Below, piece after piece: positions 1-64,000 of a stretch of 64,000 nt of DNA. Position numbers and translations under genes: made by a program. Each line of letters starts with the position of its first letter. Within the stretch, counting starts at the first letter, position 1. The notes below the pieces were generated by a model. The model was not told the origin of the DNA. It saw nothing but the letters and a program-made list of their open reading frames with translations, and made no database searches. The stretch is from Balneolaceae bacterium (GTDB lineage: Bacteria > Bacteroidota > Rhodothermia > Balneolales > Balneolaceae): NCBI GenBank assembly GCA_006969905.1, contig CP030887.1, positions 3,150,730 through 3,214,729 of the forward strand, given 5' to 3'.

Positions 1-132
1 ACACTTGTTTTTAAGGCTTTTATACATCCCATACTAATCGAACAAGAGAATTATAATTATGAGACTAGCACGTTTAGTACTCATAATAAACTATTTTTAG
101 AGCCGGGATTCGGTTTCGGAATAAGATTCTGA
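1..132 (+). CDS. C-terminal fragment of a putative outer-membrane protein
   Basis: The window opens inside a reading frame that stays open from base 1 to a TGA at 130-132. The 43 visible residues end in PGFGFGIRF. That closely resembles the end of the complete protein at 1176-1751 (PGLGLGIKF), and both have an FKxFxHP-like segment about 35 residues before the end. The two are probably tandem paralogues. The alternating glycine/aromatic tail ending in phenylalanine is typical of the last strand of an outer-membrane beta-barrel. That location is inferred from the pattern and no named family was recognised. The start lies outside the window. Confidence 0.65.
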   Translation, partial: TLVFKAFIHPILIEQENYNYETSTFSTHNKLFLEPGFGFGIRF

Positions 133-236
133 GCTTAGCTACTAATCCTAATGATATCGAACGAATAAAACGATACATTCAGATTTAATGGGTTCCATCT
201 GCTCATTACAAATTCATCATTTACTGAATAAATACG

Positions 237-611
237 ATGGAGCACAGTACTAAAAACATCTTTATGGAAATATCCTCTTTTGATCTAGACCCTGAATTCA
301 GTGATAGAATAAAAACCCAGGTAATACTGGAATCCTCCTTTTCAAAAGAGATCATGATCCTTTTGAAAGAAGGACAAATAATGAAAGAACATAAAAGCCC
401 CTTTCCTATTATTGTACATATCCTTCAGGGTGAGATAGATTTTGGTATTAAAGGAGAGATTCATCAACTAAAGAAAGGCGGAATCATAGCTTTGGAAGGA
501 AACATTCCACATGATCTGACTGCTAAAGCAGACAGCATTGTTCGTTTGACACTATCAAAGTTAGATAAAGCAGAACGTGTAGAAAAAGTTGCTGAATCTT
601 CTTCAAAATGA
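237..611 (+). CDS. small cupin-domain protein
   Basis: A 124-residue single-domain cupin without signal peptide. The middle carries a cupin-like stretch (VHILQGEIDFGIKG, then GGIIALEGNIPHDLTA), giving the small beta-barrel that usually binds a metal or small ligand. Only one clear metal-type histidine (in NIPHDL) is present, so the metal site may be incomplete. The stop codon overlaps the start of the truncated haemoglobin gene by four bases (ATGA), which implies translational coupling. Cupin plus group III haemoglobin pairs are often linked to nitric oxide or redox stress, but nothing inside this protein shows a specific activity. Confidence 0.8.
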   Translation: MEHSTKNIFMEISSFDLDPEFSDRIKTQVILESSFSKEIMILLKEGQIMKEHKSPFPIIVHILQGEIDFGIKGEIHQLKKGGIIALEGNIPHDLTAKADSIVRLTLSKLDKAERVEKVAESSSK

Positions 612-1018
612 TCGAAATGAAAACTATAGAAGCCCGGGTGGATGTAAGTATTTTGGTAAATGCTTTTTATGCTAAAATCAGAAAAGATGAGTTATTGGGG
701 CCTATTTTCAACAGTCATATTCCCGAAGAAAAATGGCCGGAACATCTCAGTAAACTCACCGATTTCTGGGAAACGAGTTTATTTGGTGTAGCACGGTTTA
801 AAGGGAACCCCTCCCAGAAGCATATAAATGTAGATCAAAACCTGAGTCACACTATAGATCAGGCTCATTTTGGAAGATGGCTGCAACTTTGGTTTGAAAC
901 TATTGATGAACTTTATACAGGTGAATATGCTGAAAAAGCTAAAAGTTCTGCTCAAAGAATGGCCAGAGGACAGTTTATGATGATTTGGCAGCACCGACCT
1001 GGAAATAAAAAGCTATAA
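608..1018 (+). CDS. group III truncated haemoglobin
   Basis: A 136-residue soluble protein with the shortened 2-on-2 globin pattern. The proximal haem ligand is probably His87 in the AHFGRWLQLW segment; the FW...LFG region (residues 53-60) and PEEKWPEHLSKL helix fit group III truncated haemoglobins. The family binds O2, NO or peroxide, and its exact physiological role is poorly defined. The start at 608 overlaps the end of the cupin gene; a second in-frame ATG at 617 is a possible alternative. The pair forms a two-gene operon. Confidence 0.85.
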   Translation: MIEMKTIEARVDVSILVNAFYAKIRKDELLGPIFNSHIPEEKWPEHLSKLTDFWETSLFGVARFKGNPSQKHINVDQNLSHTIDQAHFGRWLQLWFETIDELYTGEYAEKAKSSAQRMARGQFMMIWQHRPGNKKL

Positions 1019-1175
1019 GAACCTATTTTTGCCCGCATAGAAAACTAAAATGACATACTAATGCAAAAGAATAGAAAAGCTGCAGGGGATATCACATAAT
1101 CATAAAAGTATACTGTTAGTTAGTAATAATTTAGCTTATAATTATTTGGTGCTGATTAATTCTTAATTCATAGCC

Positions 1176-1751
1176 ATGAAGCTTTTTCCACTGCTTATTT
1201 TTCTTGGAATTTTTCTCTTACCGAATGCCCAAATCAGTTTTGCTCAAAACGAAGACAAATTCAAGAAAAACACAGTCTCACTTGAGCTTGGCATTGAATC
1301 GTACTATACCCACATTAGAATTGTTCACGATCGAGACCTTCTTTATCAACGTACCGGGTATGATTCAGAAATCATGTTTTCATTAATTTCAGGCTTAGGT
1401 ATAAACCCGGTAGAAGGAAATGACACTGTCAGAGAAGGACAATTCTTAACTTTTGGTATTAATTCCGGAGCTCGCTTTTTTGATATTCATCGTTTTGAAG
1501 TGGGGCTTCAATACCTTTTAAGACGATCAAGAGAAGGCTATGGAGGAATTAGTAAAAACGATGAATGGACATATCGGTCAAGCATTAGGTCTAGAGTTGG
1601 TTATAGATTTGAAGGAAAAACATATACCTTTAAAATCTTTATGCACCCAGCAATTGAAAAACGAGAACGTCGAATTGGTTTAACCGACAATCTAAAAACA
1701 GAAAATCTTATTATTCTAAACCCAGGGCTTGGCCTTGGAATAAAATTTTGA
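1176..1751 (+). CDS. putative outer-membrane beta-barrel protein
   Basis: A 191-residue exported protein with a clear signal peptide (MKLFPLLIFLGIF..., cleavage likely after FAQ near residue 24). The mature part consists of short amphipathic strands with many Tyr/Phe/Gly residues (LELGIESYYTHIRI, FEVGLQYLLRR, SRVGYRFEG) and ends in LGLGIKF, as in small outer-membrane barrels. It appears to be a paralogue of the protein whose end lies at 1-132. I do not recognise a specific family. Outer-membrane placement is inferred from the strand pattern. Confidence 0.65.
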   Translation: MKLFPLLIFLGIFLLPNAQISFAQNEDKFKKNTVSLELGIESYYTHIRIVHDRDLLYQRTGYDSEIMFSLISGLGINPVEGNDTVREGQFLTFGINSGARFFDIHRFEVGLQYLLRRSREGYGGISKNDEWTYRSSIRSRVGYRFEGKTYTFKIFMHPAIEKRERRIGLTDNLKTENLIILNPGLGLGIKF

Positions 1752-1828
1752 ACTTTTGTAAGACCAAGAGCTTTAGAAACAAGCGGAAAGGCTTACATTT
1801 CTTGTGTCCCAGTTAATAAAACCCACGA

Positions 1829-3181
1829 ATGCAAAAAAATATCTTCGACCGAATAAGAATTTTGTATAAGAGATTTCAAAGTAAAAATTCTCCCCAAATG
1901 AATTTGGTTTGGGGATTTTTCTTATACACTCTGGTAGGCTTTGGGCTTCTTTCCATACCAATTTTTCACAAAACAGATATAAATATTTTAGACAATCTTT
2001 TTATCTCAACTTCCGCAATCTCCACTACAGGATTGGTGACTATAAGTGTTTTTGATTCGTATAACTTTTTTGGCCAATTAATAGTGATGTTTTTATTCCA
2101 GGTTGGTGGAATTGGGTATATGACATTGACCACTTACTATCTGCTTTTTACCACAAATAAAATAACTCACTGGCATAGTAAGATTATTGGAGCAGAGTTT
2201 GCTCTTCCCAAAAAAATACAAATCAGAGATTTTATTAAAAGTGTAATCATATTTACCCTGATCATGGAAATACTGGGGGCAGTTGCATTCTATGTTGCGT
2301 TCACGCAGTCAGGAATGGAAAGCATCAAAGCCATTTGGTTCTCAATTTTTCATAGTGTTTCTGCTTTTTGTACTGCTGGTTTTGGATTGTTTAATGACAG
2401 CTTTGAAGGTTATAGTGATAACACTTTGATTAATACAATTATCTCGGTGTTGGCAATAGCCGGCTCACTAGGCTTTATCGTTGTAACGGATCTTTGGTAC
2501 AGGATTAGTGGGAAATCAAAAAGCATCTCATTTACAACCAAAATTGTTACCTACGGATTTCTGATTCTTTTAGGTATCGGTACATTACTTGTTTATACCA
2601 CGGAGCCCCTGGTAAATAATGATGCGGATGGCCAATTGTTACGATCCTTTTTCCAATCAATGACTGCTATGACGACAGTTGGGTTTAACACAATTCCTAC
2701 AGGGCAACTATCATTACCCATACTCTTACTTGTCATTTTCTTAATGTATATAGGTGCTTCACCTTCGGGTACTGCAGGCGGTATGAAAATAACCACCCTC
2801 ACGGCTATGGTATCTATCCTAAAAAGCAGGTTATTAGGGCAAAGGAGAATTTCTTTTTTAAAACGCACAATACCTTTTGAAAGGCTTTATGTGGCTACTT
2901 CAACCTTCATAATGTACACCAGCCTTATTTTCCTGTTTACTTTTTTGCTTACATACATTGAGGATTTCAGCTTTGATAGGACTTTGTTTGAAGTTGCTTC
3001 CGCATTAGGTACGGTTGGTTTAAGTACGGGAATTACAGGAGACTTATCTGCATTGGGAAAAATCCTAATTATCCTGTTAATGTTTATTGGCCGTGTTGGA
3101 GTGTTAACATTCGGATTTGCATTACTTCAAAGGAAACAGGAAGGAGATGAAGAAATACTTCAGGATGATTTGGCGGTGTAA
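1829..3181 (+). CDS. TrkH/KtrB-family potassium uptake channel subunit
   Basis: A 450-residue polytopic membrane protein of the superfamily of K+ transporters. Four pore-loop repeats are visible, each with a filter-type glycine: STTGLVT (about residue 65), CTAGFGLF, TTVGFNTIP and GTVGLSTG. A basic N-terminal stretch precedes the first hydrophobic helices. The length is close to KtrB (about 440-460) and shorter than enterobacterial TrkH. The family works with a cytosolic TrkA/KtrA ring that gates the pore; no such gene is in this window. The start is supported by the upstream in-frame context and full-length homology to the family. Confidence 0.9.
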   Translation: MQKNIFDRIRILYKRFQSKNSPQMNLVWGFFLYTLVGFGLLSIPIFHKTDINILDNLFISTSAISTTGLVTISVFDSYNFFGQLIVMFLFQVGGIGYMTLTTYYLLFTTNKITHWHSKIIGAEFALPKKIQIRDFIKSVIIFTLIMEILGAVAFYVAFTQSGMESIKAIWFSIFHSVSAFCTAGFGLFNDSFEGYSDNTLINTIISVLAIAGSLGFIVVTDLWYRISGKSKSISFTTKIVTYGFLILLGIGTLLVYTTEPLVNNDADGQLLRSFFQSMTAMTTVGFNTIPTGQLSLPILLLVIFLMYIGASPSGTAGGMKITTLTAMVSILKSRLLGQRRISFLKRTIPFERLYVATSTFIMYTSLIFLFTFLLTYIEDFSFDRTLFEVASALGTVGLSTGITGDLSALGKILIILLMFIGRVGVLTFGFALLQRKQEGDEEILQDDLAV

Positions 3182-3210
3182 CAAAAATTTTGGCTATTGA
3201 GCTTATCACA

Positions 3211-3255
3211 GATCCTGAATCAATACTGAACTAGTTCAGCACATGGTTCAGGGTC
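3211..3255. repeat. nested palindromic intergenic repeat
   Basis: Between the convergent potassium channel and PPK2 genes. The core is a perfect 14-base palindrome, CTGAACTAGTTCAG (3226-3239). It is flanked by imperfect outer arms GATCCTGAATC (3211-3221) and GGTTCAGGGTC (3245-3255), which are inverted copies with two mismatches. The GATCCTGAA...TTCAG vocabulary resembles the dispersed REP-like elements often seen between genes in this group. It may also act as a bidirectional transcription stop, although there is no T-run. Confidence 0.6.
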
Positions 3256-3280
3256 ACAGAAAGAAGTTCCTACAAACTGC

Positions 3281-4102
3281 TCAGCTCCTTTCATCATCTA
3301 CCGGATTTTCGCCATATAAAGCAGGCACCCAGTTCTGACCGGATATGGGTGGGCGTTTGTATTCCAGGTCTTTGGTGACTTTCGGAAATTCTATAGGTTC
3401 CGGAGTAAGATCTTTGTAATCAATTTGATCCAATAAATGACTGATGCAGTTTAAGCGGGCATGTTTTTTTATATCAGCATTTACCACAAACCAGGGAGAC
3501 TTTTCTGTATCTGTATGCTCAAACATTGCATCTTTGGCTCGTGAATAATCCACCCATCGCGTCCGGGCTTCCAGGTCCATAGGGCTAAGCTTCCATCGCT
3601 TCATTGGATTCTCATTTCGGGCAATAAATCGTCTTTTCTGTTCCTTGTCACTAATTGAAAACCAATACTTTATCAGGATAATCCCGGAGCGAATTATCAT
3701 CTCTTCAAATTCGGGACAACTTCTTAAAAACTCCCTGTATTCATCTTCTGTACAGAAACCCATCACCTTTTCCACTCCGGCACGATTGTACCAACTACGA
3801 TCAAACAGAACCATCTCCCCATCTACGGGCAATTCCTTTACATATCGCTGAAAGTACCACTGCTTTGTTTCCCTTTCGGTAGGTTTGGGTAAAGCTACCA
3901 CACGGGCAATCCTGGGATTCAACACCTCAGTAATTCTTTTAATGACCCCTCCTTTCCCGGCAGCGTCTCTTCCTTCAAAGATTACGCAAACTTTTAGCCC
4001 TTTTTCCTTAATCCAATACTGAAGTTTTACAAGTTCTGCCTGAAGTTTAGCTAACTCTTTTTCGTAAACCTCAGTCTCAATTTTTTCCTGTCCGTTATTC
4101 AT
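3281..4102 (-). CDS. ppk2: polyphosphate kinase 2 family protein
   Basis: A 273-residue soluble protein of the PPK2 family, which transfers phosphate between polyphosphate and nucleotides. The Walker A loop is FEGRDAAGKGG (about residues 43-52). The Walker B region is VLFDRSWYNRAG, and the lid segment with RFIARNENPMKRWKLSP is also present. The length fits the single-domain class I type. Whether ADP or AMP/GDP is preferred cannot be settled by eye. It is convergent with the potassium channel gene and appears monocistronic. Confidence 0.92.
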   Translation of the reverse strand: MNNGQEKIETEVYEKELAKLQAELVKLQYWIKEKGLKVCVIFEGRDAAGKGGVIKRITEVLNPRIARVVALPKPTERETKQWYFQRYVKELPVDGEMVLFDRSWYNRAGVEKVMGFCTEDEYREFLRSCPEFEEMIIRSGIILIKYWFSISDKEQKRRFIARNENPMKRWKLSPMDLEARTRWVDYSRAKDAMFEHTDTEKSPWFVVNADIKKHARLNCISHLLDQIDYKDLTPEPIEFPKVTKDLEYKRPPISGQNWVPALYGENPVDDERS

Positions 4103-4232
4103 TTGATACTAAACGATAATTTTTGACGGCTACGATAACGAAATCAATCCTTAGTTGATAGCTTCTTAAGAAAAAATTGGGCTTTACTCTTCATTAACCT
4201 ATAGGGCTTTATATGTTTGTGGTAGCATTGTT

Positions 4233-4597
4233 ATGAAACTCATTCCCCTTCTGATATTCTTACTTTTCTTAAGCGGGTGTATGTCTGTTGCTAACTTTGA
4301 TGAAGTGCAGAACATCGAAAAAAAGGCATCTATTGGAAAGAATCTGAGTGGCCTGAACGCCCTATAAAAGGAGTGTATAATCCTGGCACAAAGGTAATAG
4401 AATGGAGAATATCAACATACAAAAGCTATGACGTTGATGGTGTTTACAATCCGGATACAAAGTCTGTAGAATTGAAACAAGGCGAATGGCCACGATGTGA
4501 AATAGCTGGAGCTTATGATCCTAACTCCAAAGAAGTGGAGTGGTATCAATCCAGTGCACTTGAATACAGCATTGATGCCATAGCCTTTTTTGAATAA
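4233..4597 (+). CDS. repeat lipoprotein split by a frameshift (candidate programmed -1 site)
   Basis: ATG at 4233 begins a good lipoprotein signal (MKLIPLLIFLLFLSGC, lipidated Cys16), but this frame ends at TAA 4365-4367 after only 44 residues. In the -1 frame, the sequence continues open to 4597 and contains three repeats of roughly 30 residues of the type GVYNPxTKxVEW. The frames meet at A AAA AAG (4319-4325), the dnaX-type slippery heptamer, in the correct register. A -1 slip gives one 121-residue lipoprotein. No strong stimulatory stem-loop or internal Shine-Dalgarno site was evident. Alternatives are a sequencing indel in the run of seven A, phase variation, or a recent pseudogene. The repeat family is unknown to me. 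Confidence 0.6.
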
Positions 4598-4688
4598 TTC
4601 ATCAATAGCACCAGATGAGTCTAAGATCAGGGTTACCCCTGTCATCAATTAACAAAAAATCTCACTTCAATTATATGTAGCTTTGAGT

Positions 4689-5390
4689 ATGCCTGCTCAA
4701 AAGTCTACCAATACCAAGCCAAACATACCGATCATTTATGAAGACAACCACCTGCTGGTGATTGATAAACCTGCGGGAGTACTTTCACAGGAGGATAACA
4801 CTGGTGCCCCTGATGTGCTTACACTATGCAAGCGCTATATCAAAAAAAAATACAACAAACCGGGAGATGTCTGGCTTGGATTGGTTCACCGCCTGGATCG
4901 GCCCGTAAGCGGTTTAATGGTACTTGCGAGAACCTCCAAAGCAGCCTCACGCCTGTCCGAGCAAATCCGAAATAATAAAGTAGATAAGACTTATTGGGCA
5001 CTTGTTGAAGGAATGACACCTATGGAAAAAACATTGGTTCACTTTTTAGAAAAGGATAAACGATCCAATCATGTAACCGCTTATAAATCAAAAAAAGGCA
5101 GGGCCAAAGAATCCAGACTTTCTTTTAAAACTTTGAAGCAAAGCGCCCATTACAGTTTGGTTGAAGTTGATTTACAAACCGGTCGACCTCACCAGATACG
5201 CGTTCAGATGGCTAAAGAAGGCCACCCGCTTTGGGGCGATTACCGATATGGAGAAACCGGAAACAAAAAAGGCAAAGATTTAGGATTACGGGCCGTAAAG
5301 CTTGCCTTCGATCACCCTACCACCAAAAAAAGAATGTTTTTTGAAGCAAAAGCTCCAAACTTACAGCCCTGGAATTTCTTTGATTATTGA
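4689..5390 (+). CDS. RluA-family RNA pseudouridine synthase
   Basis: A 233-residue single-domain enzyme that isomerises uridine to pseudouridine in rRNA or tRNA. The catalytic motif HRLDRPVSG holds the essential Asp (Asp70). The RPHQIRVQMA and GDYRYG segments are characteristic of the RluA/RluC/RluD family. There is no N-terminal S4 domain. A TTG lies six bases upstream at 4683, but the ATG at 4689 is preferred. The RNA target cannot be inferred from sequence. Confidence 0.9.
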   Translation: MPAQKSTNTKPNIPIIYEDNHLLVIDKPAGVLSQEDNTGAPDVLTLCKRYIKKKYNKPGDVWLGLVHRLDRPVSGLMVLARTSKAASRLSEQIRNNKVDKTYWALVEGMTPMEKTLVHFLEKDKRSNHVTAYKSKKGRAKESRLSFKTLKQSAHYSLVEVDLQTGRPHQIRVQMAKEGHPLWGDYRYGETGNKKGKDLGLRAVKLAFDHPTTKKRMFFEAKAPNLQPWNFFDY

Positions 5391-5423
5391 GGTTGTGCCA
5401 AAGTTTAGAACTTGGTCATATAA

Positions 5424-5526
5424 AACCCACCTCTTTGTTTCTCCTCCCAAGAGGAGAAGACTCTTTTTTCCGATTCGAATTCGGTTATCAAACTTCCCCT
5501 CCTTGAAGGGGATCGAGGGGTGGGTT
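5424..5526. repeat. compound inverted-repeat element
   Basis: The intergenic space is almost filled by a self-complementary element. The outer arms are AACCCACC (5424-5431) and GGTGGGTT (5519-5526). Inside are a perfect hairpin TTCTCCTC/GAGGAGAA with a CCAA loop (5439-5458), followed after GACTC by a T-run, and a second hairpin CCCCT/AGGGG (5496-5511). Outer arms of this kind look like a small non-autonomous repeat. The first hairpin with its T-run could end transcription of the pseudouridine synthase gene. The ATG of the next gene follows only four bases after the element. Confidence 0.6.
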
Positions 5527-5530
5527 AAAC

Positions 5531-6412
5531 ATGCTTAATAAACTTTCCCATACCGCTGCTTACATTGCTGTAAAGTTCTATGGGTTATCAATGAGCCCAA
5601 AACTTTCGGGACATTTCGACCCATTTATTTTGAACTTCTATGAACGAATGGTTCGTTTTCTTCCCAAGCATCTGAGTTGGTACTATAAAGCATTGAAATC
5701 CCCTTTCTGGAGACAGCTGTTTGTAGCTTCCGAAGAATTGCTTTTACCGGGAGACCTTATGCATATAGTTTGCAGAAAGTATTATATCACCAAAATGGCG
5801 CAAGAGTCTTTTGAGAGGGGATACAATCAGTTGGTTGTTCTTGGTGCAGGCCTGGATCACCTGGGAGCTTTTGCAGCTGCTAACAATATTTCGTCTTTTG
5901 AAATTGACACTCCCTTTATGGCACAACAGAAACGAGCCTTTATATCAGAAAATGGTTATGAATCAGATAGGCTTAATATTCTTGAGATCGATGTTACCAA
6001 ACAGAATGTAGCAGAAGTATTGTATGATCATCCTTTATTTGATACACGCCAAAAAACTATTTTTATAGCTGAAGGTTTCTTTGATTACCTGAGCTTGTCG
6101 GATGCAAAAGCTGTGCTTGATGACCTTAAGAGAGTCGCCCCTGAACATCGACTAATCTCCACCCTTTTTTCGCTGGATGAACTCAATATTTTTCATCGCT
6201 TAAGTTTTACAAGCGGGGTGGCCATGGTAGGCGAAGCCATTAAGCTTCCTTTAAATCGAAGAGAATTTAATTCCATGTTAAGTGAGGCAGGCTATACCTC
6301 AGAAAAAGAGTTGGGCTACCAAGAAATGGAAAAAGATTTGATTAAACCTTCAGGAATTGATCTCCCGGTGATGAAGGGGTTTTATGTGATGCATTCTCTA
6401 TTGAAGAGTTAA
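5531..6412 (+). CDS. class I SAM-dependent methyltransferase, LCMT-like family
   Basis: A 293-residue soluble protein resembling the leucine carboxyl methyltransferase-like family (PF04072). Visible elements are the SAM-binding loop VVLGAGLDHLGAF (about residue 100), an acidic strand-2 end (SFEIDTP), and IFIAEGFFDYL, which matches the family's EGxxxYL segment. Members methylate carboxyl groups on proteins, polyketides or small molecules; the substrate here is unknown. The gene follows the repeat element directly, and a G-rich stretch of the repeat (5515-5524) sits where a ribosome binding site would be. Confidence 0.8.
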   Translation: MLNKLSHTAAYIAVKFYGLSMSPKLSGHFDPFILNFYERMVRFLPKHLSWYYKALKSPFWRQLFVASEELLLPGDLMHIVCRKYYITKMAQESFERGYNQLVVLGAGLDHLGAFAAANNISSFEIDTPFMAQQKRAFISENGYESDRLNILEIDVTKQNVAEVLYDHPLFDTRQKTIFIAEGFFDYLSLSDAKAVLDDLKRVAPEHRLISTLFSLDELNIFHRLSFTSGVAMVGEAIKLPLNRREFNSMLSEAGYTSEKELGYQEMEKDLIKPSGIDLPVMKGFYVMHSLLKS

Positions 6413-6502
6413 GCTATGTTCAATATTGACAATACAGGTTTTAAGATAAGCTTTGTTTTTTAGTAGTTATGATGAACCATGTACTGAATTAGTTTCAGAA
6501 TC

Positions 6503-6575
6503 TTAGGATCAAGCCCGGGATGACGAGCCTCTGGCTTTATTCAAACATTCGCGAGTGGCAGCGAAGCGATCTCTA
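6503..6575. repeat. degenerate REP-like intergenic sequence
   Basis: The 210-base gap between the methyltransferase and rmuC contains two recognisable repeat remnants: TCTTAGGATCAAGCCCGGGATGACGAG (6503 on), like the dispersed GATC...GGGATGAC element, and CGCGAGTGGCAGCGAAGCGATCTC (about 6550-6574), like half of the TTGCGAG...GAAGCAATCTC palindromic family seen again near 11.3 and 14.5 kb. Both are eroded. Nothing else is evident in the gap. Confidence 0.35.
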
Positions 6576-6622
6576 CCAAATACTTCTTGCAAAAGAATGC
6601 TTCATTTGGTTTGCAGATATTG

Positions 6623-7891
6623 CTACTCCTGAAAATTATCCGGGAGCTTTTTGGTAGCCTTGGCCCCAAGCTCTTTCAGCATTTCTGCCTGGCGTACTAA
6701 ATTCCCGCTTCCTTCTGAGAGCCTTGTTTTAGCATCTTCATAGCTTTTCTGGGTTTGTTTGATCCGTTCCCCAATCTGATCAAGGCTTTCCACAAACAAC
6801 ACAAACTTGTCGTACAAAGCCCCTCCCCTTTGAGCAATTTCCAGAGCATTCTTATTTTGGTATTCCTGCTTCCACACACTGTCGATAGTAGCTAATGTAG
6901 CCAGCAAGGTAGAAGGGCTTACAATCACAATATTACGGTCAAAAGCTTCATAGTACAGTTCTGCGTCATTTTGAAGGGCTAATCCAAAAGCTGACTCGAT
7001 AGGAATAAACAGTAATACAAAGTCGGGGCTTCGATCCCCATGAATTTGCTGGTAGTTTTTTTCGTTGAGCCCCTTAACATGTGCCCGGATGGAAGCAACA
7101 TGTTGCTTTAATGCAGCTTCTGTTTCCTTTTCATCTTCTGAAGAAGCAAAGCGTTCATAAGCAGTTAGTGAAACCTTTGAATCCACAACCAGGTATTTCT
7201 CATCCGGCAAGTGTACTACCACATCAGGTTGCAGCCTTCGCCCTTCTTCGGTAGTTGCTGATTGTTGTACTTCGTATTCTCTGCCTTTGGTAAGTCCTGA
7301 TTTCTCCAGGATGCGCTCCAGGATTACTTCGCCCCAATTGCCTTGTGCTTTGCTATCCCCTTTCAGCGCTTTGGTGAGGTTCTTGGCATCATCACTCATT
7401 TTCTGATTGAGTTCCGCCATCTGCCTGATTTGCTCTTTTAGTGTGAACCGCTCCTGGGTTCCTTTCTCATAGGTTTCTTCCACCTTTTTTTTGAACTCTT
7501 CCAGTTTTACTCCCAGAGGATTTAAAATCTGATCTAGGCTTTCTTTGTTTTGCTTGCTGAATTTCGCAGACTTCTCATCCAGGATCGTATTCGCCAAGTT
7601 CTCAAACTGTTCTTTTAATTGTTCCTGCATGTTGGCAAGCTCGCCTTTTTGCTCGTCCAGCTTCTCCTGCAGGTTCCGGTAATCGGCATTTAGTTCGGCC
7701 AGTTGTTTATCCAAAGTATTGGCTCGTTCAGATTCCTGAATTAATTTGCTCTCTGCTTCTTTTAACTGCGTATCCAGGTTTGAGTTGCGCTCTTCCAGTC
7801 GTGAGCTTTCTGATTTGGATTTGAAATGAGCAATAAAAAAACCTGCTACTGCTCCAACTACAAGTGCTGCCATTACGGGAATAAATTCCAT
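6623..7891 (-). CDS. rmuC: DNA recombination protein RmuC
   Basis: A 422-residue protein with one N-terminal membrane helix (about residues 5-22). A long coiled coil follows (about 28-190), then the RmuC nuclease-like domain with QGNWGEVILERILEKSGL, LQPDVVVHLPDEKYLVVDSKVSL and IPIESAFGLAL. In E. coli, RmuC limits recombination at short inverted repeats. The domain is related to restriction-endonuclease folds, with the PDVVV...VDSKV segment as the likely active site. It lies two bases downstream of the alpha/beta hydrolase stop, so the two are co-transcribed. Confidence 0.95.
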   Translation of the reverse strand: MEFIPVMAALVVGAVAGFFIAHFKSKSESSRLEERNSNLDTQLKEAESKLIQESERANTLDKQLAELNADYRNLQEKLDEQKGELANMQEQLKEQFENLANTILDEKSAKFSKQNKESLDQILNPLGVKLEEFKKKVEETYEKGTQERFTLKEQIRQMAELNQKMSDDAKNLTKALKGDSKAQGNWGEVILERILEKSGLTKGREYEVQQSATTEEGRRLQPDVVVHLPDEKYLVVDSKVSLTAYERFASSEDEKETEAALKQHVASIRAHVKGLNEKNYQQIHGDRSPDFVLLFIPIESAFGLALQNDAELYYEAFDRNIVIVSPSTLLATLATIDSVWKQEYQNKNALEIAQRGGALYDKFVLFVESLDQIGERIKQTQKSYEDAKTRLSEGSGNLVRQAEMLKELGAKATKKLPDNFQE

Positions 7892-7893
7892 GT

Positions 7894-8709
7894 TTATCTC
7901 CCCTCCAAAATCTCAGGGATTCGATTATATAATTCAGGGTTATTGTGAATCCAGCCGTGGCGCTGTTCAGGCAATACAAAATAGCGGTCTTCTTCTTTAA
8001 GCAATTCTGTTAGTTTTATAGATCGTTCTACCGGGAGAATTTCGTCCGCCCCGGCATAAAAAATGGTAATGGGCTCTTCGATCTTTGGAATAGCTTTATC
8101 TGTACGAAGTGGGAATTTCATCAAAAAGGAAGGTAAAAACGGATACGAATTATTCTTCATATCAACCATACTGTAGTAAGGCGTCCAAAGCATCAGGCCT
8201 TTGGGATCGTTTGCTGCTGCCACTTGTGCCGCCACACCGGTACCCATCGAATATCCCACTAAAAAAATATCTTCTTCCTCGTATTCTTTGGTCATTTCGT
8301 TGTAGATGTGTTTCATATCCCCTATCAAATCATCTTCGTTTTTTATCACCCCGGTGCTTAACCCAAACCCCCGGTAATCGGGATACAGTACATCATAGCC
8401 TTCTTCTAAAAATATCTCATATTTTTGGGGGCTTGTTTGATTATTGCCTGCATTTCCGTGATAAAAAATCACAAGTCCCCTCAATGAATCATCCGTTCGG
8501 GCATGTATGGCGTGAATACGGGCCTCATCTTCTACCTCAAACCAGCGTTCTTCAAAGTCGAAGTCATAAGAATAGGTATGACCTTCCGGTAATGGTGTGG
8601 GATGGAAAAGAATATCATCCTGTATATTATAGAAGTACACACAGATAAGTACATACAGCACCGAAAGCGTGATACCGGAATTTAATAAGGATTTTTTAAA
8701 ACGACTCAT
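7894..8709 (-). CDS. membrane-anchored alpha/beta hydrolase
   Basis: A 271-residue protein with an N-terminal hydrophobic anchor (about residues 10-28), so the hydrolase domain is probably periplasmic. The fold shows an oxyanion-type segment (YHGNAGN), DYRGFGLS, and the nucleophile elbow GYSMGTG with the catalytic serine. A late Asp in AGADEILP and a terminal His in RHGWIH complete the triad. It resembles the ABHD13/YqkD-like group of serine hydrolases. Its substrate is unknown. It is the first gene of a two-gene operon with rmuC. Confidence 0.85.
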   Translation of the reverse strand: MSRFKKSLLNSGITLSVLYVLICVYFYNIQDDILFHPTPLPEGHTYSYDFDFEERWFEVEDEARIHAIHARTDDSLRGLVIFYHGNAGNNQTSPQKYEIFLEEGYDVLYPDYRGFGLSTGVIKNEDDLIGDMKHIYNEMTKEYEEEDIFLVGYSMGTGVAAQVAAANDPKGLMLWTPYYSMVDMKNNSYPFLPSFLMKFPLRTDKAIPKIEEPITIFYAGADEILPVERSIKLTELLKEEDRYFVLPEQRHGWIHNNPELYNRIPEILEGR

Positions 8710-8778
8710 GGCTGGGATGATAATGATTTTTGTTCATCATCTTTTGAGAAAAACACCCTGATAACAATTTAGGTTTCA

Positions 8779-10281
8779 TTACTGGTGCTTTACAAATAAT
8801 CGCTCGGCAAGATCAAATACACCCTGAACCAATAAAGCCAGTACGGCTGCCGGAATAGCTCCTTCAAGAATCAAAGGGACACTATCCAGGCGAATACCCG
8901 TTAGAATGGGCTGTCCATACCCTCCTGCTCCGATTAAGGCACCCAGTGTAGCTGTACCCACATTAATGACAGCTGCTGTTTTAATACCTGCCAACATAGT
9001 GGGCAAAGCCAAAGGCAACTCAATCTTTCTCAATATAACTGATGGCGGCAAACCCAATGCCAGGGCAGATTCCTTTACAGGCGGAGAGATACCTTTAATT
9101 CCTGCATGTGTATTTCTAACAACAGGTAATAAACTGTACAGGAAAAGAGCGGCCATTGCCGGAACAGCTCCGATACCCAACAACGGAATCATAAAAACGA
9201 GTAATGCTAAAGAAGGAATGGTTTGCAGAATGCCTACTGTACCCAAAATAGCTCCTTCTGTTTGGGTAAATTTTGCAGCTACAATTCCTAAAGGTACAGC
9301 TATAAGGATAGCCAGAGCTAATGAAAACCCTACCAGGTATAAATGCTGAGCAGTGGTGTCTAATAATCTCTTCCAAAAAGATTCGGCTTTTACCTCGTTT
9401 TTTATACCTAATGTCTTATCCAGGAACCGGGAGGCTACGAGTTCATCAGGTATACCCCTCAGCTTAACATCTGCATTCATCGCGATCATATCCGGCTCAG
9501 AAACCTTTCCTTCAAGCTGGGTAAGAGCAAAGATCAATTCCGGGTACAGCTCTTCCAATTCTGAGCGATACAGGAATACGGCTTCATAGCGGGGGAAAAA
9601 TCCCCGGTCATCGTCCAGCACTTTGATGTCATAATAGTTGATCTCGGCATCGGTTGAGTACAGGTCAATCAAGTCAATATCTTTTGCTTCAAGTCCACGG
9701 TATGCTAAGTCATGATCAAGCCCGGTTACATCTTTGTGATCCAGTTGGTACGCCTCTTTCAAACCTCTCCAGCCATCTGCCCGGTCAATAAATTCATTAC
9801 TGAACCCCAAAGACAGGTTCTCATGATCCTGAAGATCAGAGATATTTGAAATACTCAACTCTTCTGCGGTGGATGAAAGCATACCTATTGCATAGGTATT
9901 GTTGAACCCCAACGGTTTTGTGGCCTTTAACCCGTACTCTGACAGTGCAGTATTAAGCTGTTTATGAGTAGAAATATCCGCTCCTCCCAATATTTCCTGT
10001 ATGATAGTACCTGTGTATTCAGGGTACATATCGATCTCTTTTTCCAGCAAAGCATTCCACAAAATACGTGTACCTCCCAGCTGTTCGAAAAACTCTGCCT
10101 CGTACCCTTCTGCCTCAATACGCTGCGAAATAATCTTTCCAAGAATTACAGATTCGGTAAAAAGCTTACTCCCCACTTTGATTGATTCCTGGGCAGGTGC
10201 TACTCCCGGTATAAGTAATAAAGGTATCAGCAAAGCAAGCTTTACCAAATTAGATCTCAATATCTTTTCTTTTGCTACCAT
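8779..10281 (-). CDS. osmoprotectant ABC transporter, binding protein-permease fusion
   Basis: Exported glycine-betaine/choline-type binding domain (about residues 30-285: VGSKLFTESVILGKI, YPEYTGTI) joined to an OpuB/ProW-like permease (about 300-500) with five or six helices and the ATPase-contact loop (ESALALGLPPSVILRKIELPLALP). The frame is open further upstream to 10344. However, the ATG at 10281 immediately precedes an excellent signal peptide and falls just after the ATPase stop (10286), so 10281 is the chosen start. Together with the ATPase it should make a complete importer for compatible solutes such as glycine betaine or choline. The exact ligand is not predictable by eye. Confidence 0.88.
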   Translation of the reverse strand: MVAKEKILRSNLVKLALLIPLLLIPGVAPAQESIKVGSKLFTESVILGKIISQRIEAEGYEAEFFEQLGGTRILWNALLEKEIDMYPEYTGTIIQEILGGADISTHKQLNTALSEYGLKATKPLGFNNTYAIGMLSSTAEELSISNISDLQDHENLSLGFSNEFIDRADGWRGLKEAYQLDHKDVTGLDHDLAYRGLEAKDIDLIDLYSTDAEINYYDIKVLDDDRGFFPRYEAVFLYRSELEELYPELIFALTQLEGKVSEPDMIAMNADVKLRGIPDELVASRFLDKTLGIKNEVKAESFWKRLLDTTAQHLYLVGFSLALAILIAVPLGIVAAKFTQTEGAILGTVGILQTIPSLALLVFMIPLLGIGAVPAMAALFLYSLLPVVRNTHAGIKGISPPVKESALALGLPPSVILRKIELPLALPTMLAGIKTAAVINVGTATLGALIGAGGYGQPILTGIRLDSVPLILEGAIPAAVLALLVQGVFDLAERLFVKHQ

Positions 10282-10285
10282 TGAT

Positions 10286-11041
10286 CTATCCCAGGCTTTC
10301 CAGCGGGCTTCTTTGGGCTGAAATGAATTGTTCAACAAACTCATTGTTTGGCTTTTTGAGGATATCTTTGATTCCTCCTTTTTGCTCGATTCTGCCCATT
10401 TTCATAATTACTATCTCATCTCCTAAAAATGCGGCTTCCCCTAAATCGTGAGTGACCAACAAAACGGTTTTATGCAGCTTCTCAAAAATAGCTTTTAAAT
10501 CCTTTTGCAACTCATATCTCACCAAAGGATCTATGGAGCCCAGTGGTTCATCAAGCAGTATAATTTCCGGGTCTAACATCAGGGCCCGCATCAGGCTTAT
10601 TCTTTGTTGCTGCCCCCCTGAAAGCTCACCGGGATAACGATCCAGCATAGACATCTCGATCTTGGTTAACTGCGCCAGTTCTTCAATCCTGTGAGACACT
10701 TTGTTAGAATCCCATTTCAAAAAATCTGTGACTAGTGTACAGTTTTGCCTGTTTGTAAGATGGGGAAACAATCCTCCTTTCTGGATTACATATCCCATCT
10801 TCCTTCGAAGTTCTAATACATTTTCTTTTGTAAGTACTTCACCCGCAATGGATACTGATCCTGAATCTTGCCCAATCAGTCCCATAATAATTCGCAGCAG
10901 CGTTGACTTCCCGCACCCGCTGGGGCCAATGAGTGAAACCGTTTTACCTTTAGGTATATTCAAAGTTAAATCTTCCACGGCTGTGTTGGAGCCATATACC
11001 TTCGTTATATTGGAGACTGAGATCATACATGAAGGTAACAT
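10286..11041 (-). CDS. osmoprotectant ABC transporter ATP-binding protein
   Basis: A 251-residue ABC ATPase. Walker A is GPSGCGKST, the signature is LSGGQQQR, Walker B is IILLDEP, and the switch histidine is in VTHD. No C-terminal CBS domains are present, unlike OpuAA, so it is closer to the OpuBA/OsmV-like short forms. A second start at 11026 (MISVSN) fits the usual N-terminus of the family as well or better. It is the first gene of the transporter operon and is separated from the small-protein gene upstream by a minus-strand terminator. Confidence 0.9.
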   Translation of the reverse strand: MLPSCMISVSNITKVYGSNTAVEDLTLNIPKGKTVSLIGPSGCGKSTLLRIIMGLIGQDSGSVSIAGEVLTKENVLELRRKMGYVIQKGGLFPHLTNRQNCTLVTDFLKWDSNKVSHRIEELAQLTKIEMSMLDRYPGELSGGQQQRISLMRALMLDPEIILLDEPLGSIDPLVRYELQKDLKAIFEKLHKTVLLVTHDLGEAAFLGDEIVIMKMGRIEQKGGIKDILKKPNNEFVEQFISAQRSPLESLG

Positions 11042-11049
11042 TTGGGCAT

Positions 11050-11080
11050 AAAAAAACCCGGTCTACGTTGCAGGCCGGGC
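11050..11080 (-). terminator. rho-independent terminator
   Basis: On the minus strand, a CCCGG/CCGGG stem with a loop of about 13 bases is followed by seven T. It lies 20 bases after the stop of the small CTERM-like gene and just before the ATPase start, so it separates the two transcription units. Confidence 0.65.
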
Positions 11081-11099
11081 TTTGATAGTCATTAAGCGT

Positions 11100-11303
11100 T
11101 TAGATATCGCTCTGTTCTTCACGCTTTTTCTTATCACGAAGCTTTTTGATAGCATAAGCTCCACCGGCTGCTGCCAGTAGGGCAAGTCCTCCGTCAATGG
11201 GAGCCTGGCTCGGAGCTGCAGGTAAACCCGGTTGTGCAATAGCTAATGCTGAAAAAAGAAATACAATAGTAAGAGCCTGTAAAATCAAAATTGTTGTTTT
11301 CAT
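11100..11303 (-). CDS. small exported protein with PIDGG C-terminal sorting-like tail
   Basis: A 67-residue protein. It has a signal peptide (about residues 1-23, ending AIAQ), a short Pro/Ala linker, then PIDGG, a hydrophobic helix (LALLAAAGGAYAI) and a strongly basic end (KKLRDKKKREEQ). That motif-helix-basic order is the layout of C-terminal sorting signals such as PEP-CTERM, and a PID-type version is known by name in Bacteroidota annotation. Almost no mature protein remains between signal and tail. No exosortase is in this window. The function is unknown. Confidence 0.7.
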   Translation of the reverse strand: MKTTILILQALTIVFLFSALAIAQPGLPAAPSQAPIDGGLALLAAAGGAYAIKKLRDKKKREEQSDI

Positions 11304-11321
11304 ATTCTTGTCCTTTTAACT

Positions 11322-11362
11322 GTCCTTGCGAGGGAGCCTGCGAAGCGCGACCGTGGCAATGA
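11322..11362. repeat. REP-like palindromic remnant
   Basis: The stretch GTCCTTGCGAGGGAGC ... GCGACCGTGGCAATGAC lies in the 66-base gap between the T9SS protein and the small PIDGG protein. Its ends GTCCTTGC and GGCAATGAC are imperfect inverted copies. This is the dispersed GTCATTGCGAG-type palindrome, also seen at 14.4-14.6 kb. Confidence 0.45.
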
Positions 11363-11369
11363 CAAATAG

Positions 11370-14255
11370 TTATTTAATTAATGTCATTTTTCGTGTTTGC
11401 ACCTCGTTGCCCGATACTAACCGGTAATAGTACATCCCGCTTGCCACAGACGATGCATTCCAGTTAATGGTATGAACCCCTGAAGGTTTCACTTCATTAA
11501 CCAGCTCGGCCACTTTCTGTCCAACAATATTATAGACAGTCAGGCTTACCAGTCCGGCTTCTTCTAAACTGTACTTTATGGTAGTATTCGGGTTAAACGG
11601 ATTCGGGTAATTTTGCTCAAGAGCAAAATGGGCAGGCTGGCTTCCTGTTTCATTACTTACTGAGGTACCGGGTACTATAGTGAGCCCAAAGCGATTAGCT
11701 GATGAAGATTTTGCTTTCATAGGCTTTGCTGCCGGACCATCAAAAATACTTCGTGGATTTACTTTTGAAGCAACATTTGATACTGCATTAAATATATATT
11801 CACTTTCTGTTTTCATATCTACATTGATGCCTGTCTCATAGTCATGAAGAGTCATCTCCCAACCGGACGGGATGCTTTCTATTCCCTTCCAGGCAAATGT
11901 GAATACACCGTCTACACCAACAAACTGTGGTTGGAGACTCAGCGTCACTTCTTCTGTAAGATTAAATGGGAGTGATTCCACAGATTTAAGAATGGTTTCA
12001 CCCTGGTATTCTCCAACGAATGCCATCGTAGCATGCTTTAATGTAAAAGGAACCAATTTAGAGGCATCGGCCACATCCATACCAAATGCGGCATAGTCTC
12101 TGAAACTCAGCTTAATGGCTTCATCAAAAGTAGATTCAGATGATAGAGTAAAAGCAATATCGGCTTTATTTGGATTCTGTTTTGAAAAGAAAGTACCTGA
12201 TGTTACTGAAGTGGATCTTCCAGAAGTAGGGAATGTAATTCCTGTTGCAGCGTTTGCGTTTAAAACTTCGACCCAAAAACCTTGCCAGGGGGCTATAGTG
12301 GATGGCGCAGTACGGTCTAGTTGAGAATAGGTGGAACTCCCATCATTCCAAAACTGAACGTTATTCTGAATCGCTCCACCGGTTACAGTGATACTATTTA
12401 AATTGTAATTAGAAGTAAAAGGGTTTCCTACCAGCGTATAATAGCTATTGGCAAGCCCTGTACCCCCTGTTCCTACAGTACCTGCTGTATTTGACTTGTT
12501 CAACGTAACGGAAACATCTGACGAAGGCTCCGAACCTGTAACATCCAAAATCAGTGGCAATTCAGAACTTCCATTCTGAGTATTATTAAAGAAGTAAACC
12601 GCTAATCCATATCCATCAGTTAACGTTGTAGCACTTGAGGAAACTGCTTCATAAACTCCGCTATTGTCATAGGTGTAAATGGTAGCGCTGTCGGTATTGG
12701 ATGTGAACTGTGCACCAATTCCATCATCCGAGATATCAGCCCCGGTAGCCCCCGTTTTTGGAATAGAAAGGAGACGCCAACCTGCTGTTCCTGAAATCAA
12801 TACTCCTCCTGGTGCTACACCAAAGCCTCTTAAATCTCCAGTATTTGCGATAGAATTGTCAACTGTTTGAAATCGAGTACTCGGATCAGTAAAACCTGTA
12901 CTTGAACCCTCAGTAATCCCACTCTTTAACTCAATGTTTGAGTTTGCAGTACTCACCCCATTTTCACTCCAAGAACTTCCAGGATCAGTACCTTTGTTTT
13001 GACCGAAAATATCTTGTAAAGCACCTCCTAGTGTAATGCTAAGAGCATCATCACCATTAAAAGTAAAAGGGTCATCAACAAATAGAACTGTAGGATGATT
13101 AACCGTCATATATGCCGCTAGGGTATCGTGCCCTATTACCATCACTGCACCAGCAGCTAAGGTACCAGTACTTATAGTAGCTTCTGTCGAGCTAGAAGAA
13201 CCTCCTCCACTAAACCTGTTCACTACTAAGTTTGAGGTAGAAAAATCTATTGTTGAACCAGAGACATTCCATAATTCTATGCCTTTTGGGTCTGTACCTG
13301 AACCTGTCTCTATATATTGAGAAATGATTATATCTGAATCGAATGTACTTGTTGTTGCATTATCACTCTGAATCGTAGCATCGGTTTTATAATCAATACT
13401 AGCTCCTGAATTTGTATAGGAATAGATTTTAAAAAAGTATTCTGTACTACTACTCAAGTTTGTAAAAGAAGCCGTTTGAGTTCCTTGAGTTATGTTTAGA
13501 ACTCCTGCCCCATCAGATATATCTGTATCATCTGATTCAGCTGTTCCGTCTGTAGGGTCAGTAATTGATCCCAGACTAACACTACTTGTTTTAATTAAAT
13601 ATCCATCTGGGGTTACTGCTCCTGTCGCATCTGTCCAGGTTAAGTCAATTTGAGAAAAACCATTTGCTGTAGCAGTAAAAGAGGTTGGATGGTTTGTTGG
13701 TTCAGCTTTTAAAGCTGAAAAAGTAACTTTAAAATTATCTACTCCAGCATAGTCTGACCCCCCATTCTGTCGTACATAAATTATTACATATACATGATCT
13801 GATCCACCTGCAATACTTTCAGTAACAGTTCCAGAAGAATTTTTATCTAATTCTATCTCACCCTGACCTGTGGAATCCACAAAAACTTGATACCTAAATG
13901 TATCAGGCCCATCAAAACCGATTGTTTGCCAGTCAAAGCTTAACTCTACATTCGTCAATCCTGATACATCGACTGTGTCAAAAGTTAAAGTATGATCAAA
14001 TGCTCCTCCTCCATTTGCATTCTCAAGATCCTGCATAGCCCATAAGCTATCACCATTAGTACTACTTATGCCATTGAAGGGACTAGCCTCTGCGGCCCAG
14101 ACATCGCCTGATGTATTGTATGTAGCGGGAGAAGTAGTAAAGCCCCAATCGCTACTGGGATTATCTTCAAAGCTCTGCGAAAGAATAGTCGTCTGCCCAA
14201 ACCCCAAAGTTACAAAGAGCATACATGCCCCAATTGTCAGTAAAACTTTTTTCAT
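11370..14255 (-). CDS. T9SS-sorted surface protein with fibronectin and lamin-tail domains
   Basis: A 961-residue secreted protein. A signal peptide (residues 1-20, ending GFGQ) is followed by a jelly-roll-like beta domain (about 22-180) and a fibronectin type III domain (about 186-300, ITWTDATG-like core). Next come a lamin-tail-like domain (DIIISQYIETGSG...GIELWNVSG, about 308-420) and a long beta-rich region. The C-terminal type A T9SS sorting domain (about 875-961) contains ALEQNYPNPFNP and ends KMTLIK. Lamin-tail domains often accompany secreted nucleases or phosphatases, but no catalytic motif was found. It is probably attached to or released from the surface. Confidence 0.85.
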   Translation of the reverse strand: MKKVLLTIGACMLFVTLGFGQTTILSQSFEDNPSSDWGFTTSPATYNTSGDVWAAEASPFNGISSTNGDSLWAMQDLENANGGGAFDHTLTFDTVDVSGLTNVELSFDWQTIGFDGPDTFRYQVFVDSTGQGEIELDKNSSGTVTESIAGGSDHVYVIIYVRQNGGSDYAGVDNFKVTFSALKAEPTNHPTSFTATANGFSQIDLTWTDATGAVTPDGYLIKTSSVSLGSITDPTDGTAESDDTDISDGAGVLNITQGTQTASFTNLSSSTEYFFKIYSYTNSGASIDYKTDATIQSDNATTSTFDSDIIISQYIETGSGTDPKGIELWNVSGSTIDFSTSNLVVNRFSGGGSSSSTEATISTGTLAAGAVMVIGHDTLAAYMTVNHPTVLFVDDPFTFNGDDALSITLGGALQDIFGQNKGTDPGSSWSENGVSTANSNIELKSGITEGSSTGFTDPSTRFQTVDNSIANTGDLRGFGVAPGGVLISGTAGWRLLSIPKTGATGADISDDGIGAQFTSNTDSATIYTYDNSGVYEAVSSSATTLTDGYGLAVYFFNNTQNGSSELPLILDVTGSEPSSDVSVTLNKSNTAGTVGTGGTGLANSYYTLVGNPFTSNYNLNSITVTGGAIQNNVQFWNDGSSTYSQLDRTAPSTIAPWQGFWVEVLNANAATGITFPTSGRSTSVTSGTFFSKQNPNKADIAFTLSSESTFDEAIKLSFRDYAAFGMDVADASKLVPFTLKHATMAFVGEYQGETILKSVESLPFNLTEEVTLSLQPQFVGVDGVFTFAWKGIESIPSGWEMTLHDYETGINVDMKTESEYIFNAVSNVASKVNPRSIFDGPAAKPMKAKSSSANRFGLTIVPGTSVSNETGSQPAHFALEQNYPNPFNPNTTIKYSLEEAGLVSLTVYNIVGQKVAELVNEVKPSGVHTINWNASSVASGMYYYRLVSGNEVQTRKMTLIK

Positions 14256-14360
14256 GTAAACCCTTTAAATCATTAATTTTGATTGATGAGTTAGGTTAGT
14301 AAATCACATGTAATACATCAACCGAGCTATGTAAACAAACTATTAGCGTTTCGTTAAATA

Positions 14361-14391
14361 AAAAAAAGCAGTTGGTTAGACTGCTTTTTAT
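14361..14391. terminator. bidirectional rho-independent terminator
   Basis: A stem AAAAAGCAGT/ACTGCTTTTT (14363-14372 with 14380-14389) with a seven-base loop has A-runs and T-runs on both sides, so it can work in either direction. Its most likely use is to end the minus-strand 3-hydroxybutyryl-CoA dehydrogenase transcript before the T9SS gene. Confidence 0.7.
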
Positions 14392-14402
14392 TTAGTAGAT
14401 AC

Positions 14403-14575
14403 CATTGCTAAGCTCGCGATGACAGACTTGGCATAGATGCAATAGCTAATCGAAAAAAGTCATTACGAGAAGACTATTGCTCAATAAAGTTGAGGACAAC
14501 ATCGACGAAGTAATCTCCACGCACTAGCTGCCAAGCCCTTTTCAAGAGATTGCTTCGCTCGCAAAGACTATCAGT
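14403..14575. repeat. intergenic REP-like inverted repeat cluster
   Basis: The 315-base gap at 14256-14570 holds the terminator described separately and then this repeat cluster. A half-copy (CCATTGCTAAGCTCGCGATGAC, 14403 on) is followed by a long imperfect palindrome. Its left arm is GTCATTACGAG (about 14459) with GAAGTAATCTC, and its right arm is GAGATTGCTTCGCTCGC with AAAGAC (to about 14570). These are degenerate members of the GTCATTGCGAGC...GAAGCAATCTC family. The right arm reaches the last bases of the 3-hydroxybutyryl-CoA dehydrogenase gene. No gene is present in the gap. Confidence 0.55.
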
Positions 14576-15422
14576 ACTTATAGAACCCTTCCCCGGTTTT
14601 ATTGCCCAGCTTTCCTGCATCCACCATTTTAACAAGCAGTGGACATGGGCGGTATTTGGAATCTTTGAATCCTTCATATAAAACATTCAGGATATCGAGG
14701 CAAACATCAAGGCCAATAAAATCTGCCAGGCGAAGCGGCCCCATGGGGTGCGCCATACCCAGCTTCATCACCTCATCTACACTCTCAGCAGTGGCAACTC
14801 CTTCATGCACACAGAAAATGGCTTCATTAATCATCGGCATGAGTACCCGGTTGCTTACAAAGCCGGGAAAATCGTTTACAGGAACCGGAATTTTATTAAG
14901 CTTTTTTGAAGTTTCTTCAACAGCTGTGTAGGTGGCGTCATCTGTTTCCAGTCCCCTTACAATTTCCACCAGCTTCATTACAGGCACGGGATTAAAAAAG
15001 TGCATCCCAATAAACTTTTCGGGGCGATTAGTCGAAGCTGCTAATTTGGTTATTGAAATAGAGGAAGTATTGGATCCTAAAATTGCATGACCCGGAGCGC
15101 TTTTGTCAATAGCCTGCCATACCGTTTTTTTGATATCTAAATTTTCCGGAACAGCTTCCACTACTAAATCTGCCTCTTTTACCCCATCTGCTATATCAAG
15201 GTGAACGCTGATATTCGCAAGCGAATCATTTCTTTTTGCTTCATCAATCTTCTCTTTTGAAACCATTCTGTCCAGGTTCTTAGTAATAGTGCTTATCGCC
15301 CTGTCTGCAAACTCCTGTTGGGTTTCGATCAGATTTACCTTAAACCCGTTCATTGCAAAAACATGAGCAATTCCGTTACCCATAGTTCCGCCACCTATTA
15401 CCGCTACTTTTTTGATATCCAT
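14571..15422 (-). CDS. 3-hydroxybutyryl-CoA dehydrogenase
   Basis: A 283-residue cytosolic NAD(P)-dependent enzyme that interconverts 3-hydroxyacyl-CoA and 3-oxoacyl-CoA (butanoate, poly-hydroxybutyrate or fatty acid metabolism). The Rossmann loop is VIGGGTMGNGIA (residues 8-19). The catalytic region is GMHFFNPVPVMKLVEIV, with the active-site His in MHFFNP. The dimerisation domain carries NDFPGFVSNRVLMPMINEA. The length is that of the short single-function family (about 280-290). It stands alone with no thiolase or crotonase nearby. Confidence 0.93.
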   Translation of the reverse strand: MDIKKVAVIGGGTMGNGIAHVFAMNGFKVNLIETQQEFADRAISTITKNLDRMVSKEKIDEAKRNDSLANISVHLDIADGVKEADLVVEAVPENLDIKKTVWQAIDKSAPGHAILGSNTSSISITKLAASTNRPEKFIGMHFFNPVPVMKLVEIVRGLETDDATYTAVEETSKKLNKIPVPVNDFPGFVSNRVLMPMINEAIFCVHEGVATAESVDEVMKLGMAHPMGPLRLADFIGLDVCLDILNVLYEGFKDSKYRPCPLLVKMVDAGKLGNKTGEGFYKY

Positions 15423-15465
15423 TCCTGATGTAGTTTTTATTTCAAATTTCTGATAAGGTACGCAG

Positions 15466-15486
15466 TTTTGGAAGCGCTTTTCAAAT
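15466..15486. promoter_or_regulatory. imperfect palindrome centred on AAGCGCTT
   Basis: TTTTGGAAGCGCTTTTCAAA lies 44 bases upstream of the 3-hydroxybutyryl-CoA dehydrogenase start. The core AAGCGCTT is a perfect palindrome and the outer TTT/AAA also pair, with three central mismatches in the arms. It has the form of an operator, but the regulator is unknown. The same core appears at 30389-30398 and 55193-55204. Confidence 0.35.
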
Positions 15487-15490
15487 TATA

Positions 15491-15516
15491 TTGGATGCTG
15501 GATGCTAGAGGCTAGG
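15491..15516 (+). repeat. left flanking repeat of the four-helix-bundle cassette
   Basis: A short low-complexity stretch built of GGATGCT and AGAGGCT words (TTGGATGCTGGATGCTAGAG, continuing GCTAGG). Similar words in opposite orientation lie after the four-helix-bundle gene at 15939-15968. Confidence 0.45.
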
Positions 15517-15575
15517 CAAATGTCAATATTCATTAATTGATATTTATGGTTACCTTTTCAGGAAATAGAAATACT

Positions 15576-15935
15576 ATGATAAAGAGCTTTAAAGATTTAG
15601 AGGTTTATAATCTTTCTTTCCGACTGGCAATGGAAATATTTGAGTTAACAAGAAGCTTTCCCAAAGAAGAAATCTACTCACTGACATCTCAAATCGTAAG
15701 GTCCTCAAGATCAATTCCGGCCAACATTTCGGAAGGTTGGGCAAAAAGAACTTATCAAAGCGAGTTTAAGAAACACCTGGTCTATGCTTTAGGCTCATCT
15801 TCAGAAACCGAAACATGGTTAAATTTTAGCCTCAAATGCTCCTACATTTCAGAAGAAGAGTATGAAGCATTAACCGATAAACTTAACTCTGTAGGCAAAA
15901 TGCTAACAAAACTCCACCAAAACTGGAAATCCTGA
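15576..15935 (+). CDS. four-helix-bundle protein (S23 / IVP family)
   Basis: A 119-residue all-helical protein of the family first found encoded in intervening sequences of 23S rRNA genes. Diagnostic features are FKDLEVYNLSFRLAMEIF at the start, SQIVRSSRSIPANISEGW in the middle (the IxxNIAEG-type segment), and a final ALTDKLNSVGKMLTKLHQ helix. The frame is open back to 15537, but the ATG at 15576 gives the standard N-terminus and has an AGGAA ribosome site 12 bases upstream. The function is unknown; structures show pentamers. Here it lies outside any rRNA gene, between flanking repeats. Confidence 0.88.
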   Translation: MIKSFKDLEVYNLSFRLAMEIFELTRSFPKEEIYSLTSQIVRSSRSIPANISEGWAKRTYQSEFKKHLVYALGSSSETETWLNFSLKCSYISEEEYEALTDKLNSVGKMLTKLHQNWKS

Positions 15936-15938
15936 TGA

Positions 15939-15968
15939 GAACATCTAATATCCAACTTCCAGCCTCTT
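15939..15968 (-). repeat. right flanking repeat of the four-helix-bundle cassette
   Basis: Read on the minus strand this is AAGAGGCTGGAAGTTGGATA followed by TTAGATGTTC. It shares the AGAGGCT, TTGGAT and TAGATG-like words with 15491-15516 but in inverted orientation. It ends five bases before the ATG of the acylase gene. Confidence 0.45.
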
Positions 15969-15972
15969 AAAA

Positions 15973-18426
15973 ATGAATACATTCCTGAAACTCCTGATCT
16001 TCTTTATTATTCTTGGCCTTGGCTTTGCCGGGCTTGCTTTCTATTGGACTTTCTACAAACCCCTTCCGAATTACGAGGCAAAACTTGAATTCGATCAACT
16101 TGAACAACCTGTAGATGTACATTGGGATGAATTTGGGGTTCCCCATATCTATGCAAGCAACCAGCAGGATCTGTATTTCACTTTGGGATATGTTCATGCA
16201 CAGGACCGGCTTTGGCAAATGACGCTTTCCCAAATTGCTGCCGAGGGACGTTTTGCTGAGTTCTTTGGACAAGAATTGGTGGAACTGGATAAATACCAGC
16301 GAACATTGGGCTTCTGGAAAACCGCACAAAGAATTGAAGAGGAAATGCTGAATGATACCGAGCGGGCTGTACTGCAGGCTTACTCGGACGGTGTAAATGC
16401 TTTTATAGAAAATAACCTGAATAAACTGCCCATCGAATTTGCTTTAACTGGTATGGAGCCTATTAGATGGAGTCCCACACGCTCTATTGCCATTACCCGC
16501 TTGATGGCATGGGAATTGAATATGAGTTGGTGGACAGAGGTGACATATGGTTACCTTCAATCGGTTCTTCCTCCTGATCAGTTTGAACAGCTTCGTTTAA
16601 GATTTCCTTCTGATGCTCCCACTTCTTTAAATGACAATGAGTCTATCCGGTTAACTGCTTCTTTAATGCCTATGCTGCAACAGGAAGTGGAACGACGCAA
16701 GCTGTTTGAGGCCGAGGGTACTCATGTAGGCAGTAACGCCTGGGTAGTTGACGGAAGTAAAACTGCAACCGGCTATCCTTTGCTGGCAGGTGACCCACAT
16801 TTAGGACTTGATATGCCTGGCAAATGGTACGAAGTGCATTTGAACTGGAATGGTAGGGATGTATCCGGGGCAACCTTAGCAGGTGTTCCTGGAGTAGTAC
16901 TAGGTCAAAACGATGTGATGGCCTGGTCATTCACTAATATAATGGCTGACGATACTGACTTTTTTCTTGAAATAATGGATCCTGAAGACAGAAGCCGATA
17001 TGTGGCGGACTCTTTAAATGACTCAACCGCTGTTTTTGAACCTTTCACAAAAACCCGTGAGATCATTAATGTAAAAGATGGTGACCAGGTCGCACTGGAA
17101 GTTAGATATACAAAACATGGTCCTGTCATTTCAGACATATATCCCCAGGGAGATTTAACAGATGACCAGGTTATCACCATGCGCTGGACAGGCCATGAGC
17201 TTAGTAATGAATTCCGGACATTATATATGATTAACTGGGGAAGCAATTTCCAGGATTTTAAAGATGCCCTCCCCCATTTTGGGGTACCGGGCCAAAACTT
17301 TATGTATGGAGACCGTGAAGGAAACATTGCTATGTTTTCAACAGGTCATTTGCCTATTCGCTCAGGCGATAAAATAACATTACGCAAAGGGTGGGATCCG
17401 GAAGAAAACTGGCAGGGAATGATTCCACATGAACAAATGCCTCATGTGATAAATCCTGAAAAAGGCTGGATTGCCAATGCCAATAACAAACTTACCACAG
17501 ACAATTACGATCACTATATAGCAACCTTCTGGGAACCTGAGGCGCGTATAGAACGCATTACAGAATTTTTGAACCAACATGATACATTCACACCTGAGCT
17601 ATTCGCAGAACTTCAGAATGATTCGTATTCAAAGCTTGCTGAAAAACTCGTTCCCATAGTTTTAGAACTGATAAGAAATCAGCAAGTCTACAATTTTGAT
17701 GATGCAGTAACCTATCTGGAGAATTGGGATTTTAAGTATGATAAGAATGCAACTGCTGCTTCTATCTTTGATGTTTTTATGGTGAATTTGGTAAAGAATA
17801 CACTACATGATGAATTTGGTGAAGCAGTGTATAACAACTTCATACATTATGAAAACATACCTGTCCGTACAATTTCTTCACTGCTCCAGGATAGTACTTC
17901 CCTATTTGATGATATCAATACCAACGAAATTGAAGCCAAATCAGACATTGTATTACAAAGTATGCAGGACGCCCTGCTTTTTCTTAGCGATTCTCTCAGC
18001 CAGGAAACACTGGAATGGCGATGGGAACAACTGCACACACTTACTTTGAAACCACCGCTTTTTTCCCAGGCTGCTGAGTCTCCTGATGCACCCGGCCCTT
18101 TAAAACTCATCGTATCAAATTTGTTAAGTAAAGGCCCGTATCCTGTTGCGGGGCATGGAATGAGTGTGAATAATGCACAGTATAGCTGGCAAAAACCTTT
18201 TGAAATGACTCTGGGGCCTTCCTTACGCAGAATCGTTGACCTTTCAAATCTTAGCCAGGTACAAACAATTATTCCCACCGGCCAATCAGGGAATCCTTTG
18301 TCCAAACACTTTGGGGATCAAACCGATCTTTGGTTAAACGGACAATATCGCATACTATATCAGGATAGCACTTTGTTTCAAAAGTCAGATATCCGAACCA
18401 TGAGATTTACACCGTCCGGTTCATAG
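15973..18426 (+). CDS. penicillin acylase family Ntn hydrolase
   Basis: An 817-residue precursor of the family of penicillin G acylases, acyl-homoserine-lactone acylases and related amidases. An N-terminal hydrophobic segment (residues 4-26) exports or anchors it to the periplasm. The alpha chain begins VDVHWDEFGVPHIYA. Autocatalytic cleavage is expected before Ser254 in HVGSNAWVVDG, which becomes the nucleophile of the beta chain. LAGDPHLGLDMPGKWYEVHL and later ANNKL segments are characteristic. The natural substrate could be an N-acyl amide such as a quorum signal; this cannot be decided here. It appears to be monocistronic. Confidence 0.93.
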   Translation: MNTFLKLLIFFIILGLGFAGLAFYWTFYKPLPNYEAKLEFDQLEQPVDVHWDEFGVPHIYASNQQDLYFTLGYVHAQDRLWQMTLSQIAAEGRFAEFFGQELVELDKYQRTLGFWKTAQRIEEEMLNDTERAVLQAYSDGVNAFIENNLNKLPIEFALTGMEPIRWSPTRSIAITRLMAWELNMSWWTEVTYGYLQSVLPPDQFEQLRLRFPSDAPTSLNDNESIRLTASLMPMLQQEVERRKLFEAEGTHVGSNAWVVDGSKTATGYPLLAGDPHLGLDMPGKWYEVHLNWNGRDVSGATLAGVPGVVLGQNDVMAWSFTNIMADDTDFFLEIMDPEDRSRYVADSLNDSTAVFEPFTKTREIINVKDGDQVALEVRYTKHGPVISDIYPQGDLTDDQVITMRWTGHELSNEFRTLYMINWGSNFQDFKDALPHFGVPGQNFMYGDREGNIAMFSTGHLPIRSGDKITLRKGWDPEENWQGMIPHEQMPHVINPEKGWIANANNKLTTDNYDHYIATFWEPEARIERITEFLNQHDTFTPELFAELQNDSYSKLAEKLVPIVLELIRNQQVYNFDDAVTYLENWDFKYDKNATAASIFDVFMVNLVKNTLHDEFGEAVYNNFIHYENIPVRTISSLLQDSTSLFDDINTNEIEAKSDIVLQSMQDALLFLSDSLSQETLEWRWEQLHTLTLKPPLFSQAAESPDAPGPLKLIVSNLLSKGPYPVAGHGMSVNNAQYSWQKPFEMTLGPSLRRIVDLSNLSQVQTIIPTGQSGNPLSKHFGDQTDLWLNGQYRILYQDSTLFQKSDIRTMRFTPSGS

Positions 18427-18503
18427 TATAAAATTTACAATTATACTATTGTTTTAGGATTCTGGTTAACTAACTTCTGTTACATTATTAAGGGCGGCTA
18501 CTT

Positions 18504-21386
18504 ATGCGTTTTGGCTTTCGGTTATTCCGGATTTCTACTATTCTGGCTATTGCAACGGGGCTTTTCAATGTCTCAAATGATAGTGCTGTACCCGTTAAGG
18601 ATTCTTTTAACGAAGGCTCAAAAAGCACTTATTCTTATATAGATTCCCTTGTAACCAATACTCCCTTAAGGGAAAAAATTGGGCAGCTTTTTGTGGTTCC
18701 CGCTCAAGGGCGATTTTTTAATAAAGATGACCATCGTTATAAAGAATTGGTTGACCTGGTTACCCGGCACCATGTAGGCGGCATCATATTTATGAACGGG
18801 GATGTTTACGGGCAGGCGATGGTTACCAACAAACTCCAGCAAATGGCAGACATTCCTTTGTGGATTACACAGGATATGGAATTTGGGGCAGCCATGAGAG
18901 TTGCAGGTACAACCCGCTTCACCCCTGCAATGGGAGTAGCATCCACAGGAAATGTTCAAAATGCATACCTGGTCGGGAAGTATACTGCCAAAGAAGCCAA
19001 AGCTTTGGGAGTTCACCAGATTTTCGCTCCCGTTTTGGATGTCAACAATAACCCCAATAACCCGGTAATTAACATCCGTTCTTTTTCTGAAGACCCGGAA
19101 ATGGTAGCCGCTTTTGGAAAAGCATACATCGAAGGGGTACAAAGTGAAGGATTGGTAGCCACGGCCAAGCATTTCCCCGGGCATGGGGACACCGATGAAG
19201 ATTCCCATCTCGGTCTACCGGTTGTGGAACATGACTATGCACGGTTAGATTCGGTGGAGCTCATCCCTTTTCGTGCTGCCATTGATGGAGGCATCACCAG
19301 TATTATGAGTGCCCATATTGCTTTTCCGGGCATAAGTGATGAAAATAAGTTGCCTGCCACTCTCGATGGTTCCATCCTTGGTGACCTGCTGTTAGATTCC
19401 TTAGGCTTTGACGGACTTGTTATTACCGATGGACTTGAGATGAGAGGCATCACCTCCAAGTTTTCACCGGGCAGGGCTGTAGTAAAAGCCTTAAATGCCG
19501 GGGCCGATATCATGCTTATAAGCCCTGATATTTATACTGCCATAGAAGAGGTAATGGCTGCCGTAAAATACGGTGAGATTACCGAAGAGCGCATAAATAC
19601 CTCTTTTAGAAAGTTCCTGCTCTGGAAATCCGAATTTGGGTTATTCAATTCAGATAACCTGGTTGATATTGAAAAGCTTGATGAACGGATAGCAAGCCAT
19701 GAAAATGAGGCTGTGGCAAGAAAGATAGCCAGAGAATCCATCACCATTCTGGAAAACAAAGGCAATGTTCTCCCTATTGATCCCAATAAATATAAAAGCA
19801 TTTTAGTGGTAGCAGTCTCAGATGATGCAACAGGCCGGACAGGAAGAACTTTTGCAGGCGACTTACGCGATTTCCATCCTAATGTAAGATTTTATGCGCA
19901 TGACGAACGCACCAGTTCAAATGATGAACAGCGTATACTGAGACGAGCAAGACAGAGCGATCTTATTGTAATTGGTTCTTTTATCAATTTCAAAACGGGC
20001 TCGGAAATTCAGTACGACAAAAGACAGATTAATTTTCTTAAAAAGCTGCTGGGAACAGGAAAAACCTCTGTGCATGTAACCTTCGGAAATCCTTATGTAT
20101 TAAAAGAATTTCCTAAAATAAATGTTCAGGGCATCGGGTGGGCAAATAATTCAAATCAAACGTCGGCAATGGCACATGCCTTGTTTGGTGCCCATGATAT
20201 AACCGGGAAGCTTACTACCAATATCCCGGGATATCATGCCATTGGTGATGGAATAGAAATGAAAGCGTCGATAATGGGGTTTGGCGACCCCGAAGATGCG
20301 GGACTTAGCTCAGTGAAGCTTTTTAGGATTGAGGATATTCTAAGAGATGCGGTAAATGATTCTGTATTTCCTGGAGCGGTGGTAGGTGTACTAAAAGACG
20401 GTAAACTGGTTTATCATGAAGCTGTTGGTTACCATGATTATTCTAAAATCAAGAAATCAGAAACCTCTGATGTATTCGACCTGGCCTCTCTCACTAAAGT
20501 TCTTTCTACCACAACCGCTATCATGAAACTGGTTGATGACGGAACAGTGAGCCTTGCAGACAATGTCTGGAGGTTTATCCCCCAGTACAATACTGATGAA
20601 AAAAGAGATATCACTATTCGTGATCTTTTGCTTCACCAGTCAGGACTGCCCCCATTCCGGGTATATGTAGACTCACTAAAAACCAGGAGCGAAATTCTTA
20701 ATGCAGTAAAAAGTGAACCTCTTACCTATGAAACCGGCACAGAATATATCTACAGTGATCTGGGAATGATCCTTTTGGCAGAGATTGTGCAAGTGGTAAC
20801 CAAACAGCGTGTTGACCGGTATGTTCGTAATAAGTTCCATTATCCAATGGGGATGACCTCTACTTATTTTAATCCACGAAAACTAAGCCGGTGGTATGTA
20901 CGCCGTATCCCCCCTACTGAAATTGATAATCTTTACAATCGCGGTACCGTACGTGCCAATGTGCACGATGAACGAGCGTATTTCATGGATGGAATTGCAG
21001 GCCATGCCGGGTTATTCTCTTCCGTTTCGGATATTGCCAAGTACTGCACCATGATCCTGAATGAAGGTAATTACGGAGGAGTACAATACCTTAAACCGGA
21101 AACCGTACGATTGTTTACTGAGTCTCAATCTGAGATTAGCAACAGGGGGTATGGATGGGATCGCAGAAGCCGGGATGGGTTTACATCGGCAGGCCAGCTT
21201 TCAAGCCCTGATACGTTCGGGCATACTGGCTTTACCGGAACAAGTTTTTGGATTGACAGAGACAGAAATATGGCTATTATACTTTTAACGAACCGGGTTC
21301 ATCCAAACAGAAGATATGGCAGAACTATAAGCCGGGTTCGCGCTGCGGTGGCTGATGCTGCTTTTTCATCAATAATCGATCCCTAA
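18504..21386 (+). CDS. GH3 beta-N-acetylglucosaminidase-like / serine hydrolase fusion
   Basis: A 960-residue exported protein. After a signal (about 1-24), residues 45-400 form a GH3 catalytic domain of the NagZ type. It has the KHFPGHGDT signature (222-230) with the NagZ-type catalytic His-Asp region and nucleophile Asp309 in VITDGLEMRG. A GH3 C-terminal domain follows (about 405-585). Residues 600-955 form a class C beta-lactamase-like hydrolase with SLTK (Ser662, Lys665), YSD (750-752) and HTG (907-909). Both halves look catalytically intact. Such fusions fit peptidoglycan turnover: removal of GlcNAc plus an amidase or esterase activity. The stop overlaps the cytidine deaminase start by one base. 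Confidence 0.9.
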   Translation: MRFGFRLFRISTILAIATGLFNVSNDSAVPVKDSFNEGSKSTYSYIDSLVTNTPLREKIGQLFVVPAQGRFFNKDDHRYKELVDLVTRHHVGGIIFMNGDVYGQAMVTNKLQQMADIPLWITQDMEFGAAMRVAGTTRFTPAMGVASTGNVQNAYLVGKYTAKEAKALGVHQIFAPVLDVNNNPNNPVINIRSFSEDPEMVAAFGKAYIEGVQSEGLVATAKHFPGHGDTDEDSHLGLPVVEHDYARLDSVELIPFRAAIDGGITSIMSAHIAFPGISDENKLPATLDGSILGDLLLDSLGFDGLVITDGLEMRGITSKFSPGRAVVKALNAGADIMLISPDIYTAIEEVMAAVKYGEITEERINTSFRKFLLWKSEFGLFNSDNLVDIEKLDERIASHENEAVARKIARESITILENKGNVLPIDPNKYKSILVVAVSDDATGRTGRTFAGDLRDFHPNVRFYAHDERTSSNDEQRILRRARQSDLIVIGSFINFKTGSEIQYDKRQINFLKKLLGTGKTSVHVTFGNPYVLKEFPKINVQGIGWANNSNQTSAMAHALFGAHDITGKLTTNIPGYHAIGDGIEMKASIMGFGDPEDAGLSSVKLFRIEDILRDAVNDSVFPGAVVGVLKDGKLVYHEAVGYHDYSKIKKSETSDVFDLASLTKVLSTTTAIMKLVDDGTVSLADNVWRFIPQYNTDEKRDITIRDLLLHQSGLPPFRVYVDSLKTRSEILNAVKSEPLTYETGTEYIYSDLGMILLAEIVQVVTKQRVDRYVRNKFHYPMGMTSTYFNPRKLSRWYVRRIPPTEIDNLYNRGTVRANVHDERAYFMDGIAGHAGLFSSVSDIAKYCTMILNEGNYGGVQYLKPETVRLFTESQSEISNRGYGWDRRSRDGFTSAGQLSSPDTFGHTGFTGTSFWIDRDRNMAIILLTNRVHPNRRYGRTISRVRAAVADAAFSSIIDP

Positions 21387-22081
21387 TGAATTGGAATACT
21401 TTATATAGTCGATCATACACGAAGAAAAAGGGAGCTCCAAAAGCCTGTATTGTGCTGGGAGCCTCAGGAAAATACTATGCCGGTGTACGCATCGAGAACT
21501 CCTCTTTCCCTGTAACCATACCTGCTATACAGGCCGCCTGTTGTAACTGTCTTTCATTGGGAGATATACCTGAAAAGCTAATTGCCAAAGAAAGGGATCT
21601 GGAACAGCTGGATTTCTGGCTTAAAGAATTTGAGCTTGAAGTTGAAATAACCCCTTCCATTGAGCATATAGAACTTTTTGAATCCTTGATTAACGTTTCC
21701 CAAAAAGAAACTTCAGAAAAACTTATTTCCCTGCTGGATTGGGCTGTGGCACCCAATTCCGACTTTCCGGTTTCTGCCCTGCTTTTTACACCAAAAGGAG
21801 TTATAACCGGGGTTAACATTGAGGTAAGCGAATGGACGTACGGTTTATGTGCCGAACGTGTAGCACTTTCAAGAGCTTTTGCTTACGGCATTACTCAATT
21901 CGATAAAATGGCAATACATACCAAATATGGTCAATTTTGCAGCCCTTGCGGGTCATGCAGGCAGGTTTTAGCTGAACATTTGGAAGATCATCCTTTTGAG
22001 TTTTTCCATCCGGATGGAACACTTTCCCGCCATTATACAGTTGACTTACTGCCCTACAGTTTTAAATCGTCAAATTTATAA
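21386..22081 (+). CDS. cdd: two-domain cytidine deaminase, inactive N-terminal half
   Basis: A 231-residue protein with two cytidine deaminase folds. The C-terminal half carries the zinc site CAE (Cys155, Glu157 as proton shuttle) and PCGSC (Cys188, Cys191). The N-terminal half has the matching strand layout (ACIVLGASGKYYAGVRIENSS) but lacks CAE and PCxxC and is presumably structural. Cytidine deaminase converts cytidine and deoxycytidine to uridine forms. E. coli Cdd also has an active and an inactive half, but in the reverse order (active half first) and with a longer chain (about 294 residues). Start and previous stop share a base (TAATG), so translation is coupled to the GH3 fusion. Confidence 0.85.
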   Translation: MNWNTLYSRSYTKKKGAPKACIVLGASGKYYAGVRIENSSFPVTIPAIQAACCNCLSLGDIPEKLIAKERDLEQLDFWLKEFELEVEITPSIEHIELFESLINVSQKETSEKLISLLDWAVAPNSDFPVSALLFTPKGVITGVNIEVSEWTYGLCAERVALSRAFAYGITQFDKMAIHTKYGQFCSPCGSCRQVLAEHLEDHPFEFFHPDGTLSRHYTVDLLPYSFKSSNL

Positions 22082-22093
22082 GCATTCACTTTC

Positions 22094-22744
22094 TTGAAAA
22101 ACTATTTAGCTGTTCTGGATTTTAATCACCTGGAAAATCCCATTTTTCTTAAGTCGTTCGCACAATCTCTTTCTAATCACGGAATACGGAAAGGAATTAT
22201 TATCCATGGAGACAGCGAATATACCGACCGGTTAATGCAAACCGGAATGATGCGCGAAGATGCAAGAAAACGTGCCGTTATGGATTTAAACAGGAGGCTT
22301 ATCACTCTTTTTGCAGATCATGGGGTTTCAGCAATTGGTATGAACGGGTTCCAGAAAGAATTGATCTCCAAAAATAATGATGATTTAATTATCAATCGTG
22401 CTTCTCTGGAAAAACTACCCCAAAGCCCTGTATTGCTGATTTCGAGTTTAGTTTCCGGCTCTGATTCTAAAGAGCCTGTTTATGTCCCTCCATTTGAGCT
22501 TGCAAAACAGCTTATTCATCAACTTGATAATCACATCCTTACCATGTTCAGCCAAAGTGAATATGCAGAAGTTTTTACTCAAAGAGTTGACAAAAGCCGG
22601 TACCAATGGGAAACTTTAGACCCTGAGTTTTTGGATAAGCACCTTTCAGACGAGCAAAGATCGTTAGGAGTTGAGACAATTTTGACTACATCTTTGGGCT
22701 TCGCAGAGTGGCCCGAACCAAAAAACAGTACTGTAATTCGTTAA
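22094..22744 (+). CDS. uncharacterised protein, possibly amino-acid-kinase-like
   Basis: A 216-residue soluble protein starting at a TTG, 12 bases after the cytidine deaminase stop. The first residues (YLAVLDFNHLENPIFLKSFA) read as a normal strand and helix, which supports the TTG. The segment KGIIIHGDSEYTDRLMQTGMMREDARK followed by VSAIGMNGFQKELI is reminiscent of acetylglutamate kinase (VVVHGGG, AVGLTG), but the glycine-rich loops are not conserved. If the fold is right it may be inactive or bind a different ligand. It is co-transcribed with the two genes upstream. Confidence 0.5.
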   Translation: MKNYLAVLDFNHLENPIFLKSFAQSLSNHGIRKGIIIHGDSEYTDRLMQTGMMREDARKRAVMDLNRRLITLFADHGVSAIGMNGFQKELISKNNDDLIINRASLEKLPQSPVLLISSLVSGSDSKEPVYVPPFELAKQLIHQLDNHILTMFSQSEYAEVFTQRVDKSRYQWETLDPEFLDKHLSDEQRSLGVETILTTSLGFAEWPEPKNSTVIR

Positions 22745-22787
22745 AAGTTCATTTTTCTTCAAAAAAAATGAAGAAAAAGCACTTTTT
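22743..22787 (+). terminator. rho-independent terminator
   Basis: The stem TTTTTCTTC/GAAGAAAAA (22752-22760 with 22770-22778) is extended by AAAAGT pairing with ACTTTTT, which also supplies the T-run. It starts next to the stop codon of the 216-residue protein and probably ends the GH3-cdd operon. Confidence 0.55.
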
Positions 22788-22875
22788 AATTTGATTTGAT
22801 ACCCCTTAATGAATAGCTTCAACGCAGTTTCCACTAAGGAAGACAATTTTTAACAACAACAAACGGAGTTACATA

Positions 22876-23052
22876 ATGAGTAGAGTATCAGAACTACAAG
22901 GCTTAGTTGACCAAGTTTCTGCTGAAATGGAAAAATTTTATGACAAAGGTAACAAGGCTGCGGGCACACGTGCACGTAAAGGGCTACAGGATCTGAAAAA
23001 ATTGGCTCAGGATATTCGTCTTGAAATCCAGTCAAAAAAGAACGCAGGATAA
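22876..23052 (+). CDS. histone H1-like protein
   Basis: A 58-residue basic protein beginning MSRVSELQGLVDQVSAEMEK and containing FYDKGNKAAGTRARKGLQDL, then a lysine-rich helical end (SKKNAG). This matches the short bacterial histone H1-like family (Hc1-related) common in Bacteroidota and relatives, thought to bind DNA. A good ribosome site (ACGGAG, 22863-22868) precedes the ATG. It has its own terminator downstream. Confidence 0.85.
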   Translation: MSRVSELQGLVDQVSAEMEKFYDKGNKAAGTRARKGLQDLKKLAQDIRLEIQSKKNAG

Positions 23053-23074
23053 TATCCTCTACGTATTTTTATAA

Positions 23075-23104
23075 AGCCCCGGTGAAACATCGGGGCTTTT
23101 TTTA
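23075..23104 (+). terminator. rho-independent terminator
   Basis: AGCCCCG (23075-23081) pairs with CGGGGCT (23091-23097) across a nine-base loop and is followed by an uninterrupted T-run. It ends the histone H1-like transcript. Confidence 0.9.
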
Positions 23105-23131
23105 TTTTAGAGAATAAATATCCAAGGCCCT

Positions 23132-24034
23132 ATGTATAAAACCTCTCTTTTTCTTTCACTTTGCATTCTGTTATTTATCTCTTCATGCAACCCTGGGGAA
23201 ATCGCAACCCTATCCGGGCTCGAAACTGCAATTAAGTCCAGGTTATCCACTTTAGAAGGTGATTTTGCACTAGCATACAAAAGCCTTGACGACCCTGGAA
23301 AAAAAATTCTTATAAATGCAGACGAGCGTTTTCATGCAGCGAGCACAATGAAAACACCTGTTATGATCGAGGTATACAAACAGGCTGATGCCGGAAGATT
23401 TGATGTAAGAGATTCCATTACCATCATAAATGAGTTTAAAAGTATTGTCGATGGGTCTCCCTTCAGCATGGAAGTAAATGAGGATAGCGAAAAAGACCTT
23501 TACACCAACCTGAATAAAAAAGTGAGTATTTATCATCTTACTTACGAGATGATAACCCGAAGCAGTAACCTGGCAACTAACGTACTCATTGATCTTTTAG
23601 ATGCCAAAAAAGTTACGGTCACTATGCGATCATTAGGTGCAGATAGTATAGAAGTACTCCGTGGTGTGGAAGACATCAAGGCTTACAGACAGGGATTGAG
23701 TAACGCCACAACTGCCCGCGATTTAATGATCATTTTTGAGCAACTAGGAAGTGATACACTCATCAGTGCCCGGGCTAACAAGGAAATGATAGAAATTTTG
23801 AAGGATCAGAAATACAATGATATGATCCCTGCCCTATTGCCTGAAGGAACCGAGGTAGCCCACAAAACAGGCTGGATTACTAATGTCCATCACGATTCCG
23901 GTATTGTATATACTAAAAACGGCAAAAGATTTGTATTTATCTTTCTGTCCAAAAATGCCCCCGACCGGGAAGCTGTGTTGAAAACAGGGGCAGAAATTTC
24001 AAAGATCATGTATGATTTCACGGAGAAAAAATGA
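23132..24034 (+). CDS. class A beta-lactamase-like serine hydrolase lipoprotein
   Basis: A 300-residue lipoprotein (lipobox ending SSC, Cys19). The active-site motifs of class A penicillin-binding or beta-lactamase folds are present: STMK (Ser71, Lys74), SSN (144-146, in the SDN position) and KTG (245-247). The omega-loop region has RGVEDIK, with Glu180 a possible general base, but no classic ExxLN. Serine hydrolases of this sort may act on cell-wall peptides rather than drugs, and resistance cannot be inferred. The stop overlaps the next gene by four bases (ATGA), linking it to the VanX-type dipeptidase. Confidence 0.87.
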   Translation: MYKTSLFLSLCILLFISSCNPGEIATLSGLETAIKSRLSTLEGDFALAYKSLDDPGKKILINADERFHAASTMKTPVMIEVYKQADAGRFDVRDSITIINEFKSIVDGSPFSMEVNEDSEKDLYTNLNKKVSIYHLTYEMITRSSNLATNVLIDLLDAKKVTVTMRSLGADSIEVLRGVEDIKAYRQGLSNATTARDLMIIFEQLGSDTLISARANKEMIEILKDQKYNDMIPALLPEGTEVAHKTGWITNVHHDSGIVYTKNGKRFVFIFLSKNAPDREAVLKTGAEISKIMYDFTEKK

Positions 24035-24726
24035 TTGTATTTACCGGAAAATATTCAGCCCTGATTCTCATAGCAGCATTGTTCGCAAGTTGTACAGCAT
24101 CCAAAAAAGAGCAAAATACCGATTGGGAAAAAATTTATACAGAACAAGGCCTGGAACACATAGATACCCTTGAAACAGGCATTAAAGTAGGCCTCCGGTA
24201 TTCCACTACAAATAACTTTGTTGGCAAAGATGTGTATGGCGATCTGGAAGATGCTTATCTGCAACCAGAGGCTGCTCAAAAGCTTTATTCTGCTGCAGAC
24301 CTGCTACAAGCGTCAAACCCTGAGTACAGTCTGCTTATCTATGATGCAGCACGGCCCAGAAGAATACAGCAAATCTTATGGGATGTAGTGGATATTCCTA
24401 TACAAGAACGCTCAAAGTATGTGGCAAATCCTGCCTCGGGTTCCATTCATAACTATGGCTGTGCAGTTGATTTAACAATCATTGACGGTTCAGGAAAAGA
24501 ACTGGATATGGGAACCGACTATGATGATTTTTCTTCATTAGCTCATACCGATAATGAAGAAAAATTGATTACCGAAGGGAAGCTCACAAGGGAACAGCAT
24601 CAAAACCGGCTGTTACTACGGGATGTCATGACCCGGGCAGGTTTTCTTCCCCTGCGAAGTGAATGGTGGCATTTTGACGCCTTTAGCCGGGAAGAAACTA
24701 AAAACCGGTTTAAGATTGTAGAGTAA
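24031..24726 (+). CDS. VanX-type D-Ala-D-Ala dipeptidase (M15D), lipoprotein
   Basis: A 231-residue zinc dipeptidase with a lipoprotein-type signal (FASC, Cys21). The metal-binding motif is SIHNYGCAVD (Ser138, His140, Asp147); the catalytic EWWH (Glu211, His214) and the arginine of YDAARPR are present. The family hydrolyses D-alanyl-D-alanine. In cells without vancomycin resistance genes it commonly salvages cell-wall peptides, which suits the neighbouring beta-lactamase-like gene with which it is translationally coupled. No vanH/vanA-type genes are present. Confidence 0.92.
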   Translation: MIVFTGKYSALILIAALFASCTASKKEQNTDWEKIYTEQGLEHIDTLETGIKVGLRYSTTNNFVGKDVYGDLEDAYLQPEAAQKLYSAADLLQASNPEYSLLIYDAARPRRIQQILWDVVDIPIQERSKYVANPASGSIHNYGCAVDLTIIDGSGKELDMGTDYDDFSSLAHTDNEEKLITEGKLTREQHQNRLLLRDVMTRAGFLPLRSEWWHFDAFSREETKNRFKIVE

Positions 24727-24730
24727 TCAA

Positions 24731-25243
24731 TTACTCCCCTTTCAGGTATTTTCCGGGAATCGGGTTATCTGCATTTTCCGGTGACCAGAATACGGAAACC
24801 ACCCACCATCGTTCATTATCGTAAAAAAGCTGGATACTATTGATACCCCTGGCAATTACTTCCCCGTTCAGCGTTCTTTTTGAATCGTAAGTGCTAAATA
24901 CATGGGCTACATTTCTGAAATGCTCTACCTCGCGATGAAGCTCTCTTTCATGAAACCCATTTTCCAGAAAGTTCTTATCTACACGTTCAATATACTCGTT
25001 TATGCCCCATGCACCGTATACACCCTTTCCCTCTGGGTTTTGCCCGGTGGGCATCAGTTTGGCTTCCGGGATGAATAAATACCTAAACCTATCCCAATCC
25101 CTGGCTTCTCCCTTATCGCCCGATATTGACGCATATAAAGCTTTAATGATCGAATCAATAGATTCTACATCCTTTTCGTATTGTGCGAAGGATACCGTGC
25201 TGAGAAATAGTGAAATACATACAATGAATGCTAGTTTTTTCAT
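24731..25243 (-). CDS. exported NTF2-like protein
   Basis: A 170-residue protein with a signal peptide (cleavage likely after FAQ, residue 21). The rest reads as an NTF2/SnoaL-like fold: an initial helix (VESIDSIIKALYASISG), DWDRFRYLF, and beta strands with VAHVFSTYDSK and RWWVVSVFW. The family holds enzymes and binding proteins with no shared chemistry. It lies 13 bases downstream of a second NTF2-like gene; the two were probably duplicated long ago and are co-transcribed. Confidence 0.75.
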   Translation of the reverse strand: MKKLAFIVCISLFLSTVSFAQYEKDVESIDSIIKALYASISGDKGEARDWDRFRYLFIPEAKLMPTGQNPEGKGVYGAWGINEYIERVDKNFLENGFHERELHREVEHFRNVAHVFSTYDSKRTLNGEVIARGINSIQLFYDNERWWVVSVFWSPENADNPIPGKYLKGE

Positions 25244-25256
25244 AACCGCTCCCTCG

Positions 25257-25736
25257 TTACAAATCTTCCAGGCAATTGTCAGGCCGTCGGGTATCTACAA
25301 TGGAAAATGCCTTCCATCCATCGGCTCCTTTAAAAAACTGGAAAGAGTTTACCCCGCAATGTGAAAAAGTTTCCCCACGATAGAAAGAATAGGGTACCCA
25401 GGCATGCCCCAAATTAGCATCTACCTTAATCTTTACATTGGCAATCCGTTCATCCCATACTTCATCATGAGGGGTACCTACTGCCTGCAAAAAACGATTT
25501 AATGAACCGTTAAAAAGTTGAAAATCCCCGTCACTGTTGCGGCCTATTGTCTGCATAATAGCATCTTTACGGAATGCACTGCTTACCATAGCACTGTCTC
25601 CGGCTCGCATTCCATCAAAGATAGTTTCTATGGCCTTCATTATGGCTTTTTCATCTTCTGATTGCCGGGCTTGCAGAGCCGGGCTACTCATCAGCAGAAC
25701 CAAAAAAAGAATTGTAAAGTGTTTAATTGATTTCAT
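25257..25736 (-). CDS. exported NTF2-like protein
   Basis: A 159-residue protein with a signal peptide (IKHFTILFLVLLMSSPALQA). The frame is open to 25784, but the ATG at 25736 starts directly at the signal sequence and is chosen. The mature part has the NTF2-like order: EKAIMKAIETIFDGMRAGDSAMV (first helix), FRKDAIMQTIG, then strands ending GWKAFSIVDTRRP. It is similar in plan to its downstream neighbour. The ligand or activity is unknown. Confidence 0.75.
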   Translation of the reverse strand: MKSIKHFTILFLVLLMSSPALQARQSEDEKAIMKAIETIFDGMRAGDSAMVSSAFRKDAIMQTIGRNSDGDFQLFNGSLNRFLQAVGTPHDEVWDERIANVKIKVDANLGHAWVPYSFYRGETFSHCGVNSFQFFKGADGWKAFSIVDTRRPDNCLEDL

Positions 25737-25825
25737 TCCCCAAGTGTTAATTGAATTTGGACGAATTAAACCAATTCTGACCACAGCTTTTGTTCAAGTT
25801 TGTAAAGCAGAGCCAAACTTTTTAA

Positions 25826-28102
25826 CTAATTCTCAACAACATCTAATTTCTGAGGCTTAAAATTGAATTCTAATCTAAAACCTTCCTGGGTTTTAGCAGT
25901 GTATATTGCCTCAAGCTGTGTTAGTTGTGCGTGGATAAGGGTTAACCCCAGGTTAACCGGTTTTTCGAAGTCTGCTGATGAATTAAATCCTACCCCATTA
26001 TCCTGGTACACAACATTCACATATCCCTGCTCAATAATAAGGTTTATATCAATAGTACCGCTATCCCTGCCCTCAAAAGCATATTTAAATGAGTTTGTGA
26101 TGAGTTCATTGAGAAGAAGGCCCAATGGAATGGCTTCATTGATGTTTAGCTTATAATCTGCAATATCGATATTGAAGGATATATCTTTGCTATGATCTTC
26201 CATTGATGATGTAATAGCCGGTATAAGCATTTCCAGGTACTTTTGAATGCTTACTGACGATAGATCAGGAGATTTGTACATAAGCTCGTGTACCATTGCA
26301 ATTGAGGTAATCCGGTTTATGCTTTCATCTAAAAGGGAACTCACTTCGACATCCCCGATATCCTTCTTTTGGAGCTGTAATAATCCTGATACAATAGCCA
26401 GGTTATTTTTTACCCTGTGATGTATCTCCGATAATAAAGTAGTTTTTTCCTGGAGCGATTTTTCAACAAACTGTTCATTTTTCTTTCTGTCGGTAATATC
26501 CTGGGTAATTCCCATTACTTTTTCCACTATTCTGTTCTCTCCGAAAATCGGCACAAATGAAGAGGTAAAATATCTCCCATTGGGAGTAGTAAATTCAAAT
26601 TCAGCAAACTTTCCGTTTAGTGTATCTTCAAATAATCTTTCTATTTCTTTTTGCTTCTCAGGTTCTGCCTTTTCTCCATAGGTTTCCCCAATAAACTCAT
26701 CCTCATTTTTTGCACCCATCATTTGTAAGCCCGCATTATTAATCGATATTATTTTTCGATCCACGCTCAATTCATGTATGCAAAACGGGGAATTAGAAAT
26801 AAGGGCTTTGTATCTTTTTTCACTTCTCTTCAGCTCTTGTTCAGCTTCTTTTTGCCCCGTTACATTTATAGCAAATACTGTCAGGCCTATTATAGCCCCA
26901 TCTTCTGATTTAATCGGAGAGTATCTGTTCTCCCAAAAAAGGCTATCATCAGGCGAATCGCTGAATACACGAATATCATCAAAAGATTCACCCTTTAGTA
27001 CACGGTCATAGTTGTGCTTTATCTCATTTTTAAGATCTCCGGATGGGAGAAAATCTAAAATACAGTCTCCTTTTTTAATATCTACCCCCCACAGAGATTT
27101 CATAACTTTTCTATGCGGTTCGTTAAAAGCCAAATAACGGTACTCTGTATCTAAAGAAAGTAGTATCAGGTTTTCCGGGCTTTCCAATATCGAAAGTAAA
27201 AGCTCAGAGCTTTTTCTGTAATCTTCTTTTGTTTTTGTTAACTGGGCTGTTTTTTTTGAAAGTAATTCCTGGAGCTCTTCCGGCTTTTTAAAAATTTTGG
27301 CAGATAAGTACCCAAAAACTATCCCTGTAATTGAAAAGAAACCAGTGATAAATAAAAAAGCCAGAAATGGTTTACTTTCATCCAGGATAGCTCCATATAA
27401 CTTCCAATCGCCTTCCGGGAATTGTATAGACTCATAAGAAACTAAATCTACCCCTTCTTTTACAGGGAGAAATTGCTCTACTTCAGAAGTATTGGGGTTT
27501 ACTTTTGATAACTGAAAGTAATATTCATCCCCCGAAAAATTATTGATCCCGGATTGCTCAATGAGCGTTTCAAAATAGATTATAACTGCCGAATACCCCC
27601 AAATTTCTCCTTTTATATTAACCGGTAAACGCCCGATTACAGCCAGTTCTCCTTGTTTCAATTCTAAGGGACCTGCAAAATATATGGAACCTATTTCAGA
27701 GGCTTTCAAAACTTCAGCGCTTACTTTGGGATCCGACAGGATATTATAACCGAGTACAGATTCATTCCCTTCAAGTGGGTATACATATTCAATAGTACCC
27801 CCACGAACCAGTTGCAATACATCAACATGTGAATTATTGTTAACCAGTTTACTTGCTACTTCTTCAAAGCCTTCAACTTCTCCGTGATGATTTACCGTAA
27901 GTGCAAGTGTTAAAGCCGCAGAGTAGCTATTCTTTACTGTTTGTTCCAGGTTTTTTTCAATTAGCTCAAGAACATCTTCCAGGTGTTCTGATTGTTCTTT
28001 TTCTATTACCTGGAAACGCAGATAACCCATGAACATCCCCAGCAGGATGACCAAAAAAGCTATTAAAACTCCTTTTGCTTTGTACCCTAACAAAAAGCTC
28101 AC
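25826..28102 (-). CDS. membrane sensor histidine kinase with CHASE-like and PAS domains
   Basis: A 758-residue kinase. It has a membrane helix (about 10-28), a periplasmic CHASE-like sensor (about 30-245), and a second helix (about 247-268). Two PAS domains follow (about 300-415 and 425-545), then a HisKA_2 dimerisation domain with EIHHRVKNNL (phospho-acceptor His561) and an HATPase domain (LLNELITNSFKYAF; DNGVGF). HisKA_2 kinases often use stand-alone or output-poor response regulators; none is next to it. The signal is unknown. Confidence 0.9.
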   Translation of the reverse strand: MSFLLGYKAKGVLIAFLVILLGMFMGYLRFQVIEKEQSEHLEDVLELIEKNLEQTVKNSYSAALTLALTVNHHGEVEGFEEVASKLVNNNSHVDVLQLVRGGTIEYVYPLEGNESVLGYNILSDPKVSAEVLKASEIGSIYFAGPLELKQGELAVIGRLPVNIKGEIWGYSAVIIYFETLIEQSGINNFSGDEYYFQLSKVNPNTSEVEQFLPVKEGVDLVSYESIQFPEGDWKLYGAILDESKPFLAFLFITGFFSITGIVFGYLSAKIFKKPEELQELLSKKTAQLTKTKEDYRKSSELLLSILESPENLILLSLDTEYRYLAFNEPHRKVMKSLWGVDIKKGDCILDFLPSGDLKNEIKHNYDRVLKGESFDDIRVFSDSPDDSLFWENRYSPIKSEDGAIIGLTVFAINVTGQKEAEQELKRSEKRYKALISNSPFCIHELSVDRKIISINNAGLQMMGAKNEDEFIGETYGEKAEPEKQKEIERLFEDTLNGKFAEFEFTTPNGRYFTSSFVPIFGENRIVEKVMGITQDITDRKKNEQFVEKSLQEKTTLLSEIHHRVKNNLAIVSGLLQLQKKDIGDVEVSSLLDESINRITSIAMVHELMYKSPDLSSVSIQKYLEMLIPAITSSMEDHSKDISFNIDIADYKLNINEAIPLGLLLNELITNSFKYAFEGRDSGTIDINLIIEQGYVNVVYQDNGVGFNSSADFEKPVNLGLTLIHAQLTQLEAIYTAKTQEGFRLEFNFKPQKLDVVEN

Positions 28103-28237
28103 GACAATTTTGAATTCAAGTCACTCATTCACTCCTTTGAACCCAAATATATGCTTTTAACAGCGTTAAACTAAATTTTAGTTATTTGGGTCACATTTAT
28201 ATTACCTGTCGTATTATCGACCCTCGGCTTGTGAAAC

Positions 28238-29218
28238 TTAACTGCTGATAATCGACTCAATATGATTTTCTTCTTCCTGGCTTAGTGTAAGGTTTTCCAG
28301 GGCCTTTAAATTGTCTTCTAATTGTTCAGTGTTTCTGATTCCAATAATTGTGGAAGTAACCTCAGGTTTTCGAAGATTCCATACCAATGCAAGTTGAGCC
28401 AGGCTTTGCCCTCTTTGTGAGGCAATCTCATTTAATGCCCTGATTTTGTCCAAGACCTGATCATTCAGAGAGTCCCCTTGTAAAAACCCTTTAGGGTCGG
28501 CGATCCTGGATTCCTTTGGCACACCATTTAAGTACTTATTGGTTAAAAGACCCTGTGCCAGGGGCGAAAATGTAATACAACCCATCCCTTCTTCCCGGAT
28601 TACATCAAATAAACCATGCTCAGGCTCCCGATGAAACATGTTGTATTTTTGCTGATGGATAATAACCGGGGTACCCATGCTTTTCAACATCTGGAAGGCT
28701 TCACGGGCCAATGCTGCCGGATAATTGGAGATACCTGCGTACAGTGCTTTGCCCGTACGGACAATTTGATCCAAAGCCCTCATACTCTCTTCAAGCGGGG
28801 TCTCATGATCAGGAACATGATGATAAAAAATATCTACATACTCCAGGCCCATACGCTTTAAGCTCTGATCCAAACTTGAAATAAGGTATTTGCGGGAACC
28901 ACCCCTTCCATAAGGCCCATCCCACATGTCAAAACCTGCCTTGGTAGAAATAACCAGTTCATCCCTGTAACCTGCTAAAGCTCCTTTAAGCGCTCTCCCG
29001 AATTGCTCCTCAGCGCTCCCATAAGGCGGGCCGTAATTATTAGCCAGATCAAAATGAGTAATTCCACTTTCAAAGGCTTTAATAAGCATTTCATCTACTT
29101 GTTTGGGTACGGCATCTCCCCCAAAGTTGTGCCATAGCCCTAATGCAAGAATGGGAAGTTTTAACCCGCTGTTTCCGCACTTTCTGTATTCTATCCGGTC
29201 ATATCTCGAAGAGTCCAT
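28238..29218 (-). CDS. aldo/keto reductase, YghZ/Gpr-like
   Basis: A 326-residue cytosolic NADPH-dependent reductase. The catalytic tetrad is visible as Asp57 and Tyr62 (FDLANNYG), Lys93 (STKAG) and His134 (FYHHVPD). The YGPPYGSAE and SLKRMGLEYVDIFYHH segments resemble E. coli YghZ, which reduces L-glyceraldehyde 3-phosphate and methylglyoxal. It is divergent from the radical SAM gene, sharing a 99-base promoter region. Confidence 0.9.
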   Translation of the reverse strand: MDSSRYDRIEYRKCGNSGLKLPILALGLWHNFGGDAVPKQVDEMLIKAFESGITHFDLANNYGPPYGSAEEQFGRALKGALAGYRDELVISTKAGFDMWDGPYGRGGSRKYLISSLDQSLKRMGLEYVDIFYHHVPDHETPLEESMRALDQIVRTGKALYAGISNYPAALAREAFQMLKSMGTPVIIHQQKYNMFHREPEHGLFDVIREEGMGCITFSPLAQGLLTNKYLNGVPKESRIADPKGFLQGDSLNDQVLDKIRALNEIASQRGQSLAQLALVWNLRKPEVTSTIIGIRNTEQLEDNLKALENLTLSQEEENHIESIISS

Positions 29219-29317
29219 ATATCAATATTTTTTTATCACAATAAATGGATTATACACACATTTTGTATAAACTTTGCATCGGTATCATTTCAAAATATAT
29301 TCATCTTCAGGGCACCC

Positions 29318-30280
29318 ATGATTTCTCTTAATGAGCAACGTATCTCCGAAAATTTTAAGTCGAGAGGTAAATTCGTTGACCTTACCACTACAGCTAAAAA
29401 CGAAGCTCGGGCTTTTGTTGAGTTAGAACAGCTAACTACCCTATGGTTTAATACAGGTACCCTTTGCAACCTTGCCTGTAAAAACTGCTACATCGAATCC
29501 TCTCCAACCAATGATGAACTGGTTTTTGTTAGTGAACAGGAAGTCCGGACTTTTTTGGATGAGATTATTGAACTAAACCTGAAAACTGAAAAAGTCGCTT
29601 TTACAGGGGGGGAACCTTTTCTCAATAAAGAGATGATCCCGATTCTTGAATTGAGCCTTTCCCGGGGTTTTGAAGTACTGGTACTTACCAATGCCTATCG
29701 GGCTATAGACCGCCATTTTGAAACCCTCAAAAGCTTCAATACAACATATCCCGGACAACTTAACCTGCGGGTTTCTTTAGATCATTATACAGCCGAAGAA
29801 CACGAAAAAGAACGGGGGGCGAAAACCTTTGATCGAACTCTTTCTACGATTCAAAAACTGGTGGATTGGGGATTTGATATAAGTATTGCCGGAAGAAGCC
29901 TGAAACATGAACCGCTGTTTGAAGCTTTGGAAGGCTATCAAACACTGTTAGATCAATCCGGGATTCCTCTCAAAATTGAGATGGATAAAAACATTGTGAT
30001 ATTCCCTGAAATGTCTCCTGAAAAAGATGTTCCTGAAATAACCACTGCCTGCTGGGATATCCTGAATGTATCTCCGTATGCCCAGATGTGTGCAAACGAA
30101 CGCATGGTAGTTAAAAGAAAAGGAAGTGAAAAACCAATTGTATTGCCTTGCACGCTCATCACCTATGACAGTGATTTTGAACTCGGGGATACATTGAAGG
30201 AATCTTTTAAACGGGTATACCTGAACCACCCCTACTGTGCGCAGTTTTGTGTATTGGGTGGGGCAAGTTGTTCTGTTTGA
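29318..30280 (+). CDS. radical SAM protein
   Basis: A 320-residue radical SAM enzyme. The [4Fe-4S] cluster motif is CNLACKNC (Cys50, Cys54, Cys57), and the SAM-binding GGEP motif is in FTGGEPFLN. The C-terminal part has further cysteines (TACWD, QMC, LPC, YCAQFC and ASC near the end), which could hold an auxiliary cluster. It resembles the small SPASM-like radical SAM proteins, but no peptide precursor is adjacent and the substrate is unknown. A perfect hairpin follows the stop. Confidence 0.88.
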   Translation: MISLNEQRISENFKSRGKFVDLTTTAKNEARAFVELEQLTTLWFNTGTLCNLACKNCYIESSPTNDELVFVSEQEVRTFLDEIIELNLKTEKVAFTGGEPFLNKEMIPILELSLSRGFEVLVLTNAYRAIDRHFETLKSFNTTYPGQLNLRVSLDHYTAEEHEKERGAKTFDRTLSTIQKLVDWGFDISIAGRSLKHEPLFEALEGYQTLLDQSGIPLKIEMDKNIVIFPEMSPEKDVPEITTACWDILNVSPYAQMCANERMVVKRKGSEKPIVLPCTLITYDSDFELGDTLKESFKRVYLNHPYCAQFCVLGGASCSV

Positions 30281-30288
30281 AAACGATA

Positions 30289-30310
30289 AACCTATAGATA
30301 GCTATAGGTT
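30289..30310. repeat. perfect hairpin after the radical SAM gene
   Basis: AACCTATAG (30289-30297) and CTATAGGTT (30302-30310) form a nine-pair stem with a four-base loop, starting eight bases after the radical SAM stop. It has no T-run, so it may be an mRNA 3-prime stabiliser or weak terminator. Confidence 0.5.
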
Positions 30311-30388
30311 GATCCCTCCAATCTTACTGACTAAATTTGCTTTACCATAATTCCTAAGAAAGATATTGTATTCATCTCAAATAATAAT

Positions 30389-30398
30389 AAAAGCGCTT
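30389..30398. promoter_or_regulatory. possible operator, AAAAGCGCTT
   Basis: Lies 48 bases upstream of the first gene of the copper-type operon. It shares the AAGCGCTT palindromic core with sites upstream of the glucan operon and the 3-hydroxybutyryl-CoA dehydrogenase gene. The regulator is unknown and chance occurrence is possible. Confidence 0.3.
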
Positions 30399-30445
30399 CT
30401 TTGGATTCACAAAAAATTCATACAGTAACCGTAGGTTGAATTTGA

Positions 30446-30916
30446 ATGAATTTTAGAAGTATATATCGAAAGTTTACTTCTATCCTGCTGTTGGCCGCTT
30501 TGGTATGGAATGTAGGAGGATGGTTAGGGATAGGGTTAGCCACCATTCACAATCATCATACTGATGGAGGACAACACTGCGAAGTTACTTTATGCTACTG
30601 TGAGGTGAAAGGCGATCAAAAGATATGCATGTGCCATCACCCGGAATTACATGCAGCTAAAGATCAAAGTGGCACTTCTGATCACGTGAACATGCACCAC
30701 GCTCAAAATTCTGAAATGAGTTTCTGTTTTTATACCCCTCCTCATCAGGATGCCGGTCAAGAGTTGATCGTGGTTATTTGGGACAAACTTAACACGATTA
30801 TAAATAACTCATCATTACTTCAAATCAACCCCGATGTATCTCCCGATTGGATAGACCCGAACATAGATTTGCTTTCCGGATATTCATGGGATTTGATCCG
30901 CCCGCCAATGGTATAG
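30446..30916 (+). CDS. His/Cys/Met-rich small exported protein of copper-type operon
   Basis: A 156-residue protein with an N-terminal hydrophobic signal or anchor (residues 12-33). It then has a dense metal-ligand region (HNHHTDGGQHC, CYCEV, CMCHHPELH, NMHHAQNSEM), with about a dozen histidines and seven cysteines within some 75 residues. The C-terminal half has few ligands. Such composition suits binding or delivery of copper or another soft metal in the periplasm. No named family was recognised. It is first in an operon with a Met-rich lipoprotein and an OprC-like receptor. Confidence 0.7.
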   Translation: MNFRSIYRKFTSILLLAALVWNVGGWLGIGLATIHNHHTDGGQHCEVTLCYCEVKGDQKICMCHHPELHAAKDQSGTSDHVNMHHAQNSEMSFCFYTPPHQDAGQELIVVIWDKLNTIINNSSLLQINPDVSPDWIDPNIDLLSGYSWDLIRPPMV

Positions 30917-30972
30917 TTTAGTTTTAAAGATTTATCGGATAACTAAACAACAAATTTATACCAATTACTACT

Positions 30973-31785
30973 ATGAAAAAACTATATCTGGTGCTTCGTA
31001 GCACAGCTATGCTTTCTATGCTATTACTATTAGTCGTGTCCTGTAAAGACACTGACTCCACTCCTGATCTGGAACTTATTCCTGTAAATTCAGTCACTGT
31101 TGATGGTGTCACTATTTCATTATTCGCGGAAAAGGAAATTGAAACAGGTGCCAATGACTTTTATTGGAAGGTTGAAGAAGGGAACAGTTCTTTAGAAATA
31201 CAAAGCTTTTCTATTACGCCTATGATGGAAATGGCTACAATGAGTCATTCAACTCCTTATAACGACCCTGCGCTTTTTGAAGAAAATAAAAGCTATTACC
31301 ACAATATGGCTGTATTCATTATGCCAAGCGGTGAAATGGGGAGTTGGACTATCTCTTTTGAAGTTGAAACCATGACAGGCAAAATGCTAACAGGTGAAAT
31401 GCCCATTGAAGTAAACTCTTCCTGGAAATTGACTAGTGTTAGAGATGCGAATAACAACAATAAGGTTTATTTCATAACCTGGTTGTCTCCTCAGAAACCC
31501 GTAAGCGGAAATAATGACCTGAAGTTCTTGGTTCATACACGTGAAACCATGATGTCTTTCCCTGCTGTAAGTGATGCGGAGCTTATCGTATATCCTTATA
31601 TGGATATGGGAGGCGGACAAGGTCATTCTACCGATTTCACCACTCCTGTTGCCAAAGGTAATGGTATGTATGAAGGAGATATTAACTACAGTATGAGCGG
31701 AGTCTGGACTACATCAGTTCAGGTTGTTATGGCTAATGATACACTGCCCGAGGCAATGTTCGAATATAGCGTGCTTGCAAAGTAG
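30973..31785 (+). CDS. Met/His-rich YtkA/FixH-like lipoprotein
   Basis: A 270-residue lipoprotein (lipobox VVSC, Cys24). Two beta-sandwich-like halves are visible. The first has FYWKVEEGNSSLEIQSFS followed by a methionine cluster (PMMEMATMSH) and MAVFIMPSGEMGSW. The second has FLVHTRETMMSF and PYMDMGGGQGHS. This spacing of Met/His is seen in YtkA-like or copper-chaperone folds. The likely role is periplasmic copper binding between the outer-membrane receptor and inner steps; this is inferred from the residues and neighbours, not from a named family match. Confidence 0.65.
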   Translation: MKKLYLVLRSTAMLSMLLLLVVSCKDTDSTPDLELIPVNSVTVDGVTISLFAEKEIETGANDFYWKVEEGNSSLEIQSFSITPMMEMATMSHSTPYNDPALFEENKSYYHNMAVFIMPSGEMGSWTISFEVETMTGKMLTGEMPIEVNSSWKLTSVRDANNNNKVYFITWLSPQKPVSGNNDLKFLVHTRETMMSFPAVSDAELIVYPYMDMGGGQGHSTDFTTPVAKGNGMYEGDINYSMSGVWTTSVQVVMANDTLPEAMFEYSVLAK

Positions 31786-31829
31786 AATGTTAAACTGCCC
31801 CGGTTATACCGGGGCTAATTCTTGGAACC

Positions 31830-34055
31830 ATGTACCGATTTTATACAACTTTGCTCGTATTTTTTGCTGCCTCTGCAGCTCTGGGGGCACAAAGCAAGAC
31901 ATTTACTCTGCTTGACCAAAACACTCATTTTCCAATAGTAAATGCCCATGTGTTAGATTCAACAGGAATGGTCATTACTACTACCGATGAGGCAGGGCTT
32001 TTTAGGGTAAACCCTGAAAGAAACAGTAGAATCACCATTAGGTCTATGGGCTATTTAAGTTCAACTTTTGAAACCGTTGATCTTGATGAAGTGATCTACC
32101 TTGTACCCATAGTTTTCAAAATGGATAAAGAGCTTATCATCGAAGGAAGTGAAGAAAAGAACAATATCCATACCTATCAACACCATGCAACTCACAAGGA
32201 TATGGATCGCTTTTTGGATGATATTGACGGAGTTTCTATGATTCAGCGAGGTGCTTTTGCCTGGGAACCGGCAGTACGGGGGCAAAGCGATCAACGTATG
32301 AACCTGGTTATTGACGGTATGGCTGTTTTTAAAGCTTGTGTGGATAAAATGGATCCTATCACCTCTTACGTGGAAGTAAATAATCTGTCAAAGATAAAAG
32401 TAGACAAAAGCGGATCCAACGTTGCAGAAAATGGAAATGGAAATGCTACCGTTAACATAATAACACAAAAAGCACGCTTCGAACCTTTTGAAATGAACCT
32501 GGAAACTACTTTCCAGGCCCCGAATCAATACCAGGCTTACAGGCTTCATGCCAGTGGTTCAGATTCCAGGAACATACATGCGCTACGTTTTTCGGGAAAC
32601 TACAAAAGTTCCGGCAACATACAGGCTGGTAACTCAAAAGAGATTGAGAATACACAGTTTGAGAAGCTTAATCTCAACTTATACTACCGTTACAATCTTG
32701 CATCAAATCATAGCCTGGAACTAAACTACATTACCGATAAAGCTTACGATGTAGGCTACCCTGCCCTTTTAATGGATGCCACCCGGGCACTTGCTGATAT
32801 TGGACGTTTACAGTTTAATTTTGCAGATAACCAGCAGGCTTTTCGCTTTACTACTGCTGTACTGTATGCTAATACTGTTCGTCATTCTATGGATGACTAT
32901 GGAAGAGATGTGGCAAGCCGTACGGTAATGCGCGGAATGTATATGCCAATGTATGGGGAAACCAGAACATTTGGTACCAAGCTTAATGGAGAAGCAAAAA
33001 TCATAAAGCATGATATGAAATGGTTCTTTGATGCTTTTACCTCTGAGGCTTTTGGGGATATGAAAATGGAAAGCCTTGATCCTTCCATAGCTGATATGCT
33101 GGTTTACAATATGGATGAAGTCCACACCCGAAATATTAGTCTTGGGCTGAGGCAACAATTACAGTTATCTCAAAAACTCAATCTTAAACTGGATAAAAGT
33201 GTACGGTTTAAATCGGTTCAAACAACCAGTGAGAGTTATGCTTCTTTTTTTGAAGGCTTGTATAACAGGAATCTCAGCCCGAGAAATCGGGTACTTTTAT
33301 CAGGTTCAGGGAGCTTGCTTTGGATGATTAATAACAACTGGAGCTTGTCTAATACACTGGTTTATTCTGAGCGTATGGGAAATCACATGGAGTTGTTCGG
33401 GCATTATGTATACAACTATACAGATGGTTTTTTCTATGATGGTAACCCATGGCTTGACACCGAACGAACCATCAACATAGACTTAAACAGCACCTGGAAA
33501 ACAGATGATCATTCGCTTTCATTTTCAGTATTTACTAAGCGCTTCTTCAATTATATAGATGGAATTGTTTTTGAGGATGTAAGCAATAACGATTTCCAGT
33601 TCAAGCAGTATGCTAATGTTGGAGGAGCTCTTATGATGGGAGGAGAACTGCGAACTATAAATAACATCCGTTCTAAGTTCAGGCTCGAAAACAGGGTCTC
33701 CTATCTGTACGCACAAAACATCGAACTGAATGAACCTCTTCCACTGATTCCCCCTCTGCATGGAAGTTTCTTGTTTACCTACACAAATCGTAATAGCCTG
33801 GTCGGTTTTGATCTTGATTGGGCTGCTTCCCAAAACAGGATAGCAACCATTTCATCTATTGAAGACAAAACAGATGGCTTTTTAATAGCAGGAATAAACT
33901 TTCAAAGAAAATGGCTGAATAATGACCTGGTTACCATCCTGGAGCTTAACAACTTAACCGATCACTACTACCATCAACATACCAGTATAGGTAATATCCC
34001 TCAGCAAGGATTTAATGTGATGTTGACATTGAGGTATAGGTATGGACAGAAATAA
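31830..34055 (+). CDS. TonB-dependent receptor, OprC-like copper type
   Basis: A 741-residue outer-membrane receptor. It has a signal peptide (1-20), a carboxypeptidase-like domain (about 24-95), a plug (about 110-215; VDGMAVFKACVDKMDP) and a long beta-barrel ending VMLTLRYRYGQK. Cys170 and Met174 form a CxxxM pair and His352 and Met354 an HxM pair. Pseudomonas OprC binds copper through exactly such CxxxM and HxM pairs, about 180 residues apart as here (182). The receptor should therefore take up copper with TonB energy. It is the third gene of the metal operon, and no TonB gene is in the window. Confidence 0.85.
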   Translation: MYRFYTTLLVFFAASAALGAQSKTFTLLDQNTHFPIVNAHVLDSTGMVITTTDEAGLFRVNPERNSRITIRSMGYLSSTFETVDLDEVIYLVPIVFKMDKELIIEGSEEKNNIHTYQHHATHKDMDRFLDDIDGVSMIQRGAFAWEPAVRGQSDQRMNLVIDGMAVFKACVDKMDPITSYVEVNNLSKIKVDKSGSNVAENGNGNATVNIITQKARFEPFEMNLETTFQAPNQYQAYRLHASGSDSRNIHALRFSGNYKSSGNIQAGNSKEIENTQFEKLNLNLYYRYNLASNHSLELNYITDKAYDVGYPALLMDATRALADIGRLQFNFADNQQAFRFTTAVLYANTVRHSMDDYGRDVASRTVMRGMYMPMYGETRTFGTKLNGEAKIIKHDMKWFFDAFTSEAFGDMKMESLDPSIADMLVYNMDEVHTRNISLGLRQQLQLSQKLNLKLDKSVRFKSVQTTSESYASFFEGLYNRNLSPRNRVLLSGSGSLLWMINNNWSLSNTLVYSERMGNHMELFGHYVYNYTDGFFYDGNPWLDTERTINIDLNSTWKTDDHSLSFSVFTKRFFNYIDGIVFEDVSNNDFQFKQYANVGGALMMGGELRTINNIRSKFRLENRVSYLYAQNIELNEPLPLIPPLHGSFLFTYTNRNSLVGFDLDWAASQNRIATISSIEDKTDGFLIAGINFQRKWLNNDLVTILELNNLTDHYYHQHTSIGNIPQQGFNVMLTLRYRYGQK

Positions 34056-34077
34056 CAAGGATTAAAAATGTTATTTA

Positions 34078-36771
34078 TCAAATAGAATTCAGGTATCCGT
34101 GCAAATCTGTGTCTGTATCTAACCCGAGCTTTTTTCTTAAACGGGAGCGGCTTATATAAACACTAGAGGGTTTTATATTAAATAAATCAGAAATCTCTTT
34201 GGAGTTAAAACCAATCTTTAAATAGGCACACAGGCGCAAATCATGGCTGGTTAAATCAGGAAACTTCAGCTTCAGTTTCTTAAAAAACTCCTGGTGCAGC
34301 TCATCCATTTGTATTTCGAATGTATTATCATCCGAATCCAGGTGAGAATCTATTATTTGCTGGATTTCAACTGACTGCCTTTTGAATGAACCCGGGTTTT
34401 GAATAAGCCGCTCGAATTTTTCTTTCAGGGTATTGAGTATCTCATTCTTTTCCTCATTTTCCTTTGCCTTAGTAGCCAGTTCTATGGTTTTACTTTTCAG
34501 CTGAGCTTTAAGCTGTTCATGTTCGGCTTTGAATTTGGCTTCTTCTATGAGTCGAAGTTGGCGCCTGTGACGTTCTTCCTGTTCATGCAATGAGTTCTGG
34601 CGGTCAGTGAGCAGGTTTTTCTCCAGTTTTTTTAAGGATACTTTTTGCCAAGTATATAACAGGTAGATAACTAGCACTATTATCCCGAAATAGAACACAT
34701 ACGCATACTTTGACCGATACCATGGAGGCACAATACTAAAGTGCGTGGTTTGTACCGGAATTACTTTTCCATTGACCCTTGCCCTTACAGACAAAACATG
34801 TGAACCATAACTCAATCCAATCAATTCAAAAGAACCGTCGGCAACCCAGCTACTCCAATTGCCGGATTTCTCCGTTCTGTATTGGTACATCACATTTTCC
34901 TCATTAGGTACAATGCTTTCTATTTTCAGGTTATTAAATTGATAAGGCAATTCAGCTCCGGTATATATTTCCATTCTGCCTTCATTATTAAAAGCTTCAA
35001 GGCTTCGGAAAACCAACTGATGCACCGTATCTTTTTTCTCCCGGCTAATATTCAGGTGCCTTAATGCAAACCCGTTATAAACCGGAAAAAACTCAAAGTC
35101 ATCATTTAGTGCGACAGATTGTAATATTTCTATTACCGGTTCATTCATAGCAGGATCATGATCGGCCCGTTCTCCGTCGTTAAAGCTATTTTGAGCCGGA
35201 TCATAACTATGATAGTGAGTATCGGTTAGCACGTTAATGCCTTCTTCATTTTTTATCAGGTACGGATCATTGCCTTTGAACTGTTCCTTTAGGAAGATCT
35301 GCCGTTCTTCAGGATACAGGTCTTCGTTTAATTCAGCTCTGATTATCCCATAATTGGGGATATTAACCCATATAATATTATCACCCTCAATTAAAACCTG
35401 GTTACAAGATCCCAGGATCAGTTCCATTTTTTTCAGGTAAGTCCAGCTATCATCATCTTTCCGAAAAACAGAAACACCGTTATACGTTCCGGCAAGCATA
35501 TACTCTTTATAAGGTTGAACATCCCAGAATCCTCGCTGATTATTCAGTTCTTTAATCCGGTTATTTTCCAATAAAAACAATCCACGATCATGAGCTATCC
35601 ATATTTCATCATCTATGGTTTTTAATGCCCATACCTGGCCCTCCGTACCGGGAATTAATTCAAATTTGTTGAACTCAGTGTTATTATTCAGGTTCTCCCA
35701 AGCAGATTTATACAGGCCCTGATTAGTACCCAGGTAAAAGATATCATCTTTAAGTACGGCGCTGTATCCGGTTCCGAAATCCCCACGATAATCATAGAAG
35801 AAAGTAAACTCATTGTTTAAGTCCAGGTAAGACACTCCATAGTCTAAACCCATCCAGAGTTTCCCGGAAGAGTTGTGATGCAAGCTTAAAATAGTGTTGT
35901 TCTGTAACCCTTTATTCTTATTTATGTAGTGAATTATATCGCCAGTTAAATCGGTAATAAATAATCCTTTTAAAATAGTACCGAAGGCTAAATGTGAATC
36001 ACCGGTTTTCTCAAAACTAAAAACGTTAGCAGCCTTCAGTTCCCTAGAAAGCTCATTATTGATAGGCGTGAGCTTACCCGACTTGTATTGGAATAAGCCC
36101 TGATCTTTGGTAACCAGAACTAGTTCATCGGACTGCTGATATATACCCGAAAGCTCCAGAGTAATATCTTCAGGGAAATGGAACAGGTGCTCCGGTGCCA
36201 GATCATTAAGCTGGTACAAACCATTTTCATTGTCTGCAAAATAAAGCGTGTTATTTACCTTAAAACTGCTTTCAATTTTGTTTGGGGCAGGTATTTTAGT
36301 CAGGCTTTCATCTTTGTACAGGTAGATGTTACTGGCTGATACAAAGTAAATACTTCCAACAATAGAATGAATCCCCCAAAATTCTTCATTAATCGTGTTC
36401 AGGTCTTCTTTAAAAGGGTATAAAGATGTGTATTCAAAATCCTGATAGATATTTCTCTCCCAAATGCCAAAATCTAAATCTGATCCGGTATAGATCAGTG
36501 AATCATTTACAGCGAGCACTGAACGGGTAATACCGTCACTGCCTTTGTAGCTTTTCCATCTCTTACCGTCATGTTCAAGCAGACCTTTATCGGCAGCCAT
36601 ATATACAATTCCATTAGGAGAAGTATCAATACCCCATACTTTGCCTTGCTGGTTATAATCTGCCGGAGTAAAATTCTGTAGAAGGGGAACACCCTTTTCA
36701 GGAAGCTTTTGAATTGAAGGGTCGGCTAAAATCCCCAAAAAAAGTATGAAATATGTTATAAGCGCATTCAA
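34078..36771 (-). CDS. propeller/triple-tyrosine membrane regulator with LuxR-type HTH
   Basis: An 897-residue single-chain regulator. After a signal (1-17), about 600 residues of beta-propeller repeats (GIDTSPNGIVYMAAD, KLWMGLDYGVSYLD) and a Y_Y_Y domain lie in the periplasm. One membrane helix (about 695-715), a charged coiled coil and a C-terminal helix-turn-helix (about 840-895: LTSHDLRLCAYLKIGFNSKEIS) follow. No kinase or receiver domain is present. Similar proteins control polysaccharide genes in Bacteroidota. It sits downstream of the glucan operon in the same orientation and is the obvious candidate to sense its sugars, although direct binding is unproven. Confidence 0.85.
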   Translation of the reverse strand: MNALITYFILFLGILADPSIQKLPEKGVPLLQNFTPADYNQQGKVWGIDTSPNGIVYMAADKGLLEHDGKRWKSYKGSDGITRSVLAVNDSLIYTGSDLDFGIWERNIYQDFEYTSLYPFKEDLNTINEEFWGIHSIVGSIYFVSASNIYLYKDESLTKIPAPNKIESSFKVNNTLYFADNENGLYQLNDLAPEHLFHFPEDITLELSGIYQQSDELVLVTKDQGLFQYKSGKLTPINNELSRELKAANVFSFEKTGDSHLAFGTILKGLFITDLTGDIIHYINKNKGLQNNTILSLHHNSSGKLWMGLDYGVSYLDLNNEFTFFYDYRGDFGTGYSAVLKDDIFYLGTNQGLYKSAWENLNNNTEFNKFELIPGTEGQVWALKTIDDEIWIAHDRGLFLLENNRIKELNNQRGFWDVQPYKEYMLAGTYNGVSVFRKDDDSWTYLKKMELILGSCNQVLIEGDNIIWVNIPNYGIIRAELNEDLYPEERQIFLKEQFKGNDPYLIKNEEGINVLTDTHYHSYDPAQNSFNDGERADHDPAMNEPVIEILQSVALNDDFEFFPVYNGFALRHLNISREKKDTVHQLVFRSLEAFNNEGRMEIYTGAELPYQFNNLKIESIVPNEENVMYQYRTEKSGNWSSWVADGSFELIGLSYGSHVLSVRARVNGKVIPVQTTHFSIVPPWYRSKYAYVFYFGIIVLVIYLLYTWQKVSLKKLEKNLLTDRQNSLHEQEERHRRQLRLIEEAKFKAEHEQLKAQLKSKTIELATKAKENEEKNEILNTLKEKFERLIQNPGSFKRQSVEIQQIIDSHLDSDDNTFEIQMDELHQEFFKKLKLKFPDLTSHDLRLCAYLKIGFNSKEISDLFNIKPSSVYISRSRLRKKLGLDTDTDLHGYLNSI

Positions 36772-36893
36772 AAGCGAAAGTTACTACAAGTTATTCGACA
36801 GTAAAGTTGATTACCTATTTTATCGTTCGGGTATTTTGAAAAGCGTCTGATCAGTTTTCAATACACCAAAGTATTATTACACAAACTTTAATT

Positions 36894-36925
36894 CAAAAAA
36901 AACCGGCTCTGTATGAGAGCCGGTT
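36894..36925 (-). terminator. rho-independent terminator of glucan operon
   Basis: Ten-pair stem AACCGGCTCT/AGAGCCGGTT (36901-36910 with 36916-36925), five-base loop, with the A-run at 36894-36902 giving a T-run on the minus strand. It ends the transcript of the CBM protein gene (36951-39833). Confidence 0.9.
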
Positions 36926-36950
36926 TAAATTATAAGAGACTCAAATGTGA

Positions 36951-39833
36951 TTATTTAATCAACATCATCTTTTGAATCTTAACTGAACTTCCGGATACCA
37001 ATCGATATAAGTAAACACCCGAAGCAAGGTTAGCAGCATCAAAAGTAACGGTGTGTGATCCCGAAGGCTTTAACTCGTTAACTAACGTAGCAACTTTTTG
37101 ACCTTGAATATTGAATACATCCAACGTAACCAAACCACTTTGAGGAATACTGTAAGAAATATTTGTGGTTGGATTAAATGGATTCGGATAGTTTTGCTCA
37201 AGAGCAAAACGACTGGGACCCTCACTTGGTTCTTCTACACTTATAGGCAAGCCTTTATAGAGGTATATATTATCTACATATACGATGTCTAAGTTTGATG
37301 TAATTAAGAACTGAGCGATATCATCTCTTGTTTGAGGTGCATTCGTCCAATCTGAAATAGGCACATCAACAGATACCCATTTTCCTGATTCAACTGCAGG
37401 AGTAGTACCTGTGTTCAATGGTAATTCGAAAGCTGAAACTTCACCAGTTGTTCCACCCCACTGAGAGAACTTTAAGTTGAATACTTTACCTACCAGATCC
37501 GACTCTGCTGTCCAAAAATCCATATGGAAATGAGTCATAGCAGAAGCATCCTGCTTATCGTTCTGGAAATCGATTCCAACAAAGTTTGTGAAATCAATTT
37601 TTAGTAAGGAATCACCTTCAACAGAAGTTTCAGTAACATCGGAGTCGTCAAAGCTTGCTGAATAAGCATCTACTGTGATATTTGTATATGCATTACTGTA
37701 GATAGAAATTACATCTTCAGCATTTCTTGTTGGAGGAGTTGGAGCTGCAACCATTGGAGCGGGATCTTCATTTCCACCTCCACCTCCGTTGTCACCGATT
37801 TTTACTTTCAGTGAAACATTATCGATTACAACGACACCTGTAGCTGCTCCCATGTCGAATAATACACGACTTGTAGCATCACCAAAATCATTTCCGGTCC
37901 CATCGTCTTTTGCAACTAACTCGAGCGTAAATCTTTGATTTGTATCAGTTAGATCTACTACTTTTGTTGCCGCATAAAAAGGAGCTGCACTTTGTCCAAT
38001 ACCTGCAACCATAGTACGGGTATTCCCCGAACCTGTAGAAGCATCGAAACTAAGTACGTATGTTTCGCCCGGAGCTAACGCTACCGTTTGGCTAATATTA
38101 ACTGCAAAAGCATCACCAGCTGTTGCTACATCTGCAAAGTTATAACTGTTTCCACCTTCAGTACGGATATCAACAGCGTTTCCTGTCCAAGAACCATCAT
38201 TTCCTAATTCAAAATCACCATTGGTTAATAGTTCAGGAACAGAGTCAGGTTTTACTATTAACGAAACATTATCGATTACAACGACACCTGTAGCTGCTCC
38301 CATGTCGAATAATACACGACTTGTAGCATCACCAAAATCATTTCCGGTCCCATCGTCTTTTGCAACTAACTCGAGCGTAAATCTTTGATTTGTATCAGTT
38401 AGATCTACTACTTTTGTTGCCGCATAAAAAGGAGCTGCACTTTGTCCAATACCTGCAACCATAGTACGGGTATTCCCCGAACCTGTAGAAGCATCGAAAC
38501 TAAGTACGTATGTTTCGCCCGGAGCTAACGCTACCGTTTGGCTAATATTAACTGCAAAAGCATCACCAGCTGTTGCTACATCCGCAAAGTTATAGCTATT
38601 TCCGCCTTCAGTACGGATATCAACCGCATTTCCTGTCCAAGAACCATCATTTCCTAATTCAAAATCACCGTTAGTCAGCAATTCCTGACCCGGTTGAGGT
38701 CCACCGCCGCCGCCATCTCCGGTAGGTACTAATACTTTAAGATCATCGATAAGAATAGTTCCACCTTGATCTACTGCTGCACCAGCTGCTACGTTGAATT
38801 GAATCTTCATCGCATTTGCTTGGTCAGAAATGCCCATATGATCGAACATGAATACTTTAAACTCAGAATCACTCAATTCCGGATTTAGAGATGCCACATT
38901 AACAACATTTCCACCAATATCAGTAAGAGCTGATAAATTTGTACCCGTTAAGCCTTCTGACTTAATAGATACCATTACTTTTGCATCAGTAGCTCCACCA
39001 AAATCAATTCCGGTAAATACTTTTTCAACAATATAAGCTCTTCCGCCTGCTCCATCAGCATTAGTTCCACCAAATCTCATAGCTCCAGTACCATCTATAC
39101 CTGCCGTAGCAGCGTGTTCAAAAGTAACTTCAGAAGGTTTAGAAGCAGCGTCACCAGCTTGTGTCCAACCATCTACAGAAGTAGCAGCGTCAAAGTTTTC
39201 AGAAAAAACTTGAGTGCCTTCAACCGATCCACCACCACCGCCGGAACCTGTTCCGTCGTTGTAAAAATAGATATTGTCTACATATACTTTTTTGAGTGTT
39301 CCTGAAGAAGCTAAAATGATTTGATAAATTTTATCTCTCGCATCACTACCACCACCTGCAATGGCAAAATCAGAAAGTGGCACATCTAAAGAAACCCAAT
39401 CTTTAGCAGTAGTAACAGGATTTGTTAATTCAACTGCACTTGTCTCTCCTGGAGTACCGGGAAGGTTTGCATGGTTTGATAGTTTTACATTGTACACTTC
39501 TCCAGCACTTAAATCATCAGCAACCCAATAATCCATATGGAAGTGAGTAAACCCTGATAAATCAATTTCTGTATCAAGTTGAATACCGTTAAAATTGACG
39601 ATATTCATTATTTTTGCAGTGTTTCCATCAATTACTGTATCAGTAGCTGTTGAACCTTCACTCCAATCAGTTGCGAAAGTTGTTACATTTATATCAGTAA
39701 ACGCACCGCTAAATAATGAAATGACATCATTTGCATCAATTGTAGGAGGTGCAGGTGCAGCCGTAGTTGGGGCTTGTGCATATCCTGCTACTGTAAAAAG
39801 CGCAAGAAATACTGTTAAAATTATTTTTTTCAT
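36951..39833 (-). CDS. T9SS-sorted multi-CBM glycan-binding protein
   Basis: A 960-residue secreted protein. After a signal (1-20), a domain of about 170 residues (25-195, ending YVDNIYFYNDG) is followed by a jelly-roll domain (210-370). Two almost identical CBM4/9-like modules of 150 residues come next (GDFELGNDGSWTGNAVDI), then a second copy of the first domain type (about 715-865). It ends with a T9SS sorting domain containing ALEQNYPNPFNP. No catalytic motif was found, so binding of laminarin at the surface is the likely job. The same first-domain type ends the lipoprotein at 50481-51893. It is the last gene of the glucan operon. Confidence 0.87.
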   Translation of the reverse strand: MKKIILTVFLALFTVAGYAQAPTTAAPAPPTIDANDVISLFSGAFTDINVTTFATDWSEGSTATDTVIDGNTAKIMNIVNFNGIQLDTEIDLSGFTHFHMDYWVADDLSAGEVYNVKLSNHANLPGTPGETSAVELTNPVTTAKDWVSLDVPLSDFAIAGGGSDARDKIYQIILASSGTLKKVYVDNIYFYNDGTGSGGGGGSVEGTQVFSENFDAATSVDGWTQAGDAASKPSEVTFEHAATAGIDGTGAMRFGGTNADGAGGRAYIVEKVFTGIDFGGATDAKVMVSIKSEGLTGTNLSALTDIGGNVVNVASLNPELSDSEFKVFMFDHMGISDQANAMKIQFNVAAGAAVDQGGTILIDDLKVLVPTGDGGGGGPQPGQELLTNGDFELGNDGSWTGNAVDIRTEGGNSYNFADVATAGDAFAVNISQTVALAPGETYVLSFDASTGSGNTRTMVAGIGQSAAPFYAATKVVDLTDTNQRFTLELVAKDDGTGNDFGDATSRVLFDMGAATGVVVIDNVSLIVKPDSVPELLTNGDFELGNDGSWTGNAVDIRTEGGNSYNFADVATAGDAFAVNISQTVALAPGETYVLSFDASTGSGNTRTMVAGIGQSAAPFYAATKVVDLTDTNQRFTLELVAKDDGTGNDFGDATSRVLFDMGAATGVVVIDNVSLKVKIGDNGGGGGNEDPAPMVAAPTPPTRNAEDVISIYSNAYTNITVDAYSASFDDSDVTETSVEGDSLLKIDFTNFVGIDFQNDKQDASAMTHFHMDFWTAESDLVGKVFNLKFSQWGGTTGEVSAFELPLNTGTTPAVESGKWVSVDVPISDWTNAPQTRDDIAQFLITSNLDIVYVDNIYLYKGLPISVEEPSEGPSRFALEQNYPNPFNPTTNISYSIPQSGLVTLDVFNIQGQKVATLVNELKPSGSHTVTFDAANLASGVYLYRLVSGSSVKIQKMMLIK
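37813..38582. repeat. intragenic tandem duplication, 450-bp period
   Basis: Bases 37813-38132 and 38263-38582 are identical over 320 bases at a spacing of exactly 450 bases (150 codons). The rest of each unit differs by scattered, mostly silent changes. The unit encodes one CBM4/9-like module. The sharp change from identity to divergence suggests recent duplication or gene conversion. Confidence 0.95.
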
Positions 39834-39908
39834 AATTGTTCTGATTAAGGTTTTAAATTGTAGCTTGTCTATTTATTTAAGTTATCTATTTTGTTTTCGG
39901 TTTAATTA

Positions 39909-40829
39909 TTAAACACTTACGACCAGTTTTGGGGTTCTATCTGTTCTGTAAAGGCCCCAATGTTTTTCAGGCTCCATAGGTTCAGGGGAACCTTTCCATG
40001 CCTCATCAAATGCTTCAAAGTAAAAGGTGAGTATGTTCTCTTCCGTCACCCATTTAAGAAGCTTTTCGAAATATATTTTTTGATAGTGCTCGCTCACATT
40101 TGCAGGATCAATCCCTTTCCCGTTTGAATGGGTAGTCCAGCCTGCTTCTGTGATAACAACCGGTTTATCCGGGTATTTTTCGGCTACTGAATAGTAATTT
40201 TCCTTTGTGTAATCCAGCGCCTCATCAATATTTTTGTATTCCCAAACCGGGTATGTATGGATAGAAATAAAGTCTACGGCTTCAGCAAGCTTGCTAAGCT
40301 TAGAAAGCCATGGTTCGTAATTTTCACAAAATGTAACCGGCTGCTTCGCCTCACTTTTTACCTGGTTAACATACTCCAGCACTTTGTCTTCATGTACATA
40401 ATGGTCTGTCCAGTCTACACAGGCTTCATTACCGACAGAAAGCCATGAAATGATATCAGGATACCTGTTGCCAAACTCGATGAGCTTATAAATCTTTTCC
40501 TGGTTCACATAGGCATTTCTATCAAGCTCCTGTCTGGAATATATTCCGCCTCCCCACGGGCAGTTGAAGTTGTTCATTTCAGCTTCTATATATGCACCAA
40601 GCATTATCCTGAAATCCAACTGCTCATTACGTATCACATCCAGTACAACTTCAGCGTGTTCATCACAGTCAAACAAACGCAGGTACTTCCAGTCGTTCTG
40701 CAGGATGAGCAGATCTTCTTTCACCTGTTCGTAAGTAGGAATACCTGCCCCGGGGCGCTGCCCGTCTCTGAAACCCGAATAACAAATTGCCTGTCCGGGA
40801 TCTATACTAAATGCTTCAAAAGTATCCAT
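39909..40829 (-). CDS. cytosolic GH17-type beta-1,3-glucan hydrolase
   Basis: A 306-residue protein with no signal peptide. GH17 clan-A features are acid/base Glu135 in SVGNEACVDW, nucleophile Glu228 in VVITEAGWT, and the FISIHTYPVWE strand. Bacterial GH17 enzymes act on beta-1,3-glucan or laminarin oligosaccharides as hydrolases or transglycosylases. The frame is open to 40859, but the ATG at 40829 overlaps the upstream gene's TGA by one base (TGATG), so that start is chosen. It is similar to the two other GH17-type proteins in the operon. Confidence 0.87.
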   Translation of the reverse strand: MDTFEAFSIDPGQAICYSGFRDGQRPGAGIPTYEQVKEDLLILQNDWKYLRLFDCDEHAEVVLDVIRNEQLDFRIMLGAYIEAEMNNFNCPWGGGIYSRQELDRNAYVNQEKIYKLIEFGNRYPDIISWLSVGNEACVDWTDHYVHEDKVLEYVNQVKSEAKQPVTFCENYEPWLSKLSKLAEAVDFISIHTYPVWEYKNIDEALDYTKENYYSVAEKYPDKPVVITEAGWTTHSNGKGIDPANVSEHYQKIYFEKLLKWVTEENILTFYFEAFDEAWKGSPEPMEPEKHWGLYRTDRTPKLVVSV

Positions 40830-41737
40830 CAAAATTTCAGCTTTTCCTTTTTGTCCCAAATTCCCCAGTATGCGCCTACCTCTCCTTCAGCTCCTACTTT
40901 CCAGGATTCATCAAAAGACGAGAAATAGAAGATTTCTATTTCTTCATCCTGAGACCAAAGATTGGTGTTTATGAAGTACTTCATGGCATTATCCTTGGAA
41001 GGCTCTGCACCTCCTAAACTCTCACCCTGGCTCGGCCAACCGGTTTCAGTAATAATCACTCTTTTTCCTTCTCCGGCAACGGAACCTGCCTGATGGAACA
41101 TTTGCCTCATGTGCTGGAAAGAATCCCTGAAGTGTGTTCCTTCCCAATAAGGGTAGCAGTTACATAGAATAACATCGCATAGCTCCGTAATGTCTGCATG
41201 TACCACAAATTCGTAGTATGCATCAACATAGCCTACAGGGATATCCGGCAGTTCCTGCTTTACATACCGGATGTATTCCAACAGTTCTTCTTTCGATAAA
41301 TCATTCCGGTAAAGAACTTCGTTGCCAACTGCGGCAATGTCTACATGACCCGCTTTTGCCAACTCAATGAGCTTTGCAATTTCTTCGTCGTTTTTTTCTT
41401 TTTCGCTCCCCAACCATGCACCCACTAAGGTATTAATGCCCATTTCTTTGGCTACTACCGGGATAAGTTCATTTCCTTCTGTACAGGAAAAAGATCGCAC
41501 CCACTGCATATAGGGTTTAAGGATCTGCATCCTTCTTTCAATTTGATCCCTCGATATAATATCTCCGGGTGATTGCCCATCTTCATACAGGCTAAAACAA
41601 AATCCATGAATACCATTATTGAGTACCTCATGGAACAATATCCGGATTTCCTCTTCCGACATATCGTCCATGTAGCTCAGCTTGGTAATCAGTTCTGAGT
41701 GTTCAAAATTGAGAAATTTCTCTTTTCTAAATGACAT
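40829..41737 (-). CDS. cytosolic GH17-type beta-1,3-glucan hydrolase
   Basis: A 302-residue protein without a signal peptide. Acid/base Glu140 is in AVGNEVLYR and nucleophile Glu231 is in IITETGWPS, the classic GH17 pair. Strand ends GAWLGSE and LCNCYPYWEG are also typical. It diverges clearly from its downstream neighbour, so the two probably differ in chain length or action (hydrolysis or transglycosylation). It is translationally coupled to the neighbour and follows the transporter gene, which suits action on imported oligosaccharides. Confidence 0.88.
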   Translation of the reverse strand: MSFRKEKFLNFEHSELITKLSYMDDMSEEEIRILFHEVLNNGIHGFCFSLYEDGQSPGDIISRDQIERRMQILKPYMQWVRSFSCTEGNELIPVVAKEMGINTLVGAWLGSEKEKNDEEIAKLIELAKAGHVDIAAVGNEVLYRNDLSKEELLEYIRYVKQELPDIPVGYVDAYYEFVVHADITELCDVILCNCYPYWEGTHFRDSFQHMRQMFHQAGSVAGEGKRVIITETGWPSQGESLGGAEPSKDNAMKYFINTNLWSQDEEIEIFYFSSFDESWKVGAEGEVGAYWGIWDKKEKLKF

Positions 41738-41766
41738 GTTAATTCTGTGCTTTTGTAATTTAGTTT

Positions 41767-43197
41767 TTATAGTTCTCCACGCCTTGCAACCAATTCTGCC
41801 TTGATTTTACGTGCCTTTTCTTCTGTTAAATCATAACTGAACATTACCCAAATGGCCAAAGCTGCCGTTATAGCGGGAATCGCTATATCCGCAATTCTTA
41901 ATTGGGTAAGAGTTTCTGTAGTTTGTACTGCCGCATTTTGATCGAAACCAACAAGCTTTAAAACCAATCCGCCAAGTACCAATGCAATGGCCTGGCCCAG
42001 CTTAACCATCCACCAGTAGATAGCGCCAAAGGTGCCTTCTTTTCTTGGCATTCCATTATTCAATTCATCCAGGTCGCAAACATCGGCAGTCATGCTCATC
42101 ATAAGGGTAAACAGTCCACCTAATCCAAAAGCCATGAACGGAATAGGCATAAATAGTAACCATGGATTTTCCGGGCTGAACCCCCACCATTTAAGGATGT
42201 ATCCAACAATTGAAATAGAGGTTGAAATGATAAAAGCTTTCCGTTTACCTACCTTATTAGAAATCCATGTAATGATCGGGATTACCATGAAGGCGGTTGC
42301 TACTGCGGTAATTGTTGAAAACCATGCAGGCCAATTGCCTGCAGCATCGTAGCTTCCCTTGAACATATAGAACACTATGATAAAATAGCTGAAAGAAGCT
42401 ACCAGTTGAAACCCGTTAAATACTAAGAATGTAGCCCCGCAAAGCTTCATAAACGGCTTGTTCTTGGATACCTCCACTATACCTTTAATCAGGTCTTTAA
42501 GATTGGAAAACATGGATTTAAAGTTTATTTCCTTTCTGTTTTCCATGTTCGAAGAATCCAGGCCCCTGCAAAATATGGCAGGTAGTAAACCCAAAACTAT
42601 ACATATACCACCTACAAAAAAGGAAAGCTGCCTTACACCTAGTGCCTGCGATTCAAATAAATCAGGGTTAGCGATAATGACCCAGAACCACGGAACAATC
42701 ATCCATGCAAATTGACCTAAAGTTTGCGAGAACCCCATGAGCCGTGTACGCTCGTTATAGTCGGTGGTCATTTCATAACCTAAACCTATAAGCGGAGTGG
42801 CAAACATGGTGTTACCTACCAGAAATACCATTGACATAATGAGGAAATACCAAAAATTGTACATCTGGGGATTGTTCTCATCCATTTGCCACAGAAGGAT
42901 GAAGAAAATCCCACTCAGAATTGCTCCAATAAATATGTATGGCCTTCTTCGTCCCCAGTTTGATCTTGTATTGTCGGAGATGAATCCCATAATAGGATCT
43001 GTTATGGCATCAAAAATCCTGGGTAAACCACCTAGTAAACCTGCCAGGAAAGGGTCCATCCCAAAAGCAGTAAGCAAAAAGAACATAAAAATACCCAGGG
43101 CTCCCGGTAACAGGTTTAATACAAAATGACCCGAACCAAATGAGACTTTCTGTAAAAAGGGTACCCTGTCTTTTGCTGGTGTTTCGTATGTTGACAT
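41767..43197 (-). CDS. MFS sugar transporter, GPH/SLC45-like
   Basis: A 476-residue carrier with about 12 membrane helices. GPH-family marks are DAITDPIMGFISDNTRSNWGRRRPYI after helix 2 and PEGTFGAIYWWMVKLGQ-like sequence before the last helices, here PRKEGTFGAIYWWMVK. The family moves glycosides with H+ or Na+. In this operon it is the only inner-membrane transporter and is expected to import laminari-oligosaccharides for the cytosolic GH17 enzymes and phosphorylase. Confidence 0.9.
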   Translation of the reverse strand: MSTYETPAKDRVPFLQKVSFGSGHFVLNLLPGALGIFMFFLLTAFGMDPFLAGLLGGLPRIFDAITDPIMGFISDNTRSNWGRRRPYIFIGAILSGIFFILLWQMDENNPQMYNFWYFLIMSMVFLVGNTMFATPLIGLGYEMTTDYNERTRLMGFSQTLGQFAWMIVPWFWVIIANPDLFESQALGVRQLSFFVGGICIVLGLLPAIFCRGLDSSNMENRKEINFKSMFSNLKDLIKGIVEVSKNKPFMKLCGATFLVFNGFQLVASFSYFIIVFYMFKGSYDAAGNWPAWFSTITAVATAFMVIPIITWISNKVGKRKAFIISTSISIVGYILKWWGFSPENPWLLFMPIPFMAFGLGGLFTLMMSMTADVCDLDELNNGMPRKEGTFGAIYWWMVKLGQAIALVLGGLVLKLVGFDQNAAVQTTETLTQLRIADIAIPAITAALAIWVMFSYDLTEEKARKIKAELVARRGEL

Positions 43198-43232
43198 GAT
43201 TCTATTCTTTATGCTTTAAATTGATACACCGA

Positions 43233-44723
43233 TTAACCTCCCGGCGTAATTACTATGGTTTGAATGGCCTTTCCATCTATGGCTATATATCTGTTTTCGC
43301 CATTCAGCTGCAGTTGCATTCCCCTGGGCTCTTCACTTTGGTTTAAAACAACTACGGCTATGCTTTCATCCGGATTTTGAACTGCAGTTACTAGAAGTCC
43401 TTCAGCGGACTGGCTGTGACCAATCCTCACAGCTCCGGGCCTTATATACCTGCTGAAATGTGCCATGGTGTAATAAAGTGGTGTGAAGTATACTTCATCA
43501 TTTTCAGGGTCAACTATAACCGGTGCCAGGCACCAGTTTTTTGCCCAATTAGGTCCGCCCTGACGATCCAGCACCATGTTCCAGTCTATCCAGCCATCTA
43601 CCCAATTATTTAGCGTACCGATCATATCACGTGCATATCTATATACCGGCACATATTTGGGGTGAAGGTATTTTCTTTCCTCAGGAGCCCAATCCCAGCC
43701 CCAATCGGTTGCTTCTTTCGACCAGTACCAGGCATCATCTTTCCAAACGGGAACCTCAGCATCGGCTGTTGCTTCTGTTTGTATGAGGTGCTTATCCGGA
43801 GCTGCTTTCTTTGCATATCGAAGCGCTTCTGGGAATACATCATAAGTACTCCCATACCAATGTACTGCTGTTCCATCGTAGTACCTGGCAGCTTCCTCAT
43901 CACCATACATCGCATCCACCCACTCAATCAATTCATGATCCCTGTTCTGGTCATAACCCAGGATTTTTATATCATGGCCATCCTTCTCCAGTTGAGGGCC
44001 CAGGTGGTTCTTAACAAACTCATTCATTTCTTCGGGGGTAAAGTGCATGCTTTCCCAGTTGCTGTCGTTACCCAAAGGCTCATTTTCGACTGTGATACCC
44101 CAAACTTCGATACCTTCTTGTTTGTAGGCATCCAGGTATTTGGAGAAGAAAAGTGCCCATGTATCATAATATTCGGGGAGCAACTTGCCTCCCTTCCAAT
44201 CCTTGTTGTCTTTCATCCAGGGTGGAGCTGTCCACGGAGATGAGATAATTTTGAAACCATCCTTAGATACCGCCATCGCATCTTTAATCATTGGGATCAG
44301 GTCATCTCTGTCCTCATCAATTGAAAAATTACTGAGTGTTAAATCTCTTTCCGGTGCATAGGAGTAGTTACCTAGTGAAAAGTCGCTTGAATTGATATGG
44401 GTTCTTGTTAGCGAATACCTTGCTCCCGATTCTCCGAAATAGGCTTCAATAATTTTATCCCTGTTCTCTTTGCTAACCTGGTTCAGTAAATAGGCAGAGG
44501 CCTCTGTGAAAGAACCTCCAAATCCTGTGATCTCCTGGTATCTTTCATCAGGATTAATACTAATCTCAACAACTTGATCAACCTCCGGGAAGCTTTCCAA
44601 TTTGGATAACTGGTTCCCTTTTGCAGAAGTCTCATATACTTCAATATCAAATTTATCTGCACTGTTACAACTTACTGCGGCCATTATGATGAAAAGAAGG
44701 ATATAGTGAGAGGTTAACTTCAT
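43233..44723 (-). CDS. GH30 glucosidase lipoprotein
   Basis: A 496-residue lipoprotein (lipobox AVSC, Cys19). The TIM barrel has acid/base Glu215 in TVENEP and nucleophile Glu317 in LIQTEAT, with ITGFGGSFTEASA and SPWTAPPWM segments typical of GH30. A C-terminal beta-sandwich follows (about 415-496). GH30 of laminarin loci cleave beta-1,6 side branches or beta-1,3/1,6 glucosyl links; that specificity is inferred from context. It lies eight bases after the GH17-type lipoprotein. Confidence 0.9.
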   Translation of the reverse strand: MKLTSHYILLFIIMAAVSCNSADKFDIEVYETSAKGNQLSKLESFPEVDQVVEISINPDERYQEITGFGGSFTEASAYLLNQVSKENRDKIIEAYFGESGARYSLTRTHINSSDFSLGNYSYAPERDLTLSNFSIDEDRDDLIPMIKDAMAVSKDGFKIISSPWTAPPWMKDNKDWKGGKLLPEYYDTWALFFSKYLDAYKQEGIEVWGITVENEPLGNDSNWESMHFTPEEMNEFVKNHLGPQLEKDGHDIKILGYDQNRDHELIEWVDAMYGDEEAARYYDGTAVHWYGSTYDVFPEALRYAKKAAPDKHLIQTEATADAEVPVWKDDAWYWSKEATDWGWDWAPEERKYLHPKYVPVYRYARDMIGTLNNWVDGWIDWNMVLDRQGGPNWAKNWCLAPVIVDPENDEVYFTPLYYTMAHFSRYIRPGAVRIGHSQSAEGLLVTAVQNPDESIAVVVLNQSEEPRGMQLQLNGENRYIAIDGKAIQTIVITPGG

Positions 44724-44731
44724 GGATTATC

Positions 44732-46036
44732 TCAGTTACTATGCGCCGCCTGGATTTCTTCTTCAGTAGGCGGTACCAGTACAGTTTTCATAAGCTCATC
44801 CAGGTCTCCGTCAAAAGTTTTGGTGATAGGCTTGCCGTCTCGTGTCAAGCCCTCAAACACTCCTGCATCTACCATATCCCAAAGCGGATATTTTGCCTGT
44901 GACTGTAAATTGATCAAGCCAAAATGATTTTCAGATCCAAGTTGGTTAGCAGCATCTTTCCATTTCTCATCAAATGCCTCGAAATAGAATACAGACACAT
45001 TATTTTCATCGGACCACTCACGGATTAACTCATGGAAGCGTCCCATTTTAAACTCATCCGTTGCCCGCGATCCATCCGGCCCGTAATATCCATTTGAAAT
45101 GGTTGCCCAGCCTGTTTCACCAATGTGTACGGGTTTGTCGACACCCAGGCTTTTCATATAATCAACCACACTTTGGTATTGCGAAACAGAATACTCCAAT
45201 GAGCGCTGGAGTGCGGCTTCTATCTTTTCTTCATTAGAAAGGCCTTCTTCCTCTTCAGGAACACCCCAGAAAACCGGGTTATAATGAGTATCATGCATTG
45301 GGTAAGTGTGCATGGAAATAAAATCAACCGCTTTGATTAATTCATTAAGGTCTTCCTTGTGATATTCGGTTCCACCCCCTCCCCAGGAAGCAAAGTTATC
45401 AGAGCTGGTAATCCATAGTGTTTCAGGCAGCTTGCCATCCTTTTTTAAGCCCTGCAGGTGGTTCACCCATCTCAGAATAATGCCCGGCTCTACCCAATAC
45501 TCTGTTTGCCAATGAACCATTGCTTCGTTACCAACTGCAATAATTTTTACGATATCGGGATATTTATTTGCTAATGCAGCAGCCCTGTCTATCTCGCCTG
45601 CATTTCTAGGACTGTCTTCATCACGAATTCTTTCTGGTTCATCCGTCCATGCATTCTTTGCGTCAATCCATGCACCCAGCATTACATACATTTCAAAATC
45701 AGGATCTTCTTCTTTCAATTCCCGGATGGCTTTCAGAAGCCGGGGTACAGCATCCAAATAAACATTGTATGTTCTTATCAGTTTAATACCCATCGCCTCC
45801 AGTATGAGCATGTCTTCCTTTAACTCAGCCACAGTAGGCACTATATCTCTTGTTATTTCGCGATACCCGCTGTACGAAATTGCCTGGTACTCAGGATTTC
45901 CTAAAATTTCCTCAGCAGTTATGTTAGTTGAACTCATACTTTTTTTAGATTGATTAGAACAAGCGATTAATAATCCGGTAGCTAATACAGCTGTCAAAAA
46001 AATGGTGGTTTTGATTCTATGTGTGGATTTTTTCAT
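44732..46036 (-). CDS. GH17-type lipoprotein
   Basis: A 434-residue lipoprotein (lipobox LIAC, Cys26), so it faces the periplasm or cell surface. Acid/base Glu171 in AVGNEAMVHW and nucleophile Glu307 in HIGETGW match GH17. The frame is open to 46084, but the ATG at 46036 starts directly at the signal sequence and is used here. It is the largest of the three GH17-type proteins, with an extra segment after the FISMHTYPMHD strand. It probably trims glucan before import. Confidence 0.87.
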   Translation of the reverse strand: MKKSTHRIKTTIFLTAVLATGLLIACSNQSKKSMSSTNITAEEILGNPEYQAISYSGYREITRDIVPTVAELKEDMLILEAMGIKLIRTYNVYLDAVPRLLKAIRELKEEDPDFEMYVMLGAWIDAKNAWTDEPERIRDEDSPRNAGEIDRAAALANKYPDIVKIIAVGNEAMVHWQTEYWVEPGIILRWVNHLQGLKKDGKLPETLWITSSDNFASWGGGGTEYHKEDLNELIKAVDFISMHTYPMHDTHYNPVFWGVPEEEEGLSNEEKIEAALQRSLEYSVSQYQSVVDYMKSLGVDKPVHIGETGWATISNGYYGPDGSRATDEFKMGRFHELIREWSDENNVSVFYFEAFDEKWKDAANQLGSENHFGLINLQSQAKYPLWDMVDAGVFEGLTRDGKPITKTFDGDLDELMKTVLVPPTEEEIQAAHSN

Positions 46037-46052
46037 TTGTTCGGTCTTTTTT

Positions 46053-49000
46053 TTATCTGAGATATTTATCCCGTAGGGATACACTTATTCGTTGTATTTG
46101 CCCGGACCTGGAGAATATTTTCCCCGAAGTTTCCGCATCAACTTTTAGCCCGTTTAGCTGACGGGTACTTCCATCTGTAAATTTGATATTGATGCCGTCC
46201 TCTTCAGCTGTTGTATATGAAACCGGAACCTGGCAGTATGTGAAAGCAATTGAGCCTTCTTCTAAATCCATATTTTGTGTTTCAGCGGCAAGCGTTTTAT
46301 AACTGAAGACTTCTTCGCTGTTTAAAAACTCGCCCGACTTAAGCAGGAAAGGTTTAAAGCAAAGTTGTCCTTCATTAACCTCTAATCCCAATTCCCCAAA
46401 GCGTACAAGGACATCCTCTTTTACCTGCCCGGTCATGCCTGGCTGCTGAGCACCCCGATGTTGCGGAGTGTGAGAGTATGCATCAGTTGGGAATGCCCCG
46501 TAAAGCCCGGGAGATTTGTGAACTCCAATTCCCTCAGCAATTTCATCAAAATGTTGGGCTAGCGAAGAGAAATTCTTTTCATCTGCCCCTTCATCACTGG
46601 CTTTCTTGCAAACTTCATAAACAGCGAGATAAAGCTTGGAAACCATGTGCCAGTAAATTGATCCCAATCCCTCATAACCAAAGAAAGTGCCCGACCTGCC
46701 GGTAAAAGCCTTGTGATTGAAAACTTCTTCAAAAATCCGGAGAACCAGCTTCTCTTCTTTTTCAACCAATTCAGCATAGCCCGTTTCTTTCAATCCATCC
46801 AGGGCTGTATTTAAATCAACAGCATTCTTGAAATTCCCATTAAAGTGGTAGCCGCCTTTTACATCCCTGATAATAATGCTGAAATTTTGATCATCAATTA
46901 GCTTCTTCAGAAGTATCGATTCCTGGACACTTTCTTCAGGGATATTATTTCGCTCTAAAAACCCGGCCAAATCTTTATTTGGATAAAGCAGGTAGCTTTG
47001 CTGGTCTTCGCGATAAAGAGCACTGCTTTTCAGGGCATCTAAAAGAGCCACTGCCTCCTGTGTGTTTAAGTAGCCTGAGCTAAGGGCAGCAACCTGGCCC
47101 TCCAGCATCTCATCCAGGTAGGAAATGGAAATACCGCTATCATCCAGGCTCATCAGGTTATAGGCATGGTACAGTTTGTCATCCCTCTTGTTAGCACGGA
47201 TGGAATGTTCCATGTAAGTAAGCGCCATTTCAATGAGTGATGAAATATCAGACGTTTTTAACCCTTGTGATTCGCCACTAAAACCTGAATCGTAGACTTT
47301 TTCCCTGTATGTACTACCTGCAATTCCAAGTCCTTCAGTTACCCGCTTCCTGTCCGCATCGTTGATATCGGCGTCCAGCAGTGATTGGTTCTCCGCTAAT
47401 ACTTCGCTAATGGCATAGAATAACTCTGCGACTTCTTTCGATACGGTAACCTCGTCCAGTTCTGTTTTTGAAACTATTGGCTCAAAAAATTTCAAAAACC
47501 TTCTCAGATAGTAAAGTGTAACCATCGAAACACCATTACCCACTAACGCATTGTTTGCATCATTCCACTCTGGCCGCTGAGTATTCATCCATATTCCGGC
47601 TTCAGGTATAAAATTTGAAACCTTCGCCAAAAGGGTTACCAGAATTTTTTCAATGAAATTTACATGATGAATTTCTTCTTTTTTGCTTGAAAGCAGCGCG
47701 CCATCTGCACCTTTTTCATCTACCTGGTCTCTTATTCGCCGATCCGACTCTTCATCAAAATCAATGGTGTTTTTCGGGTCTTTGGCAATATCTTCGTATT
47801 TCTTTATCCGGTACGGTACATTTGCGTAAACGAATAACTCTTTACTGAAAAGCCGCTCCAGTTCTCCCGGTTTATGGTTATGGTAAAATTCCAGGAATTT
47901 CAGCAGGTAAATAATCTGATGATCTCCCCAGTAACCAATATATGACCATGGGTCATCGGGTTCTATAATTTCCCAATCAAACCCGCCTTTGGTTACCCTG
48001 TAAGGATTATAGCCATCAAAAGTAGTAGCATTCAGGAACTTGAAGATCATACCCTCCATAAACTCAGGATAGGAATGAGCCAGGGCTTCCCAGTTTTGGA
48101 AGATATCGCGCCAGTTGCCTTCGTAATCTAAGATCTTTGACCCGTCAACTTCACTCCGTGTATTAATAGAAAATTTGTTCCAGGGCCGGCTTGGATCACC
48201 ATGCCTTCTGCTGAATTTTAAGGGCAGGTATTCTTTGGATAACCTGAGTAAATCCGGATCTTCCGTTTTTGATAACAGCTCATCTAATTCCGGTTTATCA
48301 AACTGATCACTTAGTTCTTTAAAAAATGCTTCATTGTTGTTGAATAAACTATTGTTGGCATTTCTTATGTATCGGGCAAAATCTTTTTTGTCGATGTTGT
48401 AGTTATCATCAAAAATCCCTCCCCTCATGATATTGAACAATACATTTGAGAAGTGACGGCTGTCTCCGAGGGAATCACGCGTTTTTTGAAGGCCATCGGA
48501 AGCAGCAACTAATGCAATCAACTTATCAGTGCCAACAGAGATATCATCTTTTACCTGCTTTTCTAAATCTGCATTGTGCTTAATGGACTCATTTAACCTG
48601 ATAACTTCCGCATGATTCAGGTTTACATTGGCAACTATAATCCATTTTTTTTCTGAGCCGGATTCTAATTGCAATGAAGCCTCTACAAAGTAAGCCCCCT
48701 TTTCTCCCTTTATGTCTTCTTCCTGATTGGTTTCTTTTCTTTTTCTGAAATTCTCCAGCTGTTGAGAGGAAAGCAGGTATTTTGGATTTTCCAATCCCAT
48801 CGACCAAACTACATTTGTCTTTAAGGCTTCACTCGGCTCTGCTTTATCAACAATAATGGCACTTAAAGCGAAAACGCCTAATCCGGTATCGGCTACCAAT
48901 TCACTTCTTTTGTAAGCATCAACCAGGTTACTTGCCCTGGTCTGTAAATCACTGCTCACGCCATACGGCATAACGTTTTGGATACCATCCAGTACTGTTA

Positions 49001-49502
49001 CCTCGACAGTTTGATCAGAATGGTTAGATAACGAGGCCGTTTTTATAAAACCGAACTCATCACTTGAACTCCACTGGTAATAAAAAGTTAAGCCAAGATC
49101 ATGGTTTACTTCCTCGAACCGGACTTTATCACCAAATTTATTCTTGTAAAGGTTCCTGGTAAATTCAAATCGCTCACAATCAACTGTTGAGAAGGGTTCC
49201 CAGATTAATTCCCTGCTATCCTGTTTAATGCGGACTATCGTTTTGCTACCTGTAGTATGGTTTAGTTCGTGAAGCTTATCAACCGTATAGTAAGGGAACA
49301 GTGAGTATTCAGGATTTTTTCTGCCGGCAGTTAATCCCCCGTTACTTGATATGAACATCCAGTGATCAGAATCACTTACAACGCTCATCAAAAATGGCCG
49401 GATGGAATCGAAACCAGAAATACGATAGAACTTCTCTCCGTCAATGGTTACCGATTGCAATGTAGATGCTTTGTTTTCTGATATTGAAGAGGTGCCTGAC
49501 AC
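46053..49502 (-). CDS. beta-1,3-glucan phosphorylase, GH149/GH94-type
   Basis: A 1149-residue cytosolic protein without a signal peptide. An N-terminal beta-sandwich with ISSNGGLTAGRKNPEYSLFPYY precedes a long alpha/alpha barrel. The catalytic Asp648 is in PEWNDANNALVGNG, the motif of disaccharide and oligosaccharide phosphorylases; HHVNFIEKI and SYTHTPQHRGAQQPG are further barrel landmarks. The length is far above GH94 cellobiose phosphorylases (about 800) and fits GH149, whose members phosphorolyse beta-1,3-oligoglucans to glucose-1-phosphate. It saves one ATP per bond compared with hydrolysis. The choice of GH149 over GH94 is from length and context. Confidence 0.85.
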   Translation of the reverse strand: MSGTSSISENKASTLQSVTIDGEKFYRISGFDSIRPFLMSVVSDSDHWMFISSNGGLTAGRKNPEYSLFPYYTVDKLHELNHTTGSKTIVRIKQDSRELIWEPFSTVDCERFEFTRNLYKNKFGDKVRFEEVNHDLGLTFYYQWSSSDEFGFIKTASLSNHSDQTVEVTVLDGIQNVMPYGVSSDLQTRASNLVDAYKRSELVADTGLGVFALSAIIVDKAEPSEALKTNVVWSMGLENPKYLLSSQQLENFRKRKETNQEEDIKGEKGAYFVEASLQLESGSEKKWIIVANVNLNHAEVIRLNESIKHNADLEKQVKDDISVGTDKLIALVAASDGLQKTRDSLGDSRHFSNVLFNIMRGGIFDDNYNIDKKDFARYIRNANNSLFNNNEAFFKELSDQFDKPELDELLSKTEDPDLLRLSKEYLPLKFSRRHGDPSRPWNKFSINTRSEVDGSKILDYEGNWRDIFQNWEALAHSYPEFMEGMIFKFLNATTFDGYNPYRVTKGGFDWEIIEPDDPWSYIGYWGDHQIIYLLKFLEFYHNHKPGELERLFSKELFVYANVPYRIKKYEDIAKDPKNTIDFDEESDRRIRDQVDEKGADGALLSSKKEEIHHVNFIEKILVTLLAKVSNFIPEAGIWMNTQRPEWNDANNALVGNGVSMVTLYYLRRFLKFFEPIVSKTELDEVTVSKEVAELFYAISEVLAENQSLLDADINDADRKRVTEGLGIAGSTYREKVYDSGFSGESQGLKTSDISSLIEMALTYMEHSIRANKRDDKLYHAYNLMSLDDSGISISYLDEMLEGQVAALSSGYLNTQEAVALLDALKSSALYREDQQSYLLYPNKDLAGFLERNNIPEESVQESILLKKLIDDQNFSIIIRDVKGGYHFNGNFKNAVDLNTALDGLKETGYAELVEKEEKLVLRIFEEVFNHKAFTGRSGTFFGYEGLGSIYWHMVSKLYLAVYEVCKKASDEGADEKNFSSLAQHFDEIAEGIGVHKSPGLYGAFPTDAYSHTPQHRGAQQPGMTGQVKEDVLVRFGELGLEVNEGQLCFKPFLLKSGEFLNSEEVFSYKTLAAETQNMDLEEGSIAFTYCQVPVSYTTAEEDGINIKFTDGSTRQLNGLKVDAETSGKIFSRSGQIQRISVSLRDKYLR

Positions 49503-49563
49503 GAATTTATTTGATATGACTTGGTTAGTATTGAATGTGTTAGCTTATTATTGCTATGAAAGG

Positions 49564-50394
49564 TTACTCCGGTGCATAAACCCGGATATAATCAACCAGC
49601 ATGGTTTGCGGAAATGGAGTATTGCTATTGGGTGGCCCTACGAATGTTCCACCTACAGCCACATTTAGTATGATGTAAAAGGTATTGTCATTGAAAACCC
49701 ATTCACCGTTTACATCATCCGGGGTGATCTCGTTATACATCACATCATCCACGAAATATTTGATGGAATTTGGGCTCCACTCAATGGCAAATACATAAAA
49801 CCCGGTATCAAACCTGGCATTTGTTAATTCATACCTGTCCGTAACTGCCTGGCCTGCAGAGTAGCCGGGGCCATGCACACTGCCATGGATAATGGTAGGC
49901 TCCTGCCCCCTGTATTCCATAATGTCTATTTCACCAATTTGCGGCCAGATAACGGTACCTTCTGAATCGTCTCCCAACAACCAGAAAGCCGGCCAGATGC
50001 CTTGCCCGAATGGAAGCTGAATGCTGGCTTCATATCGCCCATAGGTTCGTTCAAATATGCCCTTAGTTAGAATTCTGGCAGATGTATAGTCAGAGCCTTC
50101 AAATGATTCCTGGCGGGCAGTTATCTCCAGCATACCATCTTTCACCCTTATGTTTTCAGCCCGATCTGTATAGTATTGCTGCTCATTGTTGCCCCAGCCG
50201 GGAAGCCCGATTTCCTCACCGGTACCTATATCAAAAATCCATTTTTCACTATCTGGGGCTCCATCTGTATTGAATTCATCCTGCCAGACTAACTTTGTAA
50301 ATGGATTGTCCGGTTCAGAATTATCAGTGGTACAACTTGATATGAATAACACTAAGGTTACCAGGGTTACTATTCCAAAAAAATGCTTTCTCAT
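49564..50394 (-). CDS. GH16 laminarinase lipoprotein
   Basis: A 276-residue lipoprotein (lipobox SSC, Cys21). The GH16 active-site motif is GEIDIMEY: Glu155 nucleophile, Asp157, Glu160 acid/base. LVWQDEFN at the start, YGRYEASIQLP and WPAFWLLG before the motif, and the terminal VDYIRVY strand are typical of endo-beta-1,3-glucanases (GH16_3). It should cut laminarin at the cell surface or in the periplasm. It sits between the binding lipoprotein and the phosphorylase genes. Confidence 0.93.
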   Translation of the reverse strand: MRKHFFGIVTLVTLVLFISSCTTDNSEPDNPFTKLVWQDEFNTDGAPDSEKWIFDIGTGEEIGLPGWGNNEQQYYTDRAENIRVKDGMLEITARQESFEGSDYTSARILTKGIFERTYGRYEASIQLPFGQGIWPAFWLLGDDSEGTVIWPQIGEIDIMEYRGQEPTIIHGSVHGPGYSAGQAVTDRYELTNARFDTGFYVFAIEWSPNSIKYFVDDVMYNEITPDDVNGEWVFNDNTFYIILNVAVGGTFVGPPNSNTPFPQTMLVDYIRVYAPE

Positions 50395-50480
50395 TCTTTT
50401 CCTTACAATTTTAGCTTTACTGACTTACTAAACTGAGCCCCCTTTGGAAGAGGGATATCAGCTTTGCCTGACTATCAGAA

Positions 50481-51893
50481 TTAGTTCTTATAGAAGTAAA
50501 TATTGTCTACATAAATATTTGAAATTGTGTTGTCGGAGATAAAGAATAGCAGCCCAATCTCTGAACGATCATTCAGCCCTGTAAAGCTTGAAAGAGGTAT
50601 ATCCAAACCTACCGACCATTGCCCTTCCGGTAACACATTGCTGTTAAGCGTATAGCTTCCTGACGTTTCCCCATTACCAACAGAATTTAACAGCTGAAGC
50701 CGGATAAAATCGCCCGGATCAACCGGTTCATTTACAAAAATATCCACATGCAGGTGGGTCATCTCGGTTGCATCAATTGGGGATACATTTTGAAACATCC
50801 CAATACCAACAAAATTCAACTGTGTATAATTGATGATTCTGTTACCGTTTACGTTCACATCTCCTCCACCTTCGCCTGTACCGCCGAGCGTGGTTTGTCC
50901 ATCACCATTGAAGAATCCATTGTAATAATCAACTGGAACATTGGTATATCCATCACTGAATATTGAGATTACGTTGCCGGCATCTCTGGTAGGGGTTGGT
51001 GCAAGATTTACTGAAGTAACATTAATAGAACCTTCTGCATTGACGTCACCCAACTGTGCGGTAATGGTAGAACTACCTTCGCCAACAATCGTAACTCCAT
51101 TTTCATCAATGTTAGCAACAGATGTATTTGTTGAGTTAAATGTAAAGTAGTTAGTTGATGCATTAACGGTTACATCCCCCCTTTCAACTGTGTTAACAGT
51201 AACTCCAACTCCATTAAAGTTTAAATTCTGCCCAACAAATACTGCGCCGGTATCATCACGGGCATCATTAATAAATGGCCTTAATTGCGCGATAGTTGAT
51301 AGATTCTCAAACTTTAATTCGTCAATCCAAAATGTATATCCATCATTATTTTCAGGGCCTTCTGCAAACCAGAACATTCCTGATTCCTGGGTAAGTCTTG
51401 AAGCATCCGGAAATGGAATGATGAACTTCTCCCATCCTGTGGAAATACGAAGATTACTTATACTCACCTGGAATTCATTGCCTTCAAAATCCTGACCGAA
51501 ACCTATTTCATTAATTGTAGCAGCTTTAGTAGCCTTTGCATAAAATGTGAGTGCATTATAACCCGTAAGATCTCTTCCTCCATTAAGGTCTTTGAAAATT
51601 GCACCAGCGTATGCTCCTCCCGGGTCTCCAAAGTTTGGAACATCGAATCGCATTGAGGCACTGCTATTATCAAATGTAGTTTGATTATCTACTGAAAAAG
51701 CAGTCTGCTTTGAATCTGCAAATGGTAAATATTCCAGGCCGGAGCTAAACCCGTCAATAAAGACGTTTGGGCTTTGTGTAAAACCGGGCTCGCTTAAACC
51801 ATCTACTGAGCGCTCGCATCCAGCTAATATAATTAGTGCAACTAAACCGGCACCTAACAATCGATTCATGTTATTCAAATAAAAATTTTTCAT
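50481..51893 (-). CDS. surface glycan-binding lipoprotein
   Basis: A 470-residue lipoprotein (lipobox LAGC, Cys26). Residues 45-200 form a carbohydrate-binding-like jelly roll (SSASMRFDVPNFG, LTFYAKATKAATI, FWIDELKFENL). A bacterial Ig-like Big2 segment follows (about 225-295). The C-terminal module (about 300-470, ending IYVDNIYFYKN) matches the two outer modules of the T9SS CBM protein in this operon. No catalytic residues were seen. It occupies the place that SusE/SusF-like binding proteins hold in other loci, but it lacks their sequence. A second start nine codons in (51869) is possible. Confidence 0.78.
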   Translation of the reverse strand: MKNFYLNNMNRLLGAGLVALIILAGCERSVDGLSEPGFTQSPNVFIDGFSSGLEYLPFADSKQTAFSVDNQTTFDNSSASMRFDVPNFGDPGGAYAGAIFKDLNGGRDLTGYNALTFYAKATKAATINEIGFGQDFEGNEFQVSISNLRISTGWEKFIIPFPDASRLTQESGMFWFAEGPENNDGYTFWIDELKFENLSTIAQLRPFINDARDDTGAVFVGQNLNFNGVGVTVNTVERGDVTVNASTNYFTFNSTNTSVANIDENGVTIVGEGSSTITAQLGDVNAEGSINVTSVNLAPTPTRDAGNVISIFSDGYTNVPVDYYNGFFNGDGQTTLGGTGEGGGDVNVNGNRIINYTQLNFVGIGMFQNVSPIDATEMTHLHVDIFVNEPVDPGDFIRLQLLNSVGNGETSGSYTLNSNVLPEGQWSVGLDIPLSSFTGLNDRSEIGLLFFISDNTISNIYVDNIYFYKN

Positions 51894-51911
51894 TTATCTA
51901 TCTCGCTTAGT

Positions 51912-54900
51912 TTAGTTTCTGATATCGATTTGAATGTATGTTCTGATTTCCCATTCAGAACCGTTACCTAATCTTGCAGCTTCCGGCAATTCCTGAATCT
52001 CACCGGTATTCTGGTTTACTTCTACCAATGAATACCTGGGAGAATATTTATCCAATGTTCTGTATGTGCCCCTGATCCCTAACCGGGTGGTTGGCATATC
52101 AAACCAGTCGGGTTTCCCCAGGGTGGTGGAAATATCTGCCATTAACTGAACGGGATAGGTTTGGTTAAAATCACGGTGGTAATCAAATGGCCCCCAGTCA
52201 TTGAACCTTGCAAAAGAATTCAATTTTATGTTCTTGTAAATCATTCTCAGGTCAGTACCAAAACGGGTGATCTTTCTTGGGTCGTTACCATTAGCCTGAC
52301 CTTCACCGCCATATACCACGGCTACAAAGCCTAAGTCACGATTTATTTTAGAAACAATACGTGCATTAACTTCAATTAAATCCTCAGCCGGAGCAGAGCC
52401 GTTAAAGGCGAATGTAGTCCTTCCATCCGGGAAAATACCTATAGCCGCATCCTGTATAGTCGGCAAATGGCGGTATACAATACCTAAACTGATCGCCAGC
52501 TGTGCATCTTCTGACCGGTCACTATCCCAGTTGTACATCCAGGTTCCCGGAGTTGGATCAAAGGTAAGCATAAGCTCACCAGCCACTTGTTCACGGTTAG
52601 CACGAACTGCAAATGGATCGTCAATTATGTTTCTGGGACGTGCCGGAGCTCCGATATCGGCAGGGATCGGTCCTTCAATTGGCTTTTGCCATAAGAAGTT
52701 AGGAGCGATTTGAAGATTTCCGACAGTGTAAGTTAAACCTGAGAGGAAGTTATATTGGTTACCACTGCCACTGTCTTTTAGTCTCCAGCCTGTATAGGTA
52801 ATTGTTTGGTCGGCACCGCCATTAGCTACCAGTCCCATAACTGAACCTTGCGCATACCAATTAAACAAGCCACCCGTGTACGTAAGTTTTAGCTTACCAC
52901 CCCAGTTATCTGAGGGCTTGATCTCATCTTCATATACATCATAGCTTCCATCCTCACGTTCTCTTACTAATTGAAATTCACGACCGTTTAATGGTTGGCC
53001 TGCCCAAAGTCCTCCGGCATGTATTCCGAATTTTCCAAGTTCTCTTTCAGCAAAAACACTCAGTCTCCTGGTTTTTGGCTGGGGAATTGCAAATGAACTC
53101 TCGGTAGTTCCCTGTTGCTCCAAATCCTCATGAAAAATACTCGTCACCTCGGTTGCTCCAAATTTTTTGGTGTACTTGAGAAGAACAGCCGGGTTTGCCC
53201 CCCACCATAGTTCAGGGCCAAAAGCAGCTTTAAAGCCATCGAATTGCTTACGACCTTCTACTTCGAAACCAAAAGGAGCAGTACCGTTATAGATATCAAT
53301 GTTTGGGCCATAGTTAGCTTCAGGGTAAAGGCCAAAGAAGTCACCTTCGTATCCCCAATGGTAGTGTCCTGTTCTGTAAAAACCTTCCAAGGCAAAATAT
53401 TTACTGGTCCAGGAGTATTCTGCACTATAGATTGCAACCCTGTTAACAGAATTAAGGGTCACATTTTCGTGAACACCTTTAAGTTCAACCGGGCGCCCAC
53501 GGTTTTCGTAAAAAATTTCATCAATGGGATTCCCGGGTACGCTTCCAAGAATGTTCGTAACAATATTTGCCCGAATATTCGGAGCCGGATTAGCTTCTAC
53601 ACCGATGAAGAAGGATTCTAAATGATCGAAGCCTAATTGATTTGGATACTCATTCGTTTTTGGGTCAGCTTCTTCAGGGGTGGTAATCAGGTCACCACCG
53701 GTACTGTAGGTTCTGAAATCTGCAGTAAACTGGCTTAGCTTAATAATATCTGCAGATAAACCTGCCAAAGCTGCCTTATCACCTCGTGCTTTAAGTGCAG
53801 CTTCTTCAATACTGATGCCATCAAAAAATTGATTCAGATCATTAAGTGATGCTTTCTCATCGTATACATCATATCTATGTGCTTCTTGAAGTACGTAATA
53901 AGCAGCACGCGGGAAAAGTTCATAGTAACCAAGTGGATTAGTAGGCCCTTTGGCTGTGATACCGAACCACTCTTCGTTCATATTATTCTCTCCTTCCGCA
54001 AAATCATACTGATAACCACCGTTTGGCCACGATGCGTTAATGTCATGGACATCCAGGTTCTCAGTTTGGCCGTATTTCCACCATCCGTCACTAAACTGGA
54101 ATGTAAATCCACCGATTGAGTTGCTTGCTCTTCCCATACCGGCAGCATTAGAATAAATATCTTTCCAATTATTCTTCTTGTAAAAAGCCTGTGCTGATTG
54201 CGCTTCCGTTAGAGTTCTGGCATTAAATGCATCCACCCCAAATTCAGTTAATAGTACCGGCTTGTCATATTCTTTTGAGACAACGTCGAATAAATCAGTG
54301 AATGTCTCACCACGATAGGTGTTAACACCAAAAATGTCTACGTCAGGTGCCAAATCAACAATATGCTCAAGAAAAAGAACATCACCATTACACAGAGCAA
54401 CAGGCCGGGATGGGTCTATAGCCTTCATTGCTATGGCTGCATCATTCATAAGTTTATACATCGGTCTTCCACGATTTTGACCTATAAAAGCTTTCTCAGC
54501 AGCATCATCAGGGAAAGCTTCCGTTTCGGCTCCGGCCCAGAAGAGCCCGTAATTATTCTCGTTACCAAGCAGATAGAGGAGTAGCCCTTTTGTACCTGCG
54601 TACTCATTAGCCATTGCAGTAACTTCATCCAGAAGTAGTTCCATCGTTCTGGGATCATCATACTCGGTAACAGGTACCCAGGCACCATCTATAGTTAATC
54701 CATAGCGCCCGAATGAATGATTGAGCATCGTATAAATACCATAGTTCTCATAAATATATGTAATCCATTCTGGCTGAATTCCAGAGTAAACACGAATGGC
54801 ATTTACCCCCATATTTTGGAGCAAACCCATTTCATAATCGAGTGCATTTTTGATGAATTCAGGAGATTGGTTCCAAAGGCTGTACGAATAATTTGTACCT

Positions 54901-55073
54901 CTCGGGAAGTAATCCCAGTTCATACCATTTACCATAAAGGGCTTTCCATCAACTAACAATTTCCAGCCTTCTTCAGATTTATTAACAACCACTTTTTCGG
55001 ATTGTGCTATAACCGACCCCGTTAGTACTAGCAGAAATGTTGCCGATAATAGAAGTGCTTTTTTTATATCCAT
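51912..55073 (-). CDS. clan GH-A glycosidase fused to a putative outer-membrane beta-barrel
   Basis: A 1053-residue protein with a signal peptide (1-23, VIAQ). Residues 30-430 form a TIM-barrel glycosidase domain of clan GH-A (GKPFMVNGMNWD, MGVNAIRVYSG). Acid/base Glu172 is in LLGNENNYG and nucleophile Glu277 in LLTEFGVDA. It resembles GH2-C/GH72/GH5-like domains, but I cannot assign the family. Residues of about 485-1053 are alternating strands (LGIVYRHLP, VNARIVSK, RFGTDLRMIYKN, TRLGIRGTYRTLD) ending RTYIQIDIRN, as in a 14-18-strand outer-membrane barrel. No plug or TonB box was found. It is the first gene of the operon, before the binding lipoprotein. Confidence 0.75.
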   Translation of the reverse strand: MDIKKALLLSATFLLVLTGSVIAQSEKVVVNKSEEGWKLLVDGKPFMVNGMNWDYFPRGTNYSYSLWNQSPEFIKNALDYEMGLLQNMGVNAIRVYSGIQPEWITYIYENYGIYTMLNHSFGRYGLTIDGAWVPVTEYDDPRTMELLLDEVTAMANEYAGTKGLLLYLLGNENNYGLFWAGAETEAFPDDAAEKAFIGQNRGRPMYKLMNDAAIAMKAIDPSRPVALCNGDVLFLEHIVDLAPDVDIFGVNTYRGETFTDLFDVVSKEYDKPVLLTEFGVDAFNARTLTEAQSAQAFYKKNNWKDIYSNAAGMGRASNSIGGFTFQFSDGWWKYGQTENLDVHDINASWPNGGYQYDFAEGENNMNEEWFGITAKGPTNPLGYYELFPRAAYYVLQEAHRYDVYDEKASLNDLNQFFDGISIEEAALKARGDKAALAGLSADIIKLSQFTADFRTYSTGGDLITTPEEADPKTNEYPNQLGFDHLESFFIGVEANPAPNIRANIVTNILGSVPGNPIDEIFYENRGRPVELKGVHENVTLNSVNRVAIYSAEYSWTSKYFALEGFYRTGHYHWGYEGDFFGLYPEANYGPNIDIYNGTAPFGFEVEGRKQFDGFKAAFGPELWWGANPAVLLKYTKKFGATEVTSIFHEDLEQQGTTESSFAIPQPKTRRLSVFAERELGKFGIHAGGLWAGQPLNGREFQLVREREDGSYDVYEDEIKPSDNWGGKLKLTYTGGLFNWYAQGSVMGLVANGGADQTITYTGWRLKDSGSGNQYNFLSGLTYTVGNLQIAPNFLWQKPIEGPIPADIGAPARPRNIIDDPFAVRANREQVAGELMLTFDPTPGTWMYNWDSDRSEDAQLAISLGIVYRHLPTIQDAAIGIFPDGRTTFAFNGSAPAEDLIEVNARIVSKINRDLGFVAVVYGGEGQANGNDPRKITRFGTDLRMIYKNIKLNSFARFNDWGPFDYHRDFNQTYPVQLMADISTTLGKPDWFDMPTTRLGIRGTYRTLDKYSPRYSLVEVNQNTGEIQELPEAARLGNGSEWEIRTYIQIDIRN

Positions 55074-55525
55074 ATTACTTTGGTCTTATACTTTGGTTAT
55101 GCGCCAATCTTTACACGTACTGGCTTTTCAGACATTAGAATAATTTTACAGTGACACAACAGCAATATTAACATTATATATACAACCAATAGAAAAGCGC
55201 TTTTTCAAGTCAAAAAAGCGCCTTTATGAGCATAATGTTCATATTTTTAAGAAGAAAACTTATTCTCGGAACAGCTCGGAAAATATTTCTCTTGTATATA
55301 CTATTTATAGGTAGGGAAGGGAACTAAGTTATAATACCCAGTCAGAAAATAGAAAGATTAGGTACTAAGCACTTTAACAAAGCGTGTATCTTTGATGTCA
55401 GATAAATCAAAGGCTTTATTGCCTCAACTCAATTGCAAAGAGCTTTTATAGCCCGTAAAGAAATCAGGGTTATTCTGATTTCCCCTATTAGTAGGTTATT
55501 GAACCGAACATCAACCTGGTAAAAA
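55074..55525. other. 452-base intergenic region upstream of the glucan operon
   Basis: No gene is apparent. It holds the paired AAAAGCGC elements described separately (55192-55221) and, close to the operon start, two direct ACCAAAGTA copies on the minus strand (55079-55100). The rest, 55222-55525, is AT-rich with no clear structure. The upstream gene at 55526 is in the same direction, so this is both its 3-prime region and the leader of the glucan operon. Confidence 0.6.
55192..55221. promoter_or_regulatory. paired operator-like elements or terminator hairpin
   Basis: A perfect palindrome AAAAGCGCTTTT (55193-55204) is followed at 21 bases, two helical turns, by AAAAGCGC (55214-55221). A LacI-type regulator would suit such a site, 120 bases ahead of the glucan operon start. 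The same bases can fold as GCGCTTTTT/AAAAAGCGC with a seven-base loop and a short T-run on the minus strand, which could instead end the transcript from the gene at 55526. Confidence 0.45.
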
Positions 55526-57325
55526 TCAGCTTCCTGGCCTGCCTGGAGGAATCGGGATGCCGGGACCTCCGCTATCTCCTCCTGTGCTTAACCCGATAGC
55601 TGTTGCTGTTAGAAGTACTGCGGCACCGCCAATCAACCAATACTTGTTTTTTGTTATAAAGCTTTCTTTTTGAACAGGTACGGTTTGTACAGGGTCGGTT
55701 ACAATCATATCAGGAACAACGGGTTCAGGAGAAAGAATCAGTTGCGAGATTCTCTGCTCATTTCTCCGTAGTTGGATACGATCAGAAAATGGCAAGAATC
55801 CCGGTTTACTGAATTCAAACTGATACGCACCTTCCAATAAACTGTAGGAAAAGGTTGTATCGGTTACAAAATCACTAAATAGGGTATTTCCATTACGGGT
55901 TTGTACATCCACATTAATGTTGATCACGTTCGAGGTAAAAGTAATTTCGGCCATAGGAGCGGGAAGTTCTGCTACTTGTTCAGGCTCATTCCCTTCCTCA
56001 AACACATCCAGCTGAATCACATTGTTCCGTTGCAGATAAAGCGTTAATTCAGTTGATAAACCGTTCAACAGTTCTGTATCATTTATTATGAAAGTAGTTG
56101 CTGCCTGTTGCTGGCCTTGCTCCCAATCTACTCCGAATGGTATGCGTAGAGTCAGGCTATCTTCATTTACAGCTTCTCCGGGAGCTAAACTTATTCCTTC
56201 TAACGCTGCTCTGCCGCTATTAAACCATTCCAGTAATAAAGAGGCATTTAGAATTTCCGGTTTTTCATTTCGGATTTGGATGGTAACTAAGCCTTCATTT
56301 ACATCATATTGGTGTGCATAAGTCAATGAATCATTTACTTCTTTAACCCTGATTTCGGTAAGCCGGGCAAGAAGGTTTTTCGGATCTGGTAAAAGCTGGC
56401 TATATGTACCCGCTTTGAATGGAGATTCCTGCCAGAACCGGGCGAGCAGCTCAGGTTGTTCACCAGACAAATCTACAATAAAGAACATATACCCACGATC
56501 GGAATAAGCCGTTGTATTCCAGTACTGGTACACTTGTAAACCAAATACATCTTCCTTTTGGGGATGCCGGTAGGCAATTAATGAATCAAATGTCACTTCA
56601 ATCTCATTTCCCTGAACCAAAGTATTACTTTCCAATCTTCCTAAATAAGCATCGGTTTGATACCTCGTATATCGGAATTCTTCTGAATTTCTGACCCTAC
56701 TTCCTACTACGACTAACGCATCTTCATTAAAAAGTGTTCTCAGGCTTGCCCGGTCTTTTTCAGAAAATATTCGTGAATATTCGTCAAGAAAGGATTGAAT
56801 CTGTGCTGTTTCTTCTTCGTTAACCTGAAGATTACGGTTAATAATCCGGTCGATATTCTGGATGTTATCCGCTTTTCTGACCCCGATCAACTCTCCCTGT
56901 GGTGAAAGGGTAAATATAAGCTCAGTGTATTCAAATTCCCCACCGGAACGAGGCTGAAGAAAAATACGCGGGACTTCAAAGTTACCATCAAAGTTCAGGA
57001 TAAGCGAAGAAAGAGTATCGTATTTAGAGATTAAATCTTCCTGCTCAACTAACCGTTTCAAAGAATCCACTCCGGCTTCATCAGGAAAATTATCTTCTTC
57101 CAAAATAATCCAGGAATTGATCGCAGATAATATGCTCTCAATTTTAAATTCAAAAAACTGAGCTGATCTCTCGTTAACCCCAGCTTCCAGAATAAACTCT
57201 GTATCAGGGCCTGATGTTTGAGCATGAGCTTCTCCTCCTAACCAGGATAACATGGCTAAGACTAAAACACTAAAAATGCTTTTTACTTTCATTGATTGTA
57301 TTGATAAGAATTTGAAATTTTTCAT
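55526..57325 (-). CDS. exported protein with PEGA-like and C-terminal membrane segment
   Basis: A 599-residue protein. A signal (to about residue 36, AHAQ) precedes a helical N-terminal region (40-160) and an NTF2-like segment (about 170-310; FLDEYSRIFSEKDRASLRTLF, FNEDALVVVGSR). Beta-rich regions and a PEGA-like module (about 465-535; YSLLEGAYQFEFSKPGFLPF) follow. One membrane helix (KYWLIGGAAVLLTATAIGL) and a Gly/Pro tail end the protein. A strong ribosome site GGGAGG lies ahead of the ATG at 57325, which selects that start over the ATG 11 codons later. It is 16 bases after the giant T9SS protein, so they share an operon. Its function is unknown; envelope placement is inferred. Confidence 0.7.
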   Translation of the reverse strand: MKNFKFLSIQSMKVKSIFSVLVLAMLSWLGGEAHAQTSGPDTEFILEAGVNERSAQFFEFKIESILSAINSWIILEEDNFPDEAGVDSLKRLVEQEDLISKYDTLSSLILNFDGNFEVPRIFLQPRSGGEFEYTELIFTLSPQGELIGVRKADNIQNIDRIINRNLQVNEEETAQIQSFLDEYSRIFSEKDRASLRTLFNEDALVVVGSRVRNSEEFRYTRYQTDAYLGRLESNTLVQGNEIEVTFDSLIAYRHPQKEDVFGLQVYQYWNTTAYSDRGYMFFIVDLSGEQPELLARFWQESPFKAGTYSQLLPDPKNLLARLTEIRVKEVNDSLTYAHQYDVNEGLVTIQIRNEKPEILNASLLLEWFNSGRAALEGISLAPGEAVNEDSLTLRIPFGVDWEQGQQQAATTFIINDTELLNGLSTELTLYLQRNNVIQLDVFEEGNEPEQVAELPAPMAEITFTSNVININVDVQTRNGNTLFSDFVTDTTFSYSLLEGAYQFEFSKPGFLPFSDRIQLRRNEQRISQLILSPEPVVPDMIVTDPVQTVPVQKESFITKNKYWLIGGAAVLLTATAIGLSTGGDSGGPGIPIPPGRPGS

Positions 57326-57341
57326 GGCTTTGTCCTCCCTG

Positions 57342-60300
57342 TTATTTTATGAGTGTCATTTTTCCAAGCCTGAAATCTTTACCAGCATGTAACCGGTAAA
57401 AATAGACCCCACTTGAGAACGCGCTTCCGTCAAAGCGTACTTTGTGCCACCCTGCCTTTTGCCTGTCATTTACAAGAGTGGTAACCAGGCGGCCAAGTAT
57501 ATCATATACATCCAGCCGTACCTCTGCATCTTCTGTTAAGGCATAATTGATTGTTGTAGCAGGATTGAATGGGTTGGGATAGTTTTGCTTCAAAACTATT
57601 TGGTTGGGAAGAAGTGTTTCCTCAATTTCCTGTAAATAGCTGCGGTCACCTACAAACATTTTAAAGCTGGATGTAGGCTCAGAAATCTTAATCCTGAATT
57701 CTTCTCCATGTTTCAGAATCCGGGATTCCTTGGTTACATCATTAATCAATAGGATTGCAGCCTCGTCAGGGAGCTTCCTGAAGTCAGGGGTCCAAGTGAT
57801 ATTCGAACCTACCTTTCCCTTTATTTCAAGAAAGAACTCTTCACCTTCAGGATTATACGTACTTAGTGAACGACTGAGTTTTTCCCTGCTTTCCTTTTCT
57901 TTACTCATCACCATACCTGTCCTGGCAAATTGTAAATCAGGATGATAAGATTTTAGTTGTCCCTGGTGTTGTTGAAGTGTATCAGAGTACAGAATCTCGA
58001 TATCATGCTTAATTCCGTTATTAAGCTTAGCCTCTACTAACAGGCGGGGTACGTTCTTAGTTGAGATGGTGTTGTCCTCATCCTCAATTCCGCGCTGATC
58101 AAATCCGGTGTATGGAATGTAAAGAGTATCCATGTTGAGCTCCGGTGCATTGTAATAATAGTAGCCCTTCAACACTTCCATGGTATCCACGGTCAGAAAC
58201 TCTTCCTCGTATCCATACAATTCCCCGGTTATATCATTGAATTCTCTCACCAGTTCCCACTCAACAGGGCTTTGATACGGGTTAGCGATAATATTCCAGC
58301 CGGGGTGCATAGTTATCCCGTAACTATCATTTTCGTCTGTTTCCACACCGGTAAATGTATATTGCCCTGCTACAATTTCGGTGCTTAACACCCAGAAGCC
58401 AAGGCCCGGTACAAATACAAACCGTTCGTCTTCAGGAGTATATTCGTCATAGAACTCCAGGTCATCACCTGTTTCAATAAACGCTCTCCACGCATCACGG
58501 TATGGCCCTTCAAAAAATTCGTCTAATCTTATCCGGTCAGTTCCCGGCAAACCTACCATCCTGTAATCGGTTTGTACTACTTCCCGGTCCGTTTGCTGGC
58601 CTGATGAAGTGGTATCTCCAAAAGAGATATTCACCACTACCGGATCGTCTTCAATTACTACCGGTTCGGGACGGGTTGTAAAACTTCGCACCTCAGACCA
58701 TTCACTTGAAGTAACCGCATCATTTACCCTTACTCTCCAAAAGTACTCTTCATCAGCCGCTAAAGCACTAAGCTGGATATTGGTTTGTGCAATTGTCTGA
58801 TCTTGCAACACATTTTGAAATGTACTTTCTGCAGCTGATTGAAATTGATACAGTGTTTCTGTGTGCGGAGAATTCCATTGAATATTTGGGGCAGTACTTA
58901 TACCTGTTGCTTCATCAGACGGGAAAATCAACCCCGGTACTTCTGCCTCTGTGATGAATTTACCTGTTTCTGACCATGGCCCTGCTGCAGCTTTATTCAC
59001 TCCCCGCACTCTCCAGTAGTAGGTTTGGTAATACTCAAGAGCAGAAGTGAGAGTAAGCTGCGTAGCGGTGAACCCACTCAATTCTGTTACATTTTCCACA
59101 AACAGGCTATCTGTGGTTATCTGGAATATTGCGCTTTCAGCCCTTTCGATGGATTCCCACGCAAAAGCAGGATTAACCGGAACAGAACCGTCTGAATTTA
59201 TCGGTGCTAACAATACTACTTGGGAAGGAGCTTCTACAATAGTTGTAAATTGCCATTGCGCTTCCAGGTTACTTATTCCATCAGCATTTTGCACAGCCCC
59301 CGCAGGAACTGTAACCGTATATTGCGTAAGGTTGTTCAAACCCTGGTAAGTAATGTTAATTGTAGAATCGCTTAAACCGGATGATATTCCGGAAATGGAA
59401 ACACTGTTTTCATCTGTAATGGTAATACCACTTAAATCAGCTACCTGTACGTTCTGGTCAAAGGTAACGCTGACCGTACCGCTCAAAGCAATGTCTTCTG
59501 CTCCATTTACAGGTATAAATGATTCAGCCACTGGAGGAGATAAAACTGCAATTGTAATGGTTTGTGTGGTATCAAAAAGGCCATCGTTTGCCGTTACTTC
59601 GATCATTAATTCAGGATTAGTATTTTTATCCAGGTCGTCTGGATCAGCCAGGGTAATCACTCCTGAAGATGCATCAATAGCAAAGGTTTCCGTCCCATTT
59701 CCATTTGGGTTCACATTTGAAGAGATGGAATAACTTACTTCTGAATCGCCATCTTCATCTGAAGAGGTAACCGTTGTTACTACCGTACCCACGCTCACGC
59801 CTTCATATACAAATGCACTGGAAGATGATGTTATAACCGGGGTAAACTCGTTTACATCTGTAATGATAATGGTCAATTGTTGGGATGTATTATTGGAACC
59901 GTCACTTGCGATAACCTCAAGATTGTATACGTTATCTGCCCCAATATCAGCCGGGTTTTCAAAATCCGGGGCAGTAACAAATGTGAGAACTCCCGTTGAA
60001 CCAGCAATGTTGAACTGACTTCCATCTGACGCCGCTGCAATCGAATAGGTAATAGTATCTGCGGTATCCGCATCAGTAGCGGTCACTGTAATTACATCAA
60101 TAGTATTTTCTGCCAGGGTTATTTCTTCATCACTGCTGAATACCGGAGAGAATTCATTTTCATCTGTTACTGTAACCGTAACCTCCTGGGTTACACTGTT
60201 TGTGCCATCAGTAGCCGTAAGTTGAACCTGGTACTTATTGTTGCTATCCGAGTCTGACGGATTCTCATAGTCAGCTCCCTGTTTGAAAGTAAGTGCACCT

Positions 60301-63300
60301 GTCTGGCTGTTAATGTCAAAGAAAGTGGAATCCGCCCCATCTGAAATTTCAAAAGTAACCGTTGAAGTAGCATCCCCATCTGTAGCAGTGACCGTAGCAA
60401 TGGTGGTTTCATTTTCCTGAACAGAGAATTCGTTCAGGGAAGTAAACACAGGGGTAATATCATCTGTATCTGTTACTGTGATTACCATATCCTGGCTAAC
60501 TTGATTGGTTCCGTCGGTAGCCTGCACTATTACTTTATAATCATTATCAGTGTTTGCATCTCCGGGGTTTTCGAAGTCTGGCGCTGCTTTAAAGGTAAGT
60601 TCACCTGAGCCTGCATCTATATTGAATAAGGCCTGGTCATCTCCACCCACTATTGAGTACTGGATGCTCATTCCGGGATCCATATCCGTTGCAGTTACGG
60701 TAACCACTAATGTCTGGTTTTCAGCAACTTCCACGCTATCATCTGAAGCAAACACCGGGGCATTATCATCATTCTTGATAGTTACAAAACCTTTACTGCT
60801 GATATCCACATCCAATGCAGTGCTCAGATTGCTGAATACGAGGGCAACAATTTCATCGTCTTCAACAGCTTCGTCAGCAACAGGGGTAATATTGAATTGC
60901 TGGGTTTCTCCACTGGTTCCTGTAAAAGTTAATGTCTCATTTATCAGTGCGGTATAATCATTATTTGCTATCGTGGCTGAACTGTCTTCTGTAGAAACAT
61001 CTACAGTAAAACCTCCGTCAACAGGGTTGTCAAGTGTAGCTGTAACTGTAATTGCACCGTCATCTTCATTACCATTAACATCTGCAATTGTTAACACAGC
61101 CTGATCATCATTTGTAATGGTAAGTAAAGCTCCATCCGTAATATCAATATCTCCTGAGGCTACTTTTACAGGGTTTAAACCACTCATGGAGAGTTTCACT
61201 ATTTCATCTGCTTCTACTTTGGAATCATTAACAAGCGTAACTACAACCTGCTTTGTTTCCCCTGCACTGCCTGTAAAGGTTACTGTTTCTGAATTCAGCG
61301 CTGTATAGTCGTTGTCAACTGTTGTTGCGGTGCTGTCGCCTGTGCTTACATCTACCCCAAACCCGCCATCTACTGCTTTATCTGTAACCAGTGTCAGGAT
61401 AGCTGTACCACTACCTTCGCTGGCAGCAACATCAGCGATAGTTACTACAGCCTGGTCATCATTGGTAATGGTTCCTGTACCTGTGGTATCTGCGATAAAG
61501 GAAAGCCCGGTATTGTTTGATAGTGTTAGCACAAAAGTCTCCGCAGCTTCTACCACTTCATCACCCGGGACGTTAACATCCACGGTTTTCGAACCCTCAC
61601 CTGAGTTAAAAGTGAGTGTTCCGGAGGTATTTATATAATCGTTATCAGCAGTAGTGGCTGTGCCATCCGAAAGTGCGTAATCTACCGTTACAGTACTTGT
61701 TGCTGCATTGTTCAAACTTACCGTAAAGGTTAATATCGCTGTTCCGGAATTTCCTTCAGTAACTGAGGTATCGTTTACTGAGAATTGTACCGCATCATCA
61801 TCAATAATGGTGATTGTTTCAGACTGGACTCCATCTTCTGAACCATTGGTCACCCCGGTTATTTCAGCTATAATGGTTTCATTTCCTTCTGAATCGGCAT
61901 CCTGTGTTGCAGTTATGATAACAGCAGCATCTGCTGAAATCTGCCCTGCACTCACTACAATACTTGTACTGGCCGTATTATTGTAATCCGTTCCGTTTAC
62001 AGCAGTACCTGAATATCCAATGGTAACGGTTACATCTGTAGTGGAAATCGCAGACAGGGTTGCAGTCAAAGTGGCTGTACCGGATGCTTCTGCAATACTT
62101 GAGTTATCAACTGAAAGGGTTACCGTTGGTTCCCCGTCTATTACAAGTGCTTTGTTATTGCCTAAGGAACCGGAAGCTCCGGGAGTTGGAAGAGTCAGCG
62201 TAGCATCATTCCCTGCATTATCCCTGATACTGGTACCTGCAGAAAGAGCAGATGTATTTATATAATCCAAATCTGCTGAAACATCCCCTGTTTGAACAGT
62301 ATAGGAAAAGTTGAGGGTATCTGTACCCGAACCGGAAGAATAATCAACCACCTGATCCACACCTCCTGTTTCCAAAGTTAATTGGGGAGTTCCGGTTACA
62401 ACTACTGCTTCATTGAATATAACCTGGATGGCTATTATATCACCGGCATTATACGTTCCGTTTGCCGTACTTGAAGTAACTGAGCTTATTGTTGGAGCAG
62501 TTCGGTCTAAGAGAATAGTTTCGCTGGCCTGTGTAGCACTGTTACCTGCTACATCACTCACATCGGCTGTTACCGTGATATTGCCTTCGTCTAATCCGCT
62601 GATATCAGCATCAGTCGCCGCCCAGGCATTACCGGATACTGTTCCGGTCACCTGCACGGTTGGGTTTGAACCATCGTTAAAAATTACTGTTACTGTCTGG
62701 CCATCTTCCGCTCCGGATGTTGTACCGCTGATCGTTACGTCATTGTCCTCGCTTGCATTTACAGCATCATCTCCTTCGATTGGAGTAGTTATTGTAATTG
62801 TAGGTGCAGCTTGATCAATGGCATACACTTCTTCGCTGTTTATGGTACCTGCAAATGCATTCCCTGTTGTATCAGTAATGTCCTGCCCTCCTGCAAAGTC
62901 CAGGTCCAGTTCCCCGTCTGTGTTGATGGTGCTTACCGTCACATCAAATACGGAGTCCACTGTTTGGGTACTGAAACCAGAAATAGCTGCTGTTCCTCCT
63001 GCACCGGCTCCTGAGATTGCAAAATCTGCAGCGCTGATATTGGTTACGTCCTTGTTGAAGGTAACCCTGAAAGTAACACTTGAAGCATTGGTTAATGAAT
63101 CGGTTGGGCTTTGACGAACAATACTTGTTACGATTGGTAGCGACTGCCCGTTCACAGTGATCTCAATTTCTGAAGCTGCACTTTCATTAGTTCCATCAGA
63201 TACTTTTAGCTGGACTGTGCGGTTTGCGGTTTCCCCATCAGTAATACTGGGATCATCTCCTGCCTGGTAAGTCAGGGTCCGCAAGGTAGCCTGATAATCG

Positions 63301-64000
63301 GCCAGGCTGGCATTGCCGGTAAGGGTTAATACCCCGTTAGTACTGTTATAGGAAGCACCAATTCCCCCCTGGGTAGTAACAGACAGTATATCTCCTGTTA
63401 AAAAACCTGAACTGATAGTAACCGTACCTGAAGCGAGTTCGGTATCATCAGCGTCAAAAATGGTCAGGGCATTATCTAAAATCACAGCCGTACCATTTTC
63501 ATTGGCTGAGGCAGTAGCAGCCGCCAATACAATACCGGGTATGGGCAGGCTGAATACGGCCAGGGCATTCTCACTTTGTCCGGAAGCATACAGGTTTAGA
63601 CTCAAAGGGTCTGTAACCATTCCTGACACTCCCGCCAGGCCATCTGTTGTGTTAACACCATCAATGCGGGCTGTTTCGATAGTAAGCATCCCGTTGGTTG
63701 TGTTACGGTTGAAAACCGTAATTGCATTATCACTCAACGCGCTGGCGTAAACATAACGTCCGTCAGGACTTGTTGCGAGGCTTCTTATACCCTGTAGAGT
63801 AGTTATGCCATTAACACCTTCTTTATGTTTTTCAAGAAAAGTAAGCTCTCCCGTTGTAATGTTTCTGGAAAAAGCCAGCAGGCTGTTTCCATTTTGTGCA
63901 CTTACATAAACATGTTCGTTATCCGGTGAAAGTACAAGCGAGGCCGGCGATAACATATCAGTAATCCCGCCCACACCATTTTGGACGGTTGAAGCTAAGG
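57342..64000 (-). CDS. giant T9SS surface protein (propeller, Calx-beta, cadherin), 5-prime end outside window
   Basis: At least 2219 codons on the minus strand; the frame is open through the right edge, so the N-terminus is missing. In order: lactonase-type beta-propeller repeats (LSPDNEHVYVSAQNG, TSPDGRYVYASALSD), beta-sandwich and Ig-like repeats, and three or four Calx-beta-like domains (each with a TITNDD-type end). Four cadherin-like domains (ENPxDxxxDNxYxVxVxATDGTN), a Big_5-like domain and two fibronectin-like domains follow. Last is the T9SS sorting domain with LKQNYPNPFNP ending KMTLIK. Acidic DxDND motifs suggest calcium binding. It is probably an adhesin or matrix protein. No catalytic domain was seen. 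Confidence 0.88.
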   Translation of the reverse strand, partial: LASTVQNGVGGITDMLSPASLVLSPDNEHVYVSAQNGNSLLAFSRNITTGELTFLEKHKEGVNGITTLQGIRSLATSPDGRYVYASALSDNAITVFNRNTTNGMLTIETARIDGVNTTDGLAGVSGMVTDPLSLNLYASGQSENALAVFSLPIPGIVLAAATASANENGTAVILDNALTIFDADDTELASGTVTISSGFLTGDILSVTTQGGIGASYNSTNGVLTLTGNASLADYQATLRTLTYQAGDDPSITDGETANRTVQLKVSDGTNESAASEIEITVNGQSLPIVTSIVRQSPTDSLTNASSVTFRVTFNKDVTNISAADFAISGAGAGGTAAISGFSTQTVDSVFDVTVSTINTDGELDLDFAGGQDITDTTGNAFAGTINSEEVYAIDQAAPTITITTPIEGDDAVNASEDNDVTISGTTSGAEDGQTVTVIFNDGSNPTVQVTGTVSGNAWAATDADISGLDEGNITVTADVSDVAGNSATQASETILLDRTAPTISSVTSSTANGTYNAGDIIAIQVIFNEAVVVTGTPQLTLETGGVDQVVDYSSGSGTDTLNFSYTVQTGDVSADLDYINTSALSAGTSIRDNAGNDATLTLPTPGASGSLGNNKALVIDGEPTVTLSVDNSSIAEASGTATLTATLSAISTTDVTVTIGYSGTAVNGTDYNNTASTSIVVSAGQISADAAVIITATQDADSEGNETIIAEITGVTNGSEDGVQSETITIIDDDAVQFSVNDTSVTEGNSGTAILTFTVSLNNAATSTVTVDYALSDGTATTADNDYINTSGTLTFNSGEGSKTVDVNVPGDEVVEAAETFVLTLSNNTGLSFIADTTGTGTITNDDQAVVTIADVAASEGSGTAILTLVTDKAVDGGFGVDVSTGDSTATTVDNDYTALNSETVTFTGSAGETKQVVVTLVNDSKVEADEIVKLSMSGLNPVKVASGDIDITDGALLTITNDDQAVLTIADVNGNEDDGAITVTATLDNPVDGGFTVDVSTEDSSATIANNDYTALINETLTFTGTSGETQQFNITPVADEAVEDDEIVALVFSNLSTALDVDISSKGFVTIKNDDNAPVFASDDSVEVAENQTLVVTVTATDMDPGMSIQYSIVGGDDQALFNIDAGSGELTFKAAPDFENPGDANTDNDYKVIVQATDGTNQVSQDMVITVTDTDDITPVFTSLNEFSVQENETTIATVTATDGDATSTVTFEISDGADSTFFDINSQTGALTFKQGADYENPSDSDSNNKYQVQLTATDGTNSVTQEVTVTVTDENEFSPVFSSDEEITLAENTIDVITVTATDADTADTITYSIAAASDGSQFNIAGSTGVLTFVTAPDFENPADIGADNVYNLEVIASDGSNNTSQQLTIIITDVNEFTPVITSSSSAFVYEGVSVGTVVTTVTSSDEDGDSEVSYSISSNVNPNGNGTETFAIDASSGVITLADPDDLDKNTNPELMIEVTANDGLFDTTQTITIAVLSPPVAESFIPVNGAEDIALSGTVSVTFDQNVQVADLSGITITDENSVSISGISSGLSDSTINITYQGLNNLTQYTVTVPAGAVQNADGISNLEAQWQFTTIVEAPSQVVLLAPINSDGSVPVNPAFAWESIERAESAIFQITTDSLFVENVTELSGFTATQLTLTSALEYYQTYYWRVRGVNKAAAGPWSETGKFITEAEVPGLIFPSDEATGISTAPNIQWNSPHTETLYQFQSAAESTFQNVLQDQTIAQTNIQLSALAADEEYFWRVRVNDAVTSSEWSEVRSFTTRPEPVVIEDDPVVVNISFGDTTSSGQQTDREVVQTDYRMVGLPGTDRIRLDEFFEGPYRDAWRAFIETGDDLEFYDEYTPEDERFVFVPGLGFWVLSTEIVAGQYTFTGVETDENDSYGITMHPGWNIIANPYQSPVEWELVREFNDITGELYGYEEEFLTVDTMEVLKGYYYYNAPELNMDTLYIPYTGFDQRGIEDEDNTISTKNVPRLLVEAKLNNGIKHDIEILYSDTLQQHQGQLKSYHPDLQFARTGMVMSKEKESREKLSRSLSTYNPEGEEFFLEIKGKVGSNITWTPDFRKLPDEAAILLINDVTKESRILKHGEEFRIKISEPTSSFKMFVGDRSYLQEIEETLLPNQIVLKQNYPNPFNPATTINYALTEDAEVRLDVYDILGRLVTTLVNDRQKAGWHKVRFDGSAFSSGVYFYRLHAGKDFRLGKMTLIK

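Follow-up and report, generated by a model that had tools for sequence, protein, structure and literature searches.

In the window, that is the whole 64,000-nucleotide stretch of DNA analysed here, a gene with an ATG start codon, present in a single copy in the genome, is the first in a series of genes on the minus strand (Table 1). It encodes a predicted fusion of a glycosidase with an outer-membrane beta-barrel. On the same strand follow, in this order, a lipoprotein, GH16, GH149, GH17, GH30, a GPH symporter, two further GH17 genes, a CBM4_9/T9SS protein and a LuxR-type regulator. The partner lipoprotein does not match the SusD family and has Big- and CBM-type domains instead; its C-terminal domain resembles the CBM4_9 protein encoded further along the run (37% over 178 aa). 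The CBM4_9 protein itself contains two copies of this common domain. The window genome encodes four SusD homologues, none of which lies in the fusion locus.

Table 1. Features of the fusion gene and of the genes that follow it.
Feature	Position	Strand	Basis or remark
GH158-like glycosidase + outer-membrane beta-barrel fusion	51912..55073	(-)	1053 aa; first gene of the operon
Signal peptide, residues 1-24	55002..55073	(-)	Type I by eye (...VIAQ); helix 3-21 in model
GH-A TIM-barrel domain + C-terminal helices, residues 25-437	53763..55001	(-)	Model, profile and Foldseek matches; standalone homologues end ~430
Predicted acid/base Glu172 (GNEN; LLGNEN)	54558..54560	(-)	Invariance, alignment to GH158
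Predicted nucleophile Glu277 (TEFG; LLTEFG)	54243..54245	(-)	Invariance, alignment to GH158
Predicted ~24-strand outer-membrane barrel, residues 444-1053	51915..53744	(-)	AlphaFold2 models, hydropathy, PDB fold matches
Partner lipoprotein	50481..51893	(-)	Cys lipobox LAGC, Big-like domain, CBM-like C-terminal domain
GH16 lipoprotein, probable endo-beta-1,3-glucanase	49564..50394	(-)	Pfam, NCBIfam, synteny
GH149 beta-1,3-glucan phosphorylase	46053..49502	(-)	NCBIfam 1765 bits, cut-off 1150
GH17-like enzyme (GH17a)	44732..46084	(-)	Pfam below cut-off; syntenic homologues
GH30 (beta-1,6-glucan side chains)	43233..44723	(-)	Pfam, NCBIfam
GPH/MFS sugar symporter	41767..43197	(-)	Pfam, NCBIfam
Two tandem GH17-type genes	39909..41737 (40829-41737 + 39909-40859)	(-)	Pfam
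CBM4_9 protein with T9SS tail	36951..39833	(-)	Related to C-terminal domain of partner lipoprotein
LuxR/GerE-type regulator	34078..36771	(-)	

Directly upstream of the fusion and on the same strand lies the gene of a 599-aa protein (55526-57325) that has no match in Pfam or NCBIfam. At 57342-63974, a very long repeat protein is encoded, which appears Calx-beta/cadherin-like by eye, has a T9SS-like C-terminus and may start past the end of the window.

Predicted folds of the two halves

The initial annotation described a glycosidase fused to an outer-membrane barrel, and the reading frame, the catalytic glutamate pair, the strand pattern and the predicted folds all agree with this. N171, E172 and E277 are invariant in 100 of 100 full-length homologues, among which we searched for loss of the glutamate pair, and all three residues are also invariant in six homologues that consist of the enzyme alone. 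Comparing a family profile with solved structures, we found BuGH158 (6PAL, 3e-8) and GH158(Pro) (1.6e-5) to be nearest; the relation is remote, with both catalytic glutamates aligned. BuGH158 and LaGH157 are also the top matches when the full-chain AlphaFold2 model is searched against the PDB with Foldseek. These comparisons support a first half that is a GH-A glycosidase related to the GH158/GH157 laminarinases, with its activity predicted. The fusion shares with BuGH158 the GH-A TIM barrel, the aligned glutamate pair and a laminarin locus. However, BuGH158 is a lipoprotein in its own right and ends in an Ig-like domain (PMC7157763), whereas the C-terminal part of the fusion is a predicted membrane barrel, and the sequence similarity between the two is remote.

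For the second half, AlphaFold2 predicts ~24 long antiparallel strands at residues 444-1053 of the full chain (pLDDT 80) and 24 strands if this half is modelled alone (pLDDT 81, pTM 0.77), where low confidence at ~570-600 and in a few loops means that there could be two strands more or fewer. The amphipathic strands run to the C-terminus as initially annotated, but the barrel starts earlier than the residue ~485 proposed there, with a first strand at 444-461. The hydropathy alternation of the 24 predicted strands is 2.60, whereas 2000 shuffles average 1.48 and do not exceed 2.23. When the second half alone is searched against the PDB, the best 50 matches are all outer-membrane barrels (BtuB, MOMP, ZnuD, PfeA, AlgE, FimD, LptD and others). 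TM-scores to single known barrels are low (~0.2-0.4, mostly ~0.33, and all <0.45 in the listed matches) and none is close; nor does the barrel match a known family in Pfam, NCBIfam or the PDB sequences. Soluble beta-sandwiches are ruled out by both AlphaFold2 models, which show barrel-type strands after residue ~444, and by Foldseek. Pfam finds no plug, carboxypeptidase-like or T9SS domain in the fusion, as the initial annotation had stated for the plug and the T9SS tail, while plug and carboxypeptidase-like domains are present in control SusCs.

In strict alternation, the loops of the barrel are long (7-36 aa) or short (2-6 aa, except for two of 12 and 21); by the usual rule, this suggests that both barrel termini are periplasmic. 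With its many antiparallel amphipathic strands, its alternating loops and the export signal of the chain, an outer-membrane barrel is the supported prediction for the second half. This half of 600 residues is nearly as conserved as the enzyme half. The long loops hold 28 aromatic residues and are conserved like the strands (3.25 and 3.24 bits, respectively). Surface loops seldom show such conservation, and it points to contact with the substrate or to a lid.

Fused and standalone forms among relatives

The 100 full-length homologues align end to end with the window protein at 56-82% identity and thus rule out a chance fusion or an assembly error. Close, full-length relatives are spread across the Bacteroidota, and one occurs in a record titled Melioribacteraceae (Ignavibacteriota). 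A barrel without enzyme was not found among 394 genomes of the phylum, the two pieces that show a barrel only (L149, L150) being truncated at contig ends. Counted in 10-kb flanks with profiles built here from three seeds, the gene after the fusion is the same partner lipoprotein in all 78 relatives with enough sequence, GH16 is the second gene after it in 61/61 loci, and GH149 (51/61), GH17a (48) and GH30 (40) lie within the flank; a relative of the LuxR/GerE-type regulator is found directly upstream in 29 of 62 loci. The position of the fusion at the head of a laminarin locus, another claim of the initial annotation, is borne out by this gene order in the window and in relatives. On the same basis, SusD lies upstream of only two of 59 fusions, so that 57 fused loci are without adjacent SusCD.

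Twelve loci that are closely related (L140-L148, L151-L153) code for the enzyme without the barrel; a further such locus, L154, is cut by a contig end and is not counted among them. Except for L153, which lies in a poor stretch, these enzymes stop at most 8 residues from the end of their match at window residue 422-434. This places the junction at ~435 and assigns the helices before the barrel to the enzyme. In L140, L141, L145 and L147, the standalone enzyme lacks a tail and starts with what looks by eye like a type I signal; judged by sequence, these enzymes are probably periplasmic. Elsewhere (L155:9148-10209), a different GH-A enzyme with 27% identity and no barrel lies between GH17b and GH149, which indicates that this place can be taken by another enzyme.

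Of the nine standalone loci whose flanks are long enough, three contain SusCD, in loci of the type SusC-SusD-GH16-enzyme-GH149, as opposed to SusD in 2/59 fused loci (Fisher p = 0.015, with kinship ignored and the three representing two lineages). Six standalone loci have neither the barrel nor adjacent SusCD, and substitution between the two is therefore not a strict rule. Among 20 genomes compared, the 16 that have only the standalone enzyme contain neither the barrel nor the full-length lipoprotein (in two, just the lipoprotein's C-terminal domain is matched), while the four with the fusion have both. This joint absence suggests that barrel and lipoprotein form one unit, which can part from the enzyme, as expected of an uptake pair. 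In the tree of the enzyme, standalone forms branch within the fused ones, which requires about six changes, at least four of them forced by well-supported branches, and rules out a single origin of the standalone enzyme. The direction of change was probably loss of the barrel, the root of the tree being unsure.

A candidate route for laminarin across the outer membrane

Polysaccharide uptake in marine Flavobacteriia has been described as SusCD-mediated (PMC6298971), and Bacteroidetes laminarin clusters without susCD have been noted in work on GH149 (PMC5827456). A 2026 paper on a Muricauda laminarin cluster reports the same gene order and names the gene in the position of the fusion a GH2 beta-glycosidase (PMC13188888); from the gene order, we take this to be the fusion gene. 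Our literature search, whose coverage leaves out most subscription papers, found nothing on a glycosidase-barrel fusion or TonB-independent laminarin uptake, and no description of an outer-membrane route for SusCD-less Bacteroidota laminarin clusters. The locus is thus already known, while the barrel half and its meaning appear to be new.

On balance, we lean towards the fusion being a channel in the outer membrane that carries a laminarinase on its periplasmic side and that would form a module with the lipoprotein, taking up beta-1,3-glucan (laminarin) independently of SusC/SusD. From the observed sequence, its conservation, the predicted folds, the gene order and the co-inheritance, we infer a pore function, an orientation, a substrate and a ratchet action. 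The partner lipoprotein and the GH16 lipoprotein would hold and cut laminarin at the surface, and the ~24-strand barrel, devoid of a TonB plug, would let glucan chains pass. At the periplasmic mouth of the barrel, the GH158-like domain would cut the emerging chain, and this cutting would make entry one-way. As this domain is joined to the first strand, it would lie on the periplasmic side by usual barrel topology; the standalone forms, which lack a secretion tail and by eye have a type I signal, point to the same location. GH17a, the GPH symporter, GH30, GH17b/c and GH149 may then complete laminarin breakdown and uptake. Cutting and passage in one chain, a role that the initial annotation likewise marked as inferred, would fit the order of the genes, the joint loss of barrel and lipoprotein and the rarity of SusCD. 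Against the channel, a plugless 24-strand barrel would leak unless loops close it. Moreover, SusCD is present in two of the fused loci, and four SusD homologues are encoded elsewhere in the window genome.

Like SusC/SusD importers, the fusion has a predicted outer-membrane barrel, is encoded next to a glycan-binding lipoprotein and stands first in a glycan locus. It differs from them in the absence of plug and carboxypeptidase-like domains, in a partner without SusD match, in the built-in enzyme and in having ~24 rather than 22 strands. Sugar-specific porins such as LamB and the chitoporin ChiP, the latter among the Foldseek matches of the full-chain model, are, as proposed for the fusion, oligosaccharide channels encoded in degradation loci, but they have 16-18 strands, form trimers and lack an enzyme domain. 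The Formosa MFS-GH17 fusion unites a transporter and a laminarin enzyme in one chain, as the present fusion may do, and also occurs in Flavobacteriia laminarin loci; its MFS transporter, however, belongs to the inner membrane and is of unrelated fold (PMC6246565).

Alternatively, the barrel could bring the glycosidase to the surface and anchor it there, as a secretion device instead of an import channel, which we regard as rather unlikely. The order of N-terminal enzyme and C-terminal barrel is indeed that of type Va autotransporters, yet these have a 12-strand barrel with a surface passenger, as opposed to the ~24 strands predicted here. The helices before the first strand exist in the barrel-less standalone enzymes as well and hence belong to the glycosidase fold and not to a pore-crossing linker. 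Surface display would agree with the nearest known enzyme, BuGH158, being a lipoprotein whose locus has binding proteins expected at the surface (PMC7157763). However, it would leave the strict coupling to the partner lipoprotein unexplained, and Bacteroidota already own T9SS and surface lipoproteins, including a T9SS-tailed protein in this same gene run.

The barrel may also be mainly an anchor or docking platform for a periplasmic laminarinase and the lipoprotein, with glucan entering via another transporter. The SusCD of two fused loci and the SusD homologues elsewhere in the window genome would be in line with this, but the 57 fused loci without adjacent SusCD, the conserved, aromatic-rich long loops and the cost of 600 conserved residues, where a lipid anchor would be far cheaper, make it improbable. 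Finally, we give very little credence to an ordinary GH2-type beta-glycosidase with an unimportant C-terminal extension, which is the name used by RefSeq and in the Muricauda paper. Pfam assigns GH2_C alone to the glycosidase half, at 23.6 bits and 2.6 bits above the cut-off; it detects neither the N-terminal sugar-binding nor the Ig-like domains of GH2, and the TIM barrel begins already at residue ~25. The GH158/GH157 relatives among solved structures, the predicted structure and a second half nearly as conserved as the enzyme contradict the GH2 reading.

Extending the preferred reading of a channel with a built-in laminarinase, we tentatively raise the possibility of a further kind of outer-membrane glycan importer in Bacteroidota, a TonB-independent, hydrolysis-driven one-way channel with an obligate surface lipoprotein, which would replace SusCD for laminarin. 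The fusion would also offer a way to test whether cleavage beyond the membrane can drive import. Few marine carbon pools are larger than laminarin, and that many Bacteroidota encode the fusion suggests a so far overlooked way for algal glucan to enter. If the fusion is an uptake route, laminarin use would be undercounted wherever SusC/D serves as its proxy, and the whole group annotated as 'GH2' would need renaming, including the copy in a gut Bacteroides record.

This copy, in a Bacteroides finegoldii record (L171, NZ_OY725931.1), is named 'glycoside hydrolase family 2 TIM barrel-domain containing protein' in RefSeq. It lies in a locus of a SusR-type regulator, the fusion, the lipoprotein, GH16 and bglX, in which no SusCD is annotated. 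The record is titled a plasmid, yet it carries valS (valyl-tRNA ligase) and rpsA (ribosomal protein S1) and may therefore be a mislabelled fragment of the chromosome.
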